Origin: Odoribacter sp.
GTDB taxonomy: Bacteria > Bacteroidota > Bacteroidia > Bacteroidales > Prolixibacteraceae
Length of the DNA stretch: 64,000 bases
Assembly (NCBI GenBank): GCA_013824715.1
Contig: PNOH01000020.1
Coordinates: 1-64,000 of the forward strand
Direction: 5' to 3'
Part shown: positions 1 to 64,000 of the stretch, piece after piece
How the letters are laid out: every line of letters starts with the position of its first letter
How positions within the stretch are numbered: position 1 is the first letter of the stretch
Notes under the pieces: model-generated
Databases searched by the model: none
Seen by the model: the letters and a program-made list of their open reading frames with translations, nothing else
What the model was told of the DNA's origin: nothing
Translations under genes and position numbers: made by a program

Positions 1-339
1 GGAACCGCCAAGTGCCGCCAGCCTTGCTTTTGCCAGGGCTACCAGCTCGGTTTGATCGGGATAGGTGTTGACCAGGCGCGTGAAATACTCACTGGCTTTT
101 TGTTTGCCCATTTTTTCATTGACTAATCCTAAGCGATAGAGGGTTTTAGCGGCAACCGGGCGGTCATCAGGATATTTTTTCAGAATGTTCAGATAGAGTT
201 CAACAGCCTTATCGAGGTTGCCCGATACTTCTTCCTCATAAATTGCTGCTGCAAGCGATACCGATGCCTTGTTGTCCTGGGCGGAAAGGAATCCTGTCAG
301 GAGTACAAAGGCAGTAATTAAAATCAGATGTGTTTTCAT
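1..339 (-). CDS. TPR-repeat exported protein (N-terminal part only)
   Basis: This is the first 113 codons of a gene that runs off the left edge of the window. The start ATG is followed by a typical Sec signal peptide (MKTHLILITAFVLLTGFLSAQ), so the mature part should be periplasmic or outer-membrane associated. After it come helical pairs with the TPR pattern: an A-x-x-Y-E segment, then DKAVELYLNILKKYPDD, then AAKTLYRLGLVNEKMGK. This is the usual look of Bacteroidota TPR proteins that scaffold protein assemblies. It lies 58 bp downstream of the response regulator gene on the same strand, so it may share that transcript. Its specific job cannot be told from the fragment. Confidence 0.8.
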   Translation of the reverse strand, partial: MKTHLILITAFVLLTGFLSAQDNKASVSLAAAIYEEEVSGNLDKAVELYLNILKKYPDDRPVAAKTLYRLGLVNEKMGKQKASEYFTRLVNTYPDQTELVALAKARLAALGGS

Positions 340-397
340 GGTGTAATTTTTTTATCTAAAAGTACCATGCGCTTGTGTTAACCGTTTGAAGGTCGGG

Positions 398-1114
398 TTA
401 AGTTTGGTCAGGATTGGGTGAAGATTCATCGGAATTGAATTTATATCCCACGCCACGTATTCCGGTAATCCAGTGCGATTGCCCGGGATCACCCTCAATC
501 TTTTTCCGAAGGTTGGCAATATGGGTATCGACGGTTCTGGGGGTAACATAAACCTCCTCGCCCCAGATGCTGTTAAGAATGTCATCCCGTTTGAGTACAT
601 GTCCGGCATGTTGCATCAGAAGCTTCATCAGGGCAAATTCGATAGTAGTGAGCTGAACCGGTTCGTTGTTTTTCGTAAACAGGTATTTTAAAGGGTCCAG
701 CTCAAATGGGCCAAGCCGTATGGTTGCCGCTGCATTTTGATGGTTCCTGATCTCCGACCGGCGCAACAGGGCCTTGACACGGGCATGGAGCTCGAACGGA
801 CTGAACGGCTTGGTCACATAATCGTCTGCTCCGAGTTCAAGCCCTAACACCTTATCGAATTGCTGGCTTTTGGCCGTCAGCATGATGATTGGGGTTCCGA
901 TATCGCGCCGCCGCAATTCCTTGCAGATATCCAGCCCGTTCAACCCCGGCAGCATCAGGTCGAGCAGGATGATGTCGAGGTCCAGGTCCATCGCCTTTTC
1001 AAGCCCTTCAGTCCCTGTGGCGGCAGAGTCAACCTGATAGCCCTCAAATTTAAAATCATCCTCCAGGGCCATTCGTATGGCTGGTGCATCTTCAATGATC
1101 AAGATCCTTTTCAT
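398..1114 (-). CDS. OmpR/PhoB-family response regulator
   Basis: A 238-residue two-domain DNA-binding response regulator. The receiver domain spans about residues 1-118 with the acidic pocket (E8, D9), phospho-acceptor D52 (LLDLMLPG), T80 and K102 (TKPFSPFEL). A winged-helix DNA-binding domain spans about 130-228 (VTPRTVDTHIANLRKKIEGDP, ending GIRGVGYKF), which is the OmpR/PhoB signature. The partner is almost certainly the histidine kinase at 1750-3786, encoded upstream on the same strand. The two are separated by an S23-like gene and repeat arrays rather than being directly adjacent. Target genes cannot be inferred from the sequence. Confidence 0.95.
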   Translation of the reverse strand: MKRILIIEDAPAIRMALEDDFKFEGYQVDSAATGTEGLEKAMDLDLDIILLDLMLPGLNGLDICKELRRRDIGTPIIMLTAKSQQFDKVLGLELGADDYVTKPFSPFELHARVKALLRRSEIRNHQNAAATIRLGPFELDPLKYLFTKNNEPVQLTTIEFALMKLLMQHAGHVLKRDDILNSIWGEEVYVTPRTVDTHIANLRKKIEGDPGQSHWITGIRGVGYKFNSDESSPNPDQT

Positions 1115-1147
1115 AGTGCTCTGTTTTTATTGCTGTTTTAATGTTTT

Positions 1148-1257
1148 CAGTCCTCAGTCTTCAGTCCTCAGTCTTCAGTCTACAGTCCTCAGTCTACAGT
1201 CCTCAGTCTACTGCCAATTGCCCATTGTGGACTGTTGACTGCTGACTTTTTTATCCA
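1148..1257. repeat. Degenerate CAGTCCTCAGTCT tandem array, left flank of the S23-like gene
   Basis: About 110 bp made of short direct units (cagtcctcagtct with ttc/tac variants) followed by an actgccaattgcc block and a gactgttgactgc block. The same succession of blocks, in the same orientation, recurs at 1676-1770 on the other side of the four-helix-bundle gene. There is no coding function. It looks like a multi-copy intergenic repeat, but copy number outside the window is unknown. Confidence 0.8.
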
Positions 1258-1264
1258 TTACCGA

Positions 1265-1630
1265 CTATTTGTACTTTTCAGGATTTTGAATCATATGATT
1301 AAGTAATCGTCCGATCTCTTCAGAACGTTCATTGAAATCTTCAAATATTTCTTTCGTTATATATTCACAGGCATGTGCAAAGTCAAACCAAACTTGGGTT
1401 TCGCTATTTTCCATATCTGAATCAGACATCTTGCTTATGAAATGAGCTTCATACAAACGCTTACGATATCCTTCACCAATGTTTGAACAAACAGATCTTG
1501 AAGATCTTCTTATCTGAGAGGTTAAAGAATAAAGTTCATCCTTTGGAAACTTCTTGCTGATGTTATATATATCCATCGCAAGAGCAAATGCTTTCTTATA
1601 TACAGCTAAGTTTCTAAATCCTGTTGCCAT
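1265..1630 (-). CDS. Four-helix-bundle protein, S23/Avd-like family
   Basis: A 121-residue, almost wholly helical protein. The family-typical features are an N-terminal F-R-x-L-x-V-Y-K-K-A-F motif, FPKDELYSLTSQIRRSSRSV in the middle, the N-I-G-E-G-Y-R turn, and an E-T-Q-V-W segment near residue 78. The family was first noticed as ORFs inside 23S rRNA intervening sequences and is related to the Avd protein of diversity-generating retroelements; members form ring-like oligomers. No rRNA gene or reverse transcriptase is visible in this window. The gene splits a histidine kinase from its likely regulator and is bracketed on both sides by the same repeat type, so it looks like part of a repeat-associated module inserted here. 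Its biochemical role is unknown. Confidence 0.85.
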   Translation of the reverse strand: MATGFRNLAVYKKAFALAMDIYNISKKFPKDELYSLTSQIRRSSRSVCSNIGEGYRKRLYEAHFISKMSDSDMENSETQVWFDFAHACEYITKEIFEDFNERSEEIGRLLNHMIQNPEKYK

Positions 1631-1675
1631 CGTGTTATAATTATTTGATTATTACTTGCTTTTACCGATTTTAAA

Positions 1676-1770
1676 CAGTCCTCAGTCTCCAGTCCTCAGT
1701 CCACTACCGACTGCCAATTGCCGACTGTTGACTGCCAACTGTTGACTGCCTACTGCCGATTGTTGACTCC
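1676..1770. repeat. Degenerate CAGTCCTCAGTCT array, right flank; overlaps the end of the kinase gene
   Basis: This repeats the block order of 1148-1257: cagtcctcagtct units, then actgccaattgcc, then several gactgttgactgc-like units. It extends into the 3' end of the histidine kinase gene. Read on the minus strand, the last codons (V-N-N-R-Q) and the TAG stop of the kinase are made of repeat sequence. The array therefore supplies the reading-frame end of its neighbour. Confidence 0.75.
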
Positions 1771-3786
1771 ACTCAGTGGGATACTTACCATAAAAGTGCT
1801 TCCTTCACCGGGCTTGCTTTCCAGGGTCAGGCGCCCTTTGTGGGCCTCAATAATTTTTTTAACGATAGTCAAACCGATCCCGCTTCCCCTGATTCCCATC
1901 CGCTGAGGTTCGTCGCCACGATAAAACCGGTCGAATATTTTTTCCTGATCTTTACCGGAAATGCCTATTCCGTAATCCTTCACACAAAGCAGCAATTCAT
2001 CATCTTTGGAAATCAAGCTGATGTCAATTTGCCTCGATGTTCCGGAAAATTTTATGGCATTGTCAACTAGGTTGTAAAAAACCTGGAGTAGGGCATTCTT
2101 GTCTGCCCGGATGACCGGTACCCGATCAGAGCGACTGTACCGGATATCAAAACCGGGTTCAGGAAGCCTTTCGCGGGTGGATTCGATAAACTTCAGGAGG
2201 AGTTCATTCAGGTCCAAATCGATAAAATCGTATTTCTTGCGATCATCGTCCATCCCCGAGAAATCCAGGATATTATCTATCAAATGACTGAGGCGTTCGC
2301 TTTCTTCCAGCATTGCTGAGTAATAGGCGGACTTGCGTTCTTCCGTCTGAACCCGATTGTGAGTCAGCATTTCAGTCATCATACGGATAGATGTGAGCGG
2401 ACTTTTCAATTCGTGCGATACATTGGAAATGAATTCCGATTTCAGCTTATTCAGCCGGAGTTCCTCGTTCAGGGTATAGATTGTAAAAACAAAACCAAGA
2501 ACCATCAGGAGTGCGATCAGCAAAAAAATATAGAAATATATACCGCTACCGGCTTTTAATAAGGTTGTTATGAATCCAGGTTGATTTTCACTAAGCAACA
2601 ATTTATATTGCGGAAGATTATCCGGAAATGGGAAAGTAAGGTAGCCGGTTTCTTCCTGAATAACCCTGGGAAAAATTAGCCTTCCGTTATTATCTTCAAT
2701 CTTTACGTTTACCGAAGAATTTGGATCGGGTTTTTGGATTAGTTTTTCGGATGAAGATTTCAAATAAGCAGGGAAATCAATGACCATACTGGCCCGCACG
2801 CCATTGCTTTTTTCCCATGATAAATAAACAGCGACGAGTTCATTTGAATAAATGGGGATACAAGATATTCCATCTTTGCCAAGGTTAATATGATTGTTGC
2901 CGTTCATTGCCATCAGATCAGGCCTATTGATCAGGCGGATCAGGTAATCAGTGCGGGCACGTTCAATATCAAGCTCTGCGAACAGGGAATCGATTACAGG
3001 ATCTTTTTGGGGAATGATTTCTTTGGAAGATTGGTAAAACAAATCAAACTGGTTCTTATCGTATTCACAGGAAGGTTGTCGTAAGAGTTTCAGAAATTGC
3101 AGTGAATTGGCTCTCATTTCATCCTTTTCACCAAGTGACTGGTTGATCTTCATGATTTCCAGTCCAGCCATTAGTCCGACAGGTATCTGTCCGTTCAGCA
3201 AACATTCCAAATAATCTGTTCTAATTTGTTCGTACACTAATTTTGCTTTTTCGGGCTGGTTCATCTTCAGATACAACCGGGCAGAAGCCACCAATGCGAA
3301 AATTTTTTCAACGGGCTCATTCGATTTAAGTAACTTGTTTTGATAAAATCTGAGCGCTTCAGGAAACCTTTGCTCTCTAAATTCTAAACGAAGACCTTCA
3401 TCATGGCCGGTTTGGCTTAATTGTTCGGGTTTACTGGCAAGCATTTCATCGGGCACATAAAGCAACTTATGCCTGATAAGTTTAATAAAACCCGTGGAAT
3501 CTTTGACAAGCGATGCGAGTAGGAAAGGATTATCCTGTTTTGAGCTTGAAGGTATTGTGTCATCCGTTTGTTCAATCATGAACTGCACAAGGCTTGAATC
3601 AATTGCAGCAAAGAAGGTTTGACTGTTTAATTCGAGCTTCCTCCGGCTCTCTTTCTCGCGCAGGGCCTGATCGTTGCGGATGCCCCGGTAAGCCAAATAT
3701 CCGAGGAAAATCCCCGGAAGCACTACTGCCAGCGAATAAAACAGGATAATCTTTTTTCTGCGTGATCCGGAATGAGTTGATTTCAT
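1750..3786 (-). CDS. Membrane sensor histidine kinase with large extracytoplasmic domain
   Basis: A 678-residue sensor kinase. A first membrane helix lies at about residues 12-34. A roughly 380-residue periplasmic sensor follows, with TPR-like helices around 140-235, then a second helix at about 416-438. The catalytic core has the H-box SNVSHELKSPL with H458 as phospho-acceptor, an N-box around DNAIKFSG, and the ATP-lid boxes DYGIGI and GSGIGLTIVKKI. It is expected to phosphorylate the OmpR-type regulator encoded at 398-1114. The last five residues and stop codon lie inside a repeat array, so the true ancestral C-terminus may have been changed, though the kinase domain looks complete. The signal it senses is unknown. 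Confidence 0.94.
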   Translation of the reverse strand: MKSTHSGSRRKKIILFYSLAVVLPGIFLGYLAYRGIRNDQALREKESRRKLELNSQTFFAAIDSSLVQFMIEQTDDTIPSSSKQDNPFLLASLVKDSTGFIKLIRHKLLYVPDEMLASKPEQLSQTGHDEGLRLEFREQRFPEALRFYQNKLLKSNEPVEKIFALVASARLYLKMNQPEKAKLVYEQIRTDYLECLLNGQIPVGLMAGLEIMKINQSLGEKDEMRANSLQFLKLLRQPSCEYDKNQFDLFYQSSKEIIPQKDPVIDSLFAELDIERARTDYLIRLINRPDLMAMNGNNHINLGKDGISCIPIYSNELVAVYLSWEKSNGVRASMVIDFPAYLKSSSEKLIQKPDPNSSVNVKIEDNNGRLIFPRVIQEETGYLTFPFPDNLPQYKLLLSENQPGFITTLLKAGSGIYFYIFLLIALLMVLGFVFTIYTLNEELRLNKLKSEFISNVSHELKSPLTSIRMMTEMLTHNRVQTEERKSAYYSAMLEESERLSHLIDNILDFSGMDDDRKKYDFIDLDLNELLLKFIESTRERLPEPGFDIRYSRSDRVPVIRADKNALLQVFYNLVDNAIKFSGTSRQIDISLISKDDELLLCVKDYGIGISGKDQEKIFDRFYRGDEPQRMGIRGSGIGLTIVKKIIEAHKGRLTLESKPGEGSTFMVSIPLSGVNNRQ

Positions 3787-3943
3787 GAGTACCGCATCGC
3801 TAATGACAGGTAAATATCAGAAAATTAAGGCAGTTAGATATCAAAAAATGTGAAGTTTCTGTCAAGAATTGAACAAGTTTGAAGTGTCTGAAGTTTCAGG
3901 ATTGAATCTCCTTTCCAAACACAAAACTTTCTGTGTTATTTTT

Positions 3944-3980
3944 CAAAAAAAATCCCTGTTCGCTTTTGGCTGACAGGGAT
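3944..3980 (-). terminator. Rho-independent terminator of queA
   Basis: Just downstream of queA on the minus strand, an 8-bp stem (ATCCCTGT paired with ACAGGGAT, 3952-3959 and 3973-3980) is followed by a run of Ts on the minus strand (A-run at 3944-3951 on the plus strand). Confidence 0.8.
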
Positions 3981-4000
3981 GTGTTCATTATTTTTTTGTC

Positions 4001-5050
4001 CTACAGAATCAGCATCGCATCGCCATAAGTGCCGAAGCGATATTTTTCCTGAATAGCTTCTTTATAGGCTTTCATAAGGTTATCGTAACCGGCAAAACCG
4101 GCAACCATCATGAGCAGTGTCGAAAGTGGTAAATGGAAGTTGCTGATCATTCGGTTGGCCACACTAAATTCGTACGGAGGGAAAATGAATTTGTTGGTCC
4201 ATCCTTCGTAAGGTTTCAGATGTCCCTGGGTTGAAACCGAACTTTCAATGGTCCGCATAACAGTAGTGCCAACTGCACAAATATTCCTCTTTGCATCCCT
4301 GGCTTCATTCACAATCTGGCAGGCTTCTTCCGAAATCCAGATTTGCTCCGAATCCATTTTGTGTTTGGTCAAATCCTCCACATCTACACTCCTGAAATTG
4401 CCCAAGCCAACATGAAGAGTAACATAACTAAAATTGCACCCTGAAATTTCCAGACGTTTTAACAACTCACGGCTGAAGTGAAGTCCTGCTGTAGGGGCAG
4501 CAACAGCGCCTTCGTGTTTGGCAAAAATGGTCTGGTAACGATCTTTATCTTCAGGGGTAACCGCTCGTTTGATGAATTTGGGAAGCGGCGTTTCTCCCAA
4601 ACCATAAAGCGTTTTTTTAAATTCATCGTATGGACCGTCGAATAAAAACCTTAATGTCCGTCCACGCGAAGTGGTGTTATCAATAACTTCCGCAACCAAA
4701 AGATCATCTTCTCCAAAATAAAGCTTGTTTCCAATTCTGATTTTACGGGCCGGATCAACCAGAACATCCCAAAGGCGCTGTTCGCGGTTCAGTTCGCGAA
4801 GCAAAAATACTTCAATTTCAGCGCCTGTTTTTTCCTTATTTCCATACAAGCGGGCCGGAAAAACCTTGGTGTCGTTAAAGATAAATACGTCTTTATCTCC
4901 AAAATAATCAACAATGTCTTTAAAAATCTTGTGTTCGATTTTACCAGTGGCACGGTTTAAAACCAATAATTTAGACTCATCACGGTTCGGTGACGGATTC
5001 AGTGCAATCAACTCTTCGGGCAAATCGTATTTAAACTTTGACAATTTCAT
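4001..5050 (-). CDS. queA: tRNA preQ1(34) S-adenosylmethionine ribosyltransferase-isomerase
   Basis: A 349-residue QueA. It transfers and isomerises the ribosyl group of SAM onto preQ1 at tRNA position 34, forming epoxyqueuosine. Family motifs are present along the whole length: PEELIALNP near the start, [15 protein letters not shown] around 55-70, [14 protein letters not shown] near 180-193, and [15 protein letters not shown] near the end. The length is that of the family. It follows truB on the same strand with an 86-bp gap, and both act on tRNA. A terminator hairpin follows. Confidence 0.97.
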
Positions 5051-5136
5051 ATCTATCTTTATTTATTTTAAGTAACAATATAAGAATTTTCTGAATTCAA
5101 ACATCCTGGGCCTAACCCGATTTAACGGATCATTTT

Positions 5137-5850
5137 TTAATTAGTTTCGTTCTTCTGAAGTTTTTCCATAAAAACGGTCAAATCCCAGGCATCCTCCAAT
5201 CTCATTTCTCCGATCCGCGTACGGCACAAACCAACCAAATAAGCGCCGCAATTAAGCGCTAAACCTAAATCCCTGGCTAAACTCCGAACATAGGTGCCCT
5301 TGCTGCATACAAGCCTGAGTTTAATTTCAGTCGGCGAAAATTCAAGAATTTCGAGCTCCGATATGGTAATTCGTTTAGGCTGAAGTACAATATCGTTGCC
5401 TTTCCGGGCATGTTCATAAGCCCGTTTGCCTTCAATTTTTACTGCACTAAACGCTGGCGGAACCTGATCTGTTTCTCCAATAAATTCGGCCAGCTTTTCA
5501 TTCACCAGTTCCAAAGTCAGGTGATCGGTCGGAAACCATTCGTTTTCTGCGGTTTCGCGGTCGAACGAAGGAGTTGTTGCCCCTAATTTAATGGTTGCCA
5601 CATATTCCTTTTCCTTTGCCTGCAACAGATCAATGTTTTTGGTTTCTTTCCCGGTGCAAATAATCATCAATCCTGTAGCTTTCGGATCAAGCGTTCCGGC
5701 ATGACCAACCTTTAACTTCTTTACCCCGGTCTTCCTGGTCAAAAAATTACGCAACTTTCTGACCAGATCAAAAGATGTCCAATCCAATTCCTTATCAAAA
5801 AGGAGAATTTCGCCTTTTTGAAAATCATACTCATCCATGGATTTTCCCAT
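5137..5850 (-). CDS. truB: tRNA pseudouridine(55) synthase
   Basis: A 237-residue TruB, which makes pseudouridine 55 in the T-loop of tRNAs. The catalytic motif GHAGTLDPKATG holds the nucleophile D55. GxKRAYEHARKG and CSKGTYVRSLARDLG match the conserved substrate-binding stretches. It is short, ending after the catalytic core without a full PUA domain, as is usual in this phylum. The start could also be an ATG four codons further in (MDEYDF). It sits 40 bp after the DUF3098 gene. The uppP gene often found at this place in related genomes is absent. Confidence 0.96.
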   Translation of the reverse strand: MGKSMDEYDFQKGEILLFDKELDWTSFDLVRKLRNFLTRKTGVKKLKVGHAGTLDPKATGLMIICTGKETKNIDLLQAKEKEYVATIKLGATTPSFDRETAENEWFPTDHLTLELVNEKLAEFIGETDQVPPAFSAVKIEGKRAYEHARKGNDIVLQPKRITISELEILEFSPTEIKLRLVCSKGTYVRSLARDLGLALNCGAYLVGLCRTRIGEMRLEDAWDLTVFMEKLQKNETN

Positions 5851-5890
5851 CCTGAAAAACTATAAAATTAAGTGATTTGATCCCTGAATG

Positions 5891-6142
5891 CTATTTTTCT
5901 GATTTTGTCTTTTTCATAATGGCAAAAATCTCGAACACAAAACCAAAAAGAACAACCATTGGGGCCAGGGTAATTCTTTGGAAACTAAATATTTCAGGAT
6001 TAAAAACCGACGGATCGTTGCTTTTTCCGCCAGTCATCAGTAGAAAGCCAATTACAATGATCACTAAACCAATAACCATTAATTTTAAGTTTTCTTTGCC
6101 AAGGGCAAATCCTTCCATATTTTCAAAATACTTTTTTGCCAT
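5891..6142 (-). CDS. DUF3098 family small membrane protein
   Basis: An 83-residue protein with two membrane helices (about 18-38 and 55-75), joined by the well-conserved PSVFNPEIFSFQRIT loop. I recognise this as the DUF3098 family of Bacteroidota, of unknown function and nearly always next to ftsX. I start it at the ATG at 6142 (MAKKYFENM). Sixteen extra codons are open upstream, but they are outside the family pattern and fall in a repetitive gcaagtt stretch. It follows ftsX by about 50 bp and is probably in the same transcript. A role in the division or envelope complex is inferred from context only. Confidence 0.9.
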   Translation of the reverse strand: MAKKYFENMEGFALGKENLKLMVIGLVIIVIGFLLMTGGKSNDPSVFNPEIFSFQRITLAPMVVLFGFVFEIFAIMKKTKSEK

Positions 6143-6191
6143 ATTGATAAATATTTTGCGCAAAGTTACAGGAAAAGTTGCAAGTTGCAAG

Positions 6192-7073
6192 TTAATAGAA
6201 CAATTCGTCGAACTTTAGCCGGATGAATTTATTGACAGCCAAATAAGTTGAGCCCCAGGATATCAGCACGCCCAAAACCAGATCGGCCATAAAAACCAGG
6301 CCAAAAATTTTAAAATCATCCACATTAATAATTCCGGTGAGTTCAGTGGCATACGAGAACATTAGGACAAACAACAATACATTGGCAGCCAGCGCCCCGA
6401 TAATCCCGTACCAAATGCTTCTTCTGATAAAAGGGGCACGGATGAAACGATCGGTTGCCCCTACCAATAACATCGTATTGATAATGAACCGCTGCGAGTA
6501 AATTGAAATACGAATGGTGTTGTTGATGAGCGCTGAAAAAATGAACAGCAACAGGCCCGAAAAGAAAATCAGGATCAGGCCAATTTTTTTCACATTTTCG
6601 TTAATGATGCTTACCAAATCCCTTTGGAAAGATATTTCTTTTACTTGTGGAAATTCAAGGAATTTCTTTTCGAGCAAATTCAAACTTTCAGGATTGGTAT
6701 AGGCTGCATTGAGTTTCACGTCAATTGATGCCAGGAGCGGATTGTATCCCAAAAAGCCGGTAAAATCTTCGCCCAAATCTTTTTTCAGCCTTTCTGCCGC
6801 GGTTTCCTTATCAATGTATTCAACCGACTTGACAAAACCGGTAGCTTTCAAGGCTGTCTGCAGGTCTGCCACATCTTTTTCCAAAACATCATCTTTCAGA
6901 ACCAGTGTTACCCCGATGTTTTCACGTACAAATGTGGCAAGCCGTTCGGCATTAAGTAAAACCACACCCAACAACCCAATCAGAAATAAAATCATTGAGA
7001 TGCTGATGGTTGAAGTCAGATAAGATTTTAAAATCCGTTTATTCAGCTTCTGAGGCTGTGCTTTGCCTGCCAT
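6192..7073 (-). CDS. ftsX: Cell division protein FtsX-like ABC permease
   Basis: A 293-residue FtsX. One membrane helix lies near residues 18-42. A periplasmic domain follows with the family pattern (GVTLVLKDDV, then FVKSVEYIDKE-A, then LGYNPLLASIDVKL). Three C-terminal helices enclose the FtsX/MacB permease motif (INNTIRISIYSQRFIINTML). In the FtsEX complex it couples ATP hydrolysis by FtsE to periplasmic peptidoglycan hydrolases at the division site. No ftsE is visible in the window, which is usual for this phylum. The start lies 5 bp after the YfhO-like gene, so the two are likely co-transcribed from the promoter at 9594-9601. Confidence 0.94.
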   Translation of the reverse strand: MAGKAQPQKLNKRILKSYLTSTISISMILFLIGLLGVVLLNAERLATFVRENIGVTLVLKDDVLEKDVADLQTALKATGFVKSVEYIDKETAAERLKKDLGEDFTGFLGYNPLLASIDVKLNAAYTNPESLNLLEKKFLEFPQVKEISFQRDLVSIINENVKKIGLILIFFSGLLLFIFSALINNTIRISIYSQRFIINTMLLVGATDRFIRAPFIRRSIWYGIIGALAANVLLFVLMFSYATELTGIINVDDFKIFGLVFMADLVLGVLISWGSTYLAVNKFIRLKFDELFY

Positions 7074-7077
7074 TATT

Positions 7078-9549
7078 TTACTTTTTTAATTTAAACATAT
7101 AGACGAAGTAGCCTGCAATAGCTAAAAGCAGAAGAATTGAACTTGCTAACGATACCTTATTTCCAAGGTAATAGGAAGTGGGCTCAAACTTAAATTCAAC
7201 CTGATGTTTCCCAGCCGGAATGATCATGGCACGTAATACAAAATCAGCCTGAAAATGCCCAGTTTCCTTTCCATCTATGAAACTCTTCCAACCTTTCGGA
7301 TAATAGATTTCAGAGAAAACAGCCAACTGCGGGCCACTGTTCACCGTGGCTTCATATTTCAGGTAATTAGGCTGGTAGGAAGTGAGTTTTACTATGCCAT
7401 CTCCGGAACCGGATGTGAAACCGGATAAATATTTTTCAAAACTTTTGTTGACCATCGCTGTCGTTTTCGGATCAAAATTTTGAAGGGAGGTTACTTCTTC
7501 ATCGGCCTTGCCCACCAATTTTACTTCTTTTACCAGCCAGGCATTTCCCAGGGCGTGAGGATTGGTCAGTGGAGGGCTATTCAGGTCGTAAATGAAATAT
7601 TTGGTGTTCAGCATGTTTATAACCGGCATGAAAGCCATCAATGAATCAAACGATTCCGGTTTACTAAATCCACTTATTAAAGTCTGCATTTCGGGCTCGA
7701 TACTGTATTTGATAAGTTCATTGTAGCGTTTCATCTTGGCGCCATGGTAGCCACCCAGTGACTTGTGAAAATAAGGAGTACGGCCATCGGCAAACGGGTT
7801 CTGGAGGTTCAGTACACGGTAATACAAGTCTTTATCTTTTTTTATTTCTTTGTCAACCGTTGTTTCCTTGAATGGCACAGCTATTGCTTTTTGCGAAGCG
7901 AAATTTTCGTTGTTGAAGTACTTTTTATTCACTGGCCACATATCGCCAATAACCAGTACGACCCATAACACAATTGCATATTGGCCTTTCAACTTCTTAT
8001 TCCAGAAGGCCCATAAAGCCCCGGATGCAATGGCAACATAGATAAAGGCATAAAATGAGTCAGTTCTAAGAGCAGTTCTACGGTCTGAAATTAAAGCATC
8101 AATCAGTTGTTGCGGCCAGCCCATCTGCATATACTGGGCATCTGTACTTCCTGAGAAACTACCAGCCAATCCGGGAATCAGGACAAAAATCATTGCAAGC
8201 CCACCAGTAATTCCAAAAGCATATTTCAATCCTCTCAAAAACTCAAAAGAACTGATTTTTCGCTGGTACACTTCCTTAACAGCCAGTACACCAAGTAAGG
8301 CCATTGCAAATTGCTGAATGACGATAATATTTTTAACATCCCTGAATTTGTTGTATCCGGGAAAATAGTCGAGCATCAGATTGGTAAGCAACGAGAAATT
8401 TTTCCCGAGAGACAAAAGTAACGAAACTACAAAAACCGCCACCAGCCACCATTTGTCTTTCCCTTTCACAAGGAAAATACCAAGCACGAAAAGGAAGCAC
8501 AAAACGGCGCCAAAGTAAAACGGGGCGCCCGAAATAGGCTGACTTCCCCAATACATTGGCATTCCGCCTTCCACCATCTTTTTGGCCGGCCCGGCACCCT
8601 GAGATTCGGCAATGAATTTATAGGTTTCAGAACTGGTAGTTAAAGGCTCGCTCATACCACCACCTTTGAAACGGGGAATAAAAGCCGTCATGGCTTCGCC
8701 CAAATCGTAGCTGTAATCCAGGATATAATTCTTATCGAGTCCACTGGATTTGTTTTCGTTGTTCAGGCTTAACTCCGACTGGCCACGCATGGAGTATTTC
8801 CCATATTCGTAAGTGGTGTATAACCGCGAGAAGTTGGTCCCAACAGCAATCAAAACAGCGATTATTAAAAGACCGGCAGTTTTGGCAAAATCGGGAAGTG
8901 TTTTTTCTTTGACCGCGTAAACCAGGTAGGTAATACCGAGAATCAGAACCAGAATAGCTGCATAATAAGTCATTTGAAGGTGGTTGGCGCTCAGCATCAG
9001 GCTCAGGCCAAGCGCGGCGATCAAACTTCCGCCGATCTTATTTTTCTTAAATGCGAACAAAATGCCGGCAACAATCAAGGCTGTATAAGTCAGGGCGTGT
9101 GCTTTGGTTGCATGGCCTGTGACCATTACTACGAAAGTGAAAGTCATAAAACCATAAGCCAGGCTGGCTGCAAATGCAGCCCAGACACCGATATCAAGCA
9201 GGATACAAAGAATAAAAAAGAACAGAAAGCTGAAGGTCAGAATCATAACCGGCTGCGAAATGGCTGTAACTGACTTCTGAATTTTCGAAATCAGCTCGCC
9301 CGAATAAATGGTCGAGGTAAGGTAGGCAGGCATTCCGGAGAACATGTTATTCGACCAAAGCGCTTCTTTCCCGGTAGCATCGCGGTAATCTACAATTTCT
9401 TTGGCCATTCCTTTAAACTGGGTTCCATCCGAACTTTGCAGCTTTTTCCCTTCCAGAACAGGCGAAAAATAAATAACGCTTATAACCAGAAACAGAGCGA
9501 CAGCAAGGATATAAGGACCTGATTTGCGAAGGAGGTTTTTTGTATCCAT
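7078..9549 (-). CDS. YfhO-like polytopic membrane protein
   Basis: An 823-residue integral membrane protein. About 12 hydrophobic helices fill residues 12-560, with one more at the C-terminus (about 797-817), and a roughly 220-residue soluble domain lies before the last helix. The first periplasmic loop contains F-S-P-V-L-E-G-K-x-L and NNMFSGMPAY, typical of the Bacteroidota branch of the YfhO family. That family has the GT-C fold of lipid-linked-sugar glycosyltransferases and is associated with decorating cell-wall or lipid-linked polymers. The donor and acceptor are unknown here. It leads an operon with ftsX and faces a flippase gene across an 80-bp divergent gap, which fits an envelope-polysaccharide role. 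Confidence 0.85.
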   Translation of the reverse strand: MDTKNLLRKSGPYILAVALFLVISVIYFSPVLEGKKLQSSDGTQFKGMAKEIVDYRDATGKEALWSNNMFSGMPAYLTSTIYSGELISKIQKSVTAISQPVMILTFSFLFFFILCILLDIGVWAAFAASLAYGFMTFTFVVMVTGHATKAHALTYTALIVAGILFAFKKNKIGGSLIAALGLSLMLSANHLQMTYYAAILVLILGITYLVYAVKEKTLPDFAKTAGLLIIAVLIAVGTNFSRLYTTYEYGKYSMRGQSELSLNNENKSSGLDKNYILDYSYDLGEAMTAFIPRFKGGGMSEPLTTSSETYKFIAESQGAGPAKKMVEGGMPMYWGSQPISGAPFYFGAVLCFLFVLGIFLVKGKDKWWLVAVFVVSLLLSLGKNFSLLTNLMLDYFPGYNKFRDVKNIIVIQQFAMALLGVLAVKEVYQRKISSFEFLRGLKYAFGITGGLAMIFVLIPGLAGSFSGSTDAQYMQMGWPQQLIDALISDRRTALRTDSFYAFIYVAIASGALWAFWNKKLKGQYAIVLWVVLVIGDMWPVNKKYFNNENFASQKAIAVPFKETTVDKEIKKDKDLYYRVLNLQNPFADGRTPYFHKSLGGYHGAKMKRYNELIKYSIEPEMQTLISGFSKPESFDSLMAFMPVINMLNTKYFIYDLNSPPLTNPHALGNAWLVKEVKLVGKADEEVTSLQNFDPKTTAMVNKSFEKYLSGFTSGSGDGIVKLTSYQPNYLKYEATVNSGPQLAVFSEIYYPKGWKSFIDGKETGHFQADFVLRAMIIPAGKHQVEFKFEPTSYYLGNKVSLASSILLLLAIAGYFVYMFKLKK

Positions 9550-9593
9550 AGTATTGATTGGTGTAATTTTTTAATTCGTATTTTCGTGCGAAG

Positions 9594-9601
9594 CAAAAAT
9601 A
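9594..9601 (-). promoter_or_regulatory. Bacteroidota-type -7 box for the YfhO/ftsX operon
   Basis: On the minus strand this reads TATTTTTG followed by C, a match to the TAnnTTTG(c) -7 consensus. It is about 45 bp upstream of the YfhO-like start codon, giving a leader of roughly 38 nt. Confidence 0.6.
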
Positions 9602-9629
9602 AACCTTTTTAAGTCAATAACTAAAATAA

Positions 9630-11117
9630 ATGGGCGTAATTCAAAGGCAAACGATCAGGGGTTCGGTGTATTCGTACCTGGGTGTTGTAGTTGGTTTCTT
9701 TACCACGGCCCTGATTATGCCCAAACTGATGTCGGGAGAACAGATCGGCCTGATCAATGTCCTGGTTGCCGTTTCGGCTCTCTATTCACAGTTTTCCACT
9801 CTCGGATTCACCAATGTAACAGCACGGCTGTTCTCCTATTTCAGGGATAATGATAAAAATCACAACGGCTTTGCATTTCTTTCAGTAGCTGTCGGTATGA
9901 CTGGCTTTGCCATTGCTTTGATTAGTTTTTTTGTCCTGAAGCCATATATTGTTGAAAGCAATCTGGAAAAATCGCCACTGTTGGTACAATACATCTGGTA
10001 CCTGGTTCCGCTTATTTTCTTCCGGATGTTTTTCCTGATTCTGGACACTTACAACAAAATGCTTTTCGATGCCACTACCGGAACCTTCCTGAGTGATTTG
10101 CTTTACCGTGTGGGAAACCTGTTTTTGCTGATTGCTTTTTTCCTGCACTGGATTAATTTTACCCAATACGTTTTCGGCTATGTGGTCATTCTGAGTTTTC
10201 CGGCAGTTTACCTGGCTGGCCTGCTTATTTACCGGAAACAGTTCAACCTGAAGCCCAGGCTTGATTTTATTCAGACCCCGCTACGGAAAGAAATGTTCAG
10301 CCTTGCTGTTTTTGGAATCATAGGTGGACTTAGCAGCGTAGCATTGACCAGCGTTGATAAAATCCTGCTGAACGAATACTACAACCTTTCCATGACCGGA
10401 GTTTATTCCATCAGCTTTTTCTTCGGCTCCATTATTCTGATCCCAAACCGTGCGCTCGGGAAAATTTCGTCAACCATTATTGCCGATGCCTGGAAGGATA
10501 ACGATCTGGAAAAAATTGATAATATCTATTATAAAAGCAGCATCAACCAGCTTTTTGCCGGATTGTTGCTTTTTATCCTGCTGGTAACCAACCTGCACAA
10601 CATTTTCACCATTTTGCCTCCTGAATACGGTGGCGGCGAATGGGTCATTATCCTGATTTCATTAGCAAACCTGATTGTGGCTTCAACCGGGGTAAGCGTT
10701 CAAATAATCAGCACCTCGCACAAATACAAAATACAAACTTATTCGCTGGGAGTTCTGGTGCTGCTAACCGTTATTTTTTACATGATTTTTATTCCAATAT
10801 ATGGAATGAATGGCGCTGCACTGGGATCGTTATTATCGTTGTCTTTGGCCTCGTTCATGCGGGTTTTTTACCTCCGCTGGAATATGAAATTGTTTCCATA
10901 CCGATTCACCCATCTCAAATGTCTGGCCATAGGAATACTCGCTTTTGCCGTTGGAAAAATAATTCCGGTTTTGCCGTATCATTTTCTGATTGACCTGATT
11001 GTCCGTTGTACTGCAATTAGTGTGGTGTTTATTGGTTTGAGTTATGCTTTCCACATCTCGGATGCCCTGAACCTGATGGCCGATAAATTCCTGAAATATC
11101 TGCGGATTATCCGATAA
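9630..11117 (+). CDS. Polysaccharide flippase (MOP superfamily, Wzx-like)
   Basis: A 495-residue protein with about 14 predicted membrane helices from start to end, and the N-terminal pattern of lipid-linked oligosaccharide flippases (GVIQRQTIRGSVYSYLG, then a helix and PKLMSGEQIGLINV). This family moves undecaprenyl-linked glycans across the inner membrane for O-antigen, capsule or similar polymers. Sugar specificity cannot be read from the sequence. It is divergent from the YfhO-like gene. No glycosyltransferase genes are next to it, so it may serve a locus elsewhere. Confidence 0.92.
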   Translation: MGVIQRQTIRGSVYSYLGVVVGFFTTALIMPKLMSGEQIGLINVLVAVSALYSQFSTLGFTNVTARLFSYFRDNDKNHNGFAFLSVAVGMTGFAIALISFFVLKPYIVESNLEKSPLLVQYIWYLVPLIFFRMFFLILDTYNKMLFDATTGTFLSDLLYRVGNLFLLIAFFLHWINFTQYVFGYVVILSFPAVYLAGLLIYRKQFNLKPRLDFIQTPLRKEMFSLAVFGIIGGLSSVALTSVDKILLNEYYNLSMTGVYSISFFFGSIILIPNRALGKISSTIIADAWKDNDLEKIDNIYYKSSINQLFAGLLLFILLVTNLHNIFTILPPEYGGGEWVIILISLANLIVASTGVSVQIISTSHKYKIQTYSLGVLVLLTVIFYMIFIPIYGMNGAALGSLLSLSLASFMRVFYLRWNMKLFPYRFTHLKCLAIGILAFAVGKIIPVLPYHFLIDLIVRCTAISVVFIGLSYAFHISDALNLMADKFLKYLRIIR

Positions 11118-11153
11118 TCAGGTACGAATAATAGTGAATTAGTCGTCCCTCAG

Positions 11154-11354
11154 TTGTTCTACAAATATTTCGTGCCTCTGGCATTAATTCGTTCTAATCG
11201 GACGAAATGTCTAATTGGTTCTTGCTCCAGAGGAGCAAAATATTTATAGAAAGAAGAAATAGATGATGACAGTCGTCCGCGGGACAAAGTAGAACAAGGC
11301 TTTGGCCTACTTTCGGACGAAACAGCATTGGCCTTCAAAAAATGCAGTTACATA
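11154..11354. repeat. Intergenic repeat, copy 1 (hairpin plus shared tail)
   Basis: This copy begins ttgttctacaaatattt and ends aatgcagttacata. Its first 100 bp form an imperfect inverted repeat: ttctacaaatattt...gcctctgg at one end and ccagagg...aaatatttatagaa at the other. A tail sharing gcattggccttcaaaaaatg is common to both copies. It lies in a 600-bp gap (11118-11718) that has no convincing gene. Short frames run through it but do not match a protein family I know. Confidence 0.75.
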
Positions 11355-11512
11355 AAAGAAGGTCTCTCAGCACAAAAATGTGCAGCCCATAAACCAATAA
11401 CTGGGAAATGCTGGGGATGAGACAATTTGAAATTGAAAATTACGAATTACAGGTTAAATTTTGAAATAAAACTGTTTCGTACCTACGGCACTCCGGGCAT
11501 TACGGCTAATCG

Positions 11513-11695
11513 TTGTTCTACAAATATTTAGTGCCTCTGGCACTCTTATCTACTCAGACAGCAATGCCCCGGCGGGGCAAAATATTTATAGAAAGGGGAA
11601 ATAGGTTAAGTCAATCGTCCGCGAGAAAAGCAGAACAAAGCTTATACATTTTTTCAGACGTTACAGCATTGGCCTTCAAAAAATGTAGTTACATA
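11513..11695. repeat. Intergenic repeat, copy 2
   Basis: This is the second copy of the element at 11154-11354, in the same orientation and about 18 bp shorter. It has the same ends (ttgttctacaaatattt and aatgtagttacata). The inverted-repeat arms are kept, but the central part has diverged (gccccggcggggc replaces the ctccagaggag arm). Changes in both arms suggest the structure rather than the sequence is maintained. Confidence 0.75.
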
Positions 11696-11718
11696 GTACG
11701 GCTTGATTGTATTTTTGA

Positions 11719-12675
11719 CTACTTTTTTGCTGGGCTCATCCAAACGACCGTTTGTTCCGACTTGTGCTGCTGTCCGATAATGTCTCTGTATAATTCAGGC
11801 CTTCTTGCCTGAATATACCGATGTCCACCCGCCTGCGTAAGTTTTTCAGGAGTAAAAACAGCCGTTACGAAACTATCTTCAAACGAACGGCACTCGGCAA
11901 TCACATCCCCATAAGGATCGATAATCATGGAACAACCATTTTTTAACTGATCGTCGTCCATGCCAATTGGATTTGAAAAAACAGCATAAATGGCATTATC
12001 GTAAGCCCGTGCCGGAAGCCATTTCATCAGCCAGCTTCGCCCTTTCATTCCATCAAACTCCAGTCGCAATGTAGTAGGGTCAGATTCCCGGTTCTCCCAA
12101 AGTTTTGGATCTATAAAACCCGCTCCGGGCCTGGTTGAAGGTGTACACATCGTAACATGCGGCATAAAAATAATATCAGCGCCAAGCAATTTGGTTGCTC
12201 TCACATTCTCGATAATGTTATTGTCATAACAGATTAAAATACCGCATTTCCATCCCAAAAGATCAAATACGCAATAACTATTTCCGGCAGTTAAATATGG
12301 ATTTATAAACGGATGCAGTTTCCGGTGTTTGGCCACCAATCCGTTTTTACCGACACAAACATAGGCTTTGAACAAATTATCCTTTTCATCTTTCTCGAAA
12401 AGCCCGGCCAACACAACAATGTTGTTGTCGTTTGCGATTTGCGTAAGTTTTAAAATGCTTTCCCCTTCAGGAATAAACTCCGCCAGATCAAGCATCTGTT
12501 CTTTTGAAAGGTGCCTGGCAAAAGTATATCCGGTAACCGAGCATTCATGAAAAGCAATCACCTGCGAACCTTCACCGGACGCCTTTTGTGAAAGTCTTTC
12601 AATGACACTCAGATTGTAAGCTTTGTCACCGCTTTTATTTTCAAATTGGGCAGTTGAGATTTTAAGCTTGTCCAT
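11719..12675 (-). CDS. Carbon-nitrogen hydrolase, nitrilase superfamily
   Basis: A 318-residue amidase/nitrilase-fold hydrolase. The Glu-Lys-Cys catalytic triad is visible: E in AFHECSVTGY, K in KHRKLHPF and C in GILICYDNNI. Such enzymes cleave C-N bonds of amides, N-carbamoyl compounds or nitriles in the cytoplasm. The substrate cannot be named. I place the start at the ATG at 12675 (MDKLKISTAQF), where the conserved first beta strand begins. The frame stays open 24 codons upstream, but that part is not family-like. It lies downstream of pheS on the same strand with a 114-bp gap, and its 3' end approaches the intergenic repeats. Confidence 0.9.
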   Translation of the reverse strand: MDKLKISTAQFENKSGDKAYNLSVIERLSQKASGEGSQVIAFHECSVTGYTFARHLSKEQMLDLAEFIPEGESILKLTQIANDNNIVVLAGLFEKDEKDNLFKAYVCVGKNGLVAKHRKLHPFINPYLTAGNSYCVFDLLGWKCGILICYDNNIIENVRATKLLGADIIFMPHVTMCTPSTRPGAGFIDPKLWENRESDPTTLRLEFDGMKGRSWLMKWLPARAYDNAIYAVFSNPIGMDDDQLKNGCSMIIDPYGDVIAECRSFEDSFVTAVFTPEKLTQAGGHRYIQARRPELYRDIIGQQHKSEQTVVWMSPAKK

Positions 12676-12789
12676 ATCGGGTAACAATTTAAAATGAACA
12701 TTAACGCACGTGATCCACAGGTTTTTGTAAGTTGCAATATAAAGCAAAATATCTATTGAATGACAATCGAAGACAACCCTATGACTTTC

Positions 12790-13818
12790 TTAATTCGCTG
12801 ATTCAAATTGTTTCAGGAACCTGACATCGTTTTCAAAAAAATGCCGGATATCTTTGATCCCGTATTTCAACATGGTGATTCGTTCAATCCCCATTCCGAA
12901 AGCAAAACCGGTATATTTTTTACTATCAATGTTGCATGCTTCCAGTACGTTTGGGTCAACCATTCCGCATCCCAAAATTTCGAGCCATCCTGTATATTTG
13001 CATACATTGCAGCCTTTGCCGCCACAAATCGAACAGCTCACATCCATTTCGGCCGAAGGTTCGGTGAATGGGAAATAAGATGGACGCAGCCGGATTTGCG
13101 TTTTTTCACCGAAAAGTTCGCGTGCAAAATACAGTAAAGTTTGTTTCAGGTCGGCAAACGAAACATTTTCGTCCACATATAAACCTTCAATCTGATGGAA
13201 GATGCAATGTGAACGAGCCGAGATAGCTTCGTTCCGGAAAACACGTCCGGGAAAAATGGCACGGATGGGCGGCTGGGTTTTTTCCATCACCCGAATTTGA
13301 ACGCTCGAAGTGTGTGTCCGAAGCAATACATCCGGATTCTTTTCTATGAAGAACGTATCCTGCATGTCGCGTGCCGGGTGTTCAGGCGGAAAATTCAGGG
13401 CTGAAAAAACATGCCAGTCGTCTTCAATTTCAGGCCCTTCGGCAATAGTAAAACCTAGCCGCGCAAAAATGTCGATCATTTCGTTTTTAACGATCGCCAG
13501 CGGATGCCTGCTCCCAAGACGGATAGGCTCCCCAGGCATGGTCAGGTCAAGAGCAGATTCACTCTGACCGGCATCTTCAAAACTATCTTTCAGTTCATTA
13601 ATTTTATTGACTGCGAATTCTTTCAAATCGTTTATTGCCTGTCCAACTTCTTTCTTCAACTCGGACGGAACATCTTTGAATTCGTTAAAGAGCTGACCAA
13701 CCAGTCCTTTTTTGCTGATATATTTAATACGTAATTCTTCAACTTCCTCTTGGGCCGAAACCGTAACCTTTTCGATTTCTGCCTTTAATGCTTTGATTTT
13801 GTTTAACATCTGATCCAT
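12790..13818 (-). CDS. pheS: Phenylalanine--tRNA ligase alpha subunit
   Basis: A 342-residue PheS, the catalytic subunit of the alpha2-beta2 enzyme that charges tRNA-Phe. The N-terminal coiled-coil tRNA-binding arm covers about residues 1-85. The class II core then has motif 2 (FRNEAISARSHCIFHQIEG) and motif 3 (GFAFGMGIERITMLKYGI). The C-x-x-C pairs SCSICGGKGCNVCK are present. The length is normal. pheT is not adjacent. A TATCTTTGC promoter box lies immediately upstream. Confidence 0.97.
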   Translation of the reverse strand: MDQMLNKIKALKAEIEKVTVSAQEEVEELRIKYISKKGLVGQLFNEFKDVPSELKKEVGQAINDLKEFAVNKINELKDSFEDAGQSESALDLTMPGEPIRLGSRHPLAIVKNEMIDIFARLGFTIAEGPEIEDDWHVFSALNFPPEHPARDMQDTFFIEKNPDVLLRTHTSSVQIRVMEKTQPPIRAIFPGRVFRNEAISARSHCIFHQIEGLYVDENVSFADLKQTLLYFARELFGEKTQIRLRPSYFPFTEPSAEMDVSCSICGGKGCNVCKYTGWLEILGCGMVDPNVLEACNIDSKKYTGFAFGMGIERITMLKYGIKDIRHFFENDVRFLKQFESAN

Positions 13819-13835
13819 GCTATTGAATTAAGCGG

Positions 13836-13843
13836 CAAAGATA
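13836..13843 (-). promoter_or_regulatory. Bacteroidota-type -7 box for pheS
   Basis: The minus strand reads TATCTTTG then C, a perfect TAnnTTTG box. It ends 18 bp upstream of the pheS ATG, implying a leader of only about 11 nt. Confidence 0.65.
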
Positions 13844-13880
13844 ATGATTCGGTAATTATTGCCTATCAATTTGAATGGGC

Positions 13881-14567
13881 TTATTTTTTTATTTTAGATA
13901 TTGTAAACCTGACATCTTTCAGGGGGCGGTTTCGTGGGTCGGTAGGTTGTTGGGCAATTTTGTCAACCACTTCCATGCCTTCAATAACTTCCCCAAAAAT
14001 GGTATAATTATTATCCAGTGAAGGATATCCGCCAACCGTAGTATATGCTTTTCGCTGTTCGTCTGAAAAGGTGATTATTCTTGACAACTGAAGTTTTGTT
14101 TGCAATGAATCAAGTTCTCCTGGCCTGAAAACCCTTCCCTGAAGGATATAAAACTGGGATGCAGATGATCGTTTCTCAGGATTAACTTGATCTCCCATCC
14201 GTGCCGCGGCCAAAACTCCTCTTCGGTGGAAGAATTTTGGATTGATTTCAGCCGGAATGGTATAACCCAGGTCTCCGCTTCCAAGTTGTTTCCCTGGTTC
14301 AGCATTTTTCGAATCGGGATCACCTCCCTGGATCATAAATTTGGGGATGACGCGATGGAAAAGCAAATCGCTGTAAAAACCTTCTTTCGTAAGTTTGATA
14401 AAGTTGTCGCGATGCAGGGGCGTTTCGTTGTAAAGTTTGATTTTAACGGTTCCGAATTCGGTTACAATCTGAAATTTGGCTTCACGCTTCTTTTTTGAAA
14501 CCCCTGAAGATTGGTTCACAAACAAACATATACAAACAAACAGTAACGCTAATTTATTCATCTTCAT
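13881..14567 (-). CDS. Exported cyclophilin-type peptidyl-prolyl isomerase
   Basis: A 228-residue protein: a Sec signal peptide (LALLFVCICLFVNQSSG) followed by one cyclophilin domain. The recognisable motifs are VKIKLYNETPLHRDNFIKL, FHRVIPKFMIQGGDP with the catalytic Arg, and the TIFGEVIEGMEVVDKIA strand. It would catalyse cis-trans isomerisation of prolyl bonds in the periplasm. Compared with the minimal bacterial cyclophilin it has an insertion near residues 125-180 (PEKRSSASQFYILQGR, then a helical stretch), common in this phylum. It has its own promoter box upstream. Confidence 0.93.
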   Translation of the reverse strand: MKMNKLALLFVCICLFVNQSSGVSKKKREAKFQIVTEFGTVKIKLYNETPLHRDNFIKLTKEGFYSDLLFHRVIPKFMIQGGDPDSKNAEPGKQLGSGDLGYTIPAEINPKFFHRRGVLAAARMGDQVNPEKRSSASQFYILQGRVFRPGELDSLQTKLQLSRIITFSDEQRKAYTTVGGYPSLDNNYTIFGEVIEGMEVVDKIAQQPTDPRNRPLKDVRFTISKIKK

Positions 14568-14633
14568 ATATTTGAATTTTTTATGCTTTGAAACTTTTTA
14601 GCTTTAAGTTATTCGTTACTTTTCGGGTGGAAG

Positions 14634-14641
14634 CAAAGATA
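14634..14641 (-). promoter_or_regulatory. Bacteroidota-type -7 box for the cyclophilin gene
   Basis: The minus strand reads TATCTTTG then C. It is about 67 bp upstream of the start codon at 14567. Confidence 0.6.
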
Positions 14642-14727
14642 ATCAAATCACACCCCGAAAAAAATCCGCGTTTTTATTGTATTTTGGCTAGTGCTTTAGT
14701 TTATAAATTGATTGCTGAATTTTATGT

Positions 14728-15279
14728 ATGGAAAAACTTACCATTGACGACCATCAGTTTCTGGAACGGTTGAATCTGTCACACGTTGAGGCTATTTTCA
14801 CTGCAATAGATCAGAACCGTAAATTTTTGCGGATGTGGCTGCCATTTGTTGACTTTACATTCAATATCGCAGATACTGACCGATTTGTTAAGTCAGTCAT
14901 GGAAAAATCTTCGGCCAACCGCGATGAAGTATATGTAATTTGGTATAAACATGAATTTGCCGGCCTCATTGGCTTCAAAGATATTGACAGGGTAAACGAT
15001 AAAGTTGAGATTGGATATTGGTTAACTGAAAAGATGACAGGGAAAGGAATTGCTACTGTTGCTGCCCGTAAAATGGTCAATCTGGCTTTTAGGAATATGG
15101 ACATGAACCGGGTTCAAATCAAGTGTGGGGTTGGAAATGAAAAGAGTTTAGCCATTCCACGAAGGCTTGGATTCTATTTTGAAGGAATTGAAAGGAATGG
15201 AGAACGGCATAATCATTCCTATATCGATCTGGAAGTTTTCAGCTTGCTTAAACGGGAATGGGCAGAAACCCTGTTTTAG
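14728..15279 (+). CDS. GNAT acetyltransferase, RimJ/RimL-like
   Basis: A 183-residue N-acetyltransferase of the GNAT fold. The fold pattern is clear: LRMWLPFVDF near residue 31, the strand-turn GLIGFKDID, then VEIGYWLTEKMTGKGIAT (acetyl-CoA pyrophosphate loop region) and NRVQIKCGVGNEKSLAIPRRLGF. This arrangement is that of RimL-type enzymes, which acetylate protein N-termini or small amines using acetyl-CoA. The acceptor is unknown. It stands alone between the cyclophilin and pyrH genes and is followed by a bidirectional terminator-like hairpin. Confidence 0.9.
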   Translation: MEKLTIDDHQFLERLNLSHVEAIFTAIDQNRKFLRMWLPFVDFTFNIADTDRFVKSVMEKSSANRDEVYVIWYKHEFAGLIGFKDIDRVNDKVEIGYWLTEKMTGKGIATVAARKMVNLAFRNMDMNRVQIKCGVGNEKSLAIPRRLGFYFEGIERNGERHNHSYIDLEVFSLLKREWAETLF

Positions 15280-15481
15280 CATTATCAGATTAAAGCGAAA
15301 AAAAGGCCATTCATTTACTAAATCACACCATTCATAACCAATTTTGGCCAGTTTAGAAAATATATACTTTAATGTGGTATTTTATTCTTTTGATGTGTCT
15401 ATATTTTGGAATATAGTTTATAAATTCTATTTCTTTATTCGCACAATTTGTCAGTACCAATTCACCTCAGGAGCACAAAAG

Positions 15482-15513
15482 AAAAGTCAATCAAATTTTT
15501 GGTTGACTTTTTT
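15482..15513 (+). terminator. Terminator hairpin between the acetyltransferase gene and pyrH
   Basis: AGTCAATCA pairs with TGGTTGACT (one wobble) around an A/T-rich loop and is followed by six Ts. The flanking A-run makes it potentially bidirectional. It is the only structured part of the 302-bp gap 15280-15581 apart from the pyrH promoter. I see no gene there. Confidence 0.75.
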
Positions 15514-15558
15514 CATTTTACATTTTCTGTATCCTCTGCATCTTTAAAACTTTTAATA

Positions 15559-15566
15559 TACTTTTG
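15559..15566 (+). promoter_or_regulatory. Bacteroidota-type -7 box for pyrH
   Basis: TACTTTTG matches TAnnTTTG exactly and ends 15 bp before the pyrH ATG, implying a leader of about 9 nt. It overlaps the TTG of a longer frame reading, which argues for the ATG at 15582 as the true start. Confidence 0.65.
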
Positions 15567-15581
15567 TCGAAAAACATATCT

Positions 15582-16292
15582 ATGCCGAAGTTTAAACGAA
15601 TTCTGCTCAAACTGAGCGGTGAGTCTCTGATGGGCGAACAGCAAAATGGTATAGATCAGCAAAGACTGACTGATTATGCCGAACAGATTAAAGAAATTGC
15701 TGAACTTGGAGTTCAGATAGGAATTGTTATCGGAGGTGGCAATATATTCAGAGGGTTGAGCGGTGCATCAAAGGGCTTTGACCGGGTAAAAGGAGATCAG
15801 ATGGGAATGCTGGCAACTGTAATTAATAGCCTGGCTTTAAATTCAGCGCTTCAAAGTGTCGGATGCAAGTCGCGAGTTTTGACTGCTATCAGGATGGAAC
15901 CCATTGGCGAGTTTTATTCAAAAGACAGGGCCATGGAACTTCTGGAACAAGGAGAGGTTACCATATTTTCGGCCGGGACAGGAAATCCATTTTTTACCAC
16001 AGACTCAGCCTCAGCGTTGAGGGGAATTGAAATTGAAGCCGATGTGATGCTGAAAGGCACAAGGGTTGATGGAATATATACATCTGATCCGGAGAAAGAT
16101 TCAACGGCTGTACGTTTTGAAAAGATATCATTTGACGAGATCTATAAACATGGTTTAAAAATAATGGATCTTACTGCAACTGCCATGTGTAAGGAAAATA
16201 ATCTGCCCATCATTGTTTTTAATATGGATGTAAAAGGCAATCTGAAAAAAATATTGGAAGGCCAAGATATTGGCACATACGTTCATAGCTGA
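15582..16292 (+). CDS. pyrH: UMP kinase
   Basis: A 236-residue bacterial UMP kinase of the amino-acid-kinase fold, converting UMP to UDP with ATP. Motifs include RILLKLSGESLMG at the start, IGIVIGGGNIFRG in the nucleotide-binding glycine loop, GDQMGMLATVINSLAL, and FFTTDSASALRGIE near the active site. The length is normal. I start it at ATG 15582 rather than the in-frame TTG at 15564, because the -7 box covers that TTG. frr follows after 102 bp with its own promoter box, the usual pyrH-frr pairing. Confidence 0.97.
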   Translation: MPKFKRILLKLSGESLMGEQQNGIDQQRLTDYAEQIKEIAELGVQIGIVIGGGNIFRGLSGASKGFDRVKGDQMGMLATVINSLALNSALQSVGCKSRVLTAIRMEPIGEFYSKDRAMELLEQGEVTIFSAGTGNPFFTTDSASALRGIEIEADVMLKGTRVDGIYTSDPEKDSTAVRFEKISFDEIYKHGLKIMDLTATAMCKENNLPIIVFNMDVKGNLKKILEGQDIGTYVHS

Positions 16293-16348
16293 CTTTGAAA
16301 AGAATTTTTATAAAAATTTTAAAAATTTTATATTTATTTAATTTTTTC

Positions 16349-16356
16349 TATATTTG
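16349..16356 (+). promoter_or_regulatory. Bacteroidota-type -7 box for frr
   Basis: TATATTTG lies 38 bp before the frr start, in a very A/T-rich stretch between pyrH and frr. It is an exact TAnnTTTG match, suggesting frr can be transcribed separately from pyrH. Confidence 0.6.
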
Positions 16357-16394
16357 TTGCCAGCACTTTTAATAAACGAAAAGAGTTAGTTCAT

Positions 16395-16958
16395 ATGCAG
16401 GAAGAGGTTCAGATGATTTTGGATATTTGCAGGGAGAGAATGGAACACGCAATTAGCCATCTTGACAAAGAATTGGTTCATATTCGCGCCGGAAAAGCTT
16501 CTCCAAGAATGTTGGACTCAGTCATGGTTGATTATTACGGAAGCATGGTTCCAATTGTGCAAGTATCAAATATCAGTACTCCTGACGCCAGAACAATTGC
16601 GGTTCAACCCTGGGAAAAAACAATGATCCGTCCGATTGAAAAAGCAATTATCAATTCAAATCTGGGGTTCAATCCTGATAATAATGGTGAAATAATTCGG
16701 ATCAACGTACCAGCGCCAACCGAGCAACGCCGAAAAGATATGGTAAAAACGGTGAACAAAGAAGGTGAAATTGCAAAGGTAAGTTTAAGAAGTGCACGTA
16801 AGGAAACGAATGATAATCTGAAAAAGCTCTTGAAAGAGGGTCTTTCTGAAGATTTGGAAAAAGACGCTGAAGAGGTTGTACAGGAGATGATTAATGACTT
16901 CAGCAAAAAAATTGACAAAATGCTCGATGATAAAAATCACGAGATATTAACGATATAA
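16395..16958 (+). CDS. frr: Ribosome recycling factor
   Basis: A 187-residue ribosome recycling factor, which with EF-G splits post-termination ribosomes. The three-helix-bundle domain and the small beta domain are both recognisable: LVHIRAGKASPRMLDSVMVDYYG, then RPIEKAIINSNLGFNPDNNGEIIRI, then the helical segment ending KIDKMLDDKNHEIL. The length is standard. A strong terminator follows. Confidence 0.97.
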   Translation: MQEEVQMILDICRERMEHAISHLDKELVHIRAGKASPRMLDSVMVDYYGSMVPIVQVSNISTPDARTIAVQPWEKTMIRPIEKAIINSNLGFNPDNNGEIIRINVPAPTEQRRKDMVKTVNKEGEIAKVSLRSARKETNDNLKKLLKEGLSEDLEKDAEEVVQEMINDFSKKIDKMLDDKNHEILTI

Positions 16959-17009
16959 TTGTTTTCTAGTTTTCTGTTTTCTGAACATTGTTTAATTGTT
17001 TTCATGGCT

Positions 17010-17045
17010 TTGAGGCGGCTTGTTGAAGCCGTCTCAATTTTTTTT
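17010..17045 (+). terminator. Rho-independent terminator of frr
   Basis: A 12-bp stem (TTGAGGCGGCTT against AAGCCGTCTCAA, one G-U pair) with a 4-nt loop is followed by eight Ts. Confidence 0.9.
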
Positions 17046-17085
17046 ATCAATTATCCTGAACCAATAACAAATAATTATTTCGGAA

Positions 17086-17868
17086 ATGATGGGAATCGTC
17101 GATTATCACATGCATTCAGTTTTGTCTGACGGGCAAAATTCCTATGAAGAAATGGTCCTGGCATCAATTGCCAAAGGTTTGGACGAAATTGGCTTTAGCG
17201 ACCACGTCTGTCTTAAGCCGGTTGAATGGGCCATCAGGATTGAGGACATTCCGGTTATGACCAGTCAGATTCTGGACCTTAAATTGAAATACGAAGGTCA
17301 GATTAAAATAAAGTATGGAATTGAATTAGACTATTTTCCTGGTCGCGAAGGTGAACTCAAGGAATTAATTGAAAGTATTCCGCTTGACTACGTAATTGGA
17401 TCGGTCCATTTTATTGGCAACTGGAATTTTGATTCGGATCAGTCGCTGTATGGTAAATGGTCGAATGATAAACTTTACGCCAAATATTTTCATCTGATTC
17501 AACAGGCCGCCCGGTCGGACCTATTTGATATTATTGGTCACCTCGACATTATAAAAAAATTCAGGGTTTATCCGGAAACCAATCAGGATTTACTTTTTGA
17601 AGATACCTTAAGAATTATTAAAGAACACAATCTTGTGGTAGAACTTAATACCGGAGGACTTGACCGGCCCTGTTCAGAATTTTATCCAGGGGAAAAATTG
17701 CTGGAGCTTTGCTACAAGTATAACATTCCGGTAACCCTGGGCTCCGACGCTCACCAAATGGAACAAATTGCCCGGCATTATGAAAATGCATTCGAATTGC
17801 TTGCCCATATCGGGTATAAGGAAATTACAGGGTTTAACAATCGCACCCGAAGATTAATTCGGTTATAG
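17086..17868 (+). CDS. PHP-family phosphatase, histidinol-phosphatase-like
   Basis: A 260-residue PHP-fold metal-dependent phosphoesterase. The metal-binding motifs are DYHMHSVLSDG near the start, GFSDHVCLK, YGIELDYFPG, GSVHFIG, DIIGHLDIIKK, VELNTGG and LGSDAHQMEQIARHY near the end. The arrangement is that of HisK-type histidinol-phosphatases, which dephosphorylate histidinol phosphate. No other histidine gene is nearby, so the substrate remains an inference. The start could be either of two adjacent ATGs. It converges on the OmpA-like gene with an 8-bp gap. Confidence 0.88.
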   Translation: MMGIVDYHMHSVLSDGQNSYEEMVLASIAKGLDEIGFSDHVCLKPVEWAIRIEDIPVMTSQILDLKLKYEGQIKIKYGIELDYFPGREGELKELIESIPLDYVIGSVHFIGNWNFDSDQSLYGKWSNDKLYAKYFHLIQQAARSDLFDIIGHLDIIKKFRVYPETNQDLLFEDTLRIIKEHNLVVELNTGGLDRPCSEFYPGEKLLELCYKYNIPVTLGSDAHQMEQIARHYENAFELLAHIGYKEITGFNNRTRRLIRL

Positions 17869-17875
17869 TTGAACT

Positions 17876-18829
17876 TCAGTTATTCTCCAAAATCCTGAAA
17901 ATTTCATCCAGGCGTGGAGTAAGGATAATTTCAGTACGGCGGTTTTTCTGACGGGCTTCAGGGGTTTTGTCTTCATCTATGGGGAAGAACTCGCCCCGTC
18001 CGGCCGAAGTAATTCTCTTAGGTTCAATCCCTTTGTTTTTTAACAATATCCGGGTAACCGCAGTTGCACGCATCACACTCAGATCCCAATTGTCTTTGAC
18101 CGAACCAGTTCCGCGCATAGGAACATTATCGGTGTGCCCTTCAACTAAAACATTTATTTCAGGATTCTGCCCTAATACTCCAGCCAGGTTCGAAAGTGCC
18201 TGCTGACCCTTAGGATCAACTTCCCATTGGCCTGTTTTAAATAAAAGTTGTTCATCGAGCGAAACATACACCTTCCCGTTTTTTTCCTGAATGGTCAAAC
18301 CTTTATTGTTGAAACCCAGCAAAGCATCCATTACTTTCTGACGGAGTTGTTTTACAGCATCATCTTTTTGCTGAAGCGCAAGTTCCAGTTCTTTCAGGCG
18401 CTGACTCCGTTGTTCCAACTCCGTTTGGGCCGAACGCAGAATGTCTTCCCGTTTTTGCAAATCAGTTTGAGCCTGTTGTAGCTTTTCAATTAAATTGGCA
18501 ATTTCTTCAGAACTTCCGGCTTTCAAACTTTTTAACTGGTTTTCAAGCTCCGTATTGACCAGCATGAGTTGCTGATTATAAGAAGTTGAATTCTCCAGAT
18601 TTCGGGAAGCTTCATCCAATTTGGCCGATAATTGACTAACTTCTTTCAGGAGAGTTTCAATTTTACTCCGGAATTCAGTATTCTGAACTTTCAGTATTTG
18701 ATTCTGTTCCTTGAGCGACTGCACGGTTTGTTCACACTCCTGAAAGCTTCCTGAAAGTTGATTGTATTTTTTTGAGGAAACGCATGAAGTGATCAGAAAA
18801 ATGATAAAAACGAACGAAATTTTATTCAT
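17876..18829 (-). CDS. OmpA-family lipoprotein with coiled coil
   Basis: A 317-residue envelope protein. The N-terminus is a lipoprotein signal (FVFIIFLITSC, with C16 as lipid anchor). Residues about 25-165 are a long heptad-rich coiled coil with many Gln/Glu/Leu. Residues about 195-310 form an OmpA C-terminal peptidoglycan-binding domain (VLVEGHTDNVPM, SVMRATAVTRIL, SAGRGEFFP, KNRRTEIILTP). This is the layout of a Pal-like anchor linking outer membrane and cell wall, extended by a coiled-coil spacer. Convergent with the PHP gene. Confidence 0.93.
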   Translation of the reverse strand: MNKISFVFIIFLITSCVSSKKYNQLSGSFQECEQTVQSLKEQNQILKVQNTEFRSKIETLLKEVSQLSAKLDEASRNLENSTSYNQQLMLVNTELENQLKSLKAGSSEEIANLIEKLQQAQTDLQKREDILRSAQTELEQRSQRLKELELALQQKDDAVKQLRQKVMDALLGFNNKGLTIQEKNGKVYVSLDEQLLFKTGQWEVDPKGQQALSNLAGVLGQNPEINVLVEGHTDNVPMRGTGSVKDNWDLSVMRATAVTRILLKNKGIEPKRITSAGRGEFFPIDEDKTPEARQKNRRTEIILTPRLDEIFRILENN

Positions 18830-18889
18830 GGCTGGTTGTTTTAGTCAGGTAAATATATAGAACTTTGTCCATTTACAGGTCATTAGTTG

Positions 18890-18897
18890 TATATTTG
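18890..18897 (+). promoter_or_regulatory. Bacteroidota-type promoter for dxs
   Basis: TATATTTG (-7) ends 19 bp before the dxs ATG. A TTTG (-33 element) lies at 18864-18867, 22 bp upstream of the box. Both elements fit the Bacteroidota consensus. Confidence 0.65.
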
Positions 18898-18916
18898 GAT
18901 TCAAATTTGAAAGTTG

Positions 18917-20824
18917 ATGCTTGAAAGTGGTAAAAGTTTACTGGATCAGATTAATGATCCGTCTGAGTTACGAAAGTTAAAAGTTGAACAGTTGCCCGAA
19001 GTTTGTACTGAATTGAGGGATTTTATCATTGATGCGGTTTCAACCAATCCCGGGCATTTTGGCGCCAGTCTCGGAGTTGTTGAGCTTACTGTAGCCTTAC
19101 ACTATGTATTTAACACACCCTACGATTTATTGGTTTGGGATGTGGGCCATCAGGCATATGGGCATAAAATCCTGACTGGCCGAAAAGATGTATTTCATAC
19201 TAACCGGAAATATAAAGGGATCAGTGGTTTTCCAAAGCCTTCAGAAAGTATTTACGATTCGTTTGGGGTTGGCCATGCAAGTACTTCTATTTCGGCCGCG
19301 CTGGGTATGGCTGTTGCATCAAGGCTGAAAGAAGAGAAAGACCGAAAAATTGTCGCAATTATCGGCGATGGCGCCATGACCGGAGGAATGGCCTTTGAAG
19401 GCCTGAACAATGCCTCTGTCAACAAATCAGATTTATTAGTGATCCTGAACGATAATAATATGGCCATCGACCCCAGTGTTGGCGGGATGAGCGATTATCT
19501 GCTTAAGATATCTAAATCACAAACTTATAACCGGCTTAAAAAAGATGTTTGGGAAGTACTTGGTAAATTAAATGGGTTTGGACCTAAGGCCCGCCGGTTG
19601 GTTCAAAAAACAGAAAATGCCATAAAAACCATGTTACTCAAGCAGTCGAATTTATTTGAAAGTCTGGGTTTTCGTTATTTCGGTCCGGTTGACGGACATA
19701 ATGTTGTTTATCTGGCCGAAGTACTGCAAAGTTTGAGTCATATTCCCGGGCCTAAACTTCTGCATGTAATTACTAAAAAGGGGAAAGGGTTTAAGCAGGC
19801 AGAGCTCAATCAAACCGAATATCATGCTCCCGGTAAATTCAATAAAGTAACAGGCGAAATGCTCGATTGCGAGTGCGTGGTAAATAAACCACCCAAATTT
19901 CAGAATGTATTCGGGTACACGATGATAGAACTTGCCGAAATGAATGAACGGATTGTTGGCATTACCCCGGCTATGCCATCAGGCTGCTCTCTAAACCTAA
20001 TGATGGAAAAAATGCCCCACCGCACTTTCGATGTGGGGATTGCCGAACAACATGCTGTAACTTTCTCTGCCGGTTTGGCTATTCAGGGAATGCTTCCTTA
20101 TTGCAATATTTATTCAACCTTTATGCAGCGGGCATACGACCAGGTCATACACGATGTTGCCCTCCAGAATTTGCATGTGGTATTTTGCCTCGATCGTGGC
20201 GGACTGGTTGGAGCAGATGGGGCTACCCATCACGGAGTATTCGATCTGGCGTACATGCGGTCAATTCCGAATATGATCGTAACTGCGCCGATGGATGAAC
20301 TCGAATTACGGCATATAATGTTCACCGCACAAAATGAAAATCATGGTCCTTTTTCCATCAGGTATCCACGCGGTTGTGGCAGTTTGATTGATTGGCGTCA
20401 GCCAATGGAAGCCATTCCGATAGGGAAAAGCAGGCAATTATCTGAAGGATCAGATCTCGCAATACTTACCATCGGAACAGTTGGAATTCAAGCCAGCCGG
20501 GTAATTAAAATGCTCCGGAAAGAAGGAATAAATGCTGCTCATTACGATATGAGGTTTGTAAAACCTTTGGATGAAGAAGCTCTCCATATCATATTCAGCA
20601 ATTATAAACGCGTGATGACTATTGAAGACGGTGTTTTACAGGGTGGTTTTGGAAGCGCTGTTTTGGAATTTATGGCCGATCATCAATACAGTTCGGAACT
20701 GAAAAGAATTGGTATCCCTGATCAATTTGTCGATCATGGAACAACCGATGAATTACACCGCGAGATTGGCCTTGATCAGCAAGGGATTTATCAAACAGTT
20801 AAATCGTTTATGCTGAAAGAATAA
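18917..20824 (+). CDS. dxs: 1-deoxy-D-xylulose-5-phosphate synthase
   Basis: A 635-residue DXS, the thiamine-diphosphate enzyme that condenses pyruvate and glyceraldehyde 3-phosphate in the first step of the MEP isoprenoid pathway. Motifs in order: HFGASLGVVELTVALHYVF, DVGHQAYGHKILTGR, GVGHASTSIS with an active-site His, the TPP motif GDGAMTGGMAFEGLNN, and the transketolase-like core (DVGIAEQHAVTFSAG, LDRGGLVGADGATHHG). The length is standard. I use ATG 18917; an in-frame TTG lies one codon upstream. Confidence 0.97.
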   Translation: MLESGKSLLDQINDPSELRKLKVEQLPEVCTELRDFIIDAVSTNPGHFGASLGVVELTVALHYVFNTPYDLLVWDVGHQAYGHKILTGRKDVFHTNRKYKGISGFPKPSESIYDSFGVGHASTSISAALGMAVASRLKEEKDRKIVAIIGDGAMTGGMAFEGLNNASVNKSDLLVILNDNNMAIDPSVGGMSDYLLKISKSQTYNRLKKDVWEVLGKLNGFGPKARRLVQKTENAIKTMLLKQSNLFESLGFRYFGPVDGHNVVYLAEVLQSLSHIPGPKLLHVITKKGKGFKQAELNQTEYHAPGKFNKVTGEMLDCECVVNKPPKFQNVFGYTMIELAEMNERIVGITPAMPSGCSLNLMMEKMPHRTFDVGIAEQHAVTFSAGLAIQGMLPYCNIYSTFMQRAYDQVIHDVALQNLHVVFCLDRGGLVGADGATHHGVFDLAYMRSIPNMIVTAPMDELELRHIMFTAQNENHGPFSIRYPRGCGSLIDWRQPMEAIPIGKSRQLSEGSDLAILTIGTVGIQASRVIKMLRKEGINAAHYDMRFVKPLDEEALHIIFSNYKRVMTIEDGVLQGGFGSAVLEFMADHQYSSELKRIGIPDQFVDHGTTDELHREIGLDQQGIYQTVKSFMLKE

Positions 20825-20889
20825 AATTAAACTATACTTTTATAGAAGGTTAGTGCGTTTATCAGGCACATATTTAAATTATTCTCACC

Positions 20890-22044
20890 TTGGAATTTTA
20901 TTTTAAGAAACGGCGCTGGAAAATTTTACTTCTGCTGCTTGCAGTTTTAATTGGTATTGGTTCATTTTTTTACACACACTGGTTAGTAAAGAAAATGGCC
21001 GTTGAAGAACGTAAAAATGTTGAACTGTGGGCTGAAGCCACACAAAAACTGGTCAATTCCGACATTAATTCAAATCAGGACATAACTTTCCTTGTTGACA
21101 TCATTAACCGTAATACCAATATTCCGATCATTATTGCTGATAGCCTTGATCATGTGGGAGACACCAGGAACATTTCGTTTACCAATGAAAACAAAGAAAA
21201 AGTGCTGTTGCGCGAATTGCGTAAAATGAAGGAACAAAATGATCCGATCTTAATTTCAGTATCAGAAACCGAAACGCAATATCTGTATTACCGCAATTCG
21301 GTTTTGTTGGAAAACCTGAAATATTATCCGGTAGTTCAGTTTGCGGTCATCTTTTTGTTTATTCTTGTGGCTTATTTGGCCTTCAGTTCTTCGCGAAATG
21401 CAGAACAGAATCAGGTTTGGGTTGGTATGTCGAAGGAAACCGCCCATCAGTTGGGTACACCTATTTCATCGTTAATGGCCTGGGTCGAACTTTTAAAAAT
21501 GCAAAACATTGACGAGAACCTGATCCGTGAATTTGAAAAGGATACCGAACGGCTGCAAAAGATAACCGAACGTTTTTCAAAAATCGGTTCTTTTCCGGAA
21601 CTTCTTCTTACAGATGTTGCAGAAACAGTCCGGTCAACGGTTGAATACCTGAAAACACGTTCATCGGCAAAGGTGAAGTTTATATTGGATTTTGACCAGC
21701 AAAAAGAATATGAAGCCCCGATGAATGCTTCATTATTTAGCTGGGTCATCGAAAATTTATGTAAAAATGCGATCGATGCCATGAATAACAATGGTACAAT
21801 TCAACTTTCAATTGTCGAGAAAAATGGCCAGATTTTCATTGATGTTTCGGATACCGGAAAAGGAATATCCAAGGCATATTTTAAAACTGTTTTTCAACCT
21901 GGTTTTACAACTAAAAAAAGAGGTTGGGGACTGGGACTTTCCCTGGCCAAGCGAATCGTTGAAAATTATCATAAGGGGAAGATATTTTTAAAGCAATCTG
22001 AAATCAACAGGGGAACAACCTTCAGGATAATACTGAATAAGTAA
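20890..22044 (+). CDS. Sensor histidine kinase with two membrane helices
   Basis: A 384-residue membrane histidine kinase. Helices at about residues 10-30 and 148-168 enclose a periplasmic segment of about 115 residues. The H-box SKETAHQLGTPISSLMAW (H186) has Q-L-G-T-P instead of the common E-L-R-T-P. The ATPase domain has ENLCKNAIDAMNN, DTGKGI and GWGLGLSLAKRIVENYH. The start appears to be TTG at 20890, because no ATG exists before the first membrane helix. No response regulator is adjacent, so the partner is unknown. The gene sits 65 bp after dxs and may be co-transcribed. Confidence 0.9.
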   Translation: MEFYFKKRRWKILLLLLAVLIGIGSFFYTHWLVKKMAVEERKNVELWAEATQKLVNSDINSNQDITFLVDIINRNTNIPIIIADSLDHVGDTRNISFTNENKEKVLLRELRKMKEQNDPILISVSETETQYLYYRNSVLLENLKYYPVVQFAVIFLFILVAYLAFSSSRNAEQNQVWVGMSKETAHQLGTPISSLMAWVELLKMQNIDENLIREFEKDTERLQKITERFSKIGSFPELLLTDVAETVRSTVEYLKTRSSAKVKFILDFDQQKEYEAPMNASLFSWVIENLCKNAIDAMNNNGTIQLSIVEKNGQIFIDVSDTGKGISKAYFKTVFQPGFTTKKRGWGLGLSLAKRIVENYHKGKIFLKQSEINRGTTFRIILNK

Positions 22045-22169
22045 CAACTTATTAACAATTCATTTCAGCATTAAGCTGCTGATTATAAATACATTATAAG
22101 TACATAAACGTTTTGAGGCGATTCGCTGTTAAAAAAATCAATATATTTTCCACGTTTGTTTATTTTTTA

Positions 22170-22177
22170 TACTTTTG
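22170..22177 (+). promoter_or_regulatory. Bacteroidota-type -7 box for the yceD-rpmF unit
   Basis: TACTTTTG followed by C lies 18 bp before the yceD ATG, an exact TAnnTTTG match with a very short leader. A TTTG at 22155-22158 is too close to serve as a normal -33 element. Confidence 0.6.
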
Positions 22178-22195
22178 CAAAACTTTTTTCAGGCA

Positions 22196-22723
22196 ATGAG
22201 CGTACTTTCATTCTATAACATTGCATTCAAAGGGCTTTCGCAAGGGAAGCATATTTTTGATTACGAAGTTGAGGGCAAATTCTTTTCAGCGTTTGAGGGT
22301 GGAATTGTTGATGAAGGAAAAGTTAAGGTTCGGGTTACGCTTGAAAAACAGAGCTCGCTGATGATCTTGTGGTTTGATGTGAAGGGAAGTGTTCATGTTC
22401 AATGCGATCGTTGCCTCGAAATGTATGATCAGCCAATTAAAGGCCTTGAACGAATTTTCGTGAAATTTGGTGAAAAGGAATATACAGAAGGCGATGATGT
22501 AATCTGGGTCAGTGTAAACGATTATCAACTGAACGTAGCGCAATTGATCTATGAGTTTATTTGTTTGGCAGTTCCGATTAAAAAAGTTCATCCTGATGAT
22601 GAAAATGGAAACACAACATGCGACCCGGAAATGATAGACAAGTTGGCAAAATATGTCGTTAAGGACGACGAGATAAAAAATCCGGTTTGGAATGATTTAA
22701 AGAAATTATTAGATAACGAATAA
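22196..22723 (+). CDS. yceD: DUF177/YceD family protein
   Basis: A 175-residue DUF177 (YceD) protein. The family has a CxRC-type motif, seen here as VQCDRCLE around residue 73, and an acidic partner segment (EYTEGDDVIWV). Members are linked with 23S rRNA accumulation and nearly always precede rpmF. Here rpmF starts 12 bp downstream. The ATG at 22196 is chosen because the -7 box lies over the alternative upstream TTG. Confidence 0.92.
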   Translation: MSVLSFYNIAFKGLSQGKHIFDYEVEGKFFSAFEGGIVDEGKVKVRVTLEKQSSLMILWFDVKGSVHVQCDRCLEMYDQPIKGLERIFVKFGEKEYTEGDDVIWVSVNDYQLNVAQLIYEFICLAVPIKKVHPDDENGNTTCDPEMIDKLAKYVVKDDEIKNPVWNDLKKLLDNE

Positions 22724-22735
22724 AGATAAGTTAAG

Positions 22736-22921
22736 ATGGCACATCCAAAACACAGGGTATCAAAAACCCGCAGAGACAAAAGAAGAACACATTATAAAGC
22801 AACGCCAGCTACATTGGCAGCCTGTTCAAATTGTGGCACAACTGTTAAATATCACACTGTTTGTCCTGAATGTGGATATTACAGAGGTAAGTTGGCAATC
22901 GAAAAAGACGTTACAGTTTAA
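22736..22921 (+). CDS. rpmF: 50S ribosomal protein L32
   Basis: A 61-residue L32 with the conserved basic start (AHPKHRVSKTRRDKRRTHYK) and a zinc ribbon formed by CSNCG and CPECG. It is part of the yceD-rpmF-fabH order. The plsX gene found between rpmF and fabH in many other bacteria is not here. Confidence 0.98.
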   Translation: MAHPKHRVSKTRRDKRRTHYKATPATLAACSNCGTTVKYHTVCPECGYYRGKLAIEKDVTV

Positions 22922-22935
22922 TACTCCCGTATTGT

Positions 22936-22964
22936 GGTCAGAAGAGCAAAAGTTCTTCTGATCC
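22936..22964 (+). terminator. Hairpin downstream of rpmF, possible weak terminator or attenuator
   Basis: TCAGAAGA pairs with TCTTCTGA around an 8-nt loop, with GG/CC extension through a one-base bulge. The following sequence is only moderately T-rich (ttatttatt), so this may reduce rather than stop transcription into fabH. Confidence 0.5.
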
Positions 22965-23175
22965 TTATTTATTCCTTCCCACTTTAATATTTGAACAATT
23001 TAATTAATTGTTTTAAAAGGAGTTAGGTAATATTTTGCCTGATTTTGCTTTGCTAATCAGTTTTTTCATTCTAACTTGCAACGCAATTTATTTTCCTGAT
23101 TTTGCAGTTATATTAACATTCCGAACTGTTTCCCGGAAGAACCGGTTTTGATAGATTTGATTAAAAAATTTAATT

Positions 23176-24174
23176 ATGGATAAAATTCGTGCTGCAATTA
23201 CTGGCATTGGAGCATTTCTACCAGAGTACCGCTTAACCAACGAAGAGTTAAGTACACTGGTTGAAACATCTGATGAATGGATCATGCAGCGTATCGGCAT
23301 TAAGGAACGCCGGATATTGAAAGAAGATGGATTGGCAACCTCCGATATGGGCGCTGCCGCAATTAAAGAATTACTCGAAAAAACCGGGACAAACCCTGAA
23401 GAAATAGAACTTTTAATTTGTGCAACAATAACTCCCGACAGCCCCCTTCCTGCAACAGCCAATATTATCAGTTTCAAGGCCGGATTAATTAATTCCTGGA
23501 GTTTTGATCTGGTTGGGGCATGTTCAGGATTTGTATATGCATTAACAACCGGAGCAAAATTTATTGAGAGTGGCCAGTATAAAAAAGTTATCGTTTTAGG
23601 CGCCGACATGATGTCGTCAATAACTAACTACAAAGATCGGACTACCTGTCCGCTATTTGGGGATGGGGCAGCCGCGGTTTTGCTTGAACCCACTACCGAG
23701 GATTTAGGAGTTATTGACCACATCAACCGTGTTGACGGAGGGGGAAGTCAATTTCTTCAGATTAAAAGCGGAGGATCGCTGCGGCCGGCCTCGTACGAAA
23801 CCATTGACAATGATGAGCATTTTGTGTATCAGGAAGGTCAGACGGTGTTCAAAATGGCCGTATCGAATATGGCCGATATAGCGATTGAAGTGATGGAGAA
23901 AAATCAAATTTCGAAAGAAAACCTGGCATGGTTTGTTCCTCATCAGGCAAATATGAGGATTATTGATGCGGTTGGCCGCCGAATGGGGATTAACAAGGAG
24001 CAGGTGATGGTGAATATTCAAAAATATGGTAATACAACCGCCGCTACAATTCCACTCTGTTTATACGATTACGAAAACCAATTAAAGAAGGGCGACAACA
24101 TTATTCTGGCTGCCTTTGGTGCGGGTTTTACCTGGGGCAGTATTTACCTAAAATGGGCCTACGATCCCAAATAG
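23176..24174 (+). CDS. fabH: 3-oxoacyl-ACP synthase III
   Basis: A 332-residue ketoacyl-ACP synthase III, which starts fatty-acid chains by condensing acyl-CoA with malonyl-ACP. The Cys-His-Asn triad is present: C116 in [10 protein letters not shown], His in [10 protein letters not shown] and Asn in [11 protein letters not shown]. The [14 protein letters not shown] motif and the C-terminal [11 protein letters not shown] loop are typical. It follows rpmF after a 254-bp gap that contains a hairpin but no gene. A MaoC-type gene follows after 35 bp. Confidence 0.95.
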
Positions 24175-24209
24175 CGATTTTATTCATACAATTCTAATTC
24201 AATCTGGTC

Positions 24210-24677
24210 ATGGGAAAACTGATTGTCAGAAGTCACGAGGAGTTTGAAAAGCATGTTGGTCAGGAGCTTGGTATCTCGAGCTTTATGACTGTCACTCAGG
24301 AACAGATCAACAAGTTTGCCGATGCGACTTTCGATCATCAATGGATTCATGTTGATGAAGAAAGGGCAAAAAGAGAGGGGGCATTTGGAAGTACAATCGC
24401 TCATGGTTATCTTACCCTTTCGCTTTTACCTTTCATGTGGGACGAGATTATTCAGGTTGAAAACATCAAAATGCTGGTCAATTATGGTATCGATAATTTC
24501 AGATTTAATCAACCGGTCAAAGTCAATAGCAGGATCAGGACACAGGTGGTATTGCGTTCGGTTACAAACCTAAGGGGGATTACTAAAATTCAGTTGGATA
24601 TTTGTATGGAAATTGAAGGAAACCGGAAACCTGCTTTTGAAGGTACAATGACCTTTCTCTATCATTTTATAAAATAA
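24210..24677 (+). CDS. MaoC-like hot-dog dehydratase/hydratase
   Basis: A 155-residue single hot-dog domain of the MaoC (R-specific enoyl-CoA/ACP hydratase) family. The hydratase motif is clear: FADATFDHQWIHVDEERA, then FGSTIAHGYLTLSLLP, with the catalytic Asp and His. It would hydrate or dehydrate a short acyl thioester. Being next to fabH suggests fatty-acid or acyl-thioester metabolism, but the exact substrate is unknown. Confidence 0.9.
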   Translation: MGKLIVRSHEEFEKHVGQELGISSFMTVTQEQINKFADATFDHQWIHVDEERAKREGAFGSTIAHGYLTLSLLPFMWDEIIQVENIKMLVNYGIDNFRFNQPVKVNSRIRTQVVLRSVTNLRGITKIQLDICMEIEGNRKPAFEGTMTFLYHFIK

Positions 24678-24689
24678 TAATCAATTTGC

Positions 24690-24697
24690 TATATTTG
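24690..24697 (+). promoter_or_regulatory. Bacteroidota-type -7 box for the bactofilin/ATP synthase region
   Basis: TATATTTG lies 26 bp before the bactofilin ATG and is an exact TAnnTTTG match. It could drive the bactofilin-atpZ unit and contribute to the ATP synthase genes. Confidence 0.6.
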
Positions 24698-24723
24698 GAG
24701 TTCGTTCAAAAAAACAAAAAGCT

Positions 24724-25092
24724 ATGGCAAAAGAAACGCACGAAATTAATCCGCAGGTTATTAACCTGATTGCAACCGGAACCCGGATTACAGGAGATAT
24801 CCTTTCTGATGGCGATTTTCGCATTGATGGCGAATTAACTGGCAATATCGATACGAAAGGAAGATTGGTCATTGGTGCTTCAGGTAAAGTATTGGGAGAT
24901 ATTAAATGCAAAAGTTGCGAAATCGCCGGAAAGCAAAAAGGTAAAATCTTTATTAATGAACAACTTTCGCTCAAAGCTTCGTCAACGGTTACAGGCGATA
25001 TTGTAACCGGAAAATTATCGATTGAACCCGGGGCTTATTTTGCCGGAACCTGCACGATGGGCGATGATTCTGCTGATAATGAATCCAATTAA
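24724..25092 (+). CDS. Bactofilin-family polymer-forming cytoskeletal protein
   Basis: A 122-residue bactofilin. The central beta-helix repeats are visible as short rungs with Gly at turns (GDILSDGDFRIDGELTGNIDTKGRLVIGASGKVLGDI split over rungs, then SSTVTGDIVTGKLSIEPG). The termini are short and unstructured. These proteins self-assemble into filaments that organise envelope enzymes. Its 3' end overlaps the atpZ start by 14 bp, so it heads the ATP synthase gene run. Confidence 0.93.
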   Translation: MAKETHEINPQVINLIATGTRITGDILSDGDFRIDGELTGNIDTKGRLVIGASGKVLGDIKCKSCEIAGKQKGKIFINEQLSLKASSTVTGDIVTGKLSIEPGAYFAGTCTMGDDSADNESN

Positions 25093-25297
25093 TAATCAGA
25101 AACCGAAGAAACAATTTGACAATTTTATCCGCTATTCCAGTTTAGCCTTTGAAATGATGGCCATTATGGGAATCGGCGTTTGGTTGGGCATAAAACTCGA
25201 CCAATGGCTAAATATGAGTTTTCCTGCCTTTACTCTGGGCCTGATGATCTTGTCGGTTATTGGGGCAATTTATCATGTAATACGGAAATTTTTGTAA
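25079..25297 (+). CDS. atpZ: AtpZ/AtpI-type F0 assembly protein
   Basis: A 72-residue protein with two membrane helices and the family glycine pattern MGIGVWLGIKLDQWL. AtpZ/AtpI proteins lie at the front of ATP synthase operons and help assemble the c-ring or handle divalent cations. The ATG at 25079 lies inside the bactofilin coding sequence, suggesting translational coupling. Confidence 0.88.
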   Translation: MNPINNQKPKKQFDNFIRYSSLAFEMMAIMGIGVWLGIKLDQWLNMSFPAFTLGLMILSVIGAIYHVIRKFL

Positions 25298-25303
25298 TAA
25301 TCA

Positions 25304-25708
25304 GTGAAACAAACCAAATCGGTTGATCAGTCTATGAAACAATTTTTAATAAAGTCTTCGGTTCTGACGATCATTATTTTCTTAATAGGTATAGCTCTAT
25401 ATGCCACAGTTCTGAAATTGTACTTTTTTTCAGCTTTGCCTTTTGTGGCGCTCTTTTTTTATATAACGACTAACCTTGTTCATTTATATTTGTTAAAGGT
25501 TGCCGGCAAAACGAGTTCAAAATTTATATCGCAATACATGGCTGTAAACTTTATTAAGATGTTCTTTTATTTGGCTGTCGCCATTGTTTTTGTAATTTTA
25601 AACAGAGAAAATGCCAAGGTTTTTATTGCTAATTTTTTACTTATTTACCTCATATACACCGTATTTGAAGTGAATGAATTTTTGAAAAACATTAAACAAA
25701 TGAGATAG
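25304..25708 (+). CDS. Small membrane protein of the ATP synthase operon (AtpI-like position)
   Basis: A protein of up to 134 residues with four hydrophobic helices (about 17-35, 40-62, 80-98, 105-120) separated by short basic loops. It occupies the place of the poorly conserved subunit I in ATP synthase operons, between atpZ and atpB. No catalytic motif is visible. The start may be GTG at 25304 or ATG at 25334. An assembly role is inferred from position only. Confidence 0.75.
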   Translation: MKQTKSVDQSMKQFLIKSSVLTIIIFLIGIALYATVLKLYFFSALPFVALFFYITTNLVHLYLLKVAGKTSSKFISQYMAVNFIKMFFYLAVAIVFVILNRENAKVFIANFLLIYLIYTVFEVNEFLKNIKQMR

Positions 25709-25754
25709 GCCTCATCCTTTATGATTGAAGTCTGTTTTAATCATTTAAAAAAAT

Positions 25755-25762
25755 TAATTTTG
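25755..25762 (+). promoter_or_regulatory. Bacteroidota-type -7 box in front of atpB
   Basis: TAATTTTG, an exact TAnnTTTG match, lies 27 bp before the atpB ATG in the gap after the small membrane protein gene. It would let the core ATP synthase genes be transcribed without the genes upstream. Confidence 0.55.
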
Positions 25763-25789
25763 TGCGGCCAGAATTCAAAGTGTGATAAA

Positions 25790-26878
25790 ATGACACGACT
25801 GATACGATCCTTTTTAATAATTCTTTTAACCGCCTTTTTAAGTACCGGAATTAACCGGGCCAACGAACCTGTAATACCGGTTAAAGAAGGCGAACATGCC
25901 GAAAAGTTTGATGCCGGGAAATTCGTAATTGAGCACGTTTCAGATTCATACGAATGGCATATCGCCACTTTTGGCGAAACTCACATCAGTATTCCGCTGC
26001 CCATTATCCTCTACAGTTCAAATCAGGGATGGAACTTTTTCATGTCATCCAAATTTCATCATGGACACGAAACCTACAAAAATTTCAGAATTGAACATGA
26101 AGGCAAAAACGAAGGCAAAATTGTTGAATTGAACCTGGAAGGGAATGTTGTTGGATTACCAATCGATTTATCAATTACCAAAACAGTTGCCGGGATTTTC
26201 GTTAGCGTGATTGTCTTACTACTTATTTTCCTGAATATAGCAAAATCGGCAAAACGACGTGTAAACCAGGCCCCCGCCGGAATGCAAAACTTTTTTGAAC
26301 CAATCATCCTGTTTGTTCGCGACGATATTGCCAGGCCTGCCATAGGCGAGAAAAAATTTGAAAAATTTATGCCCTTTCTGTTAACCGTCTTTTTCTTTAT
26401 CCTGATTAATAATTTACTAGGATTGGTTCCAATTTTTCCTTTTGGTGCCAATGTGACCGGCAATATTGCGGTTACCCTTGTACTGGCGGTTTTTACCTTT
26501 TTCATAACAACCTTCAGCACCAACAAACATTACTGGAAGGAAATTTATAATCCGGACGTGCCGTGGTGGTTAAAATTTCCGGTACCGCTGATGCCTATCG
26601 TTGAACTGACGGGAGTCCTCACCAAACCATTTGTATTAATGATCCGTTTATTTGCCAACATGCTTGCTGGTCACCTGATTGTTACTGTATTTGTAAGTTT
26701 AATATTTATTTTCGCCCGATTATTTGGTGTTGAGGGAGGATTTGGCATTTCGGTTGTTTCGGTTTTGTTTTCAGTATTTATGCTTTTACTCGACATACTG
26801 GTTTCATTCGTTCAGGCTTATGTTTTTACATTTTTATCGGCCATGTATTTCGGTATGGCATCACCCGATCATCATTAG
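25790..26878 (+). CDS. atpB: F0F1 ATP synthase subunit a
   Basis: A 362-residue subunit a, the stator half of the proton channel. An N-terminal hydrophobic segment (residues about 7-22) and roughly 110 residues of extra periplasmic sequence rich in His and Glu precede the usual core; this long extension is typical of Bacteroidota AtpB. The core has FFILINNLLGLVPIFP and the essential-Arg helix MIRLFANMLAGHL. I start at ATG 25790 because the open frame further upstream crosses the -7 box. Confidence 0.94.
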   Translation: MTRLIRSFLIILLTAFLSTGINRANEPVIPVKEGEHAEKFDAGKFVIEHVSDSYEWHIATFGETHISIPLPIILYSSNQGWNFFMSSKFHHGHETYKNFRIEHEGKNEGKIVELNLEGNVVGLPIDLSITKTVAGIFVSVIVLLLIFLNIAKSAKRRVNQAPAGMQNFFEPIILFVRDDIARPAIGEKKFEKFMPFLLTVFFFILINNLLGLVPIFPFGANVTGNIAVTLVLAVFTFFITTFSTNKHYWKEIYNPDVPWWLKFPVPLMPIVELTGVLTKPFVLMIRLFANMLAGHLIVTVFVSLIFIFARLFGVEGGFGISVVSVLFSVFMLLLDILVSFVQAYVFTFLSAMYFGMASPDHH

Positions 26879-26894
26879 TTTCAATATATCTTAA

Positions 26895-27164
<270 letters not shown>

Positions 27165-27185
27165 GAAATTTTTGTTTTGTGGCCT

Positions 27186-27204
27186 CTCCCGGGATTGCCG
27201 GGAG
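27186..27204 (+). promoter_or_regulatory. GC-rich hairpin between atpE and atpF
   Basis: CTCCCGG and CCGGGAG form a perfect 7-bp stem with a 5-nt loop in the 73-bp atpE-atpF gap. No T-run follows, so it is not a classical terminator. A role in mRNA processing or stabilisation of the atpE message is an inference from the need for more c than b subunits. Confidence 0.5.
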
Positions 27205-27237
27205 TAAGGGCTGCTTTTAACCAACAAACTCACAACT

Positions 27238-27732
27238 ATGGGATTTGTAACACCGGATTACGGTACAATATTTTGGATGCTCATTATTTTCGGGATTGTT
27301 CTGTTCATCCTGAAAAAGTTTGCCTGGGTACCCATTTTGAAAGCATTGAAAGATCGTGAAAAGTCAATTTCAGATGCCCTGAATACTGCCGAAAAAGCCC
27401 GAAAGGAAGTTGCCGGATTAAAAGCCAGTAACGATCAGATTATTGCTGAAGCCCGTAGGGAAAAAGATATTATTCTGAAGGAAGCCCGCGACATCAAAGA
27501 TAAAATTGTTGCCGGGGCCAAGATCCAGGCCAATGCGGAAACCCTGAAAAGCATTGAGAATGCAAAACAACAGATCATTGCAGAAAAATCTGCTGCCATT
27601 AATGAAATTAAGCAGCAAGTTGCCGAACTGTCGGTTATGATTGCTGAAATAATTATCAGGAAACAGTTGGAAAATCCCGAAGATCAGGAAAGACTGGTTG
27701 AAGATCTGTTAAAAGACCTGAAGTTGAAATAA
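27238..27732 (+). CDS. atpF: F0F1 ATP synthase subunit b
   Basis: A 164-residue subunit b. One N-terminal membrane helix (about residues 10-28, FWMLIIFGIVLFILKKFAW) is followed by a long charged helix rich in Ala, Glu and Lys that forms the peripheral stalk. The length is standard. It is followed by atpH after 4 bp. Confidence 0.95.
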   Translation: MGFVTPDYGTIFWMLIIFGIVLFILKKFAWVPILKALKDREKSISDALNTAEKARKEVAGLKASNDQIIAEARREKDIILKEARDIKDKIVAGAKIQANAETLKSIENAKQQIIAEKSAAINEIKQQVAELSVMIAEIIIRKQLENPEDQERLVEDLLKDLKLK

Positions 27733-27736
27733 TTGT

Positions 27737-28285
27737 ATGGATCAAAGTAAAATAAACGTTCGGTACGCCAAGGCATTTTTTATGTTGGCCAAAGAAAAGG
27801 GCCTGACCACAGAACTCCGCATTGATGCCGGATTAATAGCTAATGTTTGTTCCGGTAGCGTTGATTTTAATTTAATGCTCGAAAGCCCAATCGTAAAAAC
27901 TTCTCAAAAGGTTAAGGCAATCAAAAGTATTTTTGCCGGTCGGGTAAATAATTTATCCCTCGATTTTCTGGTACTTATTGCCGAAAACAACCGCGAAAAA
28001 TACATCCCCGGAATTTTCAGGAACCTGGAAGATTTATACCGTAAGGAGGAAGGTATAAAAACGGCAGTTATTACCAGCTCCCAACCATTGGATGAATCGG
28101 TTATCCTTCAGGTAAAGCGGATACTTGAAGTTGAATTCAATGCAAAAATTGAACTGAGCCAAAAAGTTAAACCCGAATTAATTGGTGGTTTTGTGCTTCG
28201 GGTCGAGGACAAACAATACGATGCCAGTGTATCGGCACAATTGAAAAAAATAAAAGAGAAATTGCTTCAAACAGAATTGAAATAG
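27737..28285 (+). CDS. atpH: F0F1 ATP synthase subunit delta
   Basis: A 182-residue delta (OSCP) subunit connecting the peripheral stalk to the alpha subunits. It has the usual start (KINVRYAKAFFMLAKEKG), the helical domain to about residue 105, and the C-terminal segment VKPELIGGFVLRVEDKQYDASV, which is the family signature. Confidence 0.95.
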   Translation: MDQSKINVRYAKAFFMLAKEKGLTTELRIDAGLIANVCSGSVDFNLMLESPIVKTSQKVKAIKSIFAGRVNNLSLDFLVLIAENNREKYIPGIFRNLEDLYRKEEGIKTAVITSSQPLDESVILQVKRILEVEFNAKIELSQKVKPELIGGFVLRVEDKQYDASVSAQLKKIKEKLLQTELK

Positions 28286-28311
28286 AATAACGAAAGAAAA
28301 AACAGAATAAG

Positions 28312-29892
28312 ATGGCAAATATAAAACCTGCAGAAGTTTCAATGATACTCAGGCAACAACTTGAAGGCTTTAAAAGTCAGGCTGAATTGGAAGAAGTAGG
28401 AATTGTGCTTCAGGTTGGAGATGGAATTGCCCGTATTTACGGCCTTTCGAATGTTGAATCGAACGAGATGATCGAATTTGACTCCGGCGTAAAAGGGATT
28501 GTGTTAAACCTGGAAGAAGATAATGTTGGCGCTGTAATTCTGGGTCTTACCAAAGAAATTAAAGAAGGCGATACCGTTAAACGGTTGCGCCGGACAGCTT
28601 CAATTGAGGTTGGAGAAGGACTTCTCGGACGGGTTATCAATACCCTGGGCGAAGCTATTGACGGGAAAGGGGCGATTTCAGGCGAAAAATTTGTGATGCC
28701 TTTGGAACGGAAAGCTCCGGGAGTAATTTTCAGGCAGCCTGTTTTTCAACCTTTGCAAACCGGATTAAAAGCAATTGATGCCATGATACCGATTGGGCGC
28801 GGTCAACGCGAATTGATTATTGGCGACCGACAGACCGGAAAAACGGCTGTCGCCATTGATACCATTATCAATCAACGCGAAAATTTTGAAAAAGGAGAAC
28901 CTGTTTACTGTATATATGTTGCCATTGGACAAAAAGGTTCGACTGTGGCAAATCTCGCACATACTCTTGAAAGGCATGGTGCAATGGCTTATACTGTGAT
29001 CGTTATGGCTACGGCTTCCGATCCGGCTGCACTTCAGTTTTATGCGCCTTATGCAGGCGCCGCCATTGGCGAATTTTTCCGCGATACGGGACGCGATGCC
29101 CTGATTATTTATGATGATCTTTCGAAACAGGCTGTTTCGTACCGCGAGGTTTCCCTGTTGCTGCGTCGCCCTCCAGGCCGCGAAGCTTATCCGGGCGACG
29201 TGTTTTACCTGCACTCCCGCTTGCTCGAACGTGCTGCAAAGATTATTGCATCCGATGAAATGGCCGCTAAAATGAACGATTTGCCCGAATGCCTGAAAGA
29301 CAAGGTGAAAGGTGGAGGCTCGTTAACAGCCCTGCCAATTATTGAAACGCAGGCTGGCGACGTTTCGGCATACATTCCAACCAACGTAATTTCAATTACC
29401 GATGGGCAGATTTTTCTCGAATCCAACCTGTTCAACTCAGGGGTTCGTCCTGCAATTAACGTTGGTATTTCGGTTTCGCGTGTCGGTGGAAATGCACAGA
29501 TCAAATCAATGAAGAAGATTGCCGGAACCCTGAAACTTGATCAGGCCCAGTTCCGTGAACTGGAGGCCTTCTCAAAATTCGGTTCAGACCTGGATGCTGC
29601 AACCATGCGCGTTTTGGATAAAGGACGAAAAAATGTGGAGATATTGAAGCAGCCACAATACGCACCATTTAAAATTGAACATCAGGTAGCCATTATCTAT
29701 TGTGGTGTAAAAGAGCTTTTGCGCGATATTCCGGTTGAAAAAGTGAAGGCGTTTGAACACGATTTTCTGGAACTGATGGAAATGCAATATCGCAACGTTC
29801 TTGATCAGTTGAAAGCAGGAAAATGGTCTGACAATGAAACTCAGGCGATTGAAAAAGCAGCTGCTGAGGTTGCTGAAAGATATTCGGTATAG
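28312..29892 (+). CDS. atpA: F0F1 ATP synthase subunit alpha
   Basis: A 526-residue alpha subunit. The P-loop GDRQTGKT, the [15 protein letters not shown] strand, the [21 protein letters not shown] region and the family signature [14 protein letters not shown] are all present. Alpha carries the non-catalytic nucleotide sites of F1. The catalytic beta subunit gene is not in this operon or elsewhere in the window. Confidence 0.98.
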
Positions 29893-29938
29893 TTGTAATT
29901 GTGCCTGAAGAAATAGAAAACTCATTCATTGACATGAA

Positions 29939-30820
29939 ATGGCCAACTTAAAAGAAATACGGACCCGGATAACTTCGGTTAAAACTACCAGACAGGTAAC
30001 CAGTGCCATGAAAATGGTGTCGGCGGCCAAGCTAAAAAAGGCTCAGGATGCTATTTTGCAGATTCGTCCCTATGCCGGAAAACTTTCGGAATTGCTTTCT
30101 TCTTTAAGCTCGACGCTCGAGAATGATGAAGGTTCGGTTTATACCGTCCAGCGAAAACCCGAAAAAGTATTGATTGTGCTGATTAGTTCAAATCGGGGTT
30201 TATGTGGCGGGTTTAATTCCTACATCTCAAAGAAAGCCATGTTTCTGGCTAAAACCACATATAAAAAACAACTGGATTCAGGTCGTGTCCATTTTTTAGT
30301 CATTGGCAAGCAGGGGGGCAAAGTTCTTAGGTCTTATCAGTTTCAATCGGTTGGCGATAAAAACCAGTTGTTTGATAACCTGACTTTCGATCAGGTTTCT
30401 GAAGTGGCCAAATCAATCATGGCCGATTTTGCTGATGGCAAATACGACCGTGTTGAACTGGTTTATAATAAGTTTATCAATGCAGCTTCGCAGGAACTCG
30501 TGAGCGAACAATTTTTGCCTGTTTTACCGGCAGTTGCGGATAAGGATAAACGAATGAACAGGAATTACATTTTCGAGCCTTCTATGGAATACATTGTTGA
30601 AGAACTTATTCCACGTTCACTGAAGATTCAATTATACAAAGCCTTGCTCGATTCACATGCTGCTGAACATGGCGCCCGTATGACTGCCATGCACAAGGCC
30701 ACCGACAATGCCTCAGAATTAATCAACGAACTGACACTTACCTTTAACAAAGCCCGTCAGGCTGCTATTACCAATGCTATTCTGGAGGTAACCAACGGAG
30801 CTGAAGCTCTGAACGGTTAA
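29939..30820 (+). CDS. atpG: F0F1 ATP synthase subunit gamma
   Basis: A 293-residue gamma subunit, the rotating central shaft. The N-terminal coiled-coil arm (KEIRTRITSVKTTRQVTSAMKMVSAAK, in part) and the C-terminal arm (ARMTAMHKATDNASELIN) are both well conserved. It is the last gene of the operon and is followed by a terminator hairpin, so atpD and atpC are encoded elsewhere. Confidence 0.97.
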   Translation: MANLKEIRTRITSVKTTRQVTSAMKMVSAAKLKKAQDAILQIRPYAGKLSELLSSLSSTLENDEGSVYTVQRKPEKVLIVLISSNRGLCGGFNSYISKKAMFLAKTTYKKQLDSGRVHFLVIGKQGGKVLRSYQFQSVGDKNQLFDNLTFDQVSEVAKSIMADFADGKYDRVELVYNKFINAASQELVSEQFLPVLPAVADKDKRMNRNYIFEPSMEYIVEELIPRSLKIQLYKALLDSHAAEHGARMTAMHKATDNASELINELTLTFNKARQAAITNAILEVTNGAEALNG

Positions 30821-30846
30821 AATATATTTTATCGAATGCGACGTAA

Positions 30847-30874
30847 GCCCGGGCAACATAAATGTCCGGGTTTT
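30847..30874 (+). terminator. Terminator of the ATP synthase operon
   Basis: CCCGG and CCGGG form the lower stem and ACAT/ATGT an upper stem across a 3-nt bulge, followed by a short T-run (ttttgttt). Confidence 0.75.
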
Positions 30875-30988
30875 GTTTATATAATCGGGTTGACAACTAA
30901 ATTGGAAATAAACTTCTGCATAAGATTTGATTATTCTGAAAATTTATACGAACTTGCATAAAATCCCTAATCTTTAATGACTTCAAAT

Positions 30989-33076
30989 ATGAAAAAATCT
31001 GTATTTATCTTGTGGTCTTTTGTATTGCTGCTTCTCTTTAATGGCTGCAATCTCGATGGATTCGATTTTGATAAATTATCGAGCGAAGTGAATATAAGCC
31101 CTGAATTTGTAGCCCCTATTGCCAATGCCAAAATTTCGGTGTGGGACATGGTTCAATCGGCAAATAAGGAAAACGATAGTGTGATCACGACAGATCAAAA
31201 CGGGCTGATTAAAATTGTTTATAAACAGGACAGCCTTTTTAAATACGATGTTGGCGAATTCCTTAATTTTTCGGACGAGCCGACCATTCCCACCGAAAAA
31301 CAATATTTACCGGAAATTGCCCCTGATAATGTAAATATTACGAGCAGCATCCAATTGAACGATTTGGTTAACCTTATGGCACCCGCATTGGATGCAATAA
31401 AGCCTTTGAATGGCATGAGTTTGCCATTCCCCGCTATTGTGTTTCCCGGTCCGGCTGCCAGTTTTCCTAATAGCGAACAAATTATTGATTTTACCTCAAT
31501 TACCTTGAGTGCCGGTAATCTGGAGGTAGTGCTGGAAAATAAGCTGAAAGTGCCGGTTACAATTCAGGGGGTTTTATTCGATAAGCTTAACAACCGTCCG
31601 GTTAAAGATTTTACGTTTACCAATATTGCCCCCAACGGAATAGCCAAAACTACACTGTTCAGTCTGACCGGGGTAGTGCTTTCGAATCAGGTAGAGTTTC
31701 GTATGGAGAGGTTCGAAACTTCGGGATCGGCAACTCCGATTGTAATCAATCTGACTGATTTCTTTAAATTGACTTTTAATCTGACGGGACTTAAAATTTC
31801 GAGTGGAACCCTGAAGATCAAAGAAGCTAAAACCCTCGATAGCTCTAAGGGTGTATTTGGGTTTAATTTCACTGACCCCAACATGAAGGACATGAAGGCT
31901 TTTGGAGCTGTCCTGAAAAAAGGCTCACTCAATATTAAAGCAAATAATAATTCGCCATTGACCGGTAATATCGTGTTTACCCTGAACGAGATCAGAAAAG
32001 GTGGTGTCCCGGTTAAAGCAAGTATTCCGCTGAATGGGATCAATACGATAATTGACCTATCTAATTCAACGATTGATTTCACAAAAGACCCGGTTATTCC
32101 TTATAATCAGGTACCATATACCTTTTCTTTGGAAATTCAAGCTACCTCCGGAAATATCAATTACTCAACTGCACAATACATTCAAATGGATATTGTTATG
32201 AGCAATTTCGAATTTCAATCGTTTACGGGCGATTTTGGAAAACGGTCGATTGTGATTGATCCGGGAGTATTTGACATGAATGTTGATATGCTTAATAAAA
32301 TTGACGGTAGCTTTAAATTGGCCAACCCAAAACTCGAATTGACTATCCACAATTCGATTGGGATGCCTGCAAAAGTTGACCTTGACTTTACTGCCACCAA
32401 CAAAGCCGGAGCAACTGTTGCTTTAAACCCACAAGTTTTTACTATCCCTGTCCCGGCCAACCTTAGCGCGCCAGTTGCAACAAAAACTATTGTGTTCAAT
32501 AGAGACAGCTCAAACATTGTGAATTTTATAGCCCTGCCCCCAACAGGCCAGATTTCGTATAGCGGGAAGGTTGATTTTAACCCAAGTACCACGCCGGTTA
32601 CACCGCTGAAACCGAATTTTCTGGATATGAATGCAACATTTGTCATCGACATGGCCATGGAGCTTCCATTAGAACTGCAAATCAGTAATATGGCATTTAA
32701 GGATACAACAAGTATCTCAGGGGGCGATTACGATAAACTCGAAACCGCCGAATTGATTTTAAACGCCCGGAATGGCATTCCTTTAGACGTTGATATCCAA
32801 CTTCAATTTATTGATACCATCTCCAAAATGCAATTTGGGGCATCAAAAAAGACAAGGATACTATCGGCCACCACCTTAGATAGTTCGGGCAAGATGCCAC
32901 TACAGTCGAACAAATTCACACTCGAAAAGGCTGATATGGTAAACCTCCGGAAGTCAAACGGAATTGTTATCGTGGGATCTATAAGTTCTCCGTCAGCAGG
33001 TGCAGAAGTGGCAAGAATCATGTCGACCAGCGAAATTGAATTGAATGTGGTAATCAAATCCAAAGTTAATCTGTAA
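30989..33076 (+). CDS. Large lipoprotein with four internal repeats, paired with a DUF5723-type barrel
   Basis: A 695-residue protein (699 if the ATG at 30977 is used). A lipoprotein signal ends in LLLFNGC. The mature part is rich in beta strands, Asn, Thr and Pro. A motif of the form L-x-[LVI]-x-x-x-N-x-x-x-x-P-x-x-[VI] recurs at about residues 182, 318, 453 and 592 (699-residue numbering), as in LEVVLENKLKVPVTI, LELTIHNSIGMPAKV and LILNARNGIPLDV. The spacing is a regular 135-139 residues. The motif recalls LEA-2/WHy beta sandwiches, but this is only a resemblance. It ends 12 bp before the barrel gene. I infer that the two act together at the outer membrane; the function is unknown. Confidence 0.8.
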   Translation: MKKSVFILWSFVLLLLFNGCNLDGFDFDKLSSEVNISPEFVAPIANAKISVWDMVQSANKENDSVITTDQNGLIKIVYKQDSLFKYDVGEFLNFSDEPTIPTEKQYLPEIAPDNVNITSSIQLNDLVNLMAPALDAIKPLNGMSLPFPAIVFPGPAASFPNSEQIIDFTSITLSAGNLEVVLENKLKVPVTIQGVLFDKLNNRPVKDFTFTNIAPNGIAKTTLFSLTGVVLSNQVEFRMERFETSGSATPIVINLTDFFKLTFNLTGLKISSGTLKIKEAKTLDSSKGVFGFNFTDPNMKDMKAFGAVLKKGSLNIKANNNSPLTGNIVFTLNEIRKGGVPVKASIPLNGINTIIDLSNSTIDFTKDPVIPYNQVPYTFSLEIQATSGNINYSTAQYIQMDIVMSNFEFQSFTGDFGKRSIVIDPGVFDMNVDMLNKIDGSFKLANPKLELTIHNSIGMPAKVDLDFTATNKAGATVALNPQVFTIPVPANLSAPVATKTIVFNRDSSNIVNFIALPPTGQISYSGKVDFNPSTTPVTPLKPNFLDMNATFVIDMAMELPLELQISNMAFKDTTSISGGDYDKLETAELILNARNGIPLDVDIQLQFIDTISKMQFGASKKTRILSATTLDSSGKMPLQSNKFTLEKADMVNLRKSNGIVIVGSISSPSAGAEVARIMSTSEIELNVVIKSKVNL

Positions 33077-33088
33077 AACCGACCTAAA

Positions 33089-34510
33089 ATGAAAAGGATA
33101 TTCATTAATTCACTGATATTGATCTTTATATTGATCACCGGATTAACGACAGTATGGGCACAGGAAAGCACGACTATGCAATTTATGAAAGGATTGCCTC
33201 AGTCTGACTTGCAAAATCCGGCTTTGCATAACGATTCGAGTAAAGTAGTCATTGGTTTGCCGGGTTTGTCCGGAATGTATTTTGACTTCAGCAGCGATTT
33301 TGCCTTCAACGACCTGATCCATAAAGGTACAGGAAGCCTGGCCGATTCGCTGGTCCTGGATATCGCCGGGTTTCATAATTCGCTTAGCGAAACAAATTCT
33401 TTTCGGCAGCATTTTAGTATGCCTCTTTTTTACCTGGGCATCCGAAGTAAAAAATCGTTCTTCAGTATTGGAATTACAGAAAAAGAGATGGCTCAGTTTA
33501 CATTCGATAAAAGCCTGATCACTTTTCTGAAAGATGGAAATGCTCCATACATGGGAAAGAATTTTGATCTGGGCAATTTGAATGTGAACGCATACCATTA
33601 CAGCGAATTTGCGTTTGGATATTCAAGAGATGTGATAGGAAAAAAATTATCGGTTGGGGCAAAAGCTAAAATTTTATTCGGGAAAATGGCCGTTCAGACT
33701 AATCAGATGAATTTGCAGGTAGAAACTGCGGCCAACGGTTCGTACCTGAATTTAAAAACGGGTATGAATGTAAATATTTCAGGGCCTGTTTCGTTGGATG
33801 AGATTGAATTTGATGCCGACAATTATTTCACCAATATAAATGCTGTAAATATTGATCCCGTTAACTATATGACCCAAACAGGAAACATGGGAATGGCCTT
33901 CGATCTGGGCGCTGTTTACAAACTTACCCCCAGGATTACATTTTCGGGAAGTATTATTGATGTCGGGAAAATTTCGTTCAAAAAAGAAAACATTAACCTG
34001 AATCATGTTTCGAGCTATAAATGGGAAGGGATTGACTTTTCGCATTCACTCGATGAATCGAAATCTGATTATGTGGATCCGGGCGATTTGGCCGATGCTG
34101 AATTGGAAAAGCTGAAAAGTACCTTCAAGCCGGCAAAGAGTGAATTTAGCGCTGAAGCTTTTGATATGAGCCTGCCAACCAAAATCTATTTAGGGGGAAC
34201 TTTTTCCGTAAACAATCATTTTAGCCTTGGAGTACTCGACTGCCTTTATCAAAATGCGACCATCAGCCGTAACACGCTTACTTTTTCTGCAAATGCACTG
34301 TTGGGAAATTTCTTCAGTCTGACCGGTAGCTATTCCATGATTGGCAATTCGAACAATAATCTTGGTCTTGGCGTGGCGCTTCGTTTAGGATTTATGCAGT
34401 TGTATCTGGTAAGCGACAACCTGATGGCCTTGAACGACCCGGCAAAAGCCGAGTTTGTAAATGCACGTTTTGGAATGAATTTTCTGTTCGGAAGAAAACA
34501 CAAATTGTAA
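33089..34510 (+). CDS. DUF5723-type outer-membrane beta-barrel protein
   Basis: A 473-residue exported protein with a Sec signal (LILIFILITGLTTVWAQ). The body alternates amphipathic beta strands (FGYSRDVIGKKLSVGAKAKIL; MAFDLGAVYKLTPRITFSGS in part) and ends in a strand with aromatic/hydrophobic residues (ARFGMNFLFG), as expected for an outer-membrane barrel. From memory it fits DUF5723, a Bacteroidota family related to FadL/PorV-like barrels. It follows the large lipoprotein directly and is ended by a strong terminator, so the two form a two-gene operon. Confidence 0.78.
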   Translation: MKRIFINSLILIFILITGLTTVWAQESTTMQFMKGLPQSDLQNPALHNDSSKVVIGLPGLSGMYFDFSSDFAFNDLIHKGTGSLADSLVLDIAGFHNSLSETNSFRQHFSMPLFYLGIRSKKSFFSIGITEKEMAQFTFDKSLITFLKDGNAPYMGKNFDLGNLNVNAYHYSEFAFGYSRDVIGKKLSVGAKAKILFGKMAVQTNQMNLQVETAANGSYLNLKTGMNVNISGPVSLDEIEFDADNYFTNINAVNIDPVNYMTQTGNMGMAFDLGAVYKLTPRITFSGSIIDVGKISFKKENINLNHVSSYKWEGIDFSHSLDESKSDYVDPGDLADAELEKLKSTFKPAKSEFSAEAFDMSLPTKIYLGGTFSVNNHFSLGVLDCLYQNATISRNTLTFSANALLGNFFSLTGSYSMIGNSNNNLGLGVALRLGFMQLYLVSDNLMALNDPAKAEFVNARFGMNFLFGRKHKL

Positions 34511-34538
34511 CTGAACTCGATTTTTTTAACAGCAATTT

Positions 34539-34562
34539 AAAAGGGAGGCGACTCCCTTTTTT
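34539..34562 (+). terminator. Rho-independent terminator of the lipoprotein/barrel operon
   Basis: AAAAGGGAG and CTCCCTTTT form a 9-bp stem with a GCGA tetraloop, running into six Ts. Confidence 0.88.
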
Positions 34563-34690
34563 GTTTTCACAAGGCAAGCGTAAAAATATTCAGTTTAATG
34601 TGAGTTATTTTAACATTATCAGTCGGCCAATAAATCATGGCCGTTTCCCAATTAATTACTAATTTTAGCCGCTCTAATTTTTGAAAAGCT

Positions 34691-34966
34691 ATGGATCAAT
34701 TATTTGTCATATTAGTCCTGACAAATTTTTTAAAGACAGTCGGTATTATAGTATTAATCTACTTTGTACTGAAATTTGTCGGACGTTTACTTTTCCCAAT
34801 CGTGGTTAAAAAGGCCGTTAATAACATGCAAGCCCGGCAATCACAGTATCAGCGCCAGCAACAAAACAAACAAGAGGGCGAGGTTACTGTCGAGAAAAAT
34901 CGCCGTGATCAAAACCGCGCACGTAATACCGAAGGCGAATATGTTGACTTCGAAGAGGTTGACTAG
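34691..34966 (+). CDS. DUF4834-like small membrane protein
   Basis: A 91-residue protein: one N-terminal membrane helix (about residues 5-35, ending in FVGRLLFPIVVKKAVNNM), a Gln/Arg-rich linker, and the acidic C-terminal tail GEYVDFEEVD. The layout matches the DUF4834 family of Bacteroidota as I remember it, of unknown function. It has its own leader after the barrel-gene terminator and precedes glyS. Confidence 0.85.
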   Translation: MDQLFVILVLTNFLKTVGIIVLIYFVLKFVGRLLFPIVVKKAVNNMQARQSQYQRQQQNKQEGEVTVEKNRRDQNRARNTEGEYVDFEEVD

Positions 34967-34970
34967 TACA

Positions 34971-35061
34971 ATTCCAAATTCCAGGTTTCAAATTCCAACG
35001 CGTAATCCTGAAACTTGGAACTTGAAATTTGGAACAACAATCATCAATCATCAATCATCAA
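34971..35061. repeat. Low-complexity inverted repeat and TCATCAA tandem repeats before glyS
   Basis: A left arm rich in attccaaattcc (34971-34997) faces a right arm rich in ggaacttgaaatttggaa (35007-35034), forming an imperfect palindrome. Three exact TCATCAA units follow at 35041-35061, ending 10 bp before the glyS start codon. It is not coding. Confidence 0.7.
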
Positions 35062-35071
35062 TAATATAGGT

Positions 35072-36622
35072 ATGGCTCAGGAAGATGTATTTAAAAAGCT
35101 CGTTGCACATTGTAAAGAGTATGGATTTGTATTTCAGTCGAGTGAAATTTACGATGGACTGGGAGCGGTTTACGATTACGGACAAAATGGTGTCGAACTA
35201 AAAAACAACATCAAAAAATACTGGTGGGATTCGATGGTCCTGCTCCACGAAAATGTAGTCGGGATTGATTCGGCCATATTTATGCACCCAACCATCTGGA
35301 AGGCTTCGGGCCATGTTGACGCTTTCAACGATCCGCTGATTGACAACAAAGATTCGAAAAAAAGATACCGCGCCGATGTTCTGATTGAGGAACATCTGGC
35401 CAAATACGAGGATAAAATCGAAAAGGAAGTTGAAAAAGCGAAGAAACGCTTTGGAGAATCGTTCGACGAAAAACAGTTCCGTGAAACAAATGGCCGTGTA
35501 TTGGAATATCAGGCAAAATGGGATGAGCTTCAAGGTCGTTTTGTAAAAGCCTTGAACGACAGCAACCTGGACGAACTGAAACAAATCATCATCGATCAGG
35601 AAATTGTTTGTCCGGTTTCAGGAACACGTAACTGGACTGATGTACGCCAGTTTAACCTGATGTTTTCGACCGAAATGGGTTCTACTGCCGATGGCGCTTT
35701 GAAAATCTATCTTCGTCCCGAAACTGCCCAAGGTATTTTTGTGAATTACCTGAATGTGCAGAAAACCGGCCGTATGAAAATTCCGTTCGGGATTGCACAA
35801 ATCGGGAAAGCCTTCCGTAACGAGATCGTGGCCCGACAGTTTATTTTCCGTATGCGCGAATTCGAACAAATGGAATTGCAGTACTTTGTGCGGCCCGGAA
35901 GCGAATTGGAATGGTTTCAGAAATGGAAACAAACCCGCATGAACTGGCATCAGGCGCTCGGGTTTGGAAAGGAAAACTACCGTTTTCATGAGCACGATAA
36001 ACTGGCTCATTATGCCAACGCGGCTGTTGATGTTGAATACCGTTTCCCGTTCGGATTTAAGGAAGTGGAAGGAATTCATTCGCGCACCGATTTTGACCTT
36101 TCCCAACACCAGCAATTTTCAGGCAAAAAAATTACTTATTTCGATCCTGAACTGAACGAATCGTACGTACCGTTTGTGGTTGAAACTTCGATTGGGGTTG
36201 ACCGCATGTTCCTGCAAATTATGGCAGCTACGTATGCCGAAGAAGAAGTGGTAAGCGAAGATGGCAAAAAAGATATGCGCGTAGTTCTTCGTATTCCGGC
36301 GCCATTAGCTCCGGTAAAACTGGCTGTTTTTCCGTTGATGAAAAAGGATGGCCTGGATGGAAAAGCCCGTGAAATTATTGAAGACCTCAAATTTGATTTC
36401 AATTGCCAGTACGACGAAAAGGATTCGATTGGAAAACGCTACCGCCGGCACGATGCCATTGGCACTCCTTTCTGCGTAACCGTTGATCACATCACGCTCG
36501 AAGACAACACCGTAACTTTACGTTATCGCGATACCATGTTGCAGGACCGGGTAGCCATCAGTGATTTGAGAAGCCTGATAGCTGGCGAGGTAAGTATGAA
36601 AAAACTGTTTGCCCAATTGTAA
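35072..36622 (+). CDS. glyS: Glycine--tRNA ligase (class II, dimeric type)
   Basis: A 516-residue single-chain glycyl-tRNA synthetase of the alpha2 type. Motifs are SSEIYDGLGAVYDYG near the start, the family stretch WTDVRQFNLMFSTEMG, LRPETAQGIFVNY, FRNEIVARQFIFRMREFEQME (motif 2), and an anticodon-binding domain after about residue 410 (LAPVKLAVFPLM). The start ATG at 35072 is preceded by repeats; the frame is open 19 codons further up, but that part is repeat-derived. This symbol is used for the alpha2 enzyme in this phylum (also called glyQS). Confidence 0.96.
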   Translation: MAQEDVFKKLVAHCKEYGFVFQSSEIYDGLGAVYDYGQNGVELKNNIKKYWWDSMVLLHENVVGIDSAIFMHPTIWKASGHVDAFNDPLIDNKDSKKRYRADVLIEEHLAKYEDKIEKEVEKAKKRFGESFDEKQFRETNGRVLEYQAKWDELQGRFVKALNDSNLDELKQIIIDQEIVCPVSGTRNWTDVRQFNLMFSTEMGSTADGALKIYLRPETAQGIFVNYLNVQKTGRMKIPFGIAQIGKAFRNEIVARQFIFRMREFEQMELQYFVRPGSELEWFQKWKQTRMNWHQALGFGKENYRFHEHDKLAHYANAAVDVEYRFPFGFKEVEGIHSRTDFDLSQHQQFSGKKITYFDPELNESYVPFVVETSIGVDRMFLQIMAATYAEEEVVSEDGKKDMRVVLRIPAPLAPVKLAVFPLMKKDGLDGKAREIIEDLKFDFNCQYDEKDSIGKRYRRHDAIGTPFCVTVDHITLEDNTVTLRYRDTMLQDRVAISDLRSLIAGEVSMKKLFAQL

Positions 36623-36648
36623 GTCAATGACGATTTTTTATTCTGAAT

Positions 36649-36677
36649 CCGGCGCCCGAAAGCACCGGTTTTTTTTT
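36649..36677 (+). terminator. Rho-independent terminator of glyS
   Basis: CCGG and CCGG with an inner GC/GC pair across one mismatch form a stem followed by nine Ts. Confidence 0.8.
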
Positions 36678-36761
36678 CAGCCTAATCCAATATTTCTAAA
36701 ACTTTGTTAACAAAGCCAAACCGCACAAGCACATTTTTATCTTTACAAAAATTTATTCTAC

Positions 36762-39275
36762 ATGAAACAGACCTTATCAGTCCTTCTTTTATTAATAATT
36801 GCTCTCTTTTCGTACGGACAAGTTCAAACGAATAGCCTGCGTGGAAAAATCCGGGATGCAAATAAAAATGTACTTCCGGGAGCAAGTGTGGTTATTGTGG
36901 ATACAAAATATGGAGTTAACGCCAACGAAGCCGGAGAGTATCTTTTTGATCAGCTTCAGGCAGGTAAAATTACCATTCGTGCATCCTACGTTGGTTTTGA
37001 GACCAGGACTATTGATTATGAAGTTCGGCAAGGTAAAAACGAGCTGAATATCACATTCAAAAACGCAGATATCAAATTGGAAGGCGTAACGGTAACCTCG
37101 CAAAAAAGAGATCAACAGATTCTGGATGTTCCCATTACCTTGAATGTGATCAGTTCCCGGTTTATGGAGGATCTGAATATTACCAAAATCGATGAATTAG
37201 CCGGATTTGTTCCCGGCCTTCAGGTTAGGATGCAGGGAACCGACCGGCCCAGTTTTGTTATTCGCGGACTAACCAGCGACGAGGTTAGCCCAACGGCCCA
37301 ACCACGGGTTTCAGTTTTCTACAACAATGTCCCGATTAGCCGGACGAGTGGCGCAGCAGTTGAACTCTTCGATATGCAGCAGGTGGATGTGCTAAAAGGC
37401 CCGCAGGGAACACTTTTTGGCCGTGGCGCTCAAATTGGCGCTATCCATTATATCAGTAAAAAACCAACCAGCGATTTTGGCGGATTTGTTACCGCCGGTG
37501 TAGGAAATTTCAGCCAGAAAGAATTATCAGGAGCTATAAATATTCCAGTTGTGAAAAACAAATTGTTTGTGCGGGCGGCTGGTCTGTACGATTATCAGAA
37601 TGGTTATATCAGGAACACTTTTGGTGGAAACCTGAATGGTAAAAATTCGCTGGCGGGTAGGTTTTCTGCCAGTTTTTTGCCAACGATAAATGATAAAATT
37701 GATTTGGTTGTAAACTTTCAGAAGGATGATAATCCGGGACTTGGCTTTATGAGCATGAGCTATCCGAATACTGAAGGGGGTAAAAATCCTTTTGACTACG
37801 TGGCATCTCTTGAGCAGGGAAAAAATCTTGCTACAGGGAAAGAAATTTTTGATGCCACCTTATCCGCAAAACATTACCTGAACGAGAACAGCTACTGGAC
37901 TTCCATAAGTTCGTACCGTAAACTTAGCGCCAATTCGCGCTGGGACGGGGACGGAACTGCCGCCGCAGCCATTGATATGAGCGAAGATGATGGCGCCAGA
38001 CAAGTTTTTCAGGAAATCAGGTACAATTATTCGGTTAAGAATAAACTCAACGGAAGCATTGGCGGAAGTTACTGGAATGAAAAAGCGAGCCAGAATTATT
38101 GGTTCTCGCCCAACGAACAGAATATGGTTCATCTGTTTTTCAATACAGGTTATCTGGTTACTCCCAATGGCCAACCTTATCCGATGACAAACCTTCCTCC
38201 CGATCCCCGGTTGGGCCCTTTGGCCGGAATGCCCCTGGTTACCAACCATCAGGAAGAAAACAAAAGCAATGCCCTAAACCAGGCTGCCGAAGTTTTTGCC
38301 GATGGCAACTATCAGCTTACAAAAAAAATTAGTTTCACAGGTGGGGTACGTATTACCAGCGAATGGTTTGAATTAACCAGCATGTCACAAATGACCGGAG
38401 GCAGTCCCTCCACTCTTGGGTTCCTGTCGGGCAACTATCCCAACTTGTTTTTTAAACCCGGTAGTGAGAAACAGATAACTGAATCATCGTTGGCATTTAC
38501 CTTTCGCGGCGGTTTGAAATATTCTTTTAATGAGAACTCAAACCTATTTGCCGGATATTCAAAAGGACGTCGTCCGGAAGTTCTTCAATTTACCTCAGCA
38601 GGTGAAGAACAGGTTCTGGATGCCGAAATTGTGAATAGTTTCGATCTCGGATTTAAAACAGCCATTCATCAGCGTTTCTGGTTTGATCTTGGTGTCTTCT
38701 ATCACGATTATTTGAATTTCCAAACCTCGGCGTGGGTAGCTGATGCCACTTCCGGCGAATTCAATTATATCGTGAAAGATGGTGGAAAAGCATCTGCCTA
38801 TGGCGCTGAAGCGAATTTCAAATACGCAGTTTCAAAGGGATTAAATTTCTTTGGTAACTATGCATATATCAATGCCCGTTTTGCAGATAATGATGTGGAC
38901 GGAGTAAAACAAGAATATGCCAACCACCTATTTCGGTTAACTCCTGATCACAGTTTTGCAATTGGATTGAATGTCCGGCATGAAATTGCCAAAGAGGTAT
39001 TTTTATTCGGAACCCCTTCTTATTCATACCAAACAAAAATATTTTTTGAAGATGCCAATACTCCCGGATTGGAACAGGCTGCATACGGTCTGCTGAATTT
39101 CAGGGGCGGAGTGGAATTAGCCGAAAAGCGAATTACTCTCGCGGTATGGGGAAGTAACCTTTTGGGAGAGGAATATATTGTAAGCGCCGGAAATACTGGC
39201 AGTTTATTTGGCAATCCCACCCAAATTCCGGGTGCCCCACGAATGTTTGGAACAAAAGTAAGCTGGAAATTTTAG
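36762..39275 (+). CDS. TonB-dependent outer-membrane receptor with carboxypeptidase-regulatory-like domain
   Basis: An 837-residue receptor. Signal peptide (residues 1-19, ending YGQ), a CarboxypepD_reg-like domain at about 24-105 (GKIRDANKNVLPGASVVI), a plug domain at about 115-225 (LDVPITLNVISSRF, FVIRGLTSDE, VDVLKGPQGTLFGRGA) and a 22-strand barrel ending in aromatic Phe (TKVSWKF). It takes up a ligand across the outer membrane with TonB energy. No SusD partner is adjacent, so it looks like a siderophore- or cofactor-type receptor rather than a glycan importer. The ligand is unknown. A TAnnTTTA-like box lies at 36738-36745. It converges with the oxidoreductase gene. Confidence 0.92.
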   Translation: MKQTLSVLLLLIIALFSYGQVQTNSLRGKIRDANKNVLPGASVVIVDTKYGVNANEAGEYLFDQLQAGKITIRASYVGFETRTIDYEVRQGKNELNITFKNADIKLEGVTVTSQKRDQQILDVPITLNVISSRFMEDLNITKIDELAGFVPGLQVRMQGTDRPSFVIRGLTSDEVSPTAQPRVSVFYNNVPISRTSGAAVELFDMQQVDVLKGPQGTLFGRGAQIGAIHYISKKPTSDFGGFVTAGVGNFSQKELSGAINIPVVKNKLFVRAAGLYDYQNGYIRNTFGGNLNGKNSLAGRFSASFLPTINDKIDLVVNFQKDDNPGLGFMSMSYPNTEGGKNPFDYVASLEQGKNLATGKEIFDATLSAKHYLNENSYWTSISSYRKLSANSRWDGDGTAAAAIDMSEDDGARQVFQEIRYNYSVKNKLNGSIGGSYWNEKASQNYWFSPNEQNMVHLFFNTGYLVTPNGQPYPMTNLPPDPRLGPLAGMPLVTNHQEENKSNALNQAAEVFADGNYQLTKKISFTGGVRITSEWFELTSMSQMTGGSPSTLGFLSGNYPNLFFKPGSEKQITESSLAFTFRGGLKYSFNENSNLFAGYSKGRRPEVLQFTSAGEEQVLDAEIVNSFDLGFKTAIHQRFWFDLGVFYHDYLNFQTSAWVADATSGEFNYIVKDGGKASAYGAEANFKYAVSKGLNFFGNYAYINARFADNDVDGVKQEYANHLFRLTPDHSFAIGLNVRHEIAKEVFLFGTPSYSYQTKIFFEDANTPGLEQAAYGLLNFRGGVELAEKRITLAVWGSNLLGEEYIVSAGNTGSLFGNPTQIPGAPRMFGTKVSWKF

Positions 39276-39287
39276 TCGCTAAACAAA

Positions 39288-40397
39288 TTAATTCCTTAAC
39301 TGCACCGTCTTTCCGGTTTTTGCTGACACCCTGGCTGTTTCCAGGATTTTAACGACCAACAAATTGTTATTTAATGAATAAGGATCATATTTCTCCATGA
39401 TTACTTTTCCGCTAATGACGTCAGCAAAATAGGCGAACGGATCTTCATAGACCGCGATATCTTTTGACGTAACCAGTTTGGTCTGTTCAGCCTTCAGTGT
39501 TTTGTTTCTCAGGCGCATGCTTTTATTGTCAAGGGCAATAATGTATCCTGAATCACCGTATATTTCCATGTCTTTTCTACCGAAAGGCCAATTCCATGAA
39601 GCCTGAATGATGCATTGAGATTCAGGATAATTGATGATTATAGTTGCCTCGTCGTCCACTTTTGGATAAATTTCAGGTTTAAAATTCCGTGTAACCGCTG
39701 TTACCGAAACGGGCTCCTGTCCTTTTTGAATGTAGGTCATCAGGTTCGCCCCGTAACACCCAAAATCAATTAAAGCACCCCCGCCATTTTGAACAGGGTC
39801 GGTCAGCCAGTCCAAAAAGAACTGATCGCAACCAATTTCCTTTGGCCCCTGATGTCCGTCGTGAACCACCACTTTTCTGATGTTTCCGATGAAATTGCTG
39901 TCGTTTACCAATTGGAATGATTTGGCAGTTGTCGGATACCATGATGTTTCGAAATTGGTGAGGAGGTGAATATGATATTTTTCGGCAAGTTCAGCCATCC
40001 TTTTTGCATGAATCACATTTGTAGCCAGTGGTTTTTCGACCATGACGTGGATTCCCCGGGGTGCGCAGGCTTCCACTACGGCCATATGTTCGAAAATGGA
40101 ACCGAAAGCTACAACAGCCTCAGGTTTTACCTCATCCAGCATCTTGGCGAGGTTACTGTAAATCAGTCCCCTCTCGAACTTATACTTTTTGGCAAGCCCT
40201 TCTACACATTCCGAATTCGTTTCAAAAATACCGACCAACTGAAAATCGGTTTTTTCTTTTCGCCCCAGGATAAAAGCGATATGTCCGTGAGTTGTTCCGG
40301 CAATAGCCATGCGAATGGGCTTTTTTTCAGGAGCCTGTGCGTTTAGATTTGGCAAAGTGATTAAAAAAAGTGCAAAAATCAGGATAAATTTTTTCAT
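39288..40397 (-). CDS. Exported Gfo/Idh/MocA-family oxidoreductase
   Basis: A 369-residue protein: Sec-type signal peptide (FILIFALFLITLPNLNAQ), then a Rossmann NAD(P)-binding domain (MAIAGTTHGH in place of the usual GxGxxG, then E-K-P-L-A-T in VMVEKPLATN, the family's catalytic Lys motif) and the C-terminal alpha/beta domain (GGGALIDFGCYGANLM). Members oxidise or epimerise sugars or sugar alcohols using a bound cofactor. Exported members keep the cofactor and are common in Bacteroidota. The GTTHGH loop is unusual. It is divergent from the KdaD-like gene by 198 bp, so it may belong to the sugar-acid locus. Confidence 0.88.
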   Translation of the reverse strand: MKKFILIFALFLITLPNLNAQAPEKKPIRMAIAGTTHGHIAFILGRKEKTDFQLVGIFETNSECVEGLAKKYKFERGLIYSNLAKMLDEVKPEAVVAFGSIFEHMAVVEACAPRGIHVMVEKPLATNVIHAKRMAELAEKYHIHLLTNFETSWYPTTAKSFQLVNDSNFIGNIRKVVVHDGHQGPKEIGCDQFFLDWLTDPVQNGGGALIDFGCYGANLMTYIQKGQEPVSVTAVTRNFKPEIYPKVDDEATIIINYPESQCIIQASWNWPFGRKDMEIYGDSGYIIALDNKSMRLRNKTLKAEQTKLVTSKDIAVYEDPFAYFADVISGKVIMEKYDPYSLNNNLLVVKILETARVSAKTGKTVQLRN

Positions 40398-40595
40398 GGG
40401 TTTCAGATATGATTATCGAATAATTTGACAACAGTTGAATTATTGGGCTCTGGCTATTGCTTTTGTAAATCAACTAAAAATAGAAATAAATAGGCAGAAA
40501 ATACCAAAAAGGAAGAACCAACTTTCAAACTGAAAAAAGTTAACTTTACCCAACAGGATTAATTTTAAACAGTCTGTTCATTTAGCATTCAGGAT

Positions 40596-41429
40596 ATGAA
40601 AATTTACAAAACCACCAAAGGAATTTTAATCGGCCACGAAAACGTCTTTTATTTGATTCAAACCGACTGGGACAGTTTTATAAATAACGATAACATATAC
40701 AAGGAAACTCTTGTGCTGATTAAAGGTTTAACTCCAATTACTGATGCTGCTGATTTGTTGAAAAACGAACTGTTGGCGCCAATCGGCGCTCAGGAGATAT
40801 GGGCAGCCGGAGTTACTTATATGCGGAGCAAAAGCGCCCGGATGGAAGAATCGAAAGGTGCCGGAGGTGGCAGTTTTTACAACCGGGTTTATGATGCCGA
40901 CCGTCCCGAACTGTTTTTTAAATCGGTAGCTTCCCGGGTTGCGGGCCCTGGCCAGAAGGTTCGCATCAGGAAAGATTCAAACTGGAATGTTCCTGAACCT
41001 GAACTCACTTTGATGATCAGCGCTTCAGGAAAAATAATAGGCTATACCATTGGAAACGACATGAGCTCAAGGGATATCGAAGGCCAGAATCCACTGTATC
41101 TTCCGCAGGCAAAAACCTACGACTGGTCGGCGGCGATTGGACCTTGTATTTATATTCCTGAATTTCCAATACAGGAAAACGCTCTTATTGAAATTGAAAT
41201 AATCAGAAATAACGCACAGGTATTTTCCGGGGATGTCAGAATTGATCAGATCAGGCGAAAGTTTACCGATCTGGTGGAATTTCTTTTCAGGGAAACATCT
41301 TTTCAGGCAGGTTGTTTGTTAATGACAGGAACCGGGATTGTCCCTCCCAATGATTTTACCTTGCATGTTGGCGATGAAATTAAAATCAGGATTGAAAACA
41401 TTGGCGAATTGGTGAATATCGTAGAATAA
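40596..41429 (+). CDS. Fumarylacetoacetate-hydrolase-fold enzyme, 2-keto-3-deoxy-arabinonate dehydratase-like
   Basis: A 277-residue FAH-fold enzyme. The metal site VPEPELTLMI (E134, E136) and NDMSSRDIEGQNPLYLPQAK (D155) follow the pattern of 2-keto-3-deoxy-D-arabinonate dehydratase (KdaD), which makes 2,5-dioxopentanoate. The W-A-A-G-V-T-Y start of the core is typical too. The next gene is an aldehyde dehydrogenase that would oxidise this product to 2-oxoglutarate, giving a Weimberg-type pathway end. No signal peptide is present, so it is cytoplasmic, unlike the enzymes of the cluster downstream. Confidence 0.87.
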   Translation: MKIYKTTKGILIGHENVFYLIQTDWDSFINNDNIYKETLVLIKGLTPITDAADLLKNELLAPIGAQEIWAAGVTYMRSKSARMEESKGAGGGSFYNRVYDADRPELFFKSVASRVAGPGQKVRIRKDSNWNVPEPELTLMISASGKIIGYTIGNDMSSRDIEGQNPLYLPQAKTYDWSAAIGPCIYIPEFPIQENALIEIEIIRNNAQVFSGDVRIDQIRRKFTDLVEFLFRETSFQAGCLLMTGTGIVPPNDFTLHVGDEIKIRIENIGELVNIVE

Positions 41430-41441
41430 TAAAATCAAATC

Positions 41442-43022
41442 ATGGAACTGACAGGAAAAAACTTGATTGGAAACGAAGAATCAGGAAAAGCGACAACTAC
41501 TTTTTTTGCCAAAAATCCGGCGACACAGGAAGATTTAAGTACTTCATTTTTTGAGGCTACCACAAACGAAGTGGCCGAAGCTGCGACAAAAGCAAAACAT
41601 GCTTTTCTGAATTATAAGTCAAAAAGCAACGAAGAAAGAGCCGTTTTCCTGGAAACCATTGCTGAAAACATTTTGGAACTGGGCGACACCTTGATTGAAA
41701 GGTGTATGCTGGAAACCGCCCTGCCCGAAGCCCGGCTAACCGGCGAAAGGATGCGAACGATCAATCAGCTTCGGTTATTTGCCTCGGTTGTTCGCGAAAG
41801 TTCGTGGGTTGATGTTCGGATAGATACCGCAATACCCGGTCGCCTGCCGGTTCCTAAACCAGATATCCGGCAAATGCAAATTCCGCTTGGCCCGGTTGGA
41901 ATTTTTGGCGCAAGCAATTTCCCATTCGCTTTCTCGGTAGCCGGCGGCGACACTGTTTCTGCCCTTGCCGCCGGTTGCCCGGTCGTTGTAAAAGCACATC
42001 CGCTTCATCCGGGCACATCCGAACTGGTCGGAAAAGCTATTATAAAGGCGGCCCGAAAAACGAATATGCCTGATGGAGTTTTTTCAATGGTTCAGGGAAT
42101 TTCGAATGAGGTGGGCATGGCCATTGTAAATCATCCTGATATAAATGCCATTGGTTTTACCGGCTCGTTTAAAGGAGGAAAAGCCATTTTTGATGCCGCC
42201 AACCTGCGTACTGTTCCAATCCCGGTTTTTGCTGAAATGGGCAGCGTGAATCCAGTGTTTATTTTGCCCGGAGCCTTAAAAGAACGAAACGAAATCATTG
42301 CTAAAGGATTGATCGGGGCAGTAACTATGGGAGTAGGCCAGTTTTGCACCAACCCCGGGCTCGTAGTTACCCAGAAGTCTGATGATGCCAATCAGTTCCT
42401 GCAAAACCTGAAAGTCTGTAATTCAGAAAATCCTTCAGGAATTATGCTTTCCGGACAAATTAAAAACAACTTTTCAAAAGGGACTCAAAACTTTCTGAGC
42501 GCTGAAAATGTTTCCCTGATTAGCAGCGGTTCAGGAGAAGAATCAGGAAACAAGGTCAATCCCAAAGTTTTTTCAACTGATTTTGAAACATTTATTAATG
42601 ACAGCTCACTTTCGGAAGAAGTGTTTGGCCCGGTAACCCTGAATGTAATTACCAGCGGTAAAATTGAAATGCTGCAACTTGCCAGTAAGCTGGAGGGACA
42701 TTTAACTGCGACCATTCATGGAACGGAAAAAGATTTGATCGAATATTCAGAATTAATTCATATTCTGGAACAGAAAGTTGGACGGCTAATATTTAACGGA
42801 TATCCAACCGGAGTTGAAGTTTGCCATTCGATGGTGCATGGAGGTCCCTACCCGGCAACAACCGCCCCTCAAAGTACATCTGTGGGCACGGCCGCAATCA
42901 ACAGATTTGCACGCCCGGTTTGTTACCAGGATTTTCCGCAATCGGTATTGCCCGAACAACTTAAAGACGATAATCCATTAAATATCTGGCGGATGATAAA
43001 CGGGGAGATGACAAAAAAATAA
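41442..43022 (+). CDS. Alpha-ketoglutarate semialdehyde dehydrogenase (NADP-dependent aldehyde dehydrogenase)
   Basis: A 526-residue aldehyde dehydrogenase. Active-site residues are N159 (FGASNFP), E265 (FAEMGSVNP) and nucleophile C302 (GQFCTNPGL). The length and these motifs are those of the KGSADH subgroup, which oxidises 2,5-dioxopentanoate to 2-oxoglutarate in pentose, glucarate and galactarate breakdown. It starts 12 bp after the KdaD-like gene, so the two are co-transcribed. Cytoplasmic. Confidence 0.9.
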   Translation: MELTGKNLIGNEESGKATTTFFAKNPATQEDLSTSFFEATTNEVAEAATKAKHAFLNYKSKSNEERAVFLETIAENILELGDTLIERCMLETALPEARLTGERMRTINQLRLFASVVRESSWVDVRIDTAIPGRLPVPKPDIRQMQIPLGPVGIFGASNFPFAFSVAGGDTVSALAAGCPVVVKAHPLHPGTSELVGKAIIKAARKTNMPDGVFSMVQGISNEVGMAIVNHPDINAIGFTGSFKGGKAIFDAANLRTVPIPVFAEMGSVNPVFILPGALKERNEIIAKGLIGAVTMGVGQFCTNPGLVVTQKSDDANQFLQNLKVCNSENPSGIMLSGQIKNNFSKGTQNFLSAENVSLISSGSGEESGNKVNPKVFSTDFETFINDSSLSEEVFGPVTLNVITSGKIEMLQLASKLEGHLTATIHGTEKDLIEYSELIHILEQKVGRLIFNGYPTGVEVCHSMVHGGPYPATTAPQSTSVGTAAINRFARPVCYQDFPQSVLPEQLKDDNPLNIWRMINGEMTKK

Positions 43023-43075
43023 ATACGAATTCCCTTTAATCTATCAGATTCATTGAGATTGTCCTGAGATATTTT

Positions 43076-43083
43076 TATATTTG
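43076..43083 (+). promoter_or_regulatory. Bacteroidota-type -7 box for the ECF sigma gene
   Basis: TATATTTG, an exact TAnnTTTG match, lies 22 bp before the sigma factor ATG. Confidence 0.6.
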
Positions 43084-43105
43084 AAATGAACCGACCAACC
43101 TGTTT

Positions 43106-43660
43106 ATGAAAAAAAACTTCGAATTGGAAATCGTTTTGCTCCAATTGGCAGAGGACAATCCCGCTGCGATCGAAGAACTTTTTAATTATTATTACCCCCG
43201 GCTATACCATTTTTCCAAAACATTTTTGAAACTGGACGAAGGGATTGAAGATATTTTGCAGGAGGTTTTTATTAAAATCTGGCAAAACCGAAACAGGATT
43301 AAAACAACCGCTACGTTTAATGCATTCATTTTCACCATTACCCGGAACCTTCTGATAAACGAACTCCGCAGCCGCCTGAACAATCAAAAAGTGAAGGATA
43401 AAGTTGGGAAATTGGCTATTCCAGTCGAATACTCTTTTATAGAACAATCTGAATACCACGATTTGAAAGAAAAGGTTGACCGGGCCATCAGCGATCTGCC
43501 GGTCCGCCAGAAAGAAATTTTTAATTTAAGTCGAATGAGTGGTTATTCACACAAAGAAATTGCCGAAAAACTGAATATTACTACAAAAGCCGTTGAGTTT
43601 CATATTGCCAAGGCTACCGTATTATTAAGGAAAAAGTTGTTGAACTTTGAATTGGCCTAG
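43106..43660 (+). CDS. ECF RNA polymerase sigma factor (FecI-like)
   Basis: A 184-residue sigma-70 factor of the ECF type, with region 2 at about residues 20-90 (YYPRLYHFSKTFLK, then EDILQEVFIKIWQNR) and region 4 at about 125-178 (LPVRQKEIFNLSRMSGYSHKEIAEKL). It lies directly in front of a FecR-type anti-sigma gene and a SusC gene carrying an STN domain, the standard trans-envelope signalling trio of Bacteroidota. It is expected to direct transcription of the susC/susD unit, and perhaps the catabolic genes, once ligand binds SusC. Confidence 0.94.
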   Translation: MKKNFELEIVLLQLAEDNPAAIEELFNYYYPRLYHFSKTFLKLDEGIEDILQEVFIKIWQNRNRIKTTATFNAFIFTITRNLLINELRSRLNNQKVKDKVGKLAIPVEYSFIEQSEYHDLKEKVDRAISDLPVRQKEIFNLSRMSGYSHKEIAEKLNITTKAVEFHIAKATVLLRKKLLNFELA

Positions 43661-43748
43661 ATTAATATTTTTTTCTGTATAAATAATTTATGGTGTTTCC
43701 GCTAGGGATGAGTTTCGTTGTTGTGTATTAACTATACAAAACAAAGAG

Positions 43749-44747
43749 ATGGATCAATTATTCAGAAAATACATCAATTCGGTTTTAAATCCTGATGAGT
43801 ATTCAAAGGTTTCGGAATTTCTTGCCAATAAGAAAAACGAAGCTGCGATTTTTAACCTGCTTAAACCTTTTTGGGACAAAGCGCTACAGGAAGACCTCGA
43901 AGTTCAGGAACCCAATCCTGATTTAAGGAATAAAATATTACAGGCAATCCTGATTTATGACCGCGAAACGGCACAGCGGAAATTAGCCTTTTCCAGGCTT
44001 AAATTGCGAATTGCCGCAATCCTGGTTGTAGGCCTGATAATCAGCACTGCTTTCTTTTTCCGTAAATCTGCACAAGTCCCGTATATTGCTGAAATGCAAA
44101 CCGTCAGCGCCCCTTATGGGGCAAAAACAAATTTTGCATTACCCGATGGATCGTTGGTGTGGCTAAATTCCGGGTCATCTGTTTCATTCATTTCCAGCTT
44201 TGAAAAATCCAGACTTGTTAGCCTGAAAGGGGAAGCTTTTTTTGAAGTAAAGAAAAATGAGCAGCCATTTATTGTTTCAACAGAATATGGAGATGTTGAG
44301 GCAAAGGGCACTTCGTTCAATGTAACCTCGTTTTCAGGAGAAAATTTCCAAACTACTTTATTAACCGGACTTGTTCAAGTAACTGCAAAACAAACAGGCC
44401 GTGAAGTTTTCCTTCAGCCCGGGCAACAGGCCGGAATGCATGGTAATGATTTAAAAGTAGCGAATGTTGATGCCGAAATGTTTTCTTCGTGGAAAGACGG
44501 TAAACTGATTTTCAGAAATGAAAACCTGCCCTCTGTAACAAAAAGGCTGGAGCGCTGGTATAACGTGAAAATAGAATTATCACAAGATCAACGTCTTTCA
44601 GAAATTTCTTATACAGGCATACTTGAAATGGAATCGTTTAGCGAAGTGCTGCAACTGTTAAAAGTTACCGCTCCGATTGATTATTTCTACAACGAAAAAA
44701 CAAGAACAATACGAATAGTGTATAAAAAAACGAATAACCCAATTTAA
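43749..44747 (+). CDS. FecR-type anti-sigma factor
   Basis: A 332-residue single-pass membrane protein. A cytoplasmic part of about 85 residues would bind the sigma factor. A membrane helix lies at about 86-105, followed by a periplasmic FecR domain (about 115-215, VSAPYGAKTNFALPDGSLVWLN) and the C-terminal DUF4974-type secretin-like domain (about 258-328, ENLPSVTKRLERWYNVKIEL). It receives the signal from the STN domain of the SusC encoded downstream. Confidence 0.94.
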   Translation: MDQLFRKYINSVLNPDEYSKVSEFLANKKNEAAIFNLLKPFWDKALQEDLEVQEPNPDLRNKILQAILIYDRETAQRKLAFSRLKLRIAAILVVGLIISTAFFFRKSAQVPYIAEMQTVSAPYGAKTNFALPDGSLVWLNSGSSVSFISSFEKSRLVSLKGEAFFEVKKNEQPFIVSTEYGDVEAKGTSFNVTSFSGENFQTTLLTGLVQVTAKQTGREVFLQPGQQAGMHGNDLKVANVDAEMFSSWKDGKLIFRNENLPSVTKRLERWYNVKIELSQDQRLSEISYTGILEMESFSEVLQLLKVTAPIDYFYNEKTRTIRIVYKKTNNPI

Positions 44748-44889
44748 ATGAATTGCCTATGAAAATGATTTAAGCCATCAAAAAAAAGAGGCAGAAACCA
44801 CTCCAGTCGGTCAAACTTAATGGATTTCGAACCTCTCCTTAAAATTGATTAATCACACGAATTTAGTAGTTAACCAAAAAAACAAAACT

Positions 44890-47800
44890 ATGAAAAAAAA
44901 CTGGTTCCATCGGGGCAGTAAGCCTTTGATGGGTGAAATTCTGAGAAAAATGAAAATAACGATCTTCCTGATTTGTATTTCAGTGCTTAGCAGTTTTGCT
45001 ATCGAGAACTATGCACAGTCAACCAAACTGACCCTCGATCTGGAAAATACCTCGATAAGGGGAATTTTAAATAGCATCGAAGGCCAAAGCGAATTTAAGT
45101 TCTTCTACAGCAGTAAGGTTGATGTTGACCGAAAAGCCACTGTTGTTCAAAAGAACAAAAAAGTATTCGACATCCTCGACGAGCTTTTTGATGGGACCGG
45201 GATTAAGTATGAAGTCTATGGTCGGCAGATTGCCTTGCTTGCCGGTGGCGAAAGCTTCGCAAATCCGGAGCAGCTTGTGGCTGAACAACAAAAAACGGTT
45301 TCGGGTACGATAACCGATGCCACTACCGGAGAAGCGCTCGTTGGAGTTACCGTTTATATTCCCAATACGAATACGGGTGTGATCAGCGATGCAAATGGCA
45401 AATTTAGCCTCAATGCCCCGGCTGTAAGTGCCTCTTTGGTTTTCTCGTTTGTAGGATACGTAAAAGCAACAATCGTCTATACCGGGCAGACAACCATTGA
45501 TGTCAAATTAGTTCCGGATGTGGAAGCTCTCGACGAGGTTGTAGTAACCGCTCTGGGGATTAAGAAATCAAGCAAAAGCCTGGGATACGCTACTGCAAAT
45601 GTAAATTCTGACCAGCTTACCGTAAACCGTACCCCGAACCTGATGAATTCCCTTTCAGGAAAAATGGCAGGGGTGAGTATTTCAGGATTAGGCACCGGCC
45701 CGGCCGGAACCTCTAAAATCCGCATCCGTGGCCAATCTTCTATTTCAGGACAAAATAATCCGCTGATCGTTGTCAACGGCGTTCCGATTGATAATACCAA
45801 CTTTGGAACTAATCCGGGAAATGCCGCATCTGACAATTCAATTGGTGTAAGGGGCGGAGGAAATACTTCTGACGGGGGCGACGGGCTTTCGAGCATAAAT
45901 CCTGACGATATAGAAAGTATGACCGTTTTGAAAGGTGCTGCAGCCTCTGCATTGTATGGCTCGCGTGCCAAGGATGGTGTAATCATGATTACCACCAAAA
46001 CAAAGGGAACCCATAAGGGACTTGGCATCACCTATAATATGAATTATACGAACGACGCCCCCATTGATTATACCGACTACCAGTATGTATATGGTCAGGG
46101 CGAAAATGGGGTACGTCCGACTACACCCAACCCTACTTCCGGACAATGGTCGTTTGGCGAAAAATTTGTACCTGGAATGACTCAGGTACTCTACAATAAC
46201 CTTACTGTTCCTTATGAACCACAACGGGGAATCATCAATCAATTTTTCAGGAATGGACAAAACCTGACCAACACCATTTCGCTCTCGACCAGCAGTGACA
46301 AAGGAGGAATGAACCTTTCGATTGCCAACATGAGCAGCGATGGTATTGTGCCGAACAACTCCTATAAAAGAAATACCCTTAACCTTGGGTTCAGCTATAA
46401 CTTAACCGACAAGCTGAGTTTTCAGGGGAACATGAATTACTCTTTCGAGAATAATCAAAATCCGCCAAACATTGCGAATCAGGACAACTCCATACCAACC
46501 GCCCTTTACGCGATGGCCAATTCAATGCCTTTGGATGTACTGAAAGCCAACGCTCACGACGCTTTGGGCAACGAATATGTCTATTCCCGGTTCAGGAATA
46601 GGACCAATCCATATTTCACCTTATCCGACCAGTTTCAAAAAATCCGCCGTGACCGCATGTTTGGCAATATCTCGATGAAATATGATGTTACCAAATGGCT
46701 CTTTGTACAAGGTCGTATCGGGCAGGATTTCTGGTCGCGTGATCAGGAATACAACAACTTTCCAACCGGACAGGCTTCATTGGCGCCAGCTCCGGCAGGT
46801 TTTGTCAATGGTGTTTTCACTCAGGAATCACGAAGGTTCAGGGAAACAAATGCCGACTTCATGATTTCCGGAACAAAAGAATTTGGTGATTTCGAAGTTA
46901 ATGTTACCGCCGGGGGCAACCAGATGAAGAGACGCTCTGACCTGAACAGTGTCCAGGTGACTGACTTCATTGTCCGCGGACTTTACACGGTTCAGAACGG
47001 AAGGTCAAAAGATCCGATATACGATCTTTCCGAACGTGCAGTAAACTCGCTGTATGGTTCTACCCAAATATCCTTTAAGAACTTCCTTTATTTAAACGGA
47101 ACAGTGCGAAACGACTGGTTCTCAACCTTGTCTCCAGCCAACCGGAGCATTTTGTATCCATCGGTTTCGGCCAGCTATATTTTTTCTGAAACTTTTGGCA
47201 CCTTGCCCAAATGGCTGAACTTTGGAAAAATCAGGGCCGCTTTTGCCCAGGTTGGTAGCGATACCGATGTTCCTCCCTATTCAAATTTGTTGTTTTACGG
47301 AGTCAATTCAAATCTAATGGGAAATCCATCAGGCGCTTTGCAACCCGTTGGAGGCGCTTCCGGAAGTACAGTGCCTAATCCCAATTTAAGGCCGATGAGT
47401 ACATCCGAAACAGAGTTAGGCCTTGAAATGAAAATGTTTGATAACCGTTTAAGCCTTGATCTGTCGGTGTATCAGAAGATAACAACCGACCAGATTGTTC
47501 AGGCCCAGATATCCGATGCTTCAGGATTTGTTGACACCCGCATTAACAGCGGTAAAAGCGAAAATAAGGGAATTGAATTGATGGTGAACGTGGTGCCTGT
47601 GAAAACTTCAGATTTCCAATGGGACTTTACTTTCGCCGGAGCTTACAACATTACTAAAGTGTTGAGCCTTCTAACAAATAAACCCGGCGAACGGATCACC
47701 GTAGGAACGCATGTTTTCAATGGTGAAGTCAGGCAAATCGTAGGAGAGGAAATGGGGCAGATCGCCGGTTTTGGTTACAAAAGGGATGCAAGTGGCCAGC

Positions 47801-48387
47801 AAATTTTCGGATCAAACGGAATCCCTCTCCGGACCGCTGATTTAATAAATTATGGAAGTGCATTACCTAAATGGACCGGAGGTTTTACCAATGCTTTCAA
47901 TTACAAAGGCGTTTCATTCTCTTTCCTGATTGACTTTAAATTGGGAAACAAGATGCTTTCAGGAACTAACTTTAATGCCACCCGTCACGGACTGCATAAA
48001 ATGACATTGGTTGGACGGGAAGGCGGAGTTATAGGCAAAGGAGTTGATGCCAATGGAAATGTCAATACGGTTGTTGCCCCGGTACAGGACTATTGGTCTG
48101 TAGTGAGGTCGCTGGCATTGGTTGAACCTGTTGTTTATAACGGCGGTTATTGGAAACTACGTCAAATAACGGTAGGATATGACTTCTCTAAATTTATACC
48201 TTCCAGTTTCCTGATTAAAGGCATGACGCTTAGCCTGACTGCTAACAATGTGCTGATGTTGAAGAAATGGATCGACAATATTGATCCTGAAAGCTTTGGA
48301 TACAGTTCGGATAACCTGATAGGAATGGAATCCCCGGGACTTCCTACCTCCAGGAGCCTGGGTTTCAATTTTAATGTTAAATTTTAA
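44890..48387 (+). CDS. SusC/RagA-family TonB-linked outer-membrane transporter with STN signalling domain
   Basis: A 1165-residue SusC-type transporter. The signal peptide comes after a charged start (M-K-K-N-W). The next parts are an STN domain (about residues 55-110), a CarboxypepD_reg-like domain (about 132-215, GTITDATTGEALVGVTVYI), the TonB-box-like DEVVVTALGIKK, a plug domain (about 225-350, LYGSRAKDGVIMITTK) and a large barrel ending FNFNVKF. The STN domain marks it as a regulator of the ECF/FecR pair just upstream. The frame is open 15 codons before the chosen ATG. It works with the SusD encoded 12 bp downstream to bring an oligomer or small acidic ligand into the periplasm. Confidence 0.96.
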   Translation: MKKNWFHRGSKPLMGEILRKMKITIFLICISVLSSFAIENYAQSTKLTLDLENTSIRGILNSIEGQSEFKFFYSSKVDVDRKATVVQKNKKVFDILDELFDGTGIKYEVYGRQIALLAGGESFANPEQLVAEQQKTVSGTITDATTGEALVGVTVYIPNTNTGVISDANGKFSLNAPAVSASLVFSFVGYVKATIVYTGQTTIDVKLVPDVEALDEVVVTALGIKKSSKSLGYATANVNSDQLTVNRTPNLMNSLSGKMAGVSISGLGTGPAGTSKIRIRGQSSISGQNNPLIVVNGVPIDNTNFGTNPGNAASDNSIGVRGGGNTSDGGDGLSSINPDDIESMTVLKGAAASALYGSRAKDGVIMITTKTKGTHKGLGITYNMNYTNDAPIDYTDYQYVYGQGENGVRPTTPNPTSGQWSFGEKFVPGMTQVLYNNLTVPYEPQRGIINQFFRNGQNLTNTISLSTSSDKGGMNLSIANMSSDGIVPNNSYKRNTLNLGFSYNLTDKLSFQGNMNYSFENNQNPPNIANQDNSIPTALYAMANSMPLDVLKANAHDALGNEYVYSRFRNRTNPYFTLSDQFQKIRRDRMFGNISMKYDVTKWLFVQGRIGQDFWSRDQEYNNFPTGQASLAPAPAGFVNGVFTQESRRFRETNADFMISGTKEFGDFEVNVTAGGNQMKRRSDLNSVQVTDFIVRGLYTVQNGRSKDPIYDLSERAVNSLYGSTQISFKNFLYLNGTVRNDWFSTLSPANRSILYPSVSASYIFSETFGTLPKWLNFGKIRAAFAQVGSDTDVPPYSNLLFYGVNSNLMGNPSGALQPVGGASGSTVPNPNLRPMSTSETELGLEMKMFDNRLSLDLSVYQKITTDQIVQAQISDASGFVDTRINSGKSENKGIELMVNVVPVKTSDFQWDFTFAGAYNITKVLSLLTNKPGERITVGTHVFNGEVRQIVGEEMGQIAGFGYKRDASGQQIFGSNGIPLRTADLINYGSALPKWTGGFTNAFNYKGVSFSFLIDFKLGNKMLSGTNFNATRHGLHKMTLVGREGGVIGKGVDANGNVNTVVAPVQDYWSVVRSLALVEPVVYNGGYWKLRQITVGYDFSKFIPSSFLIKGMTLSLTANNVLMLKKWIDNIDPESFGYSSDNLIGMESPGLPTSRSLGFNFNVKF

Positions 48388-48399
48388 TACGACCGAAAC

Positions 48400-49911
48400 A
48401 TGAAAAAGATAGTTAACCTTTGTGTACTGGCGCTGTTTCTTACAATGATCACTTCCTGCGAAGAAGGCTTCGACGAATTGAATAAGAGTAAAACCAGTGC
48501 CACCGGAATTGACCCTGCATTTATTTTAAACAATGCAGTCATTAACTCCTCAGTTGTAACTCTGATTTATGAGATTGGAATTGTCCAGCAAATTATTTCA
48601 CCCAATTCGGGCGTATTGACCGGTGCAAACTTCAATCAGGACAACCGTGCCACTACTGATGATAACTGGCAAAGCTATTACCGGAATGTGATTAAACACA
48701 CCAAAGATATCATTGCACGCACCAAAGACGACCCTGCCAGAAGCAACATGATGAACATGGCCAGGATATTGCAGGCTTACGCATTTTTAATACTGACCGA
48801 TACCTATGGAGATATTCCATATACCGATGGTGGCGTGGGGTATTATTCGCAGGTATTTTTTCCCAAATATGAGACACAACAGTCCATCTATCCGAAAATA
48901 ATTAAGGAACTGAGTGAAGCGTCCGCTGCACTTAACGCCTCCGGAAAGATAGAAACAGCGGATGTTTTATTTGGAGGGGATGTAGCCAAATGGAAAAAAT
49001 TCGGGTATTCGTTAATGCTTCGGGCAGGTATGAGATTAAGCGCGGTTGATGCAGCTCAGGCCCAGTCAGTAGTAAGCGCCGCTTTTACTGGCGGTGTCAT
49101 TACTTCGAATGCAGACAATGCCTTTGTCAGACATGACGCCAACTATAGAAATCCAATCAGCAATACACTGAATTCTACCGAGGCTGCCAATTATTATCTG
49201 ACCAAGCCATTTGTTGACGAGCTCAAAAACACCAGCGATCCACGGCTTGTTTCCATTGCTGTTCGTTATAAAGGCGCTACATCCGGAACAGCCCAGGTTC
49301 CTGCGGCTGCAAGCATCGTAGCTGCCGATCAAATTGGATTGCCAATGGGAAAGGATAATACTACCGCAACCGTTGCGGCCAAAGCTGATGGCTTAGTCAG
49401 TTTTTATGAATACAGCCAGGTTGACCGTAATCGCATGGCAAAATTAACTGCCCCGATGCTAATGGTAACAGCCAGTCAAACAAACCTTCTACTTGCTGAG
49501 GCTCGTTTTAGGGGGTGGATTACATCAGGAACAGCCGCACAATATTTTGCCGATGGTATAAAAGCCAACATGGATCAAATGGCCTCATTTGATGCAAAAT
49601 GTGCGGTTCTCGCCGCCGACAGGGATGTTTATCTTGCAGCCAATCCACTCAACGCAGGAACTGAATTAAAACAAATTAACACCCAATACTGGATTTCCTC
49701 TTTTCTGAACGGGCAGGAAGCTTTTGCCAATTACAGGCGTAGCGGATTTCCTGATTTGGCGCCAAATCCATATCCCGGAAAGGAAGTGGCATTCATTAAC
49801 AGGCTTACCTATCCCAATTCAGAGATTTCGGTGAATACGGTAAATGTGAATGCAGCGATTGCCATCATGGGACCAGATAATCTGGGAACCAAAGTATGGT
49901 GGGATAAATAA
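48400..49911 (+). CDS. SusD/RagB-family ligand-binding lipoprotein (SusD_2 type)
   Basis: A 503-residue surface lipoprotein: signal ending ALFLTMITSC, then the SusD_2 start FDELNKSKTSATGIDPAFILNNA (in parts) and the TPR-like helical fold of the family. The lid function over SusC is established for the family. Being SusD_2 rather than the classical starch type says little about the ligand. It is the last gene before a strong terminator. Confidence 0.94.
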   Translation: MKKIVNLCVLALFLTMITSCEEGFDELNKSKTSATGIDPAFILNNAVINSSVVTLIYEIGIVQQIISPNSGVLTGANFNQDNRATTDDNWQSYYRNVIKHTKDIIARTKDDPARSNMMNMARILQAYAFLILTDTYGDIPYTDGGVGYYSQVFFPKYETQQSIYPKIIKELSEASAALNASGKIETADVLFGGDVAKWKKFGYSLMLRAGMRLSAVDAAQAQSVVSAAFTGGVITSNADNAFVRHDANYRNPISNTLNSTEAANYYLTKPFVDELKNTSDPRLVSIAVRYKGATSGTAQVPAAASIVAADQIGLPMGKDNTTATVAAKADGLVSFYEYSQVDRNRMAKLTAPMLMVTASQTNLLLAEARFRGWITSGTAAQYFADGIKANMDQMASFDAKCAVLAADRDVYLAANPLNAGTELKQINTQYWISSFLNGQEAFANYRRSGFPDLAPNPYPGKEVAFINRLTYPNSEISVNTVNVNAAIAIMGPDNLGTKVWWDK

Positions 49912-49924
49912 ATCTGACAAGGAT

Positions 49925-49954
49925 AGTACCCGGGAAACCGGGTACTAATTTTTT
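49925..49954 (+). terminator. Rho-independent terminator of the susC-susD operon
   Basis: AGTACCCGG and CCGGGTACT form a perfect 9-bp stem with a GAAA tetraloop, followed by TAA and six Ts. It lies 14 bp after the susD stop codon. Confidence 0.9.
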
Positions 49955-49982
49955 GAAAATTCTTGGAGACTGATATTTTTCT

Positions 49983-50101
49983 GTTCCGTTAGGAACTAAA
50001 GGTCGGTAGAATTAAAGAAAACATACATGTCTTTTGTCCCGTACGGGACAATCCATCGCTCTATATCGACATTTCTACCGACAGATTTTCCCTACAGGAA
50101 A
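49983..50101. repeat. Structured palindromic repeat between susD and the catabolic cluster
   Basis: Three short palindromes stand in a row: GTTCCgttaGGAAC (49983-49996), the perfect 18-mer TTGTCCCGTACGGGACAA (50034-50051) and TTTCCctacaGGAAA (50087-50101). The middle one is enclosed by a longer inverted repeat, GTCGGTAGA (50002-50010) with TCTACCGAC (50074-50082). It resembles multi-copy intergenic elements of Bacteroidota, but copy number cannot be judged here. Confidence 0.75.
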
Positions 50102-50155
50102 TTTTAAACAGTTTCTTTATTTACTGTCGAAACGACAAAATTAACTGCATTGAAC

Positions 50156-51100
50156 ATGAAAATTATTTTACCATTAATTCTTTCCTTTTTTTTACTGACC
50201 TCGTTTAGTCAGGCGCAACAAATTTCAAAAGAAGAACTTCTTTTTCTCACTCCTGAATGGAAGGGTGAGCGTTTTCCTGATGGCCGTCCGAAAGTACCGG
50301 ATGAAATTCTTAAACGGATGAAATTAGTCACCCTCGAAGAAGCATGGGCGGTGTTGAAGGGGGCAAACTATAAACACGCTTACGACGATGGCTGGATGTG
50401 CATCAACCCCGACAGCGTACTCGTCGGCAGGGCGCTTACAGCGACTTTTATGCCTGGCAGGCCCGATGTACAACGGGCAATTGACAAAAAAGGGCACGAA
50501 AAGGACGGACGGATTAAATCACAAAATTCGTGGCCCATTGATATGCTGGTAAAGGGCGATGTTTATGTGGTGGATCAGTTTGGAGCCCACGAAGACGGCC
50601 CGACCGTTGGCGACAACCTGGGTAATTCAATCTTTGCCAAAACCGGGAACGGCATTGTGTATGACGGAGCTGTTCGCGACATCAATGGCTTGAAGGAATT
50701 GGGTTCGTTCACTTCGTTTATCCGAAGTTACCATCCCTCTCACCACTTAAACGATCCCGCCGGAGAATTAAATACTACACTGATAGGCATCAACAAACCA
50801 ACCCGCATCGGGAAGGCAATGGTGCTTCCGGGAGATGTTGTTTTAGGCAGGGACGGCGGAGTAATCTTCATTCCACCTCACTTAGCCGAGCAGGTTGTTA
50901 AAACATCCGAGATAGTCAGGCTTCGCGACATGTTCGGGCATGAGCGCCTACGGGAGCAAAAATATACACCCGGGCAGATTGATTCCCGTTGGTCCGATGA
51001 AATTGAAAAGGATTTTTCAAACTGGCTCAACGATCACATCAACGAATTACCGGTTCCGAAAGAACAAATAAAGGAATTGCTAAAAACACGAACATGGTAA
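50156..51100 (+). CDS. Exported RraA/HMG-aldolase-fold protein 1
   Basis: A 314-residue protein: Sec signal peptide (IILPLILSFFLLTSFSQAQ) and an RraA-fold domain. The aldolase motif is intact: GDNLGNSIFAK, then D-G-A-V-R-D, supplying the Arg-Asp pair that HMG/CHA aldolases use for substrate and metal binding, which the RNase regulator RraA lacks. PGDVVLGRDGGVIFIP follows. Such enzymes split 4-hydroxy-2-oxo acids to pyruvate and an aldehyde or acid. A C-terminal extension (MFGHERLREQKY to the end) is longer than usual. It shares a LTPEWKGERF start with the paralogue at 52433. Substrate unknown. Confidence 0.85.
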   Translation: MKIILPLILSFFLLTSFSQAQQISKEELLFLTPEWKGERFPDGRPKVPDEILKRMKLVTLEEAWAVLKGANYKHAYDDGWMCINPDSVLVGRALTATFMPGRPDVQRAIDKKGHEKDGRIKSQNSWPIDMLVKGDVYVVDQFGAHEDGPTVGDNLGNSIFAKTGNGIVYDGAVRDINGLKELGSFTSFIRSYHPSHHLNDPAGELNTTLIGINKPTRIGKAMVLPGDVVLGRDGGVIFIPPHLAEQVVKTSEIVRLRDMFGHERLREQKYTPGQIDSRWSDEIEKDFSNWLNDHINELPVPKEQIKELLKTRTW

Positions 51101-51124
51101 ATTAACCTAAACCAATTCAACCAA

Positions 51125-52402
51125 ATGACAAATTCAAGACGAAGCTTTCTGACCAAAAGTGCAATTACCGCTGCATTAGGATTTACCTCCTTTTCTGATT
51201 TCGGAATGGGTCTGGAAAAAGCGGTGGAAAATACTCCTTTATCTTCAAGTCCGAGTGATTTGAAAATAACAGATATAAAATGTGGCTACATTCGTAACGG
51301 ACACAGCCTGTTTGTTAAAATACACACCAATCAGGGAATATGGGGCTGTGGCGAAGGCGTTGATGCGACTCCCGGAACCTATCATTTGGTGAAAATGTTT
51401 GGTGAAAGGATCAAAGGAAAAAGCCCGCTCAATGTTCACCGTCTCTTTGAAGATATCCGCAAATCGGGATTTTTCGAAGGCGCGCAATCGGGCATGTATG
51501 TGGCGGTACTTTCTGCTGTGGAAAGCGCTTTGTGGGACCTTACCGGAAAGGCATTGGGCTTACCAGTTTACCAGCTTCTGGGCGGAAAATTCAGGGATAA
51601 AATCCGGGTTTATTGCGATACAGCTCTTTACCGTGCAGATTCACCGACTCCTGACAAGTTTGCGGAATCGGCAATGAGGGCGGTTAATATGGGCTTCAAT
51701 GCCGTTAAGTTTGATGTTGATGAAGCGAATGACCCCAACAAGTATGATACCTATAACTGGACCGCCAGTCCGGCTGAGTTGGACCGGATGTATAACCAGA
51801 TTGCGGCAGTTCGAAAAGCCGTTGGCCCCAAGATTGATATTTGTGTGGATATGCACGGCCGTTACGATGCGGTAACCGGACATCAGGCAGCCAAACGGTT
51901 TGAACCTTTAAACCTGATGTGGCTGGAAGAGCCCATTCCCGCGGAAAACGTGGAAGCGTATCTCGACATCAAAACCTCGACAAGCACACCAATCTGTGCC
52001 GGGGAAAATGTTTATCTCGCCCACGGATTCAGGCGAATGCTCGAAATTGGGGCGGTTGATATTATTATGCCCGATTTGCAAAAGGCGGGCGGTTTAGGCG
52101 AAGGCCAGCGAATGGCCAACCTTGCCAATCTGTACTATGTTCCTTTCGCGCCCCACATGGTGGCATCTTATTTGGGCGCAATGGGCTCCTGTCATGTCTG
52201 TGCTTCAGTACCGAACTTCATGATCCTGGAGTGGCAAATCTACTTTCATACCGATCCGATGTTCAAAGAAATAGTCACTTTCGATGGACCAATGGTAACC
52301 GATGGGTTCATAAAACTGTCTGAAAAACCAGGTGTTGGAGTTGAAATTAATGAAGAAGGAATGCGCAAATATGCGACTCCAGGAGTTCCGTTTTTTGTGT
52401 AA
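51125..52402 (+). CDS. Exported enolase-superfamily dehydratase 1 (galactonate-dehydratase-like)
   Basis: A 425-residue mandelate-racemase/muconate-lactonizing-type enzyme. A Tat-like signal (SRRSFLTKSAITAALGF) precedes the two-domain enolase fold. Metal ligands are D242 (VDMHGRY), E268 (WLEEP) and E294 (CAGEN), and the base H344 is in FAPHMVAS. The D-x-H-G-R motif with H244 is like that of D-galactonate dehydratase, so dehydration of a sugar acid to a 2-keto-3-deoxy acid is the best guess. A usual KxK base pair is replaced by VKFDVD. Predicted to act in the periplasm. Confidence 0.87.
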   Translation: MTNSRRSFLTKSAITAALGFTSFSDFGMGLEKAVENTPLSSSPSDLKITDIKCGYIRNGHSLFVKIHTNQGIWGCGEGVDATPGTYHLVKMFGERIKGKSPLNVHRLFEDIRKSGFFEGAQSGMYVAVLSAVESALWDLTGKALGLPVYQLLGGKFRDKIRVYCDTALYRADSPTPDKFAESAMRAVNMGFNAVKFDVDEANDPNKYDTYNWTASPAELDRMYNQIAAVRKAVGPKIDICVDMHGRYDAVTGHQAAKRFEPLNLMWLEEPIPAENVEAYLDIKTSTSTPICAGENVYLAHGFRRMLEIGAVDIIMPDLQKAGGLGEGQRMANLANLYYVPFAPHMVASYLGAMGSCHVCASVPNFMILEWQIYFHTDPMFKEIVTFDGPMVTDGFIKLSEKPGVGVEINEEGMRKYATPGVPFFV

Positions 52403-52432
52403 TAAATTCATAACTACTTAAATTTTTATATC

Positions 52433-53365
52433 ATGATCAAAAAAGGAATACTTATCTCAGCAATTTTTCTGGGAAGTTTTATGGCCAATGCCCAACGCGT
52501 GGGTTCATCCCCCGAATACATTAAAGCTTTAACTCCGGAATGGAAGGGAGAGCGTTTTGCTGACGGAAGGCCAAAAGTACCAGATGCAATTCTCGAAAGA
52601 TTAAAGAATATTTCCATCGAAGAGGCATGGGGCGTATTGCGCAACAAAGGCTTCCAAAACCAGTACGAAGGCGACTGGACGATCATTAATCCTGAAGAAG
52701 CAATGACCGGAAGGGTGGTTACTGCCCAGTACATGCCTCTCAGGCCCGACCTTGAAAAACAGGTAAAAGAACAGGGTAAAATTGAAAACAGGGCTCAGAA
52801 GGGCGGAACCAACTCCTGGCCAATTGATGTGCTCACAACCGGAGATGTTTATGTGGCCGACAGCTACGGCAAAATAGCCGATGGAACGCTAATCGGCGAT
52901 AACCTGGGAAATTCAATTTATGCCAAATCACAAAGAGGTGTAATCTTTTATGGTTCTGTCAGGGATCAGGAAGGTCTGGAGGAAATCAAAGGTTTTAACG
53001 GATGGATCAAAGGAGCCGATCCATCATACATTATGCAGATGATGCTCACTTCCATCAACGCGCCAATCCGGGTTGGACGTGCCACCGTGCTGCCGGGCGA
53101 TGTAGTTCTGGCAAAAAAATTTGGAGTCATTTTTATTCCCGCTTATCTTGTCGAAGATTTGGTATTGACTTCCGAAGTAACAGCACTTCGTGACGAGTTC
53201 GGGCATCTGCGCCTGAGGGAAAAGAAATATCTGGCCGGAGAAATTGACAGCGAATGGTCCGAAGAAATCAAAAAAGACTTCCTGAACTGGCTGAATAATT
53301 ACCCCGGAAAATTGCCGATGTCTAGAACAGAATTGGACAATTATCTGAAAGAAAGGAATTACTAA
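52433..53365 (+). CDS. Exported RraA/HMG-aldolase-fold protein 2
   Basis: A 310-residue paralogue of the gene at 50156, with a Sec signal (GILISAIFLGSFMANAQ). It keeps LTPEWKGERFADGRPKVPD, GDNLGNSIYAK, the R-D pair (GSVRDQEG), PGDVVLAKKFGVIFIP and the extended C-terminus. It differs near the mouth of the site (FNGWIKGADPSYIMQM), where the other has extra His residues (RSYHPSHHLNDP), so the two may cleave different compounds. It begins the second of two RraA plus enolase-superfamily modules. Confidence 0.85.
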   Translation: MIKKGILISAIFLGSFMANAQRVGSSPEYIKALTPEWKGERFADGRPKVPDAILERLKNISIEEAWGVLRNKGFQNQYEGDWTIINPEEAMTGRVVTAQYMPLRPDLEKQVKEQGKIENRAQKGGTNSWPIDVLTTGDVYVADSYGKIADGTLIGDNLGNSIYAKSQRGVIFYGSVRDQEGLEEIKGFNGWIKGADPSYIMQMMLTSINAPIRVGRATVLPGDVVLAKKFGVIFIPAYLVEDLVLTSEVTALRDEFGHLRLREKKYLAGEIDSEWSEEIKKDFLNWLNNYPGKLPMSRTELDNYLKERNY

Positions 53366-53377
53366 AACTTATAAACG

Positions 53378-54862
53378 ATGAAAAGCATAATCCAACAAAT
53401 AACAGATCAAAACAAAAAGCTTGAAAGCGTTGAAAAAGATGCCGTCAAAGCTGAAATTGAAAACCCTGCAACAAGTAATAACCGCCGGAATTTCCTGAAG
53501 AAAACTGCTCTGGGCGGTATCGCGTTGGGCGGTCTGATGAAATTATCCATCGAAGACACCATCGCGCAGACTACTTCAAGTGTGTCACGATCTTCCAGTC
53601 CTTCTGAATTAAAGATCACGGATATGCGTTATGCTCTGACAGGCGTTCTTGGTCAAACGGCCATTATCCGGATTGATACCAATCAGGGGATTTCCGGGCT
53701 TGGAGAAGTACGGGACGGCGCTGATGTTCGTTACGCCCTGATGCTGAAAAGCCGGATATTAGGGTTAAACCCATGTAATGTGGAAATGATCTTTAAAATC
53801 ATTAAGCAGTTTGGTGGACAGGCCCGGCAGGCTGGCGGTGTTTGCGCTGTTGAAATGGCGCTTTGGGACATCGTCGGAAAAGCATACGGAGTTCCAGCCT
53901 GGCAATTATTGGGCGGAAGATACCGCAATAGCGTCAGGTTATATGCCGATACCCCTGAAGGTACATCGCATGATGATCAAACAGCAAAAATTAAGTATCG
54001 TATCGAGGAACAGGGTTACACCTGGCTGAAGATGGATCTTTCCATCAATTCGCTGAAGGATATTCCGGGCGCTTTGGTCAATCATGAATTCTGGGATGGA
54101 GCCTCAGGGCAATACGACCTTCGTAGTTATATGGGTTATGGAAACACAAAACACCCCTTTACCCAGATTCAAATTACGGATAAAGGCCTGGAGGAAATGG
54201 TTAAAATGGTGGAACATACCCGTGAGCACATTGGCTGGGATATTCCTATTTCGACTGACCATTACGGGCATTTCGATTTAAACAATGGTATCCGTTTAGG
54301 CCGAGCAATAGAAAAATTCAGGCTGGCCTGGATGGAAGATGTGGTTCCATGGGAATATACCGACCAGTGGAAAACCTTGTCTGACGCCCTTGAAACCCCC
54401 ATGCTTACCGGCGAAGATATTTACCTGCTGCAAAACTTTAAACCGCTCATCGACATCCATGCCGTTGATATCATTCACCCTGATTTAGCATCTTCTGGCG
54501 GACTTTTAGAGACTAAAAGAATAGGCGATTATGCCGAAGAACACGGCGTAGCCATGGCCATGCATCAGGCAGGCACACCGGTTTCGTTTATGGCCAGCGT
54601 TCATTGTGCCGCCGCTACCCAGAACTTTTTAGCGCTCGAACATCATTCGGTAGATCTGCCCTGGTGGGAAAGCCTGGTGAAAATGACCGATGGCAAACCA
54701 ATCATTAAAAAAGGATTTGCACCGGTTCCTGAATCACCTGGGTTAGGGATTGAATTGAATGAAGATGTCGTAAAAGAACATTTGCACGCGAAAGATAAAA
54801 GCTTTTTTGCCCCAACCGATGAATGGAACGAAAAGCGTTCGCACGACCGGACCTGGAGCTAA
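53378..54862 (+). CDS. Exported enolase-superfamily enzyme 2
   Basis: A 494-residue mandelate-racemase-type enzyme. A Tat motif (NNRRNFLKKTALGGIALGG, RR at 36-37) comes unusually late, after a hydrophilic 35-residue lead. Metal ligands are D294 (STDHYGHF), E320 (WMEDVVPW) and E346 (TGEDIY), and H396 (MHQAGTP) is the likely base. TDHYGHF and WMED differ from the first paralogue, and a 40-residue insertion around 230-270 is unique to it, so it should act on a different substrate or step. It starts 12 bp after the second RraA gene. Confidence 0.85.
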   Translation: MKSIIQQITDQNKKLESVEKDAVKAEIENPATSNNRRNFLKKTALGGIALGGLMKLSIEDTIAQTTSSVSRSSSPSELKITDMRYALTGVLGQTAIIRIDTNQGISGLGEVRDGADVRYALMLKSRILGLNPCNVEMIFKIIKQFGGQARQAGGVCAVEMALWDIVGKAYGVPAWQLLGGRYRNSVRLYADTPEGTSHDDQTAKIKYRIEEQGYTWLKMDLSINSLKDIPGALVNHEFWDGASGQYDLRSYMGYGNTKHPFTQIQITDKGLEEMVKMVEHTREHIGWDIPISTDHYGHFDLNNGIRLGRAIEKFRLAWMEDVVPWEYTDQWKTLSDALETPMLTGEDIYLLQNFKPLIDIHAVDIIHPDLASSGGLLETKRIGDYAEEHGVAMAMHQAGTPVSFMASVHCAAATQNFLALEHHSVDLPWWESLVKMTDGKPIIKKGFAPVPESPGLGIELNEDVVKEHLHAKDKSFFAPTDEWNEKRSHDRTWS

Positions 54863-54919
54863 TCGCCCAAAGTTTTATTAACCATCAATAAATTTAAATT
54901 TAACCAAAATCAATTTACT

Positions 54920-55384
54920 ATGAAAACAGAAAGAAGATCCGTAATAAAAAAAATCCTGGGTTCTGTGGTAGGTTTAGCCGGACTTGGATTGGCCGCCAAT
55001 GCAAAAACTATTTCTACTGAAGAGAAGGAAGCGCTGAATGTAACCAGCTTTCAGGATGTACCCTTGTTTTCGGGTTCCACTAAATTCGGGAACCTTGTGT
55101 TTATTGCCGGAAAAGGGGCTCACGTTGCGCCATTTGAGATCAAAGCGCATACCGAAATCGTACTCAAAGAATTGGAGAAAGAACTGATCAAAGCAGGCTC
55201 CTCAATGGAGAAGGTTTTAAAGGTGGGTGTATTTCTGAATGATATAGCCGACTATCAGGGAATGAATGAAGTGTATAGGGGCCGTTTTGGTATGAAACCA
55301 CCCGTTCGCACTACGGTAGCTGTCGCCAAAGGAGGCGTACCGGGCGATTCGCTGGTAGAGATGGACTGTATCGCCTATATCTAA
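54920..55384 (+). CDS. Exported RidA-family enamine/imine deaminase
   Basis: A 154-residue RidA (YjgF) protein with a Tat-like signal (ERRSVIKKILGSVVGLAGLGL). The core has the conserved Arg in PPVRTTVAVA and the acidic residue in VEMDCIAYI that position the imine and the water in RidA. Family members hydrolyse reactive enamines/imines released by PLP enzymes. That fits the SelA-like PLP enzyme encoded 18 bp downstream. An exported RidA is unusual, as the family is normally cytoplasmic. Confidence 0.88.
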   Translation: MKTERRSVIKKILGSVVGLAGLGLAANAKTISTEEKEALNVTSFQDVPLFSGSTKFGNLVFIAGKGAHVAPFEIKAHTEIVLKELEKELIKAGSSMEKVLKVGVFLNDIADYQGMNEVYRGRFGMKPPVRTTVAVAKGGVPGDSLVEMDCIAYI

Positions 55385-55402
55385 TTAAAGGAAAGGGAGC
55401 AA

Positions 55403-56626
55403 ATGATGAAACGCAGGGACATTATTAAGAGTTTTACCCTACTCCCAATTGCCGGTGGAGTTTTGGGAGGAGTTCTCCCATCAAAGTCTCTTTTTGCTGC
55501 TCCCCGTTCGCCAAAAAGGGATTTATTTAAGGAATTGGGAGTTACCCCCCTGATTAATGCGGGAGTGACTATGACCTTTCTATCCGGCTCGCTGATGATG
55601 CCGGAGGTGTTGGAGGCCATCAATTCCACGGCCCACGATTTTGCCAATATGTACGAGCTTCAGGATAAAGTGGGGGCGAAGATTGCAGAGATGCTGCATT
55701 GTGAAGCAGCGATGGTCACCTCGGGCGCTTCCTGTGCAATGGTGTTAGGGACAGCGGCAGCCATAACCGGAACAGATGAGGAAAAGATCAGGCAAATCCC
55801 TAATCTTCCCGAACCACGCCCTGAAGTCATCATGCAAAAAAGCCATCGCTACCTGTTCGATCAGGCTGTGAGCACTACAGGAGCAAAGATTGTAGAGGTT
55901 GAAGGCCCTGCGGATATGGACAGGGCCATCAATGGCAATACGGTGATGGCCCTGTTCTTCAATGCGGCAGAAAAGTCAAGTATTACCCATGAGGAGTTTT
56001 TAACTGTCGCAAAACGGCATCAGATACCCACTTTTATTGATGCGGCAGCAGATGTGCCGCCGGTAGAAAATCTTTTTAAGTTCCAGAAGATGGGCTTTGA
56101 CCTGATTACTTTTTCAGGAGGGAAGATGATTCGCGGGCCCCAAAGCGCCGGATTATTGTTCGGACGGAAAGACCTGATCGAAGCCGCGAGACTCAATTAC
56201 AGTCCCAATGAAGCCCCGATAGGCAGGCCGATGAAAGTGAACAAAGAAGAAATGTTTGGCATGTATGCAGCTTTGATGTCATACCTGGAGCGGGATCATC
56301 AGAAAGAGTGGCAGGATTGGCTCGACCGGACTAAGCGGATAAAATCGCGGATAGAAACCATTTCAGGAGTAAAAGGGGAAACCTATATTGAACCGGGGCC
56401 TGCGAATGCCTTTCCCAGCCTCCATGTAACCTGGGATCAGGAAAAGGTAAAAATAACACCTCAGGATTTGCTCGCAGCCCTCAGGAACGGAACCCCCGGT
56501 ATTGTAGCCAACGTGGTGGACAAGGGAGCCGACAAGGTGCTGAGTGTTGGTGTGGTATTGTTAAAACCCGAACAGGTTGAAGTTGTAGCCCGTCGGTTAA
56601 AAGAGGTTTTACAGCAGGCCATTTAA
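55403..56626 (+). CDS. Exported SelA-like PLP-dependent enzyme
   Basis: A 407-residue fold-type I PLP enzyme of the SelA-like/DgaE group. An N-terminal signal with KRRDIIKSFTLLPIAGG precedes it. Key residues are PLP lysine K241 (FSGGKMIRGPQSAG), D213 binding the pyridine N (FIDAAADVPP), and VTSGASCAMVLG for the phosphate. Relatives include D-glucosaminate-6-phosphate ammonia-lyase. Beta-elimination of ammonia from an amino sugar acid or hydroxy amino acid is a fair inference. Phosphorylated substrates are unlikely in the periplasm, so the substrate would be a free acid. The ORF has two adjacent ATGs. Confidence 0.83.
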   Translation: MMKRRDIIKSFTLLPIAGGVLGGVLPSKSLFAAPRSPKRDLFKELGVTPLINAGVTMTFLSGSLMMPEVLEAINSTAHDFANMYELQDKVGAKIAEMLHCEAAMVTSGASCAMVLGTAAAITGTDEEKIRQIPNLPEPRPEVIMQKSHRYLFDQAVSTTGAKIVEVEGPADMDRAINGNTVMALFFNAAEKSSITHEEFLTVAKRHQIPTFIDAAADVPPVENLFKFQKMGFDLITFSGGKMIRGPQSAGLLFGRKDLIEAARLNYSPNEAPIGRPMKVNKEEMFGMYAALMSYLERDHQKEWQDWLDRTKRIKSRIETISGVKGETYIEPGPANAFPSLHVTWDQEKVKITPQDLLAALRNGTPGIVANVVDKGADKVLSVGVVLLKPEQVEVVARRLKEVLQQAI

Positions 56627-56636
56627 AAATTCATCA

Positions 56637-57899
56637 ATGAGAAAAAATATTTTAATTCTTTTTTGTGCACTATCACTTACTACTATTACAGTTCAATCGC
56701 AAACCTATAGCATCGTTATTAAGGACGGACATGTAATTGACCCAAAAAACAACATTGATCAGGTCGTGGATGTCGCTATCAATGATGGCAAAATCGTTCT
56801 GGTAGCAAAAAATATTGATGCGAAGAATGCCATTCAGGTTGTAAATGCCAGGGATAGGATTGTCACGCCCGGATTAATAGACATACACACTCATGTTTTT
56901 TGGGGCGTCGAGCCTGATCATCAATATGAAAATGGAAATCTTGCCATTCAGCCGGATGGATTTACGTTTCGAAATGGTGTTACAACCATTGTGGATGCGG
57001 GAAGTTCAGGATGGCGTACTTTTCCCACTTTTAAAGCACAGACCATTGATCAATCCAAAACCCGTGTGCTTGCATTTCTAAATATTGTAGGCGAAGGAAT
57101 GCGCGAAGGTTATGAGCAGAATGCAAATGATATGGATCCAAAAATGACTGCTCTTATCGCCAGGAAATATAAAGACCTTATCGTTGGGATTAAACTGGCT
57201 CATTTTGAAGGTCACGACTGGACTCCGGTTGACCGGGCTGTAGAAGCTGGCAATCAGGCAGGCGGCATTCCGGTTATGGTTGATTTCGGCGAAAGTAACC
57301 CTCCTCTTCCGATCGAAGAATTATTTATGAAACATCTTCGTCCGGGAGATATCTTCACTCACTGTTTTGCACAGTTAAAACCCAGGGAGTATCTGGTAGA
57401 TTTAAAAACCAATAAACTAAAGCCATTTGTTTGGGAGGCCCGTAAAAAGGGAATTATATTCGATGTGGGATATGGCGGAAGAAGTTTTTCATACTCACAG
57501 GCAATCCCTGCAATAAATGAAGGATTTTACCCTGATTTTATCAGTACCGATTTACATGTAGGCAGTATGAATGGCGCGATGAAGGATATGCTTACCACCA
57601 TGTCAAAATTTTTGGTAATGGGTATGGATCTGAAAAGTGTTATTACAGCAAGTACCTGGAATCCAGCCAGGGAAATAAGGCACGAAGAATTGGGAACCCT
57701 TTCGGTTGGGTCAGGTGCAGATGTTGCCATACTGAATATCAGGAAGGGGAAATTCGGACTGTTTGATTATACCGGATATAAAATTGAGGCCGACCAAAAA
57801 CTTGAATGTGAAATGACCATACGGGATGGCAAAATCGTTTACGATTTGAATGGCATCGCAAATCCAATTGTAGCTCCACTGAAATTGAACACTTATTAG
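56637..57899 (+). CDS. Exported amidohydrolase, EF_0837/deacetylase-like
   Basis: A 420-residue amidohydrolase with a Sec signal (ILILFCALSLTTITVQSQ). Metal ligands are visible: H84 and H86 (DIHTHVFWG), K186 to be carboxylated (VGIKLAHF), H242 (THCFAQ) and D305 (STDLHVG). The family groups with the EF_0837/Atu3266 deacetylases, known to act on N- or O-acyl small acids. The gene pairs with a SelA-like gene as in enterobacterial and enterococcal relatives, so it may unmask the amine or hydroxyl before the PLP step. Starts 10 bp after the SelA-like gene. Confidence 0.83.
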   Translation: MRKNILILFCALSLTTITVQSQTYSIVIKDGHVIDPKNNIDQVVDVAINDGKIVLVAKNIDAKNAIQVVNARDRIVTPGLIDIHTHVFWGVEPDHQYENGNLAIQPDGFTFRNGVTTIVDAGSSGWRTFPTFKAQTIDQSKTRVLAFLNIVGEGMREGYEQNANDMDPKMTALIARKYKDLIVGIKLAHFEGHDWTPVDRAVEAGNQAGGIPVMVDFGESNPPLPIEELFMKHLRPGDIFTHCFAQLKPREYLVDLKTNKLKPFVWEARKKGIIFDVGYGGRSFSYSQAIPAINEGFYPDFISTDLHVGSMNGAMKDMLTTMSKFLVMGMDLKSVITASTWNPAREIRHEELGTLSVGSGADVAILNIRKGKFGLFDYTGYKIEADQKLECEMTIRDGKIVYDLNGIANPIVAPLKLNTY

Positions 57900-57918
57900 T
57901 CTCATATATCTTCAAACG

Positions 57919-59193
57919 ATGAAAAAAATCAACTTCTACAAGATTGCCCTTGGTTTTGCCAGCCTGTTTTTGATCATCTCTCTTATCATGGCCTTAACCG
58001 GAAGTGCAGCTATTACAGGGCCTTTACTTATTTCTTTTTTCATTTTACTTGCTATTGGAGTTAGAGGATTCACTGCAGTTAAAGGGCTCTCCTATACCAT
58101 CTGGATTTTTACTGCCGTAACCGCTGCCATGTTTTATCCTGAATATTTTACTTCGTTTGGCGACTTCAAGTTTAAAATACTGATCGTTCCGCTTTTGCAG
58201 ATTATCATGTTTGGGATGGGATCGCAAATGAGCCTGGACGATTTTACCGGGGTAATCAAAATGCCTAAAGGGGTAATTATCGGTGTTGGCGCTCATTATA
58301 TCATCATGCCTTTGGTTGCATTTGCCATTTCCCGGATATTTAATTTTCCTCCTGAAATAGCGGCAGGGATAATATTGATTGGATGCGTTCCCAGCGGGCT
58401 GGCTTCAAACGTAATGTCGTATATCGCTCATGCCAACCTTGCTTTGGCGGTTACAATCGGGGCCATTTCAACGCTTATTTCGCCTTTTGTCACACCATTA
58501 TTGATGAAGTTGCTGGGTGGACAGTTAATAGAGGTCAATTTCTGGAGCATGATGCTGGATATTTTAAACATGATCATTCTTCCGATTGTGGCAGGTTTCA
58601 TTTTCAATCTCTTCAATGAAGGAAAGGAAAAGAGACGGGCAAAAATTATTCAGCTTAGCGTTTTCTTTTTGATTATACTGCTCACCAATTTGGTTTATTT
58701 GAAAGCAAAACATTCGGATGTTTCAGGGTTTCTGCTGGCTTTTGGCAAATCGTTGGGCTGGTTCTTTTTTCTGCCCATGATCCTGGCTTTGTTGCTACGT
58801 CTTTTCCTGAAAGGCAACAAAAAACTGATGGGGCAAATCCTTTCATTTTTATCAATGGCCGGAATTGCAGTCATCATCACTATAATTACTGCCGCAGGTC
58901 GCGACAGCCTGCTCAAGGTTGGAGCCCTGCTTTTGGTAACAAGCTTCCTGCACAATATATCAGGATATACGTTGGGTTATGGTGTTTCATGGCTGTTTGG
59001 AATGCCTGAAAAAGACCGCCGGACTGTGGCCTTTGAAGTAGGCATGCAAAATGGTGGATTGGCATCGGGTTTAGCGCTTCAGATGGGAAAAATTGCAACC
59101 GTCGGATTGGCGCCTGCCATATTTGGCCCGTTAATGAATGTGACCGGTTCGGCCCTGGCAAGTTGGTGGCGGAGCAGACCGCCGAAAGAATAA
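57919..59193 (+). CDS. BASS-type (bile acid:sodium symporter-like) transporter
   Basis: A 424-residue polytopic membrane protein. About ten helices include GMGSQMSLDDF, the G-C-V-P-S-G-L-A-S-N-V-M crossover with the two-fold symmetry partner GMQNGGLASGLALQM near the end, and long charged loops. These are the BASS-fold unwound-helix motifs. BASS carriers co-transport sodium with small organic anions such as pyruvate, 2-keto-3-deoxygluconate, pantoate or bile acids. Ending a run of exported enzymes, it most simply imports the organic acid they release; this is inference. Confidence 0.88.
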   Translation: MKKINFYKIALGFASLFLIISLIMALTGSAAITGPLLISFFILLAIGVRGFTAVKGLSYTIWIFTAVTAAMFYPEYFTSFGDFKFKILIVPLLQIIMFGMGSQMSLDDFTGVIKMPKGVIIGVGAHYIIMPLVAFAISRIFNFPPEIAAGIILIGCVPSGLASNVMSYIAHANLALAVTIGAISTLISPFVTPLLMKLLGGQLIEVNFWSMMLDILNMIILPIVAGFIFNLFNEGKEKRRAKIIQLSVFFLIILLTNLVYLKAKHSDVSGFLLAFGKSLGWFFFLPMILALLLRLFLKGNKKLMGQILSFLSMAGIAVIITIITAAGRDSLLKVGALLLVTSFLHNISGYTLGYGVSWLFGMPEKDRRTVAFEVGMQNGGLASGLALQMGKIATVGLAPAIFGPLMNVTGSALASWWRSRPPKE

Positions 59194-59250
59194 ATTTAAA
59201 ATGATTGTCCGTTTATTTACCGATTGAGCCCTTTCTGACAGTCAATGGTT

Positions 59251-59335
59251 GTCATTAATAGTCATTCCGTTGTTTCTTGTCGCTTCAAGGCGACTTAATG
59301 ACCACCAAATGACAATTAAATGACTTTTTAATGAC
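59251..59335. repeat. Phased AATGAC/GTCATT repeat array
   Basis: AATGAC recurs at 59297, 59308, 59319 and 59330 with exactly 11-bp steps. Upstream on the other strand, GTCATT stands at 59251 and 59261 (10-bp step). Between them, GTCGC and GCGAC form a small stem with a 6-nt loop. The 275-bp gap 59194-59468 contains no gene. The array could be an operator, a structured repeat, or a chance product of a tandem-repeat process. Confidence 0.75.
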
Positions 59336-59468
59336 GTAAGGCAAATTTCCGGATATCCAATAAATTTAAAAACCATTCCACGTACTGAAATTGATGTTTG
59401 ATTTTTGGACGCTTTGCCCATTCCCTTCTTCCAAATCAATTATCTTTACCGAACCAGACAGACTGTTT

Positions 59469-60743
59469 ATGAAGAAGGTATTGATCATCACTTATTATTG
59501 GCCGCCATCGGGTGGCGCTGGCGTTCAGCGATGGCTGAAGTTTGCCAAATACCTGCCCGAATTTGGCTGGCAACCGGTTATCCTGACGGTCGCTCCTGAA
59601 TATGCCAGCTATCCACAGCGCGACGAAAGCCTCTTGTCCGAAGTTGATCCCAATTGTCTGGTTTATACCACCAAAAGCTTTGAATTATACAATCTTTATA
59701 AACTGGTTTCAGGCAAAAGGGAAGTTCCTTATGGAGGCTTTGCCAACGAATCGAAAGAAGGTCTTCTTCAGAAAACATCCAAATTTTTACGGGGAAATTT
59801 TTTATTGCCCGATCCGCGCAAAGGCTGGAACAAATATGCTTTGAAAAAGGCCGCTGAACTGATCTGCGAATTTAGTATCGATACCGTAATAACTACCAGT
59901 CCGCCACATTCTACACAGTTGATCGGGCTCAAGCTGAAAAAAAAAATCAACATCCGGTGGATTGCCGACCTACGCGATCCGTGGACCGATATTTACTACT
60001 ACGATCAGTTCAAACATACTGCCCTGGCTCGTAAAATTGATCAGAATTACGAACGAAAGGTGGTTGAAAATGCTGATTTGCTAATCACCGTGAGTGAAGA
60101 TGTGAAACGTATTTTTGCTGAAAAATCCACGTTCCCAATTGCAGATAAAACAGTGGTCATTCCGAATGGGTTTGATGAGGATGACTTCAGGATAACTAAT
60201 ATTCCTACCGAAACCAGAAAGATAATAACTTACTCCGGAACTATTTCTGAAGCTTATGATGTGGAAGGCTTTCTTAAAGCGCTTTCATTGATTGATGCCT
60301 CAATGAGATCACAAATCCTGATTCGGTTTGTTGGCAAAGTGCCAGCTTCGGTTGAACAGAAGTTCAGCTATTCAGGTATTGAAATTGAATTGACTGGCTA
60401 TGTTGACCACGCGAAATCCATCGAATACTTGTTTCGCTCCGATTTGCTTTTACTGGTTATTCCAAAGGTGAAAAACAACCGGGGAATCCTGACCGGCAAA
60501 TTTTTTGAATACATGGCTTCTCAAAAGCCCATTTTAGCCATTGGCCCAACCGATGGCGATCTGGCCAAAATCATTCGCGAAACCAGATGTGGCAAGCTCT
60601 TCGATTATGAAGATTCGGAAGGAATGTCTGATTTCATTCAGGAAAATCTGACGAATCCGATTATAGTCTCAAATCCTGAAATGGTAGCGGAATACTCGAG
60701 GAAAGAGTTGACCAGAAAGATTGCCCAAATCCTTCAAGGCTAA
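59469..60743 (+). CDS. Glycosyltransferase family 4
   Basis: A 424-residue GT-B glycosyltransferase. The N-terminal domain starts KKVLIITYYWPPSGGAGVQRWLKF (in part), and the C-terminal donor-binding domain has VVIPNGFDEDDF, ITYSGTISEAYDVEG and GKFFEYMASQKPILAIG. It is a cytoplasmic or membrane-associated enzyme that adds a sugar to a surface polymer. I start at ATG 59469, where the family begins; the frame is open 26 codons upstream. It opens a likely surface-glycan cluster that continues past the window edge. Confidence 0.9.
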   Translation: MKKVLIITYYWPPSGGAGVQRWLKFAKYLPEFGWQPVILTVAPEYASYPQRDESLLSEVDPNCLVYTTKSFELYNLYKLVSGKREVPYGGFANESKEGLLQKTSKFLRGNFLLPDPRKGWNKYALKKAAELICEFSIDTVITTSPPHSTQLIGLKLKKKINIRWIADLRDPWTDIYYYDQFKHTALARKIDQNYERKVVENADLLITVSEDVKRIFAEKSTFPIADKTVVIPNGFDEDDFRITNIPTETRKIITYSGTISEAYDVEGFLKALSLIDASMRSQILIRFVGKVPASVEQKFSYSGIEIELTGYVDHAKSIEYLFRSDLLLLVIPKVKNNRGILTGKFFEYMASQKPILAIGPTDGDLAKIIRETRCGKLFDYEDSEGMSDFIQENLTNPIIVSNPEMVAEYSRKELTRKIAQILQG

Positions 60744-60755
60744 AATTTGAATAGC

Positions 60756-63069
<2,314 letters not shown>

Positions 63070-63143
63070 TTATTTACTATTAAATTATTTACTATTTACC
63101 ATTTTGATTTAAGATAACTCATTGATAAAATGGGCTTTTAAAG

Positions 63144-63177
63144 TCTCCCCCTTGGGGGAGATTTAGAGGGGGCTTAA
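63144..63177. repeat. Palindromic G/C-run repeat overlapping the end of the NeuB-like gene
   Basis: TCTCCCCC and GGGGGAGA form a perfect 18-bp palindrome at 63144-63161. It is followed by tttagagggggcttaac. On the minus strand this supplies the last codons (S-P-L) and the TAA stop of the NeuB-like gene. It resembles a common Bacteroidota intergenic element. Confidence 0.7.
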
Positions 63178-64000
63178 CATTTCAGGATAAATAATTTCGT
63201 TGGCCGGAATTTCAATCAGTGCCTTTTTCCCGACTATCTTATCTTTCTCGGCCCATTTATAACCATTGCCCGGACTGAGCATGTGCAAATCGTTTTCATT
63301 AATTTGCTCACCAGCGCCAATGTTACGTAATGTAGCGATGGAACGTTCCAGTTTGATACGCGTTCCTTCTACTTTTTTGTTGATAAAAACACCATATTCT
63401 CCAATGGCATATTCAGTATTCCGGATATCACGCATCATTCGCCAGATTCCTTCCGGTTCGAGCGAGCCGCGATGATCGGTGCCTTTCATGTTCCGGTCGA
63501 GTGTGATGTGCTTTTCGATGATTTCTGCGCCCATTCCTACCGCAACGGCAGGCATCAGGATTCCGATGGAATGATCGGAATAACCAATCGTAAATTGAGG
63601 GTAATTATCTTTCAGAAATTGGATACTCAGTAAATTGATGTTCTGGTATTCTGAAGGATATTGCGACAAACAATGCAGAATGCTGATACTTGAATGGTAT
63701 TTGGTAATGATTTCGAGGGCGTCATCCAATTCCTTTTTGCCTGTCATTCCGGTTGAAAGGATGATCGGGATTTTTGTTTCGGCCATGGCTTCCAATAGCG
63801 GAAGGTTAGTCAGGTCGCGCGAAGCCACTTTCAACCGGTCGGGGGTGAACAGGCGTAACATCGAAATGCAACCTTTGGCACAAAGGGTTTCAACAAAATC
63901 AAGCCCTTTCGATTTGGCGTAGCTGAACACTTCAAAATGCTGTTCGTCGTTTAGTTCCAGAAAAGCCCGGTGTTCGCCGTAGGTTTTGCCAAATGAATTT
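63163..64000 (-). CDS. NeuB-family nonulosonic acid synthase (5' end outside the window)
   Basis: The C-terminal 278 codons of a sialic/legionaminic acid synthase. The reading frame stays open to the window edge, and translation of the last 70 bases gives the family's GKTYGEHRAFLEL, so the gene starts beyond 64000. The TIM-barrel domain (STGMTG, HCLSQYPSE, GYSDHS, EKHITLDRNMKGTDH) is followed by the antifreeze-like SAF domain (about the last 65 residues). It condenses an N-acetylhexosamine-type sugar with phosphoenolpyruvate. Whether the product is neuraminic, legionaminic or pseudaminic acid cannot be settled here. It pairs with the KdsC-like gene. Confidence 0.9.
   Translation of the reverse strand, partial: NSFGKTYGEHRAFLELNDEQHFEVFSYAKSKGLDFVETLCAKGCISMLRLFTPDRLKVASRDLTNLPLLEAMAETKIPIILSTGMTGKKELDDALEIITKYHSSISILHCLSQYPSEYQNINLLSIQFLKDNYPQFTIGYSDHSIGILMPAVAVGMGAEIIEKHITLDRNMKGTDHRGSLEPEGIWRMMRDIRNTEYAIGEYGVFINKKVEGTRIKLERSIATLRNIGAGEQINENDLHMLSPGNGYKWAEKDKIVGKKALIEIPANEIIYPEMLSPL

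Follow-up and report, generated by a model that had tools for sequence, protein, structure and literature searches.

We describe a run of eight close-packed genes, at 50156-59193 on the forward strand of the window (the whole stretch of DNA analysed, 64,000 nucleotides), in which all seven enzymes bear predicted export signals; the eighth gene encodes an inner-membrane carrier of the BASS family. Sugar-acid dehydration, PLP-dependent deamination and aldol cleavage are regarded as cytoplasmic reactions. The predicted signals suggest a periplasmic location for breakdown chemistry that is usually known from the cell interior, and on balance we favour the reading that the operon breaks down aldonates and N-acyl-amino-aldonates in the periplasm. 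If the exported set is real, some Bacteroidota would take sugar acids apart outside the inner membrane, families whose sole annotation in these genomes is RraA, RidA, selenocysteine synthase or dihydroorotase would gain a function, and testable cargoes for the BASS carrier would be indicated. Direct testing is possible, since the core RidA-SelA-amidohydrolase-RraA-BASS set is present in a cultured species, Mucilaginibacter lappiensis (locus L036).

Operon layout and predicted export signals

The gene order is RraA1, MR1, RraA2, MR2, RidA, SelA/DgaE-like enzyme, amidohydrolase and BASS carrier, with gaps of 24, 30, 12, 57, 18, 10 and 19 nt, in agreement with an earlier note on this DNA that had described eight close-packed, same-strand genes with a BASS carrier as the last. 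The family assignments are consistent with Pfam and NCBIfam profile searches. The eight genes and their upstream neighbourhood are as follows.

43106..43660, +, ECF sigma factor (Pfam Sigma70_r2/r4_2)
43749..44747, +, FecR anti-sigma factor (Pfam FecR, FecR_C)
44845..48387, +, SusC-like TonB-dependent transporter (Pfam STN, CarbopepD_reg_2, Plug; TTG start as listed)
48400..49911, +, SusD-like lipoprotein (Pfam SusD-like_2, 261 bits; lipobox by heuristic)
49924..49947, +, terminator-like stem (10 pairs, 4-nt loop, T run), separating susD from the eight genes
50156..51100, +, RraA1 (PF03737, 60 bits; predicted Sec signal; D-x20-R-D motif)
51125..52402, +, MR1, enolase superfamily, galactonate-dehydratase-like (PF13378, 199 bits; predicted Tat signal)
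52433..53365, +, RraA2 (PF03737, 58 bits; predicted Sec signal; D-x20-R-D motif)
53378..54862, +, MR2, enolase superfamily (PF13378, 161 bits; predicted Tat signal behind an extension of ~33 residues)
54920..55384, +, RidA family (PF01042, 65 bits; Tat signal by heuristic)
55403..56626, +, SelA/DgaE-like PLP enzyme (TIGR01437, 193 bits; 8t7j, 7lc0; Tat signal by heuristic)
56637..57899, +, PRK09237-type amidohydrolase/deacetylase (NF006689, 457 bits; 8je0, 8wzy, 2ics; predicted Sec signal)
57919..59193, +, BASS-family inner-membrane carrier (PF01758, 130 bits; PanS, 218 bits, cut-off of 400 not reached)

The real start of the SusC-like ORF is probably a downstream Met rather than the listed TTG. 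The terminator-like stem is a consensus match only, in a region that holds six such sites where shuffled versions average 10.9. Further upstream lie FAH (40596) and ALDH (41442) genes, the latter 7 kb from the operon and on the same strand; lactonase and GSDH-cytochrome genes are absent from the window operon.

A home-made signal caller assigned Sec signals to three of the seven enzymes (RraA1, RraA2 and the amidohydrolase) and Tat signals to the other four (MR1, MR2, RidA and the SelA-like enzyme), and called no export signal in FAH or ALDH. These calls bear out the earlier note, which had read signals in all seven enzymes and none in the neighbouring KdaD-like (FAH) and aldehyde dehydrogenase proteins. 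The Tat model TIGR01409 (cut-off 16.7) backs MR1 (20.0 bits) and MR2 (22.7 bits); the N-terminus of the SelA-like enzyme gave a sub-threshold match only, to a different Tat model, and that of RidA was matched by no Tat model in the HMM search. TatC is encoded in the same genome. As controls, among ORFs of the loci described below, the caller reported export for 0/26 ECF sigma factors, 0/27 FecR proteins, 35/43 SusC and 29/36 SusD proteins, and for 208 of 525 unassigned ORFs; seven predicted signals out of seven in one operon exceed this 40% background. Stronger evidence is the conservation of predicted signals among relatives: with ORFs cut by a locus end left out, the same caller finds them in 55/57 RidA, 92/102 SelA, 65/76 amidohydrolase and 28/32 RraA sequences; a separate count gives 9/11 for MR1 and 14/15 for MR2. 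The SelA relatives below 44% identity, counted apart (n=10), were every one called exported.

Recurring modules and conserved residues

Related gene sets recur, scattered through Bacteroidota, and the window operon is the union of recurring modules: RidA-SelA-amidohydrolase, RraA1-MR1 and RraA2-MR2. We compared 103 module loci, comprising 80 for SelA, 11 for MR1 and 12 for MR2; the SelA loci, with flanks of at most 10 kb, represent the best 80 of at least 522 relatives, and some share one assembly and hence are not independent genomes. Within these best 80 of at least 522, SelA is accompanied by the amidohydrolase in 56 loci, by RidA in 52 and by both in 47, which supports treating deacylation, PLP-dependent ammonia elimination and RidA, all part of the earlier proposal, as a unit. 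The same 80 loci contain SusC (32), RraA (31), BASS (25), a cytochrome-c sugar dehydrogenase (27) and an SMP-30 lactonase (21). The amidohydrolase, RidA, RraA and BASS are all present in only 16 of the best 80 SelA loci, and the RidA-amidohydrolase pair is missing from the flank in 33 (some contigs being short), so the enzymes appear able to work apart. Clustering of the unassigned ORFs of the 80 SelA loci gave no common substrate clue, the largest cluster reaching 7/80.

RraA is found in 11/11 MR1 loci and 11/12 MR2 loci, and BASS occurs with each of the two RraA-MR modules in about half. MR genes beside SelA are rare among the best 80 of at least 522 relatives: a close MR2 relative is seen only in L107, and a distant (23%) enolase-superfamily gene in L105. 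FAH and ALDH relatives occur in 0/103 module loci, where SelA flanks of up to 10 kb could miss the 12-kb spacing of the window; on this count we set both aside as members of the system.

MR1 retains residues aligned with D183, H185, E209, E235, D258, H285 and E310 of DgoD, which include its metal ligands, His185 and His285; MR2 retains the metal ligands and His285, with Tyr replacing His185. Both fall below the NCBIfam PRK14017 cut-off of 311 bits (MR1, 255; MR2, 178). The D-x20-R-D motif, typical of RraA-family class II pyruvate aldolases, starts at residue 153 of RraA1 and 156 of RraA2, and the reaction of these proteins on a 2-keto-3-deoxy acid is most likely retro-aldol cleavage. The family also includes non-aldolase members (PMC8563752).

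The amidohydrolase scores above the NF006689 deacetylase cut-off (457 versus 371 bits) and has conserved H84, H86, K186, H242 and D305 (23 sequences). Its foremost relatives in the PDB are 8je0, 2ics, 2ogj and 8wzy, and no chain named D-aminoacylase is among the 41 PDB sequences that match it. The entry titles of 8je0 and 8wzy say only 'a novel amidohydrolase'. RidA sequences keep Arg105 (57/57) and Glu120 (55/57), two residues that are important in E. coli RidA and that the window protein retains, and have Phe in place of Tyr17 in 53/57 (E. coli numbering); an exported RidA without its catalytic Arg was ruled out once E. coli RidA had been aligned.

For the SelA-like enzyme, DgaE families top the NCBIfam ranking, with cut-offs unmet (NF047797, 143/600 bits; TIGR01437, 193/385 bits), and the best PDB match by fold and sequence is Cap15 (8t7j), slightly above DgaE (7lc0). 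Cap15 is an O2-using PLP enzyme. We aligned 93 sequences (92 relatives and the window protein; those below 44% identity or outside 360-470 aa were dropped): the PLP lysine, Lys241 in the window protein, is kept in 93/93, and the position of the carboxylate Arg226 of D-glucosaminate-6-P ammonia-lyase holds Arg in 65/93 and Lys in 28/93. The columns of the DgaE phosphate residues Arg301 and Arg332 are basic in 3/93 and 2/93, with a nearby basic residue around Arg301 in 33/93; the Arg346 column is a gap that cannot be aligned, and a basic residue lies at most two columns away in 74/93. In PMC9529869, this phosphate Arg cluster comes from a docking model, and an H163A variant of the lyase lets the enamine go. 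His163, the proton donor in DgaE, is absent from the window protein; a His anywhere along the His162/163 stretch occurs in 18/93.

A candidate periplasmic route and its alternatives

From families, predicted signals, residues and co-occurrence we infer the following route, including all its substrates, the RraA reaction and the BASS cargo. SusC/D would take up oxidised sugars or oligosaccharides. In the periplasm, the amidohydrolase would deacylate an N-acyl-2-amino-2-deoxy-aldonate, for which N-acetyl-D-glucosaminate or one of its epimers is the likeliest candidate. The SelA/DgaE-like enzyme would convert the free amino acid to a 2-keto-3-deoxy-aldonate with loss of water and ammonia, and RidA would hydrolyse the enamine/imine so released. 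MR1 and MR2 would form an acid of this kind as well, in parallel to the SelA branch, by dehydrating ordinary aldonates. RraA1 and RraA2 would then act on the 2-keto-3-deoxy acid, most probably as aldolases that split it into pyruvate and an aldehyde. BASS would import a keto acid, be it pyruvate or a KDG-type acid left uncleaved, which could be metabolised in the cytoplasm through KdgK and KDPG aldolase. In the loci of relatives, the sugar dehydrogenase may make an aldonolactone and the lactonase may open it. The earlier note had placed the steps in a single line, with dehydration after ammonia loss, which is probably not how they run: RraA-MR pairs are repeatedly found in loci lacking SelA, and a DgaE-type lyase already removes the C3 hydroxyl by itself (PMC9529869), so that the MR and SelA-like enzymes are more likely parallel routes into the 2-keto-3-deoxy acid. 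Chitin oxidised by the same cell was ruled out as the substrate source, since AA10 LPMO (LPMO_10) is absent from the source genome and from 13 relatives (0/13), and GH18 chitinase, present in 11/13 relatives, is absent from the source genome. We advance only tentatively the fullest version of the proposal: a complete, non-phosphorylating Entner-Doudoroff-type periplasmic pathway for aldonates and N-acetyl-amino-aldonates, with a Tat-exported PLP lyase, C-C cleavage by RraA and a BASS carrier passing only pyruvate or a small keto acid, spread over many Bacteroidota genera and a small share of species.

BASS might instead import whole KDG-type acids for cytoplasmic KdgK and KDPG aldolase, RraA having a minor or other role. 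A KDG-kinase-like PfkB gene adjoins RraA2-MR2-BASS in L107, a second one accompanies a KDPG aldolase close to MR2-BASS in L170, and the source genome encodes relatives of both enzymes outside the eight genes; this reading is nevertheless somewhat unlikely, bearing in mind that KdgK relatives occur in only 2/103 neighbourhoods and that RraA, present with MR in 22/23 loci, is hardly dispensable. We consider it improbable that RraA1 and RraA2 are dehydratase/decarboxylases yielding alpha-ketoglutarate semialdehyde or a similar acid, which ALDH would oxidise after import. This idea draws on FlDet of Flavobacterium, an RraA-family KDGR dehydratase/decarboxylase (PMC8563752), and on the sub-threshold similarity of the upstream ALDH to alpha-KGSA dehydrogenases; yet FlDet acts on a hexarate, whereas MR1 resembles an aldonate dehydratase, and the module loci are devoid of FAH/ALDH relatives within SelA flanks that are perhaps too short.

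Less probable still is that the amidohydrolase, SelA-like enzyme and RidA act on N-acyl-D-amino acids (N-acyl-D-serine or -threonine, for example) rather than on amino sugar acids. OngC does deaminate D-serine and D-threonine too (PMC9537276), and relatives of the SelA fold use varied substrates, but the association with GSDH-cytochrome, SMP-30 lactonase, RraA and SusC/D and the aldonate-dehydratase-like enzymes in the window argue against it. The narrow lead of Cap15 in the PDB raises the idea of an O2-dependent PLP oxidase in place of an ammonia-lyase; we find this very improbable, given the top NCBIfam rank of DgaE families and the frequent proximity to SelA (52 of the best 80 of at least 522) of RidA, the expected partner of an enamine-releasing eliminase.

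Comparison with known systems

The deacetylate-deaminate-to-KDG chemistry proposed here for the periplasm is known from the cytoplasmic GlcNAc1A pathway (PMC9537276) and from Salmonella DgaE; an exported version of this chemistry was not found in the literature searched. Within that literature, the earlier statement that no such pathway had been described stands for location and composition and falls for the chemistry, which is published (PMC9537276). FlDet of Flavobacterium sp. UMI-01 is likewise a Bacteroidota enzyme of the RraA family with a 2-keto-3-deoxy sugar acid as its substrate, but it works as a dehydratase/decarboxylase on a hexarate (PMC8563752), and the words 'signal peptide' and 'periplasm' are absent from the text of PMC8563752. 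In chitinotrophic Natrarchaeobius, where the GlcNAc route is a prediction, clusters combine a DgaE-like lyase, galactonate dehydratase, glucose dehydrogenase and a RutC-family gene; ABC import precedes catabolism there, however, and RraA, BASS and SusC/D go unmentioned in the part of PMC12343721 available.

The Salmonella D-glucosaminate pathway (DgaE/DGL) shares with the window the DgaE-like PLP fold, the PLP Lys and the carboxylate Arg, whereas its substrate is PTS-phosphorylated, its location is the cytoplasm and its aldolase is DgaF (PMC9529869); the window enzyme has a predicted Tat signal and lacks two of the three modelled phosphate Arg residues, and within the gene set RraA stands in DgaF's place. 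The ong cluster of Pseudoalteromonas prydzensis leads from GlcNAc1A through GlcN1A to KDG, with RidA essential (PMC9537276). This oxidative chitin pathway (PMC9537276; PMC12017989) resembles the window operon in TonB-dependent uptake, an amidohydrolase-superfamily deacetylase, a PLP deaminase to KDG and a RidA-family gene. On the other hand, OngB and OngC are predicted to be cytoplasmic, whereas their window counterparts bear predicted export signals; an SSS importer and KdgK belong to the ong cluster, whereas none of the window's eight genes is KdgK-like; the ong deacetylase is of subtype V and the window amidohydrolase, judged by its profile and PDB matches, of the NF006689 type; OngC is a fold-type III PLP deaminase and the window enzyme has the SelA/DgaE fold. 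Relative to the ong cluster, the window operon adds RraA, the MR enzymes and BASS.

Operon layout and predicted export routes

The window belongs to contig C20 of a 4.6 Mb genome that, judged from its relatives, is one of the Bacteroidota, and its relevant genes are arranged as follows.

39288-40397, minus strand: GFO/IDH/MocA oxidoreductase, predicted to carry a Sec-type signal and located upstream of the FAH/ALDH pair
43106-49911, plus strand: ECF sigma factor, FecR, SusC and SusD (Pfam), 5' of the eight genes
50156-59193, plus strand: the eight-gene set (RraA1, MR1, RraA2, MR2, RidA, SelA-like PLP enzyme, amidohydrolase, BASS carrier), intergenic gaps 10-57 nt
62548-63930, minus strand: NeuB-family synthase adjoining a HAD phosphatase, the two probably serving nonulosonic-acid glycan synthesis

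The eight genes begin 244 nt after susD, and this gap holds a terminator-like stem (10 pairs, T run); because the whole scan gave fewer such sites than shuffled sequences, the stem only suggests that the eight genes form a transcript separate from susD.

The earlier note had claimed that all seven enzymes bear export signals and that the neighbouring FAH (KdaD-like) and ALDH proteins do not. Both points are borne out by our motif-based heuristic caller, whose Sec and Tat calls are predictions: RraA1, RraA2 and the amidohydrolase are predicted Sec substrates; MR1, MR2, RidA and the SelA-like protein are predicted Tat substrates; most relatives are called likewise; and no signal was called in FAH or ALDH. 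The TIGR01409 HMM backs the Tat call for MR1 and MR2, the SelA-like protein gives a sub-threshold Tat HMM match, and RidA gives no HMM match. TatC is encoded in the genome.

In neighbourhoods fetched around SelA relatives (best 80 of at least 522 loci; named genomes; ORFs lying wholly inside the locus), RidA was called exported in 55/57 cases (52 Tat), SelA at ≥44% identity in 92/102 (84 Tat), the amidohydrolase in 65/76 (59 Sec) and RraA in 28/32 (27 Sec). Controls run through the same caller on the best 80 of at least 522 loci gave 0/26 for ECF, 0/27 for FecR, 35/43 for SusC and 29/36 for SusD, and 208 of the 525 unassigned ORFs were called exported. MR-centred loci yielded Tat calls for MR1 in 9/11 and MR2 in 14/15, with RraA called exported in 8/10 (MR1) and 12/13 (MR2). 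Since an RR pair within the first 45 residues is frequent in RidA (54/56) and SelA (97/102), rare in the amidohydrolase (6/76) and absent from RraA2 (0/27) among the best 80 of at least 522 loci, the predicted route (Sec versus Tat), and not just export itself, is conserved among relatives.

Related modules and their distribution

Of 395 genomes from the phylum, 8 (our own among them) have relatives of SelA (E≤1e-40), 13 have relatives of MR1 (E≤1e-100) and 15 have relatives of MR2; the gene set is therefore uncommon, yet it is spread. With a SelA alignment as query, a scan of a species-genome collection gave at least 595 matching stretches, of which at least 522 are relatives; the best 80 of these were kept as SelA loci, and include Mucilaginibacter, Pedobacter, Puia, Flagellimonas, Sinomicrobium, Fodinibius, Cyclobacterium and others, as well as some Acidobacteria MAGs. 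The search across Bacteroidota that the earlier note had suggested did find related sets, in scattered genera.

Neighbours were counted by tblastn. Among the best 80 of at least 522 SelA loci, the amidohydrolase was present in 56, RidA in 52 and both in 47 (the pair is absent from 33, some on short contigs); SusC was present in 32, RraA in 31, a GSDH-cytochrome c protein in 27, BASS in 25 and SMP-30 lactonase in 21; amidohydrolase, RidA, RraA and BASS occurred together in 16. The 51 of these 80 that span at least 19 kb contain the amidohydrolase in 38, RidA in 37, RraA in 24 and BASS in 21. A frequent Mucilaginibacter order is ECF-FecR-SusC-SusD-RidA-SelA-amidohydrolase-RraA-BASS (loci L036, L037, L046, L051, L083).

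RraA lies nearby in all 11 MR1 loci fetched and in 11 of 12 MR2 loci (the twelfth lies at a contig start), with BASS in 6 of each; locus L164 has RraA2-MR2-RraA1-MR1 consecutively. Within the best 80 of at least 522 SelA loci, a close MR relative was found only in L107 (MR2, 77%; RraA2 and BASS adjoining), and L105 has a distant MR1 relative (23% identity). The window operon is therefore a composite of modules mostly found apart. Other features of the fetched loci are listed here.

L022 7739-9475, L026 5209-6960 and 12061-14088: next to the SelA module, proteins that combine a glucose/sorbosone-dehydrogenase (GSDH) domain with cytochrome c in a fusion
L022 7040-7597, L028 8527-9108, L026 11516-12049: representatives of another family with the RidA fold (PF14588), which bears a signal or lipobox and recurs next to SelA in 12 of the best 80 of at least 522 loci
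L026 9735-11456, L030 8669-10348: longer SelA variants (~560 aa, predicted Tat) in SelA clusters, 30-36% identical to the window SelA
L135 10554-11216, plus strand: ORF with RraA2-like start and MR2-like end between RraA1-MR1 and BASS, apparently what is left of an RraA2-MR2 pair after collapse
L032 (own genome, contig C12) 9087-10013, minus strand: third RraA-like gene, predicted Sec, 37% identical to RraA1, with two genes with Tat-type N-termini nearby

Retained residues and a candidate pathway

The nearest PDB entries to the SelA-like protein, by sequence and by fold (predicted model, mean pLDDT 82), are Cap15 (8t7j) and D-glucosaminate-6-P ammonia-lyase (DgaE, 7lc0). DgaE reference residues, taken from PMC9529869, were compared over 93 sequences, the window SelA included. 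The PLP lysine (Lys-217 in that text versus 213 in the aligned PDB chain) is Lys in 93/93, and the Arg226 position, near the carboxylate, is Arg or Lys in 93/93. The columns of the modelled phosphate residues Arg301 and Arg332 are basic in only 3/93 and 2/93, with a basic residue within two columns in 33/93 and 10/93; Arg346 is not alignable, and 74/93 sequences have a basic residue no more than two columns away. His162/163 are missing from the window SelA, and a His occurs somewhere in that stretch in 18/93. The DgaE H163A mutant sets the enamine free (PMC9529869); a fitting role for RidA, which retains Arg105 and Glu120, would be to act on an enamine released by the SelA-like enzyme.

The amidohydrolase scores over the cut-off of the PRK09237 deacetylase model, as do both relatives checked (2/2). 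H84, H86, K186, H242 and D305 show no variation across 23 sequences; D216 is invariant in 23 homologues predicted to be exported, and 2ics has at this place a His that is likely a metal ligand. MR1 retains all DgoD positions checked, bar the unconserved 184, and in MR2 a Tyr replaces DgoD His185. Both RraA1 and RraA2 carry a D-x20-R-D motif. SelA, MR1 and MR2 score below the cut-offs of named equivalogs, and annotation therefore gives no substrate for them.

Signal motifs, families, residues and co-occurrence are seen in the sequences, whereas we infer the substrates, RraA reaction and BASS cargo of our preferred reading, a pathway with two parallel periplasmic entries. In one, the amidohydrolase would convert an N-acetyl-amino-aldonate to the amino-aldonate, from which SelA and RidA would yield 2-keto-3-deoxy-aldonate and NH3; in the other, MR1 and MR2 would dehydrate an aldonate to 2-keto-3-deoxy-aldonate. 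RraA would next use this product, probably as a pyruvate aldolase, and BASS would bring a keto acid into the cell. Modules with GSDH-cytochrome and lactonase would make the aldonate from sugar on site. A PfkB kinase resembling KDG kinases adjoins RraA2-MR2-BASS in L107, and L170 has a KDG-kinase-like PfkB together with a KDPG aldolase that exceeds the PRK07114 cut-off, both kinases being below KDG-kinase cut-offs; other contigs of our own genome encode a 70% relative of this KDG-kinase-like PfkB and a KDPG-type aldolase.

Comparison with known systems

No exported version of the pathway was found among the papers listed by the literature searches, most subscription journals lying outside that search. 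RraA-family KDGR dehydratase/decarboxylase activity is demonstrated in PMC8563752, and a predicted haloarchaeal route has DgaE-like, galactonate dehydratase, glucose dehydrogenase and RutC genes in one cluster (PMC12343721). As AA10 LPMO was found in 0/14 genomes examined, we link the window set to oxidised chitin by analogy only.

That analogy is with the ong (GlcNAc1A) pathway of P. prydzensis. As described in PMC9537276, periplasmic OngA is followed by GlcNAc1A deacetylation by OngB, deamination to KDG by OngC (fold type III) and then KdgK; OngD, a RidA, is essential, its role being unexplained there; OngB and OngC are predicted to be cytoplasmic; and the full cluster is reported from Gammaproteobacteria and one Betaproteobacterium. 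OngB is assigned to subtype V (PMC12017989). Set against this pathway, the window set would work alike, but it differs in deacetylase type, PLP fold and predicted location.
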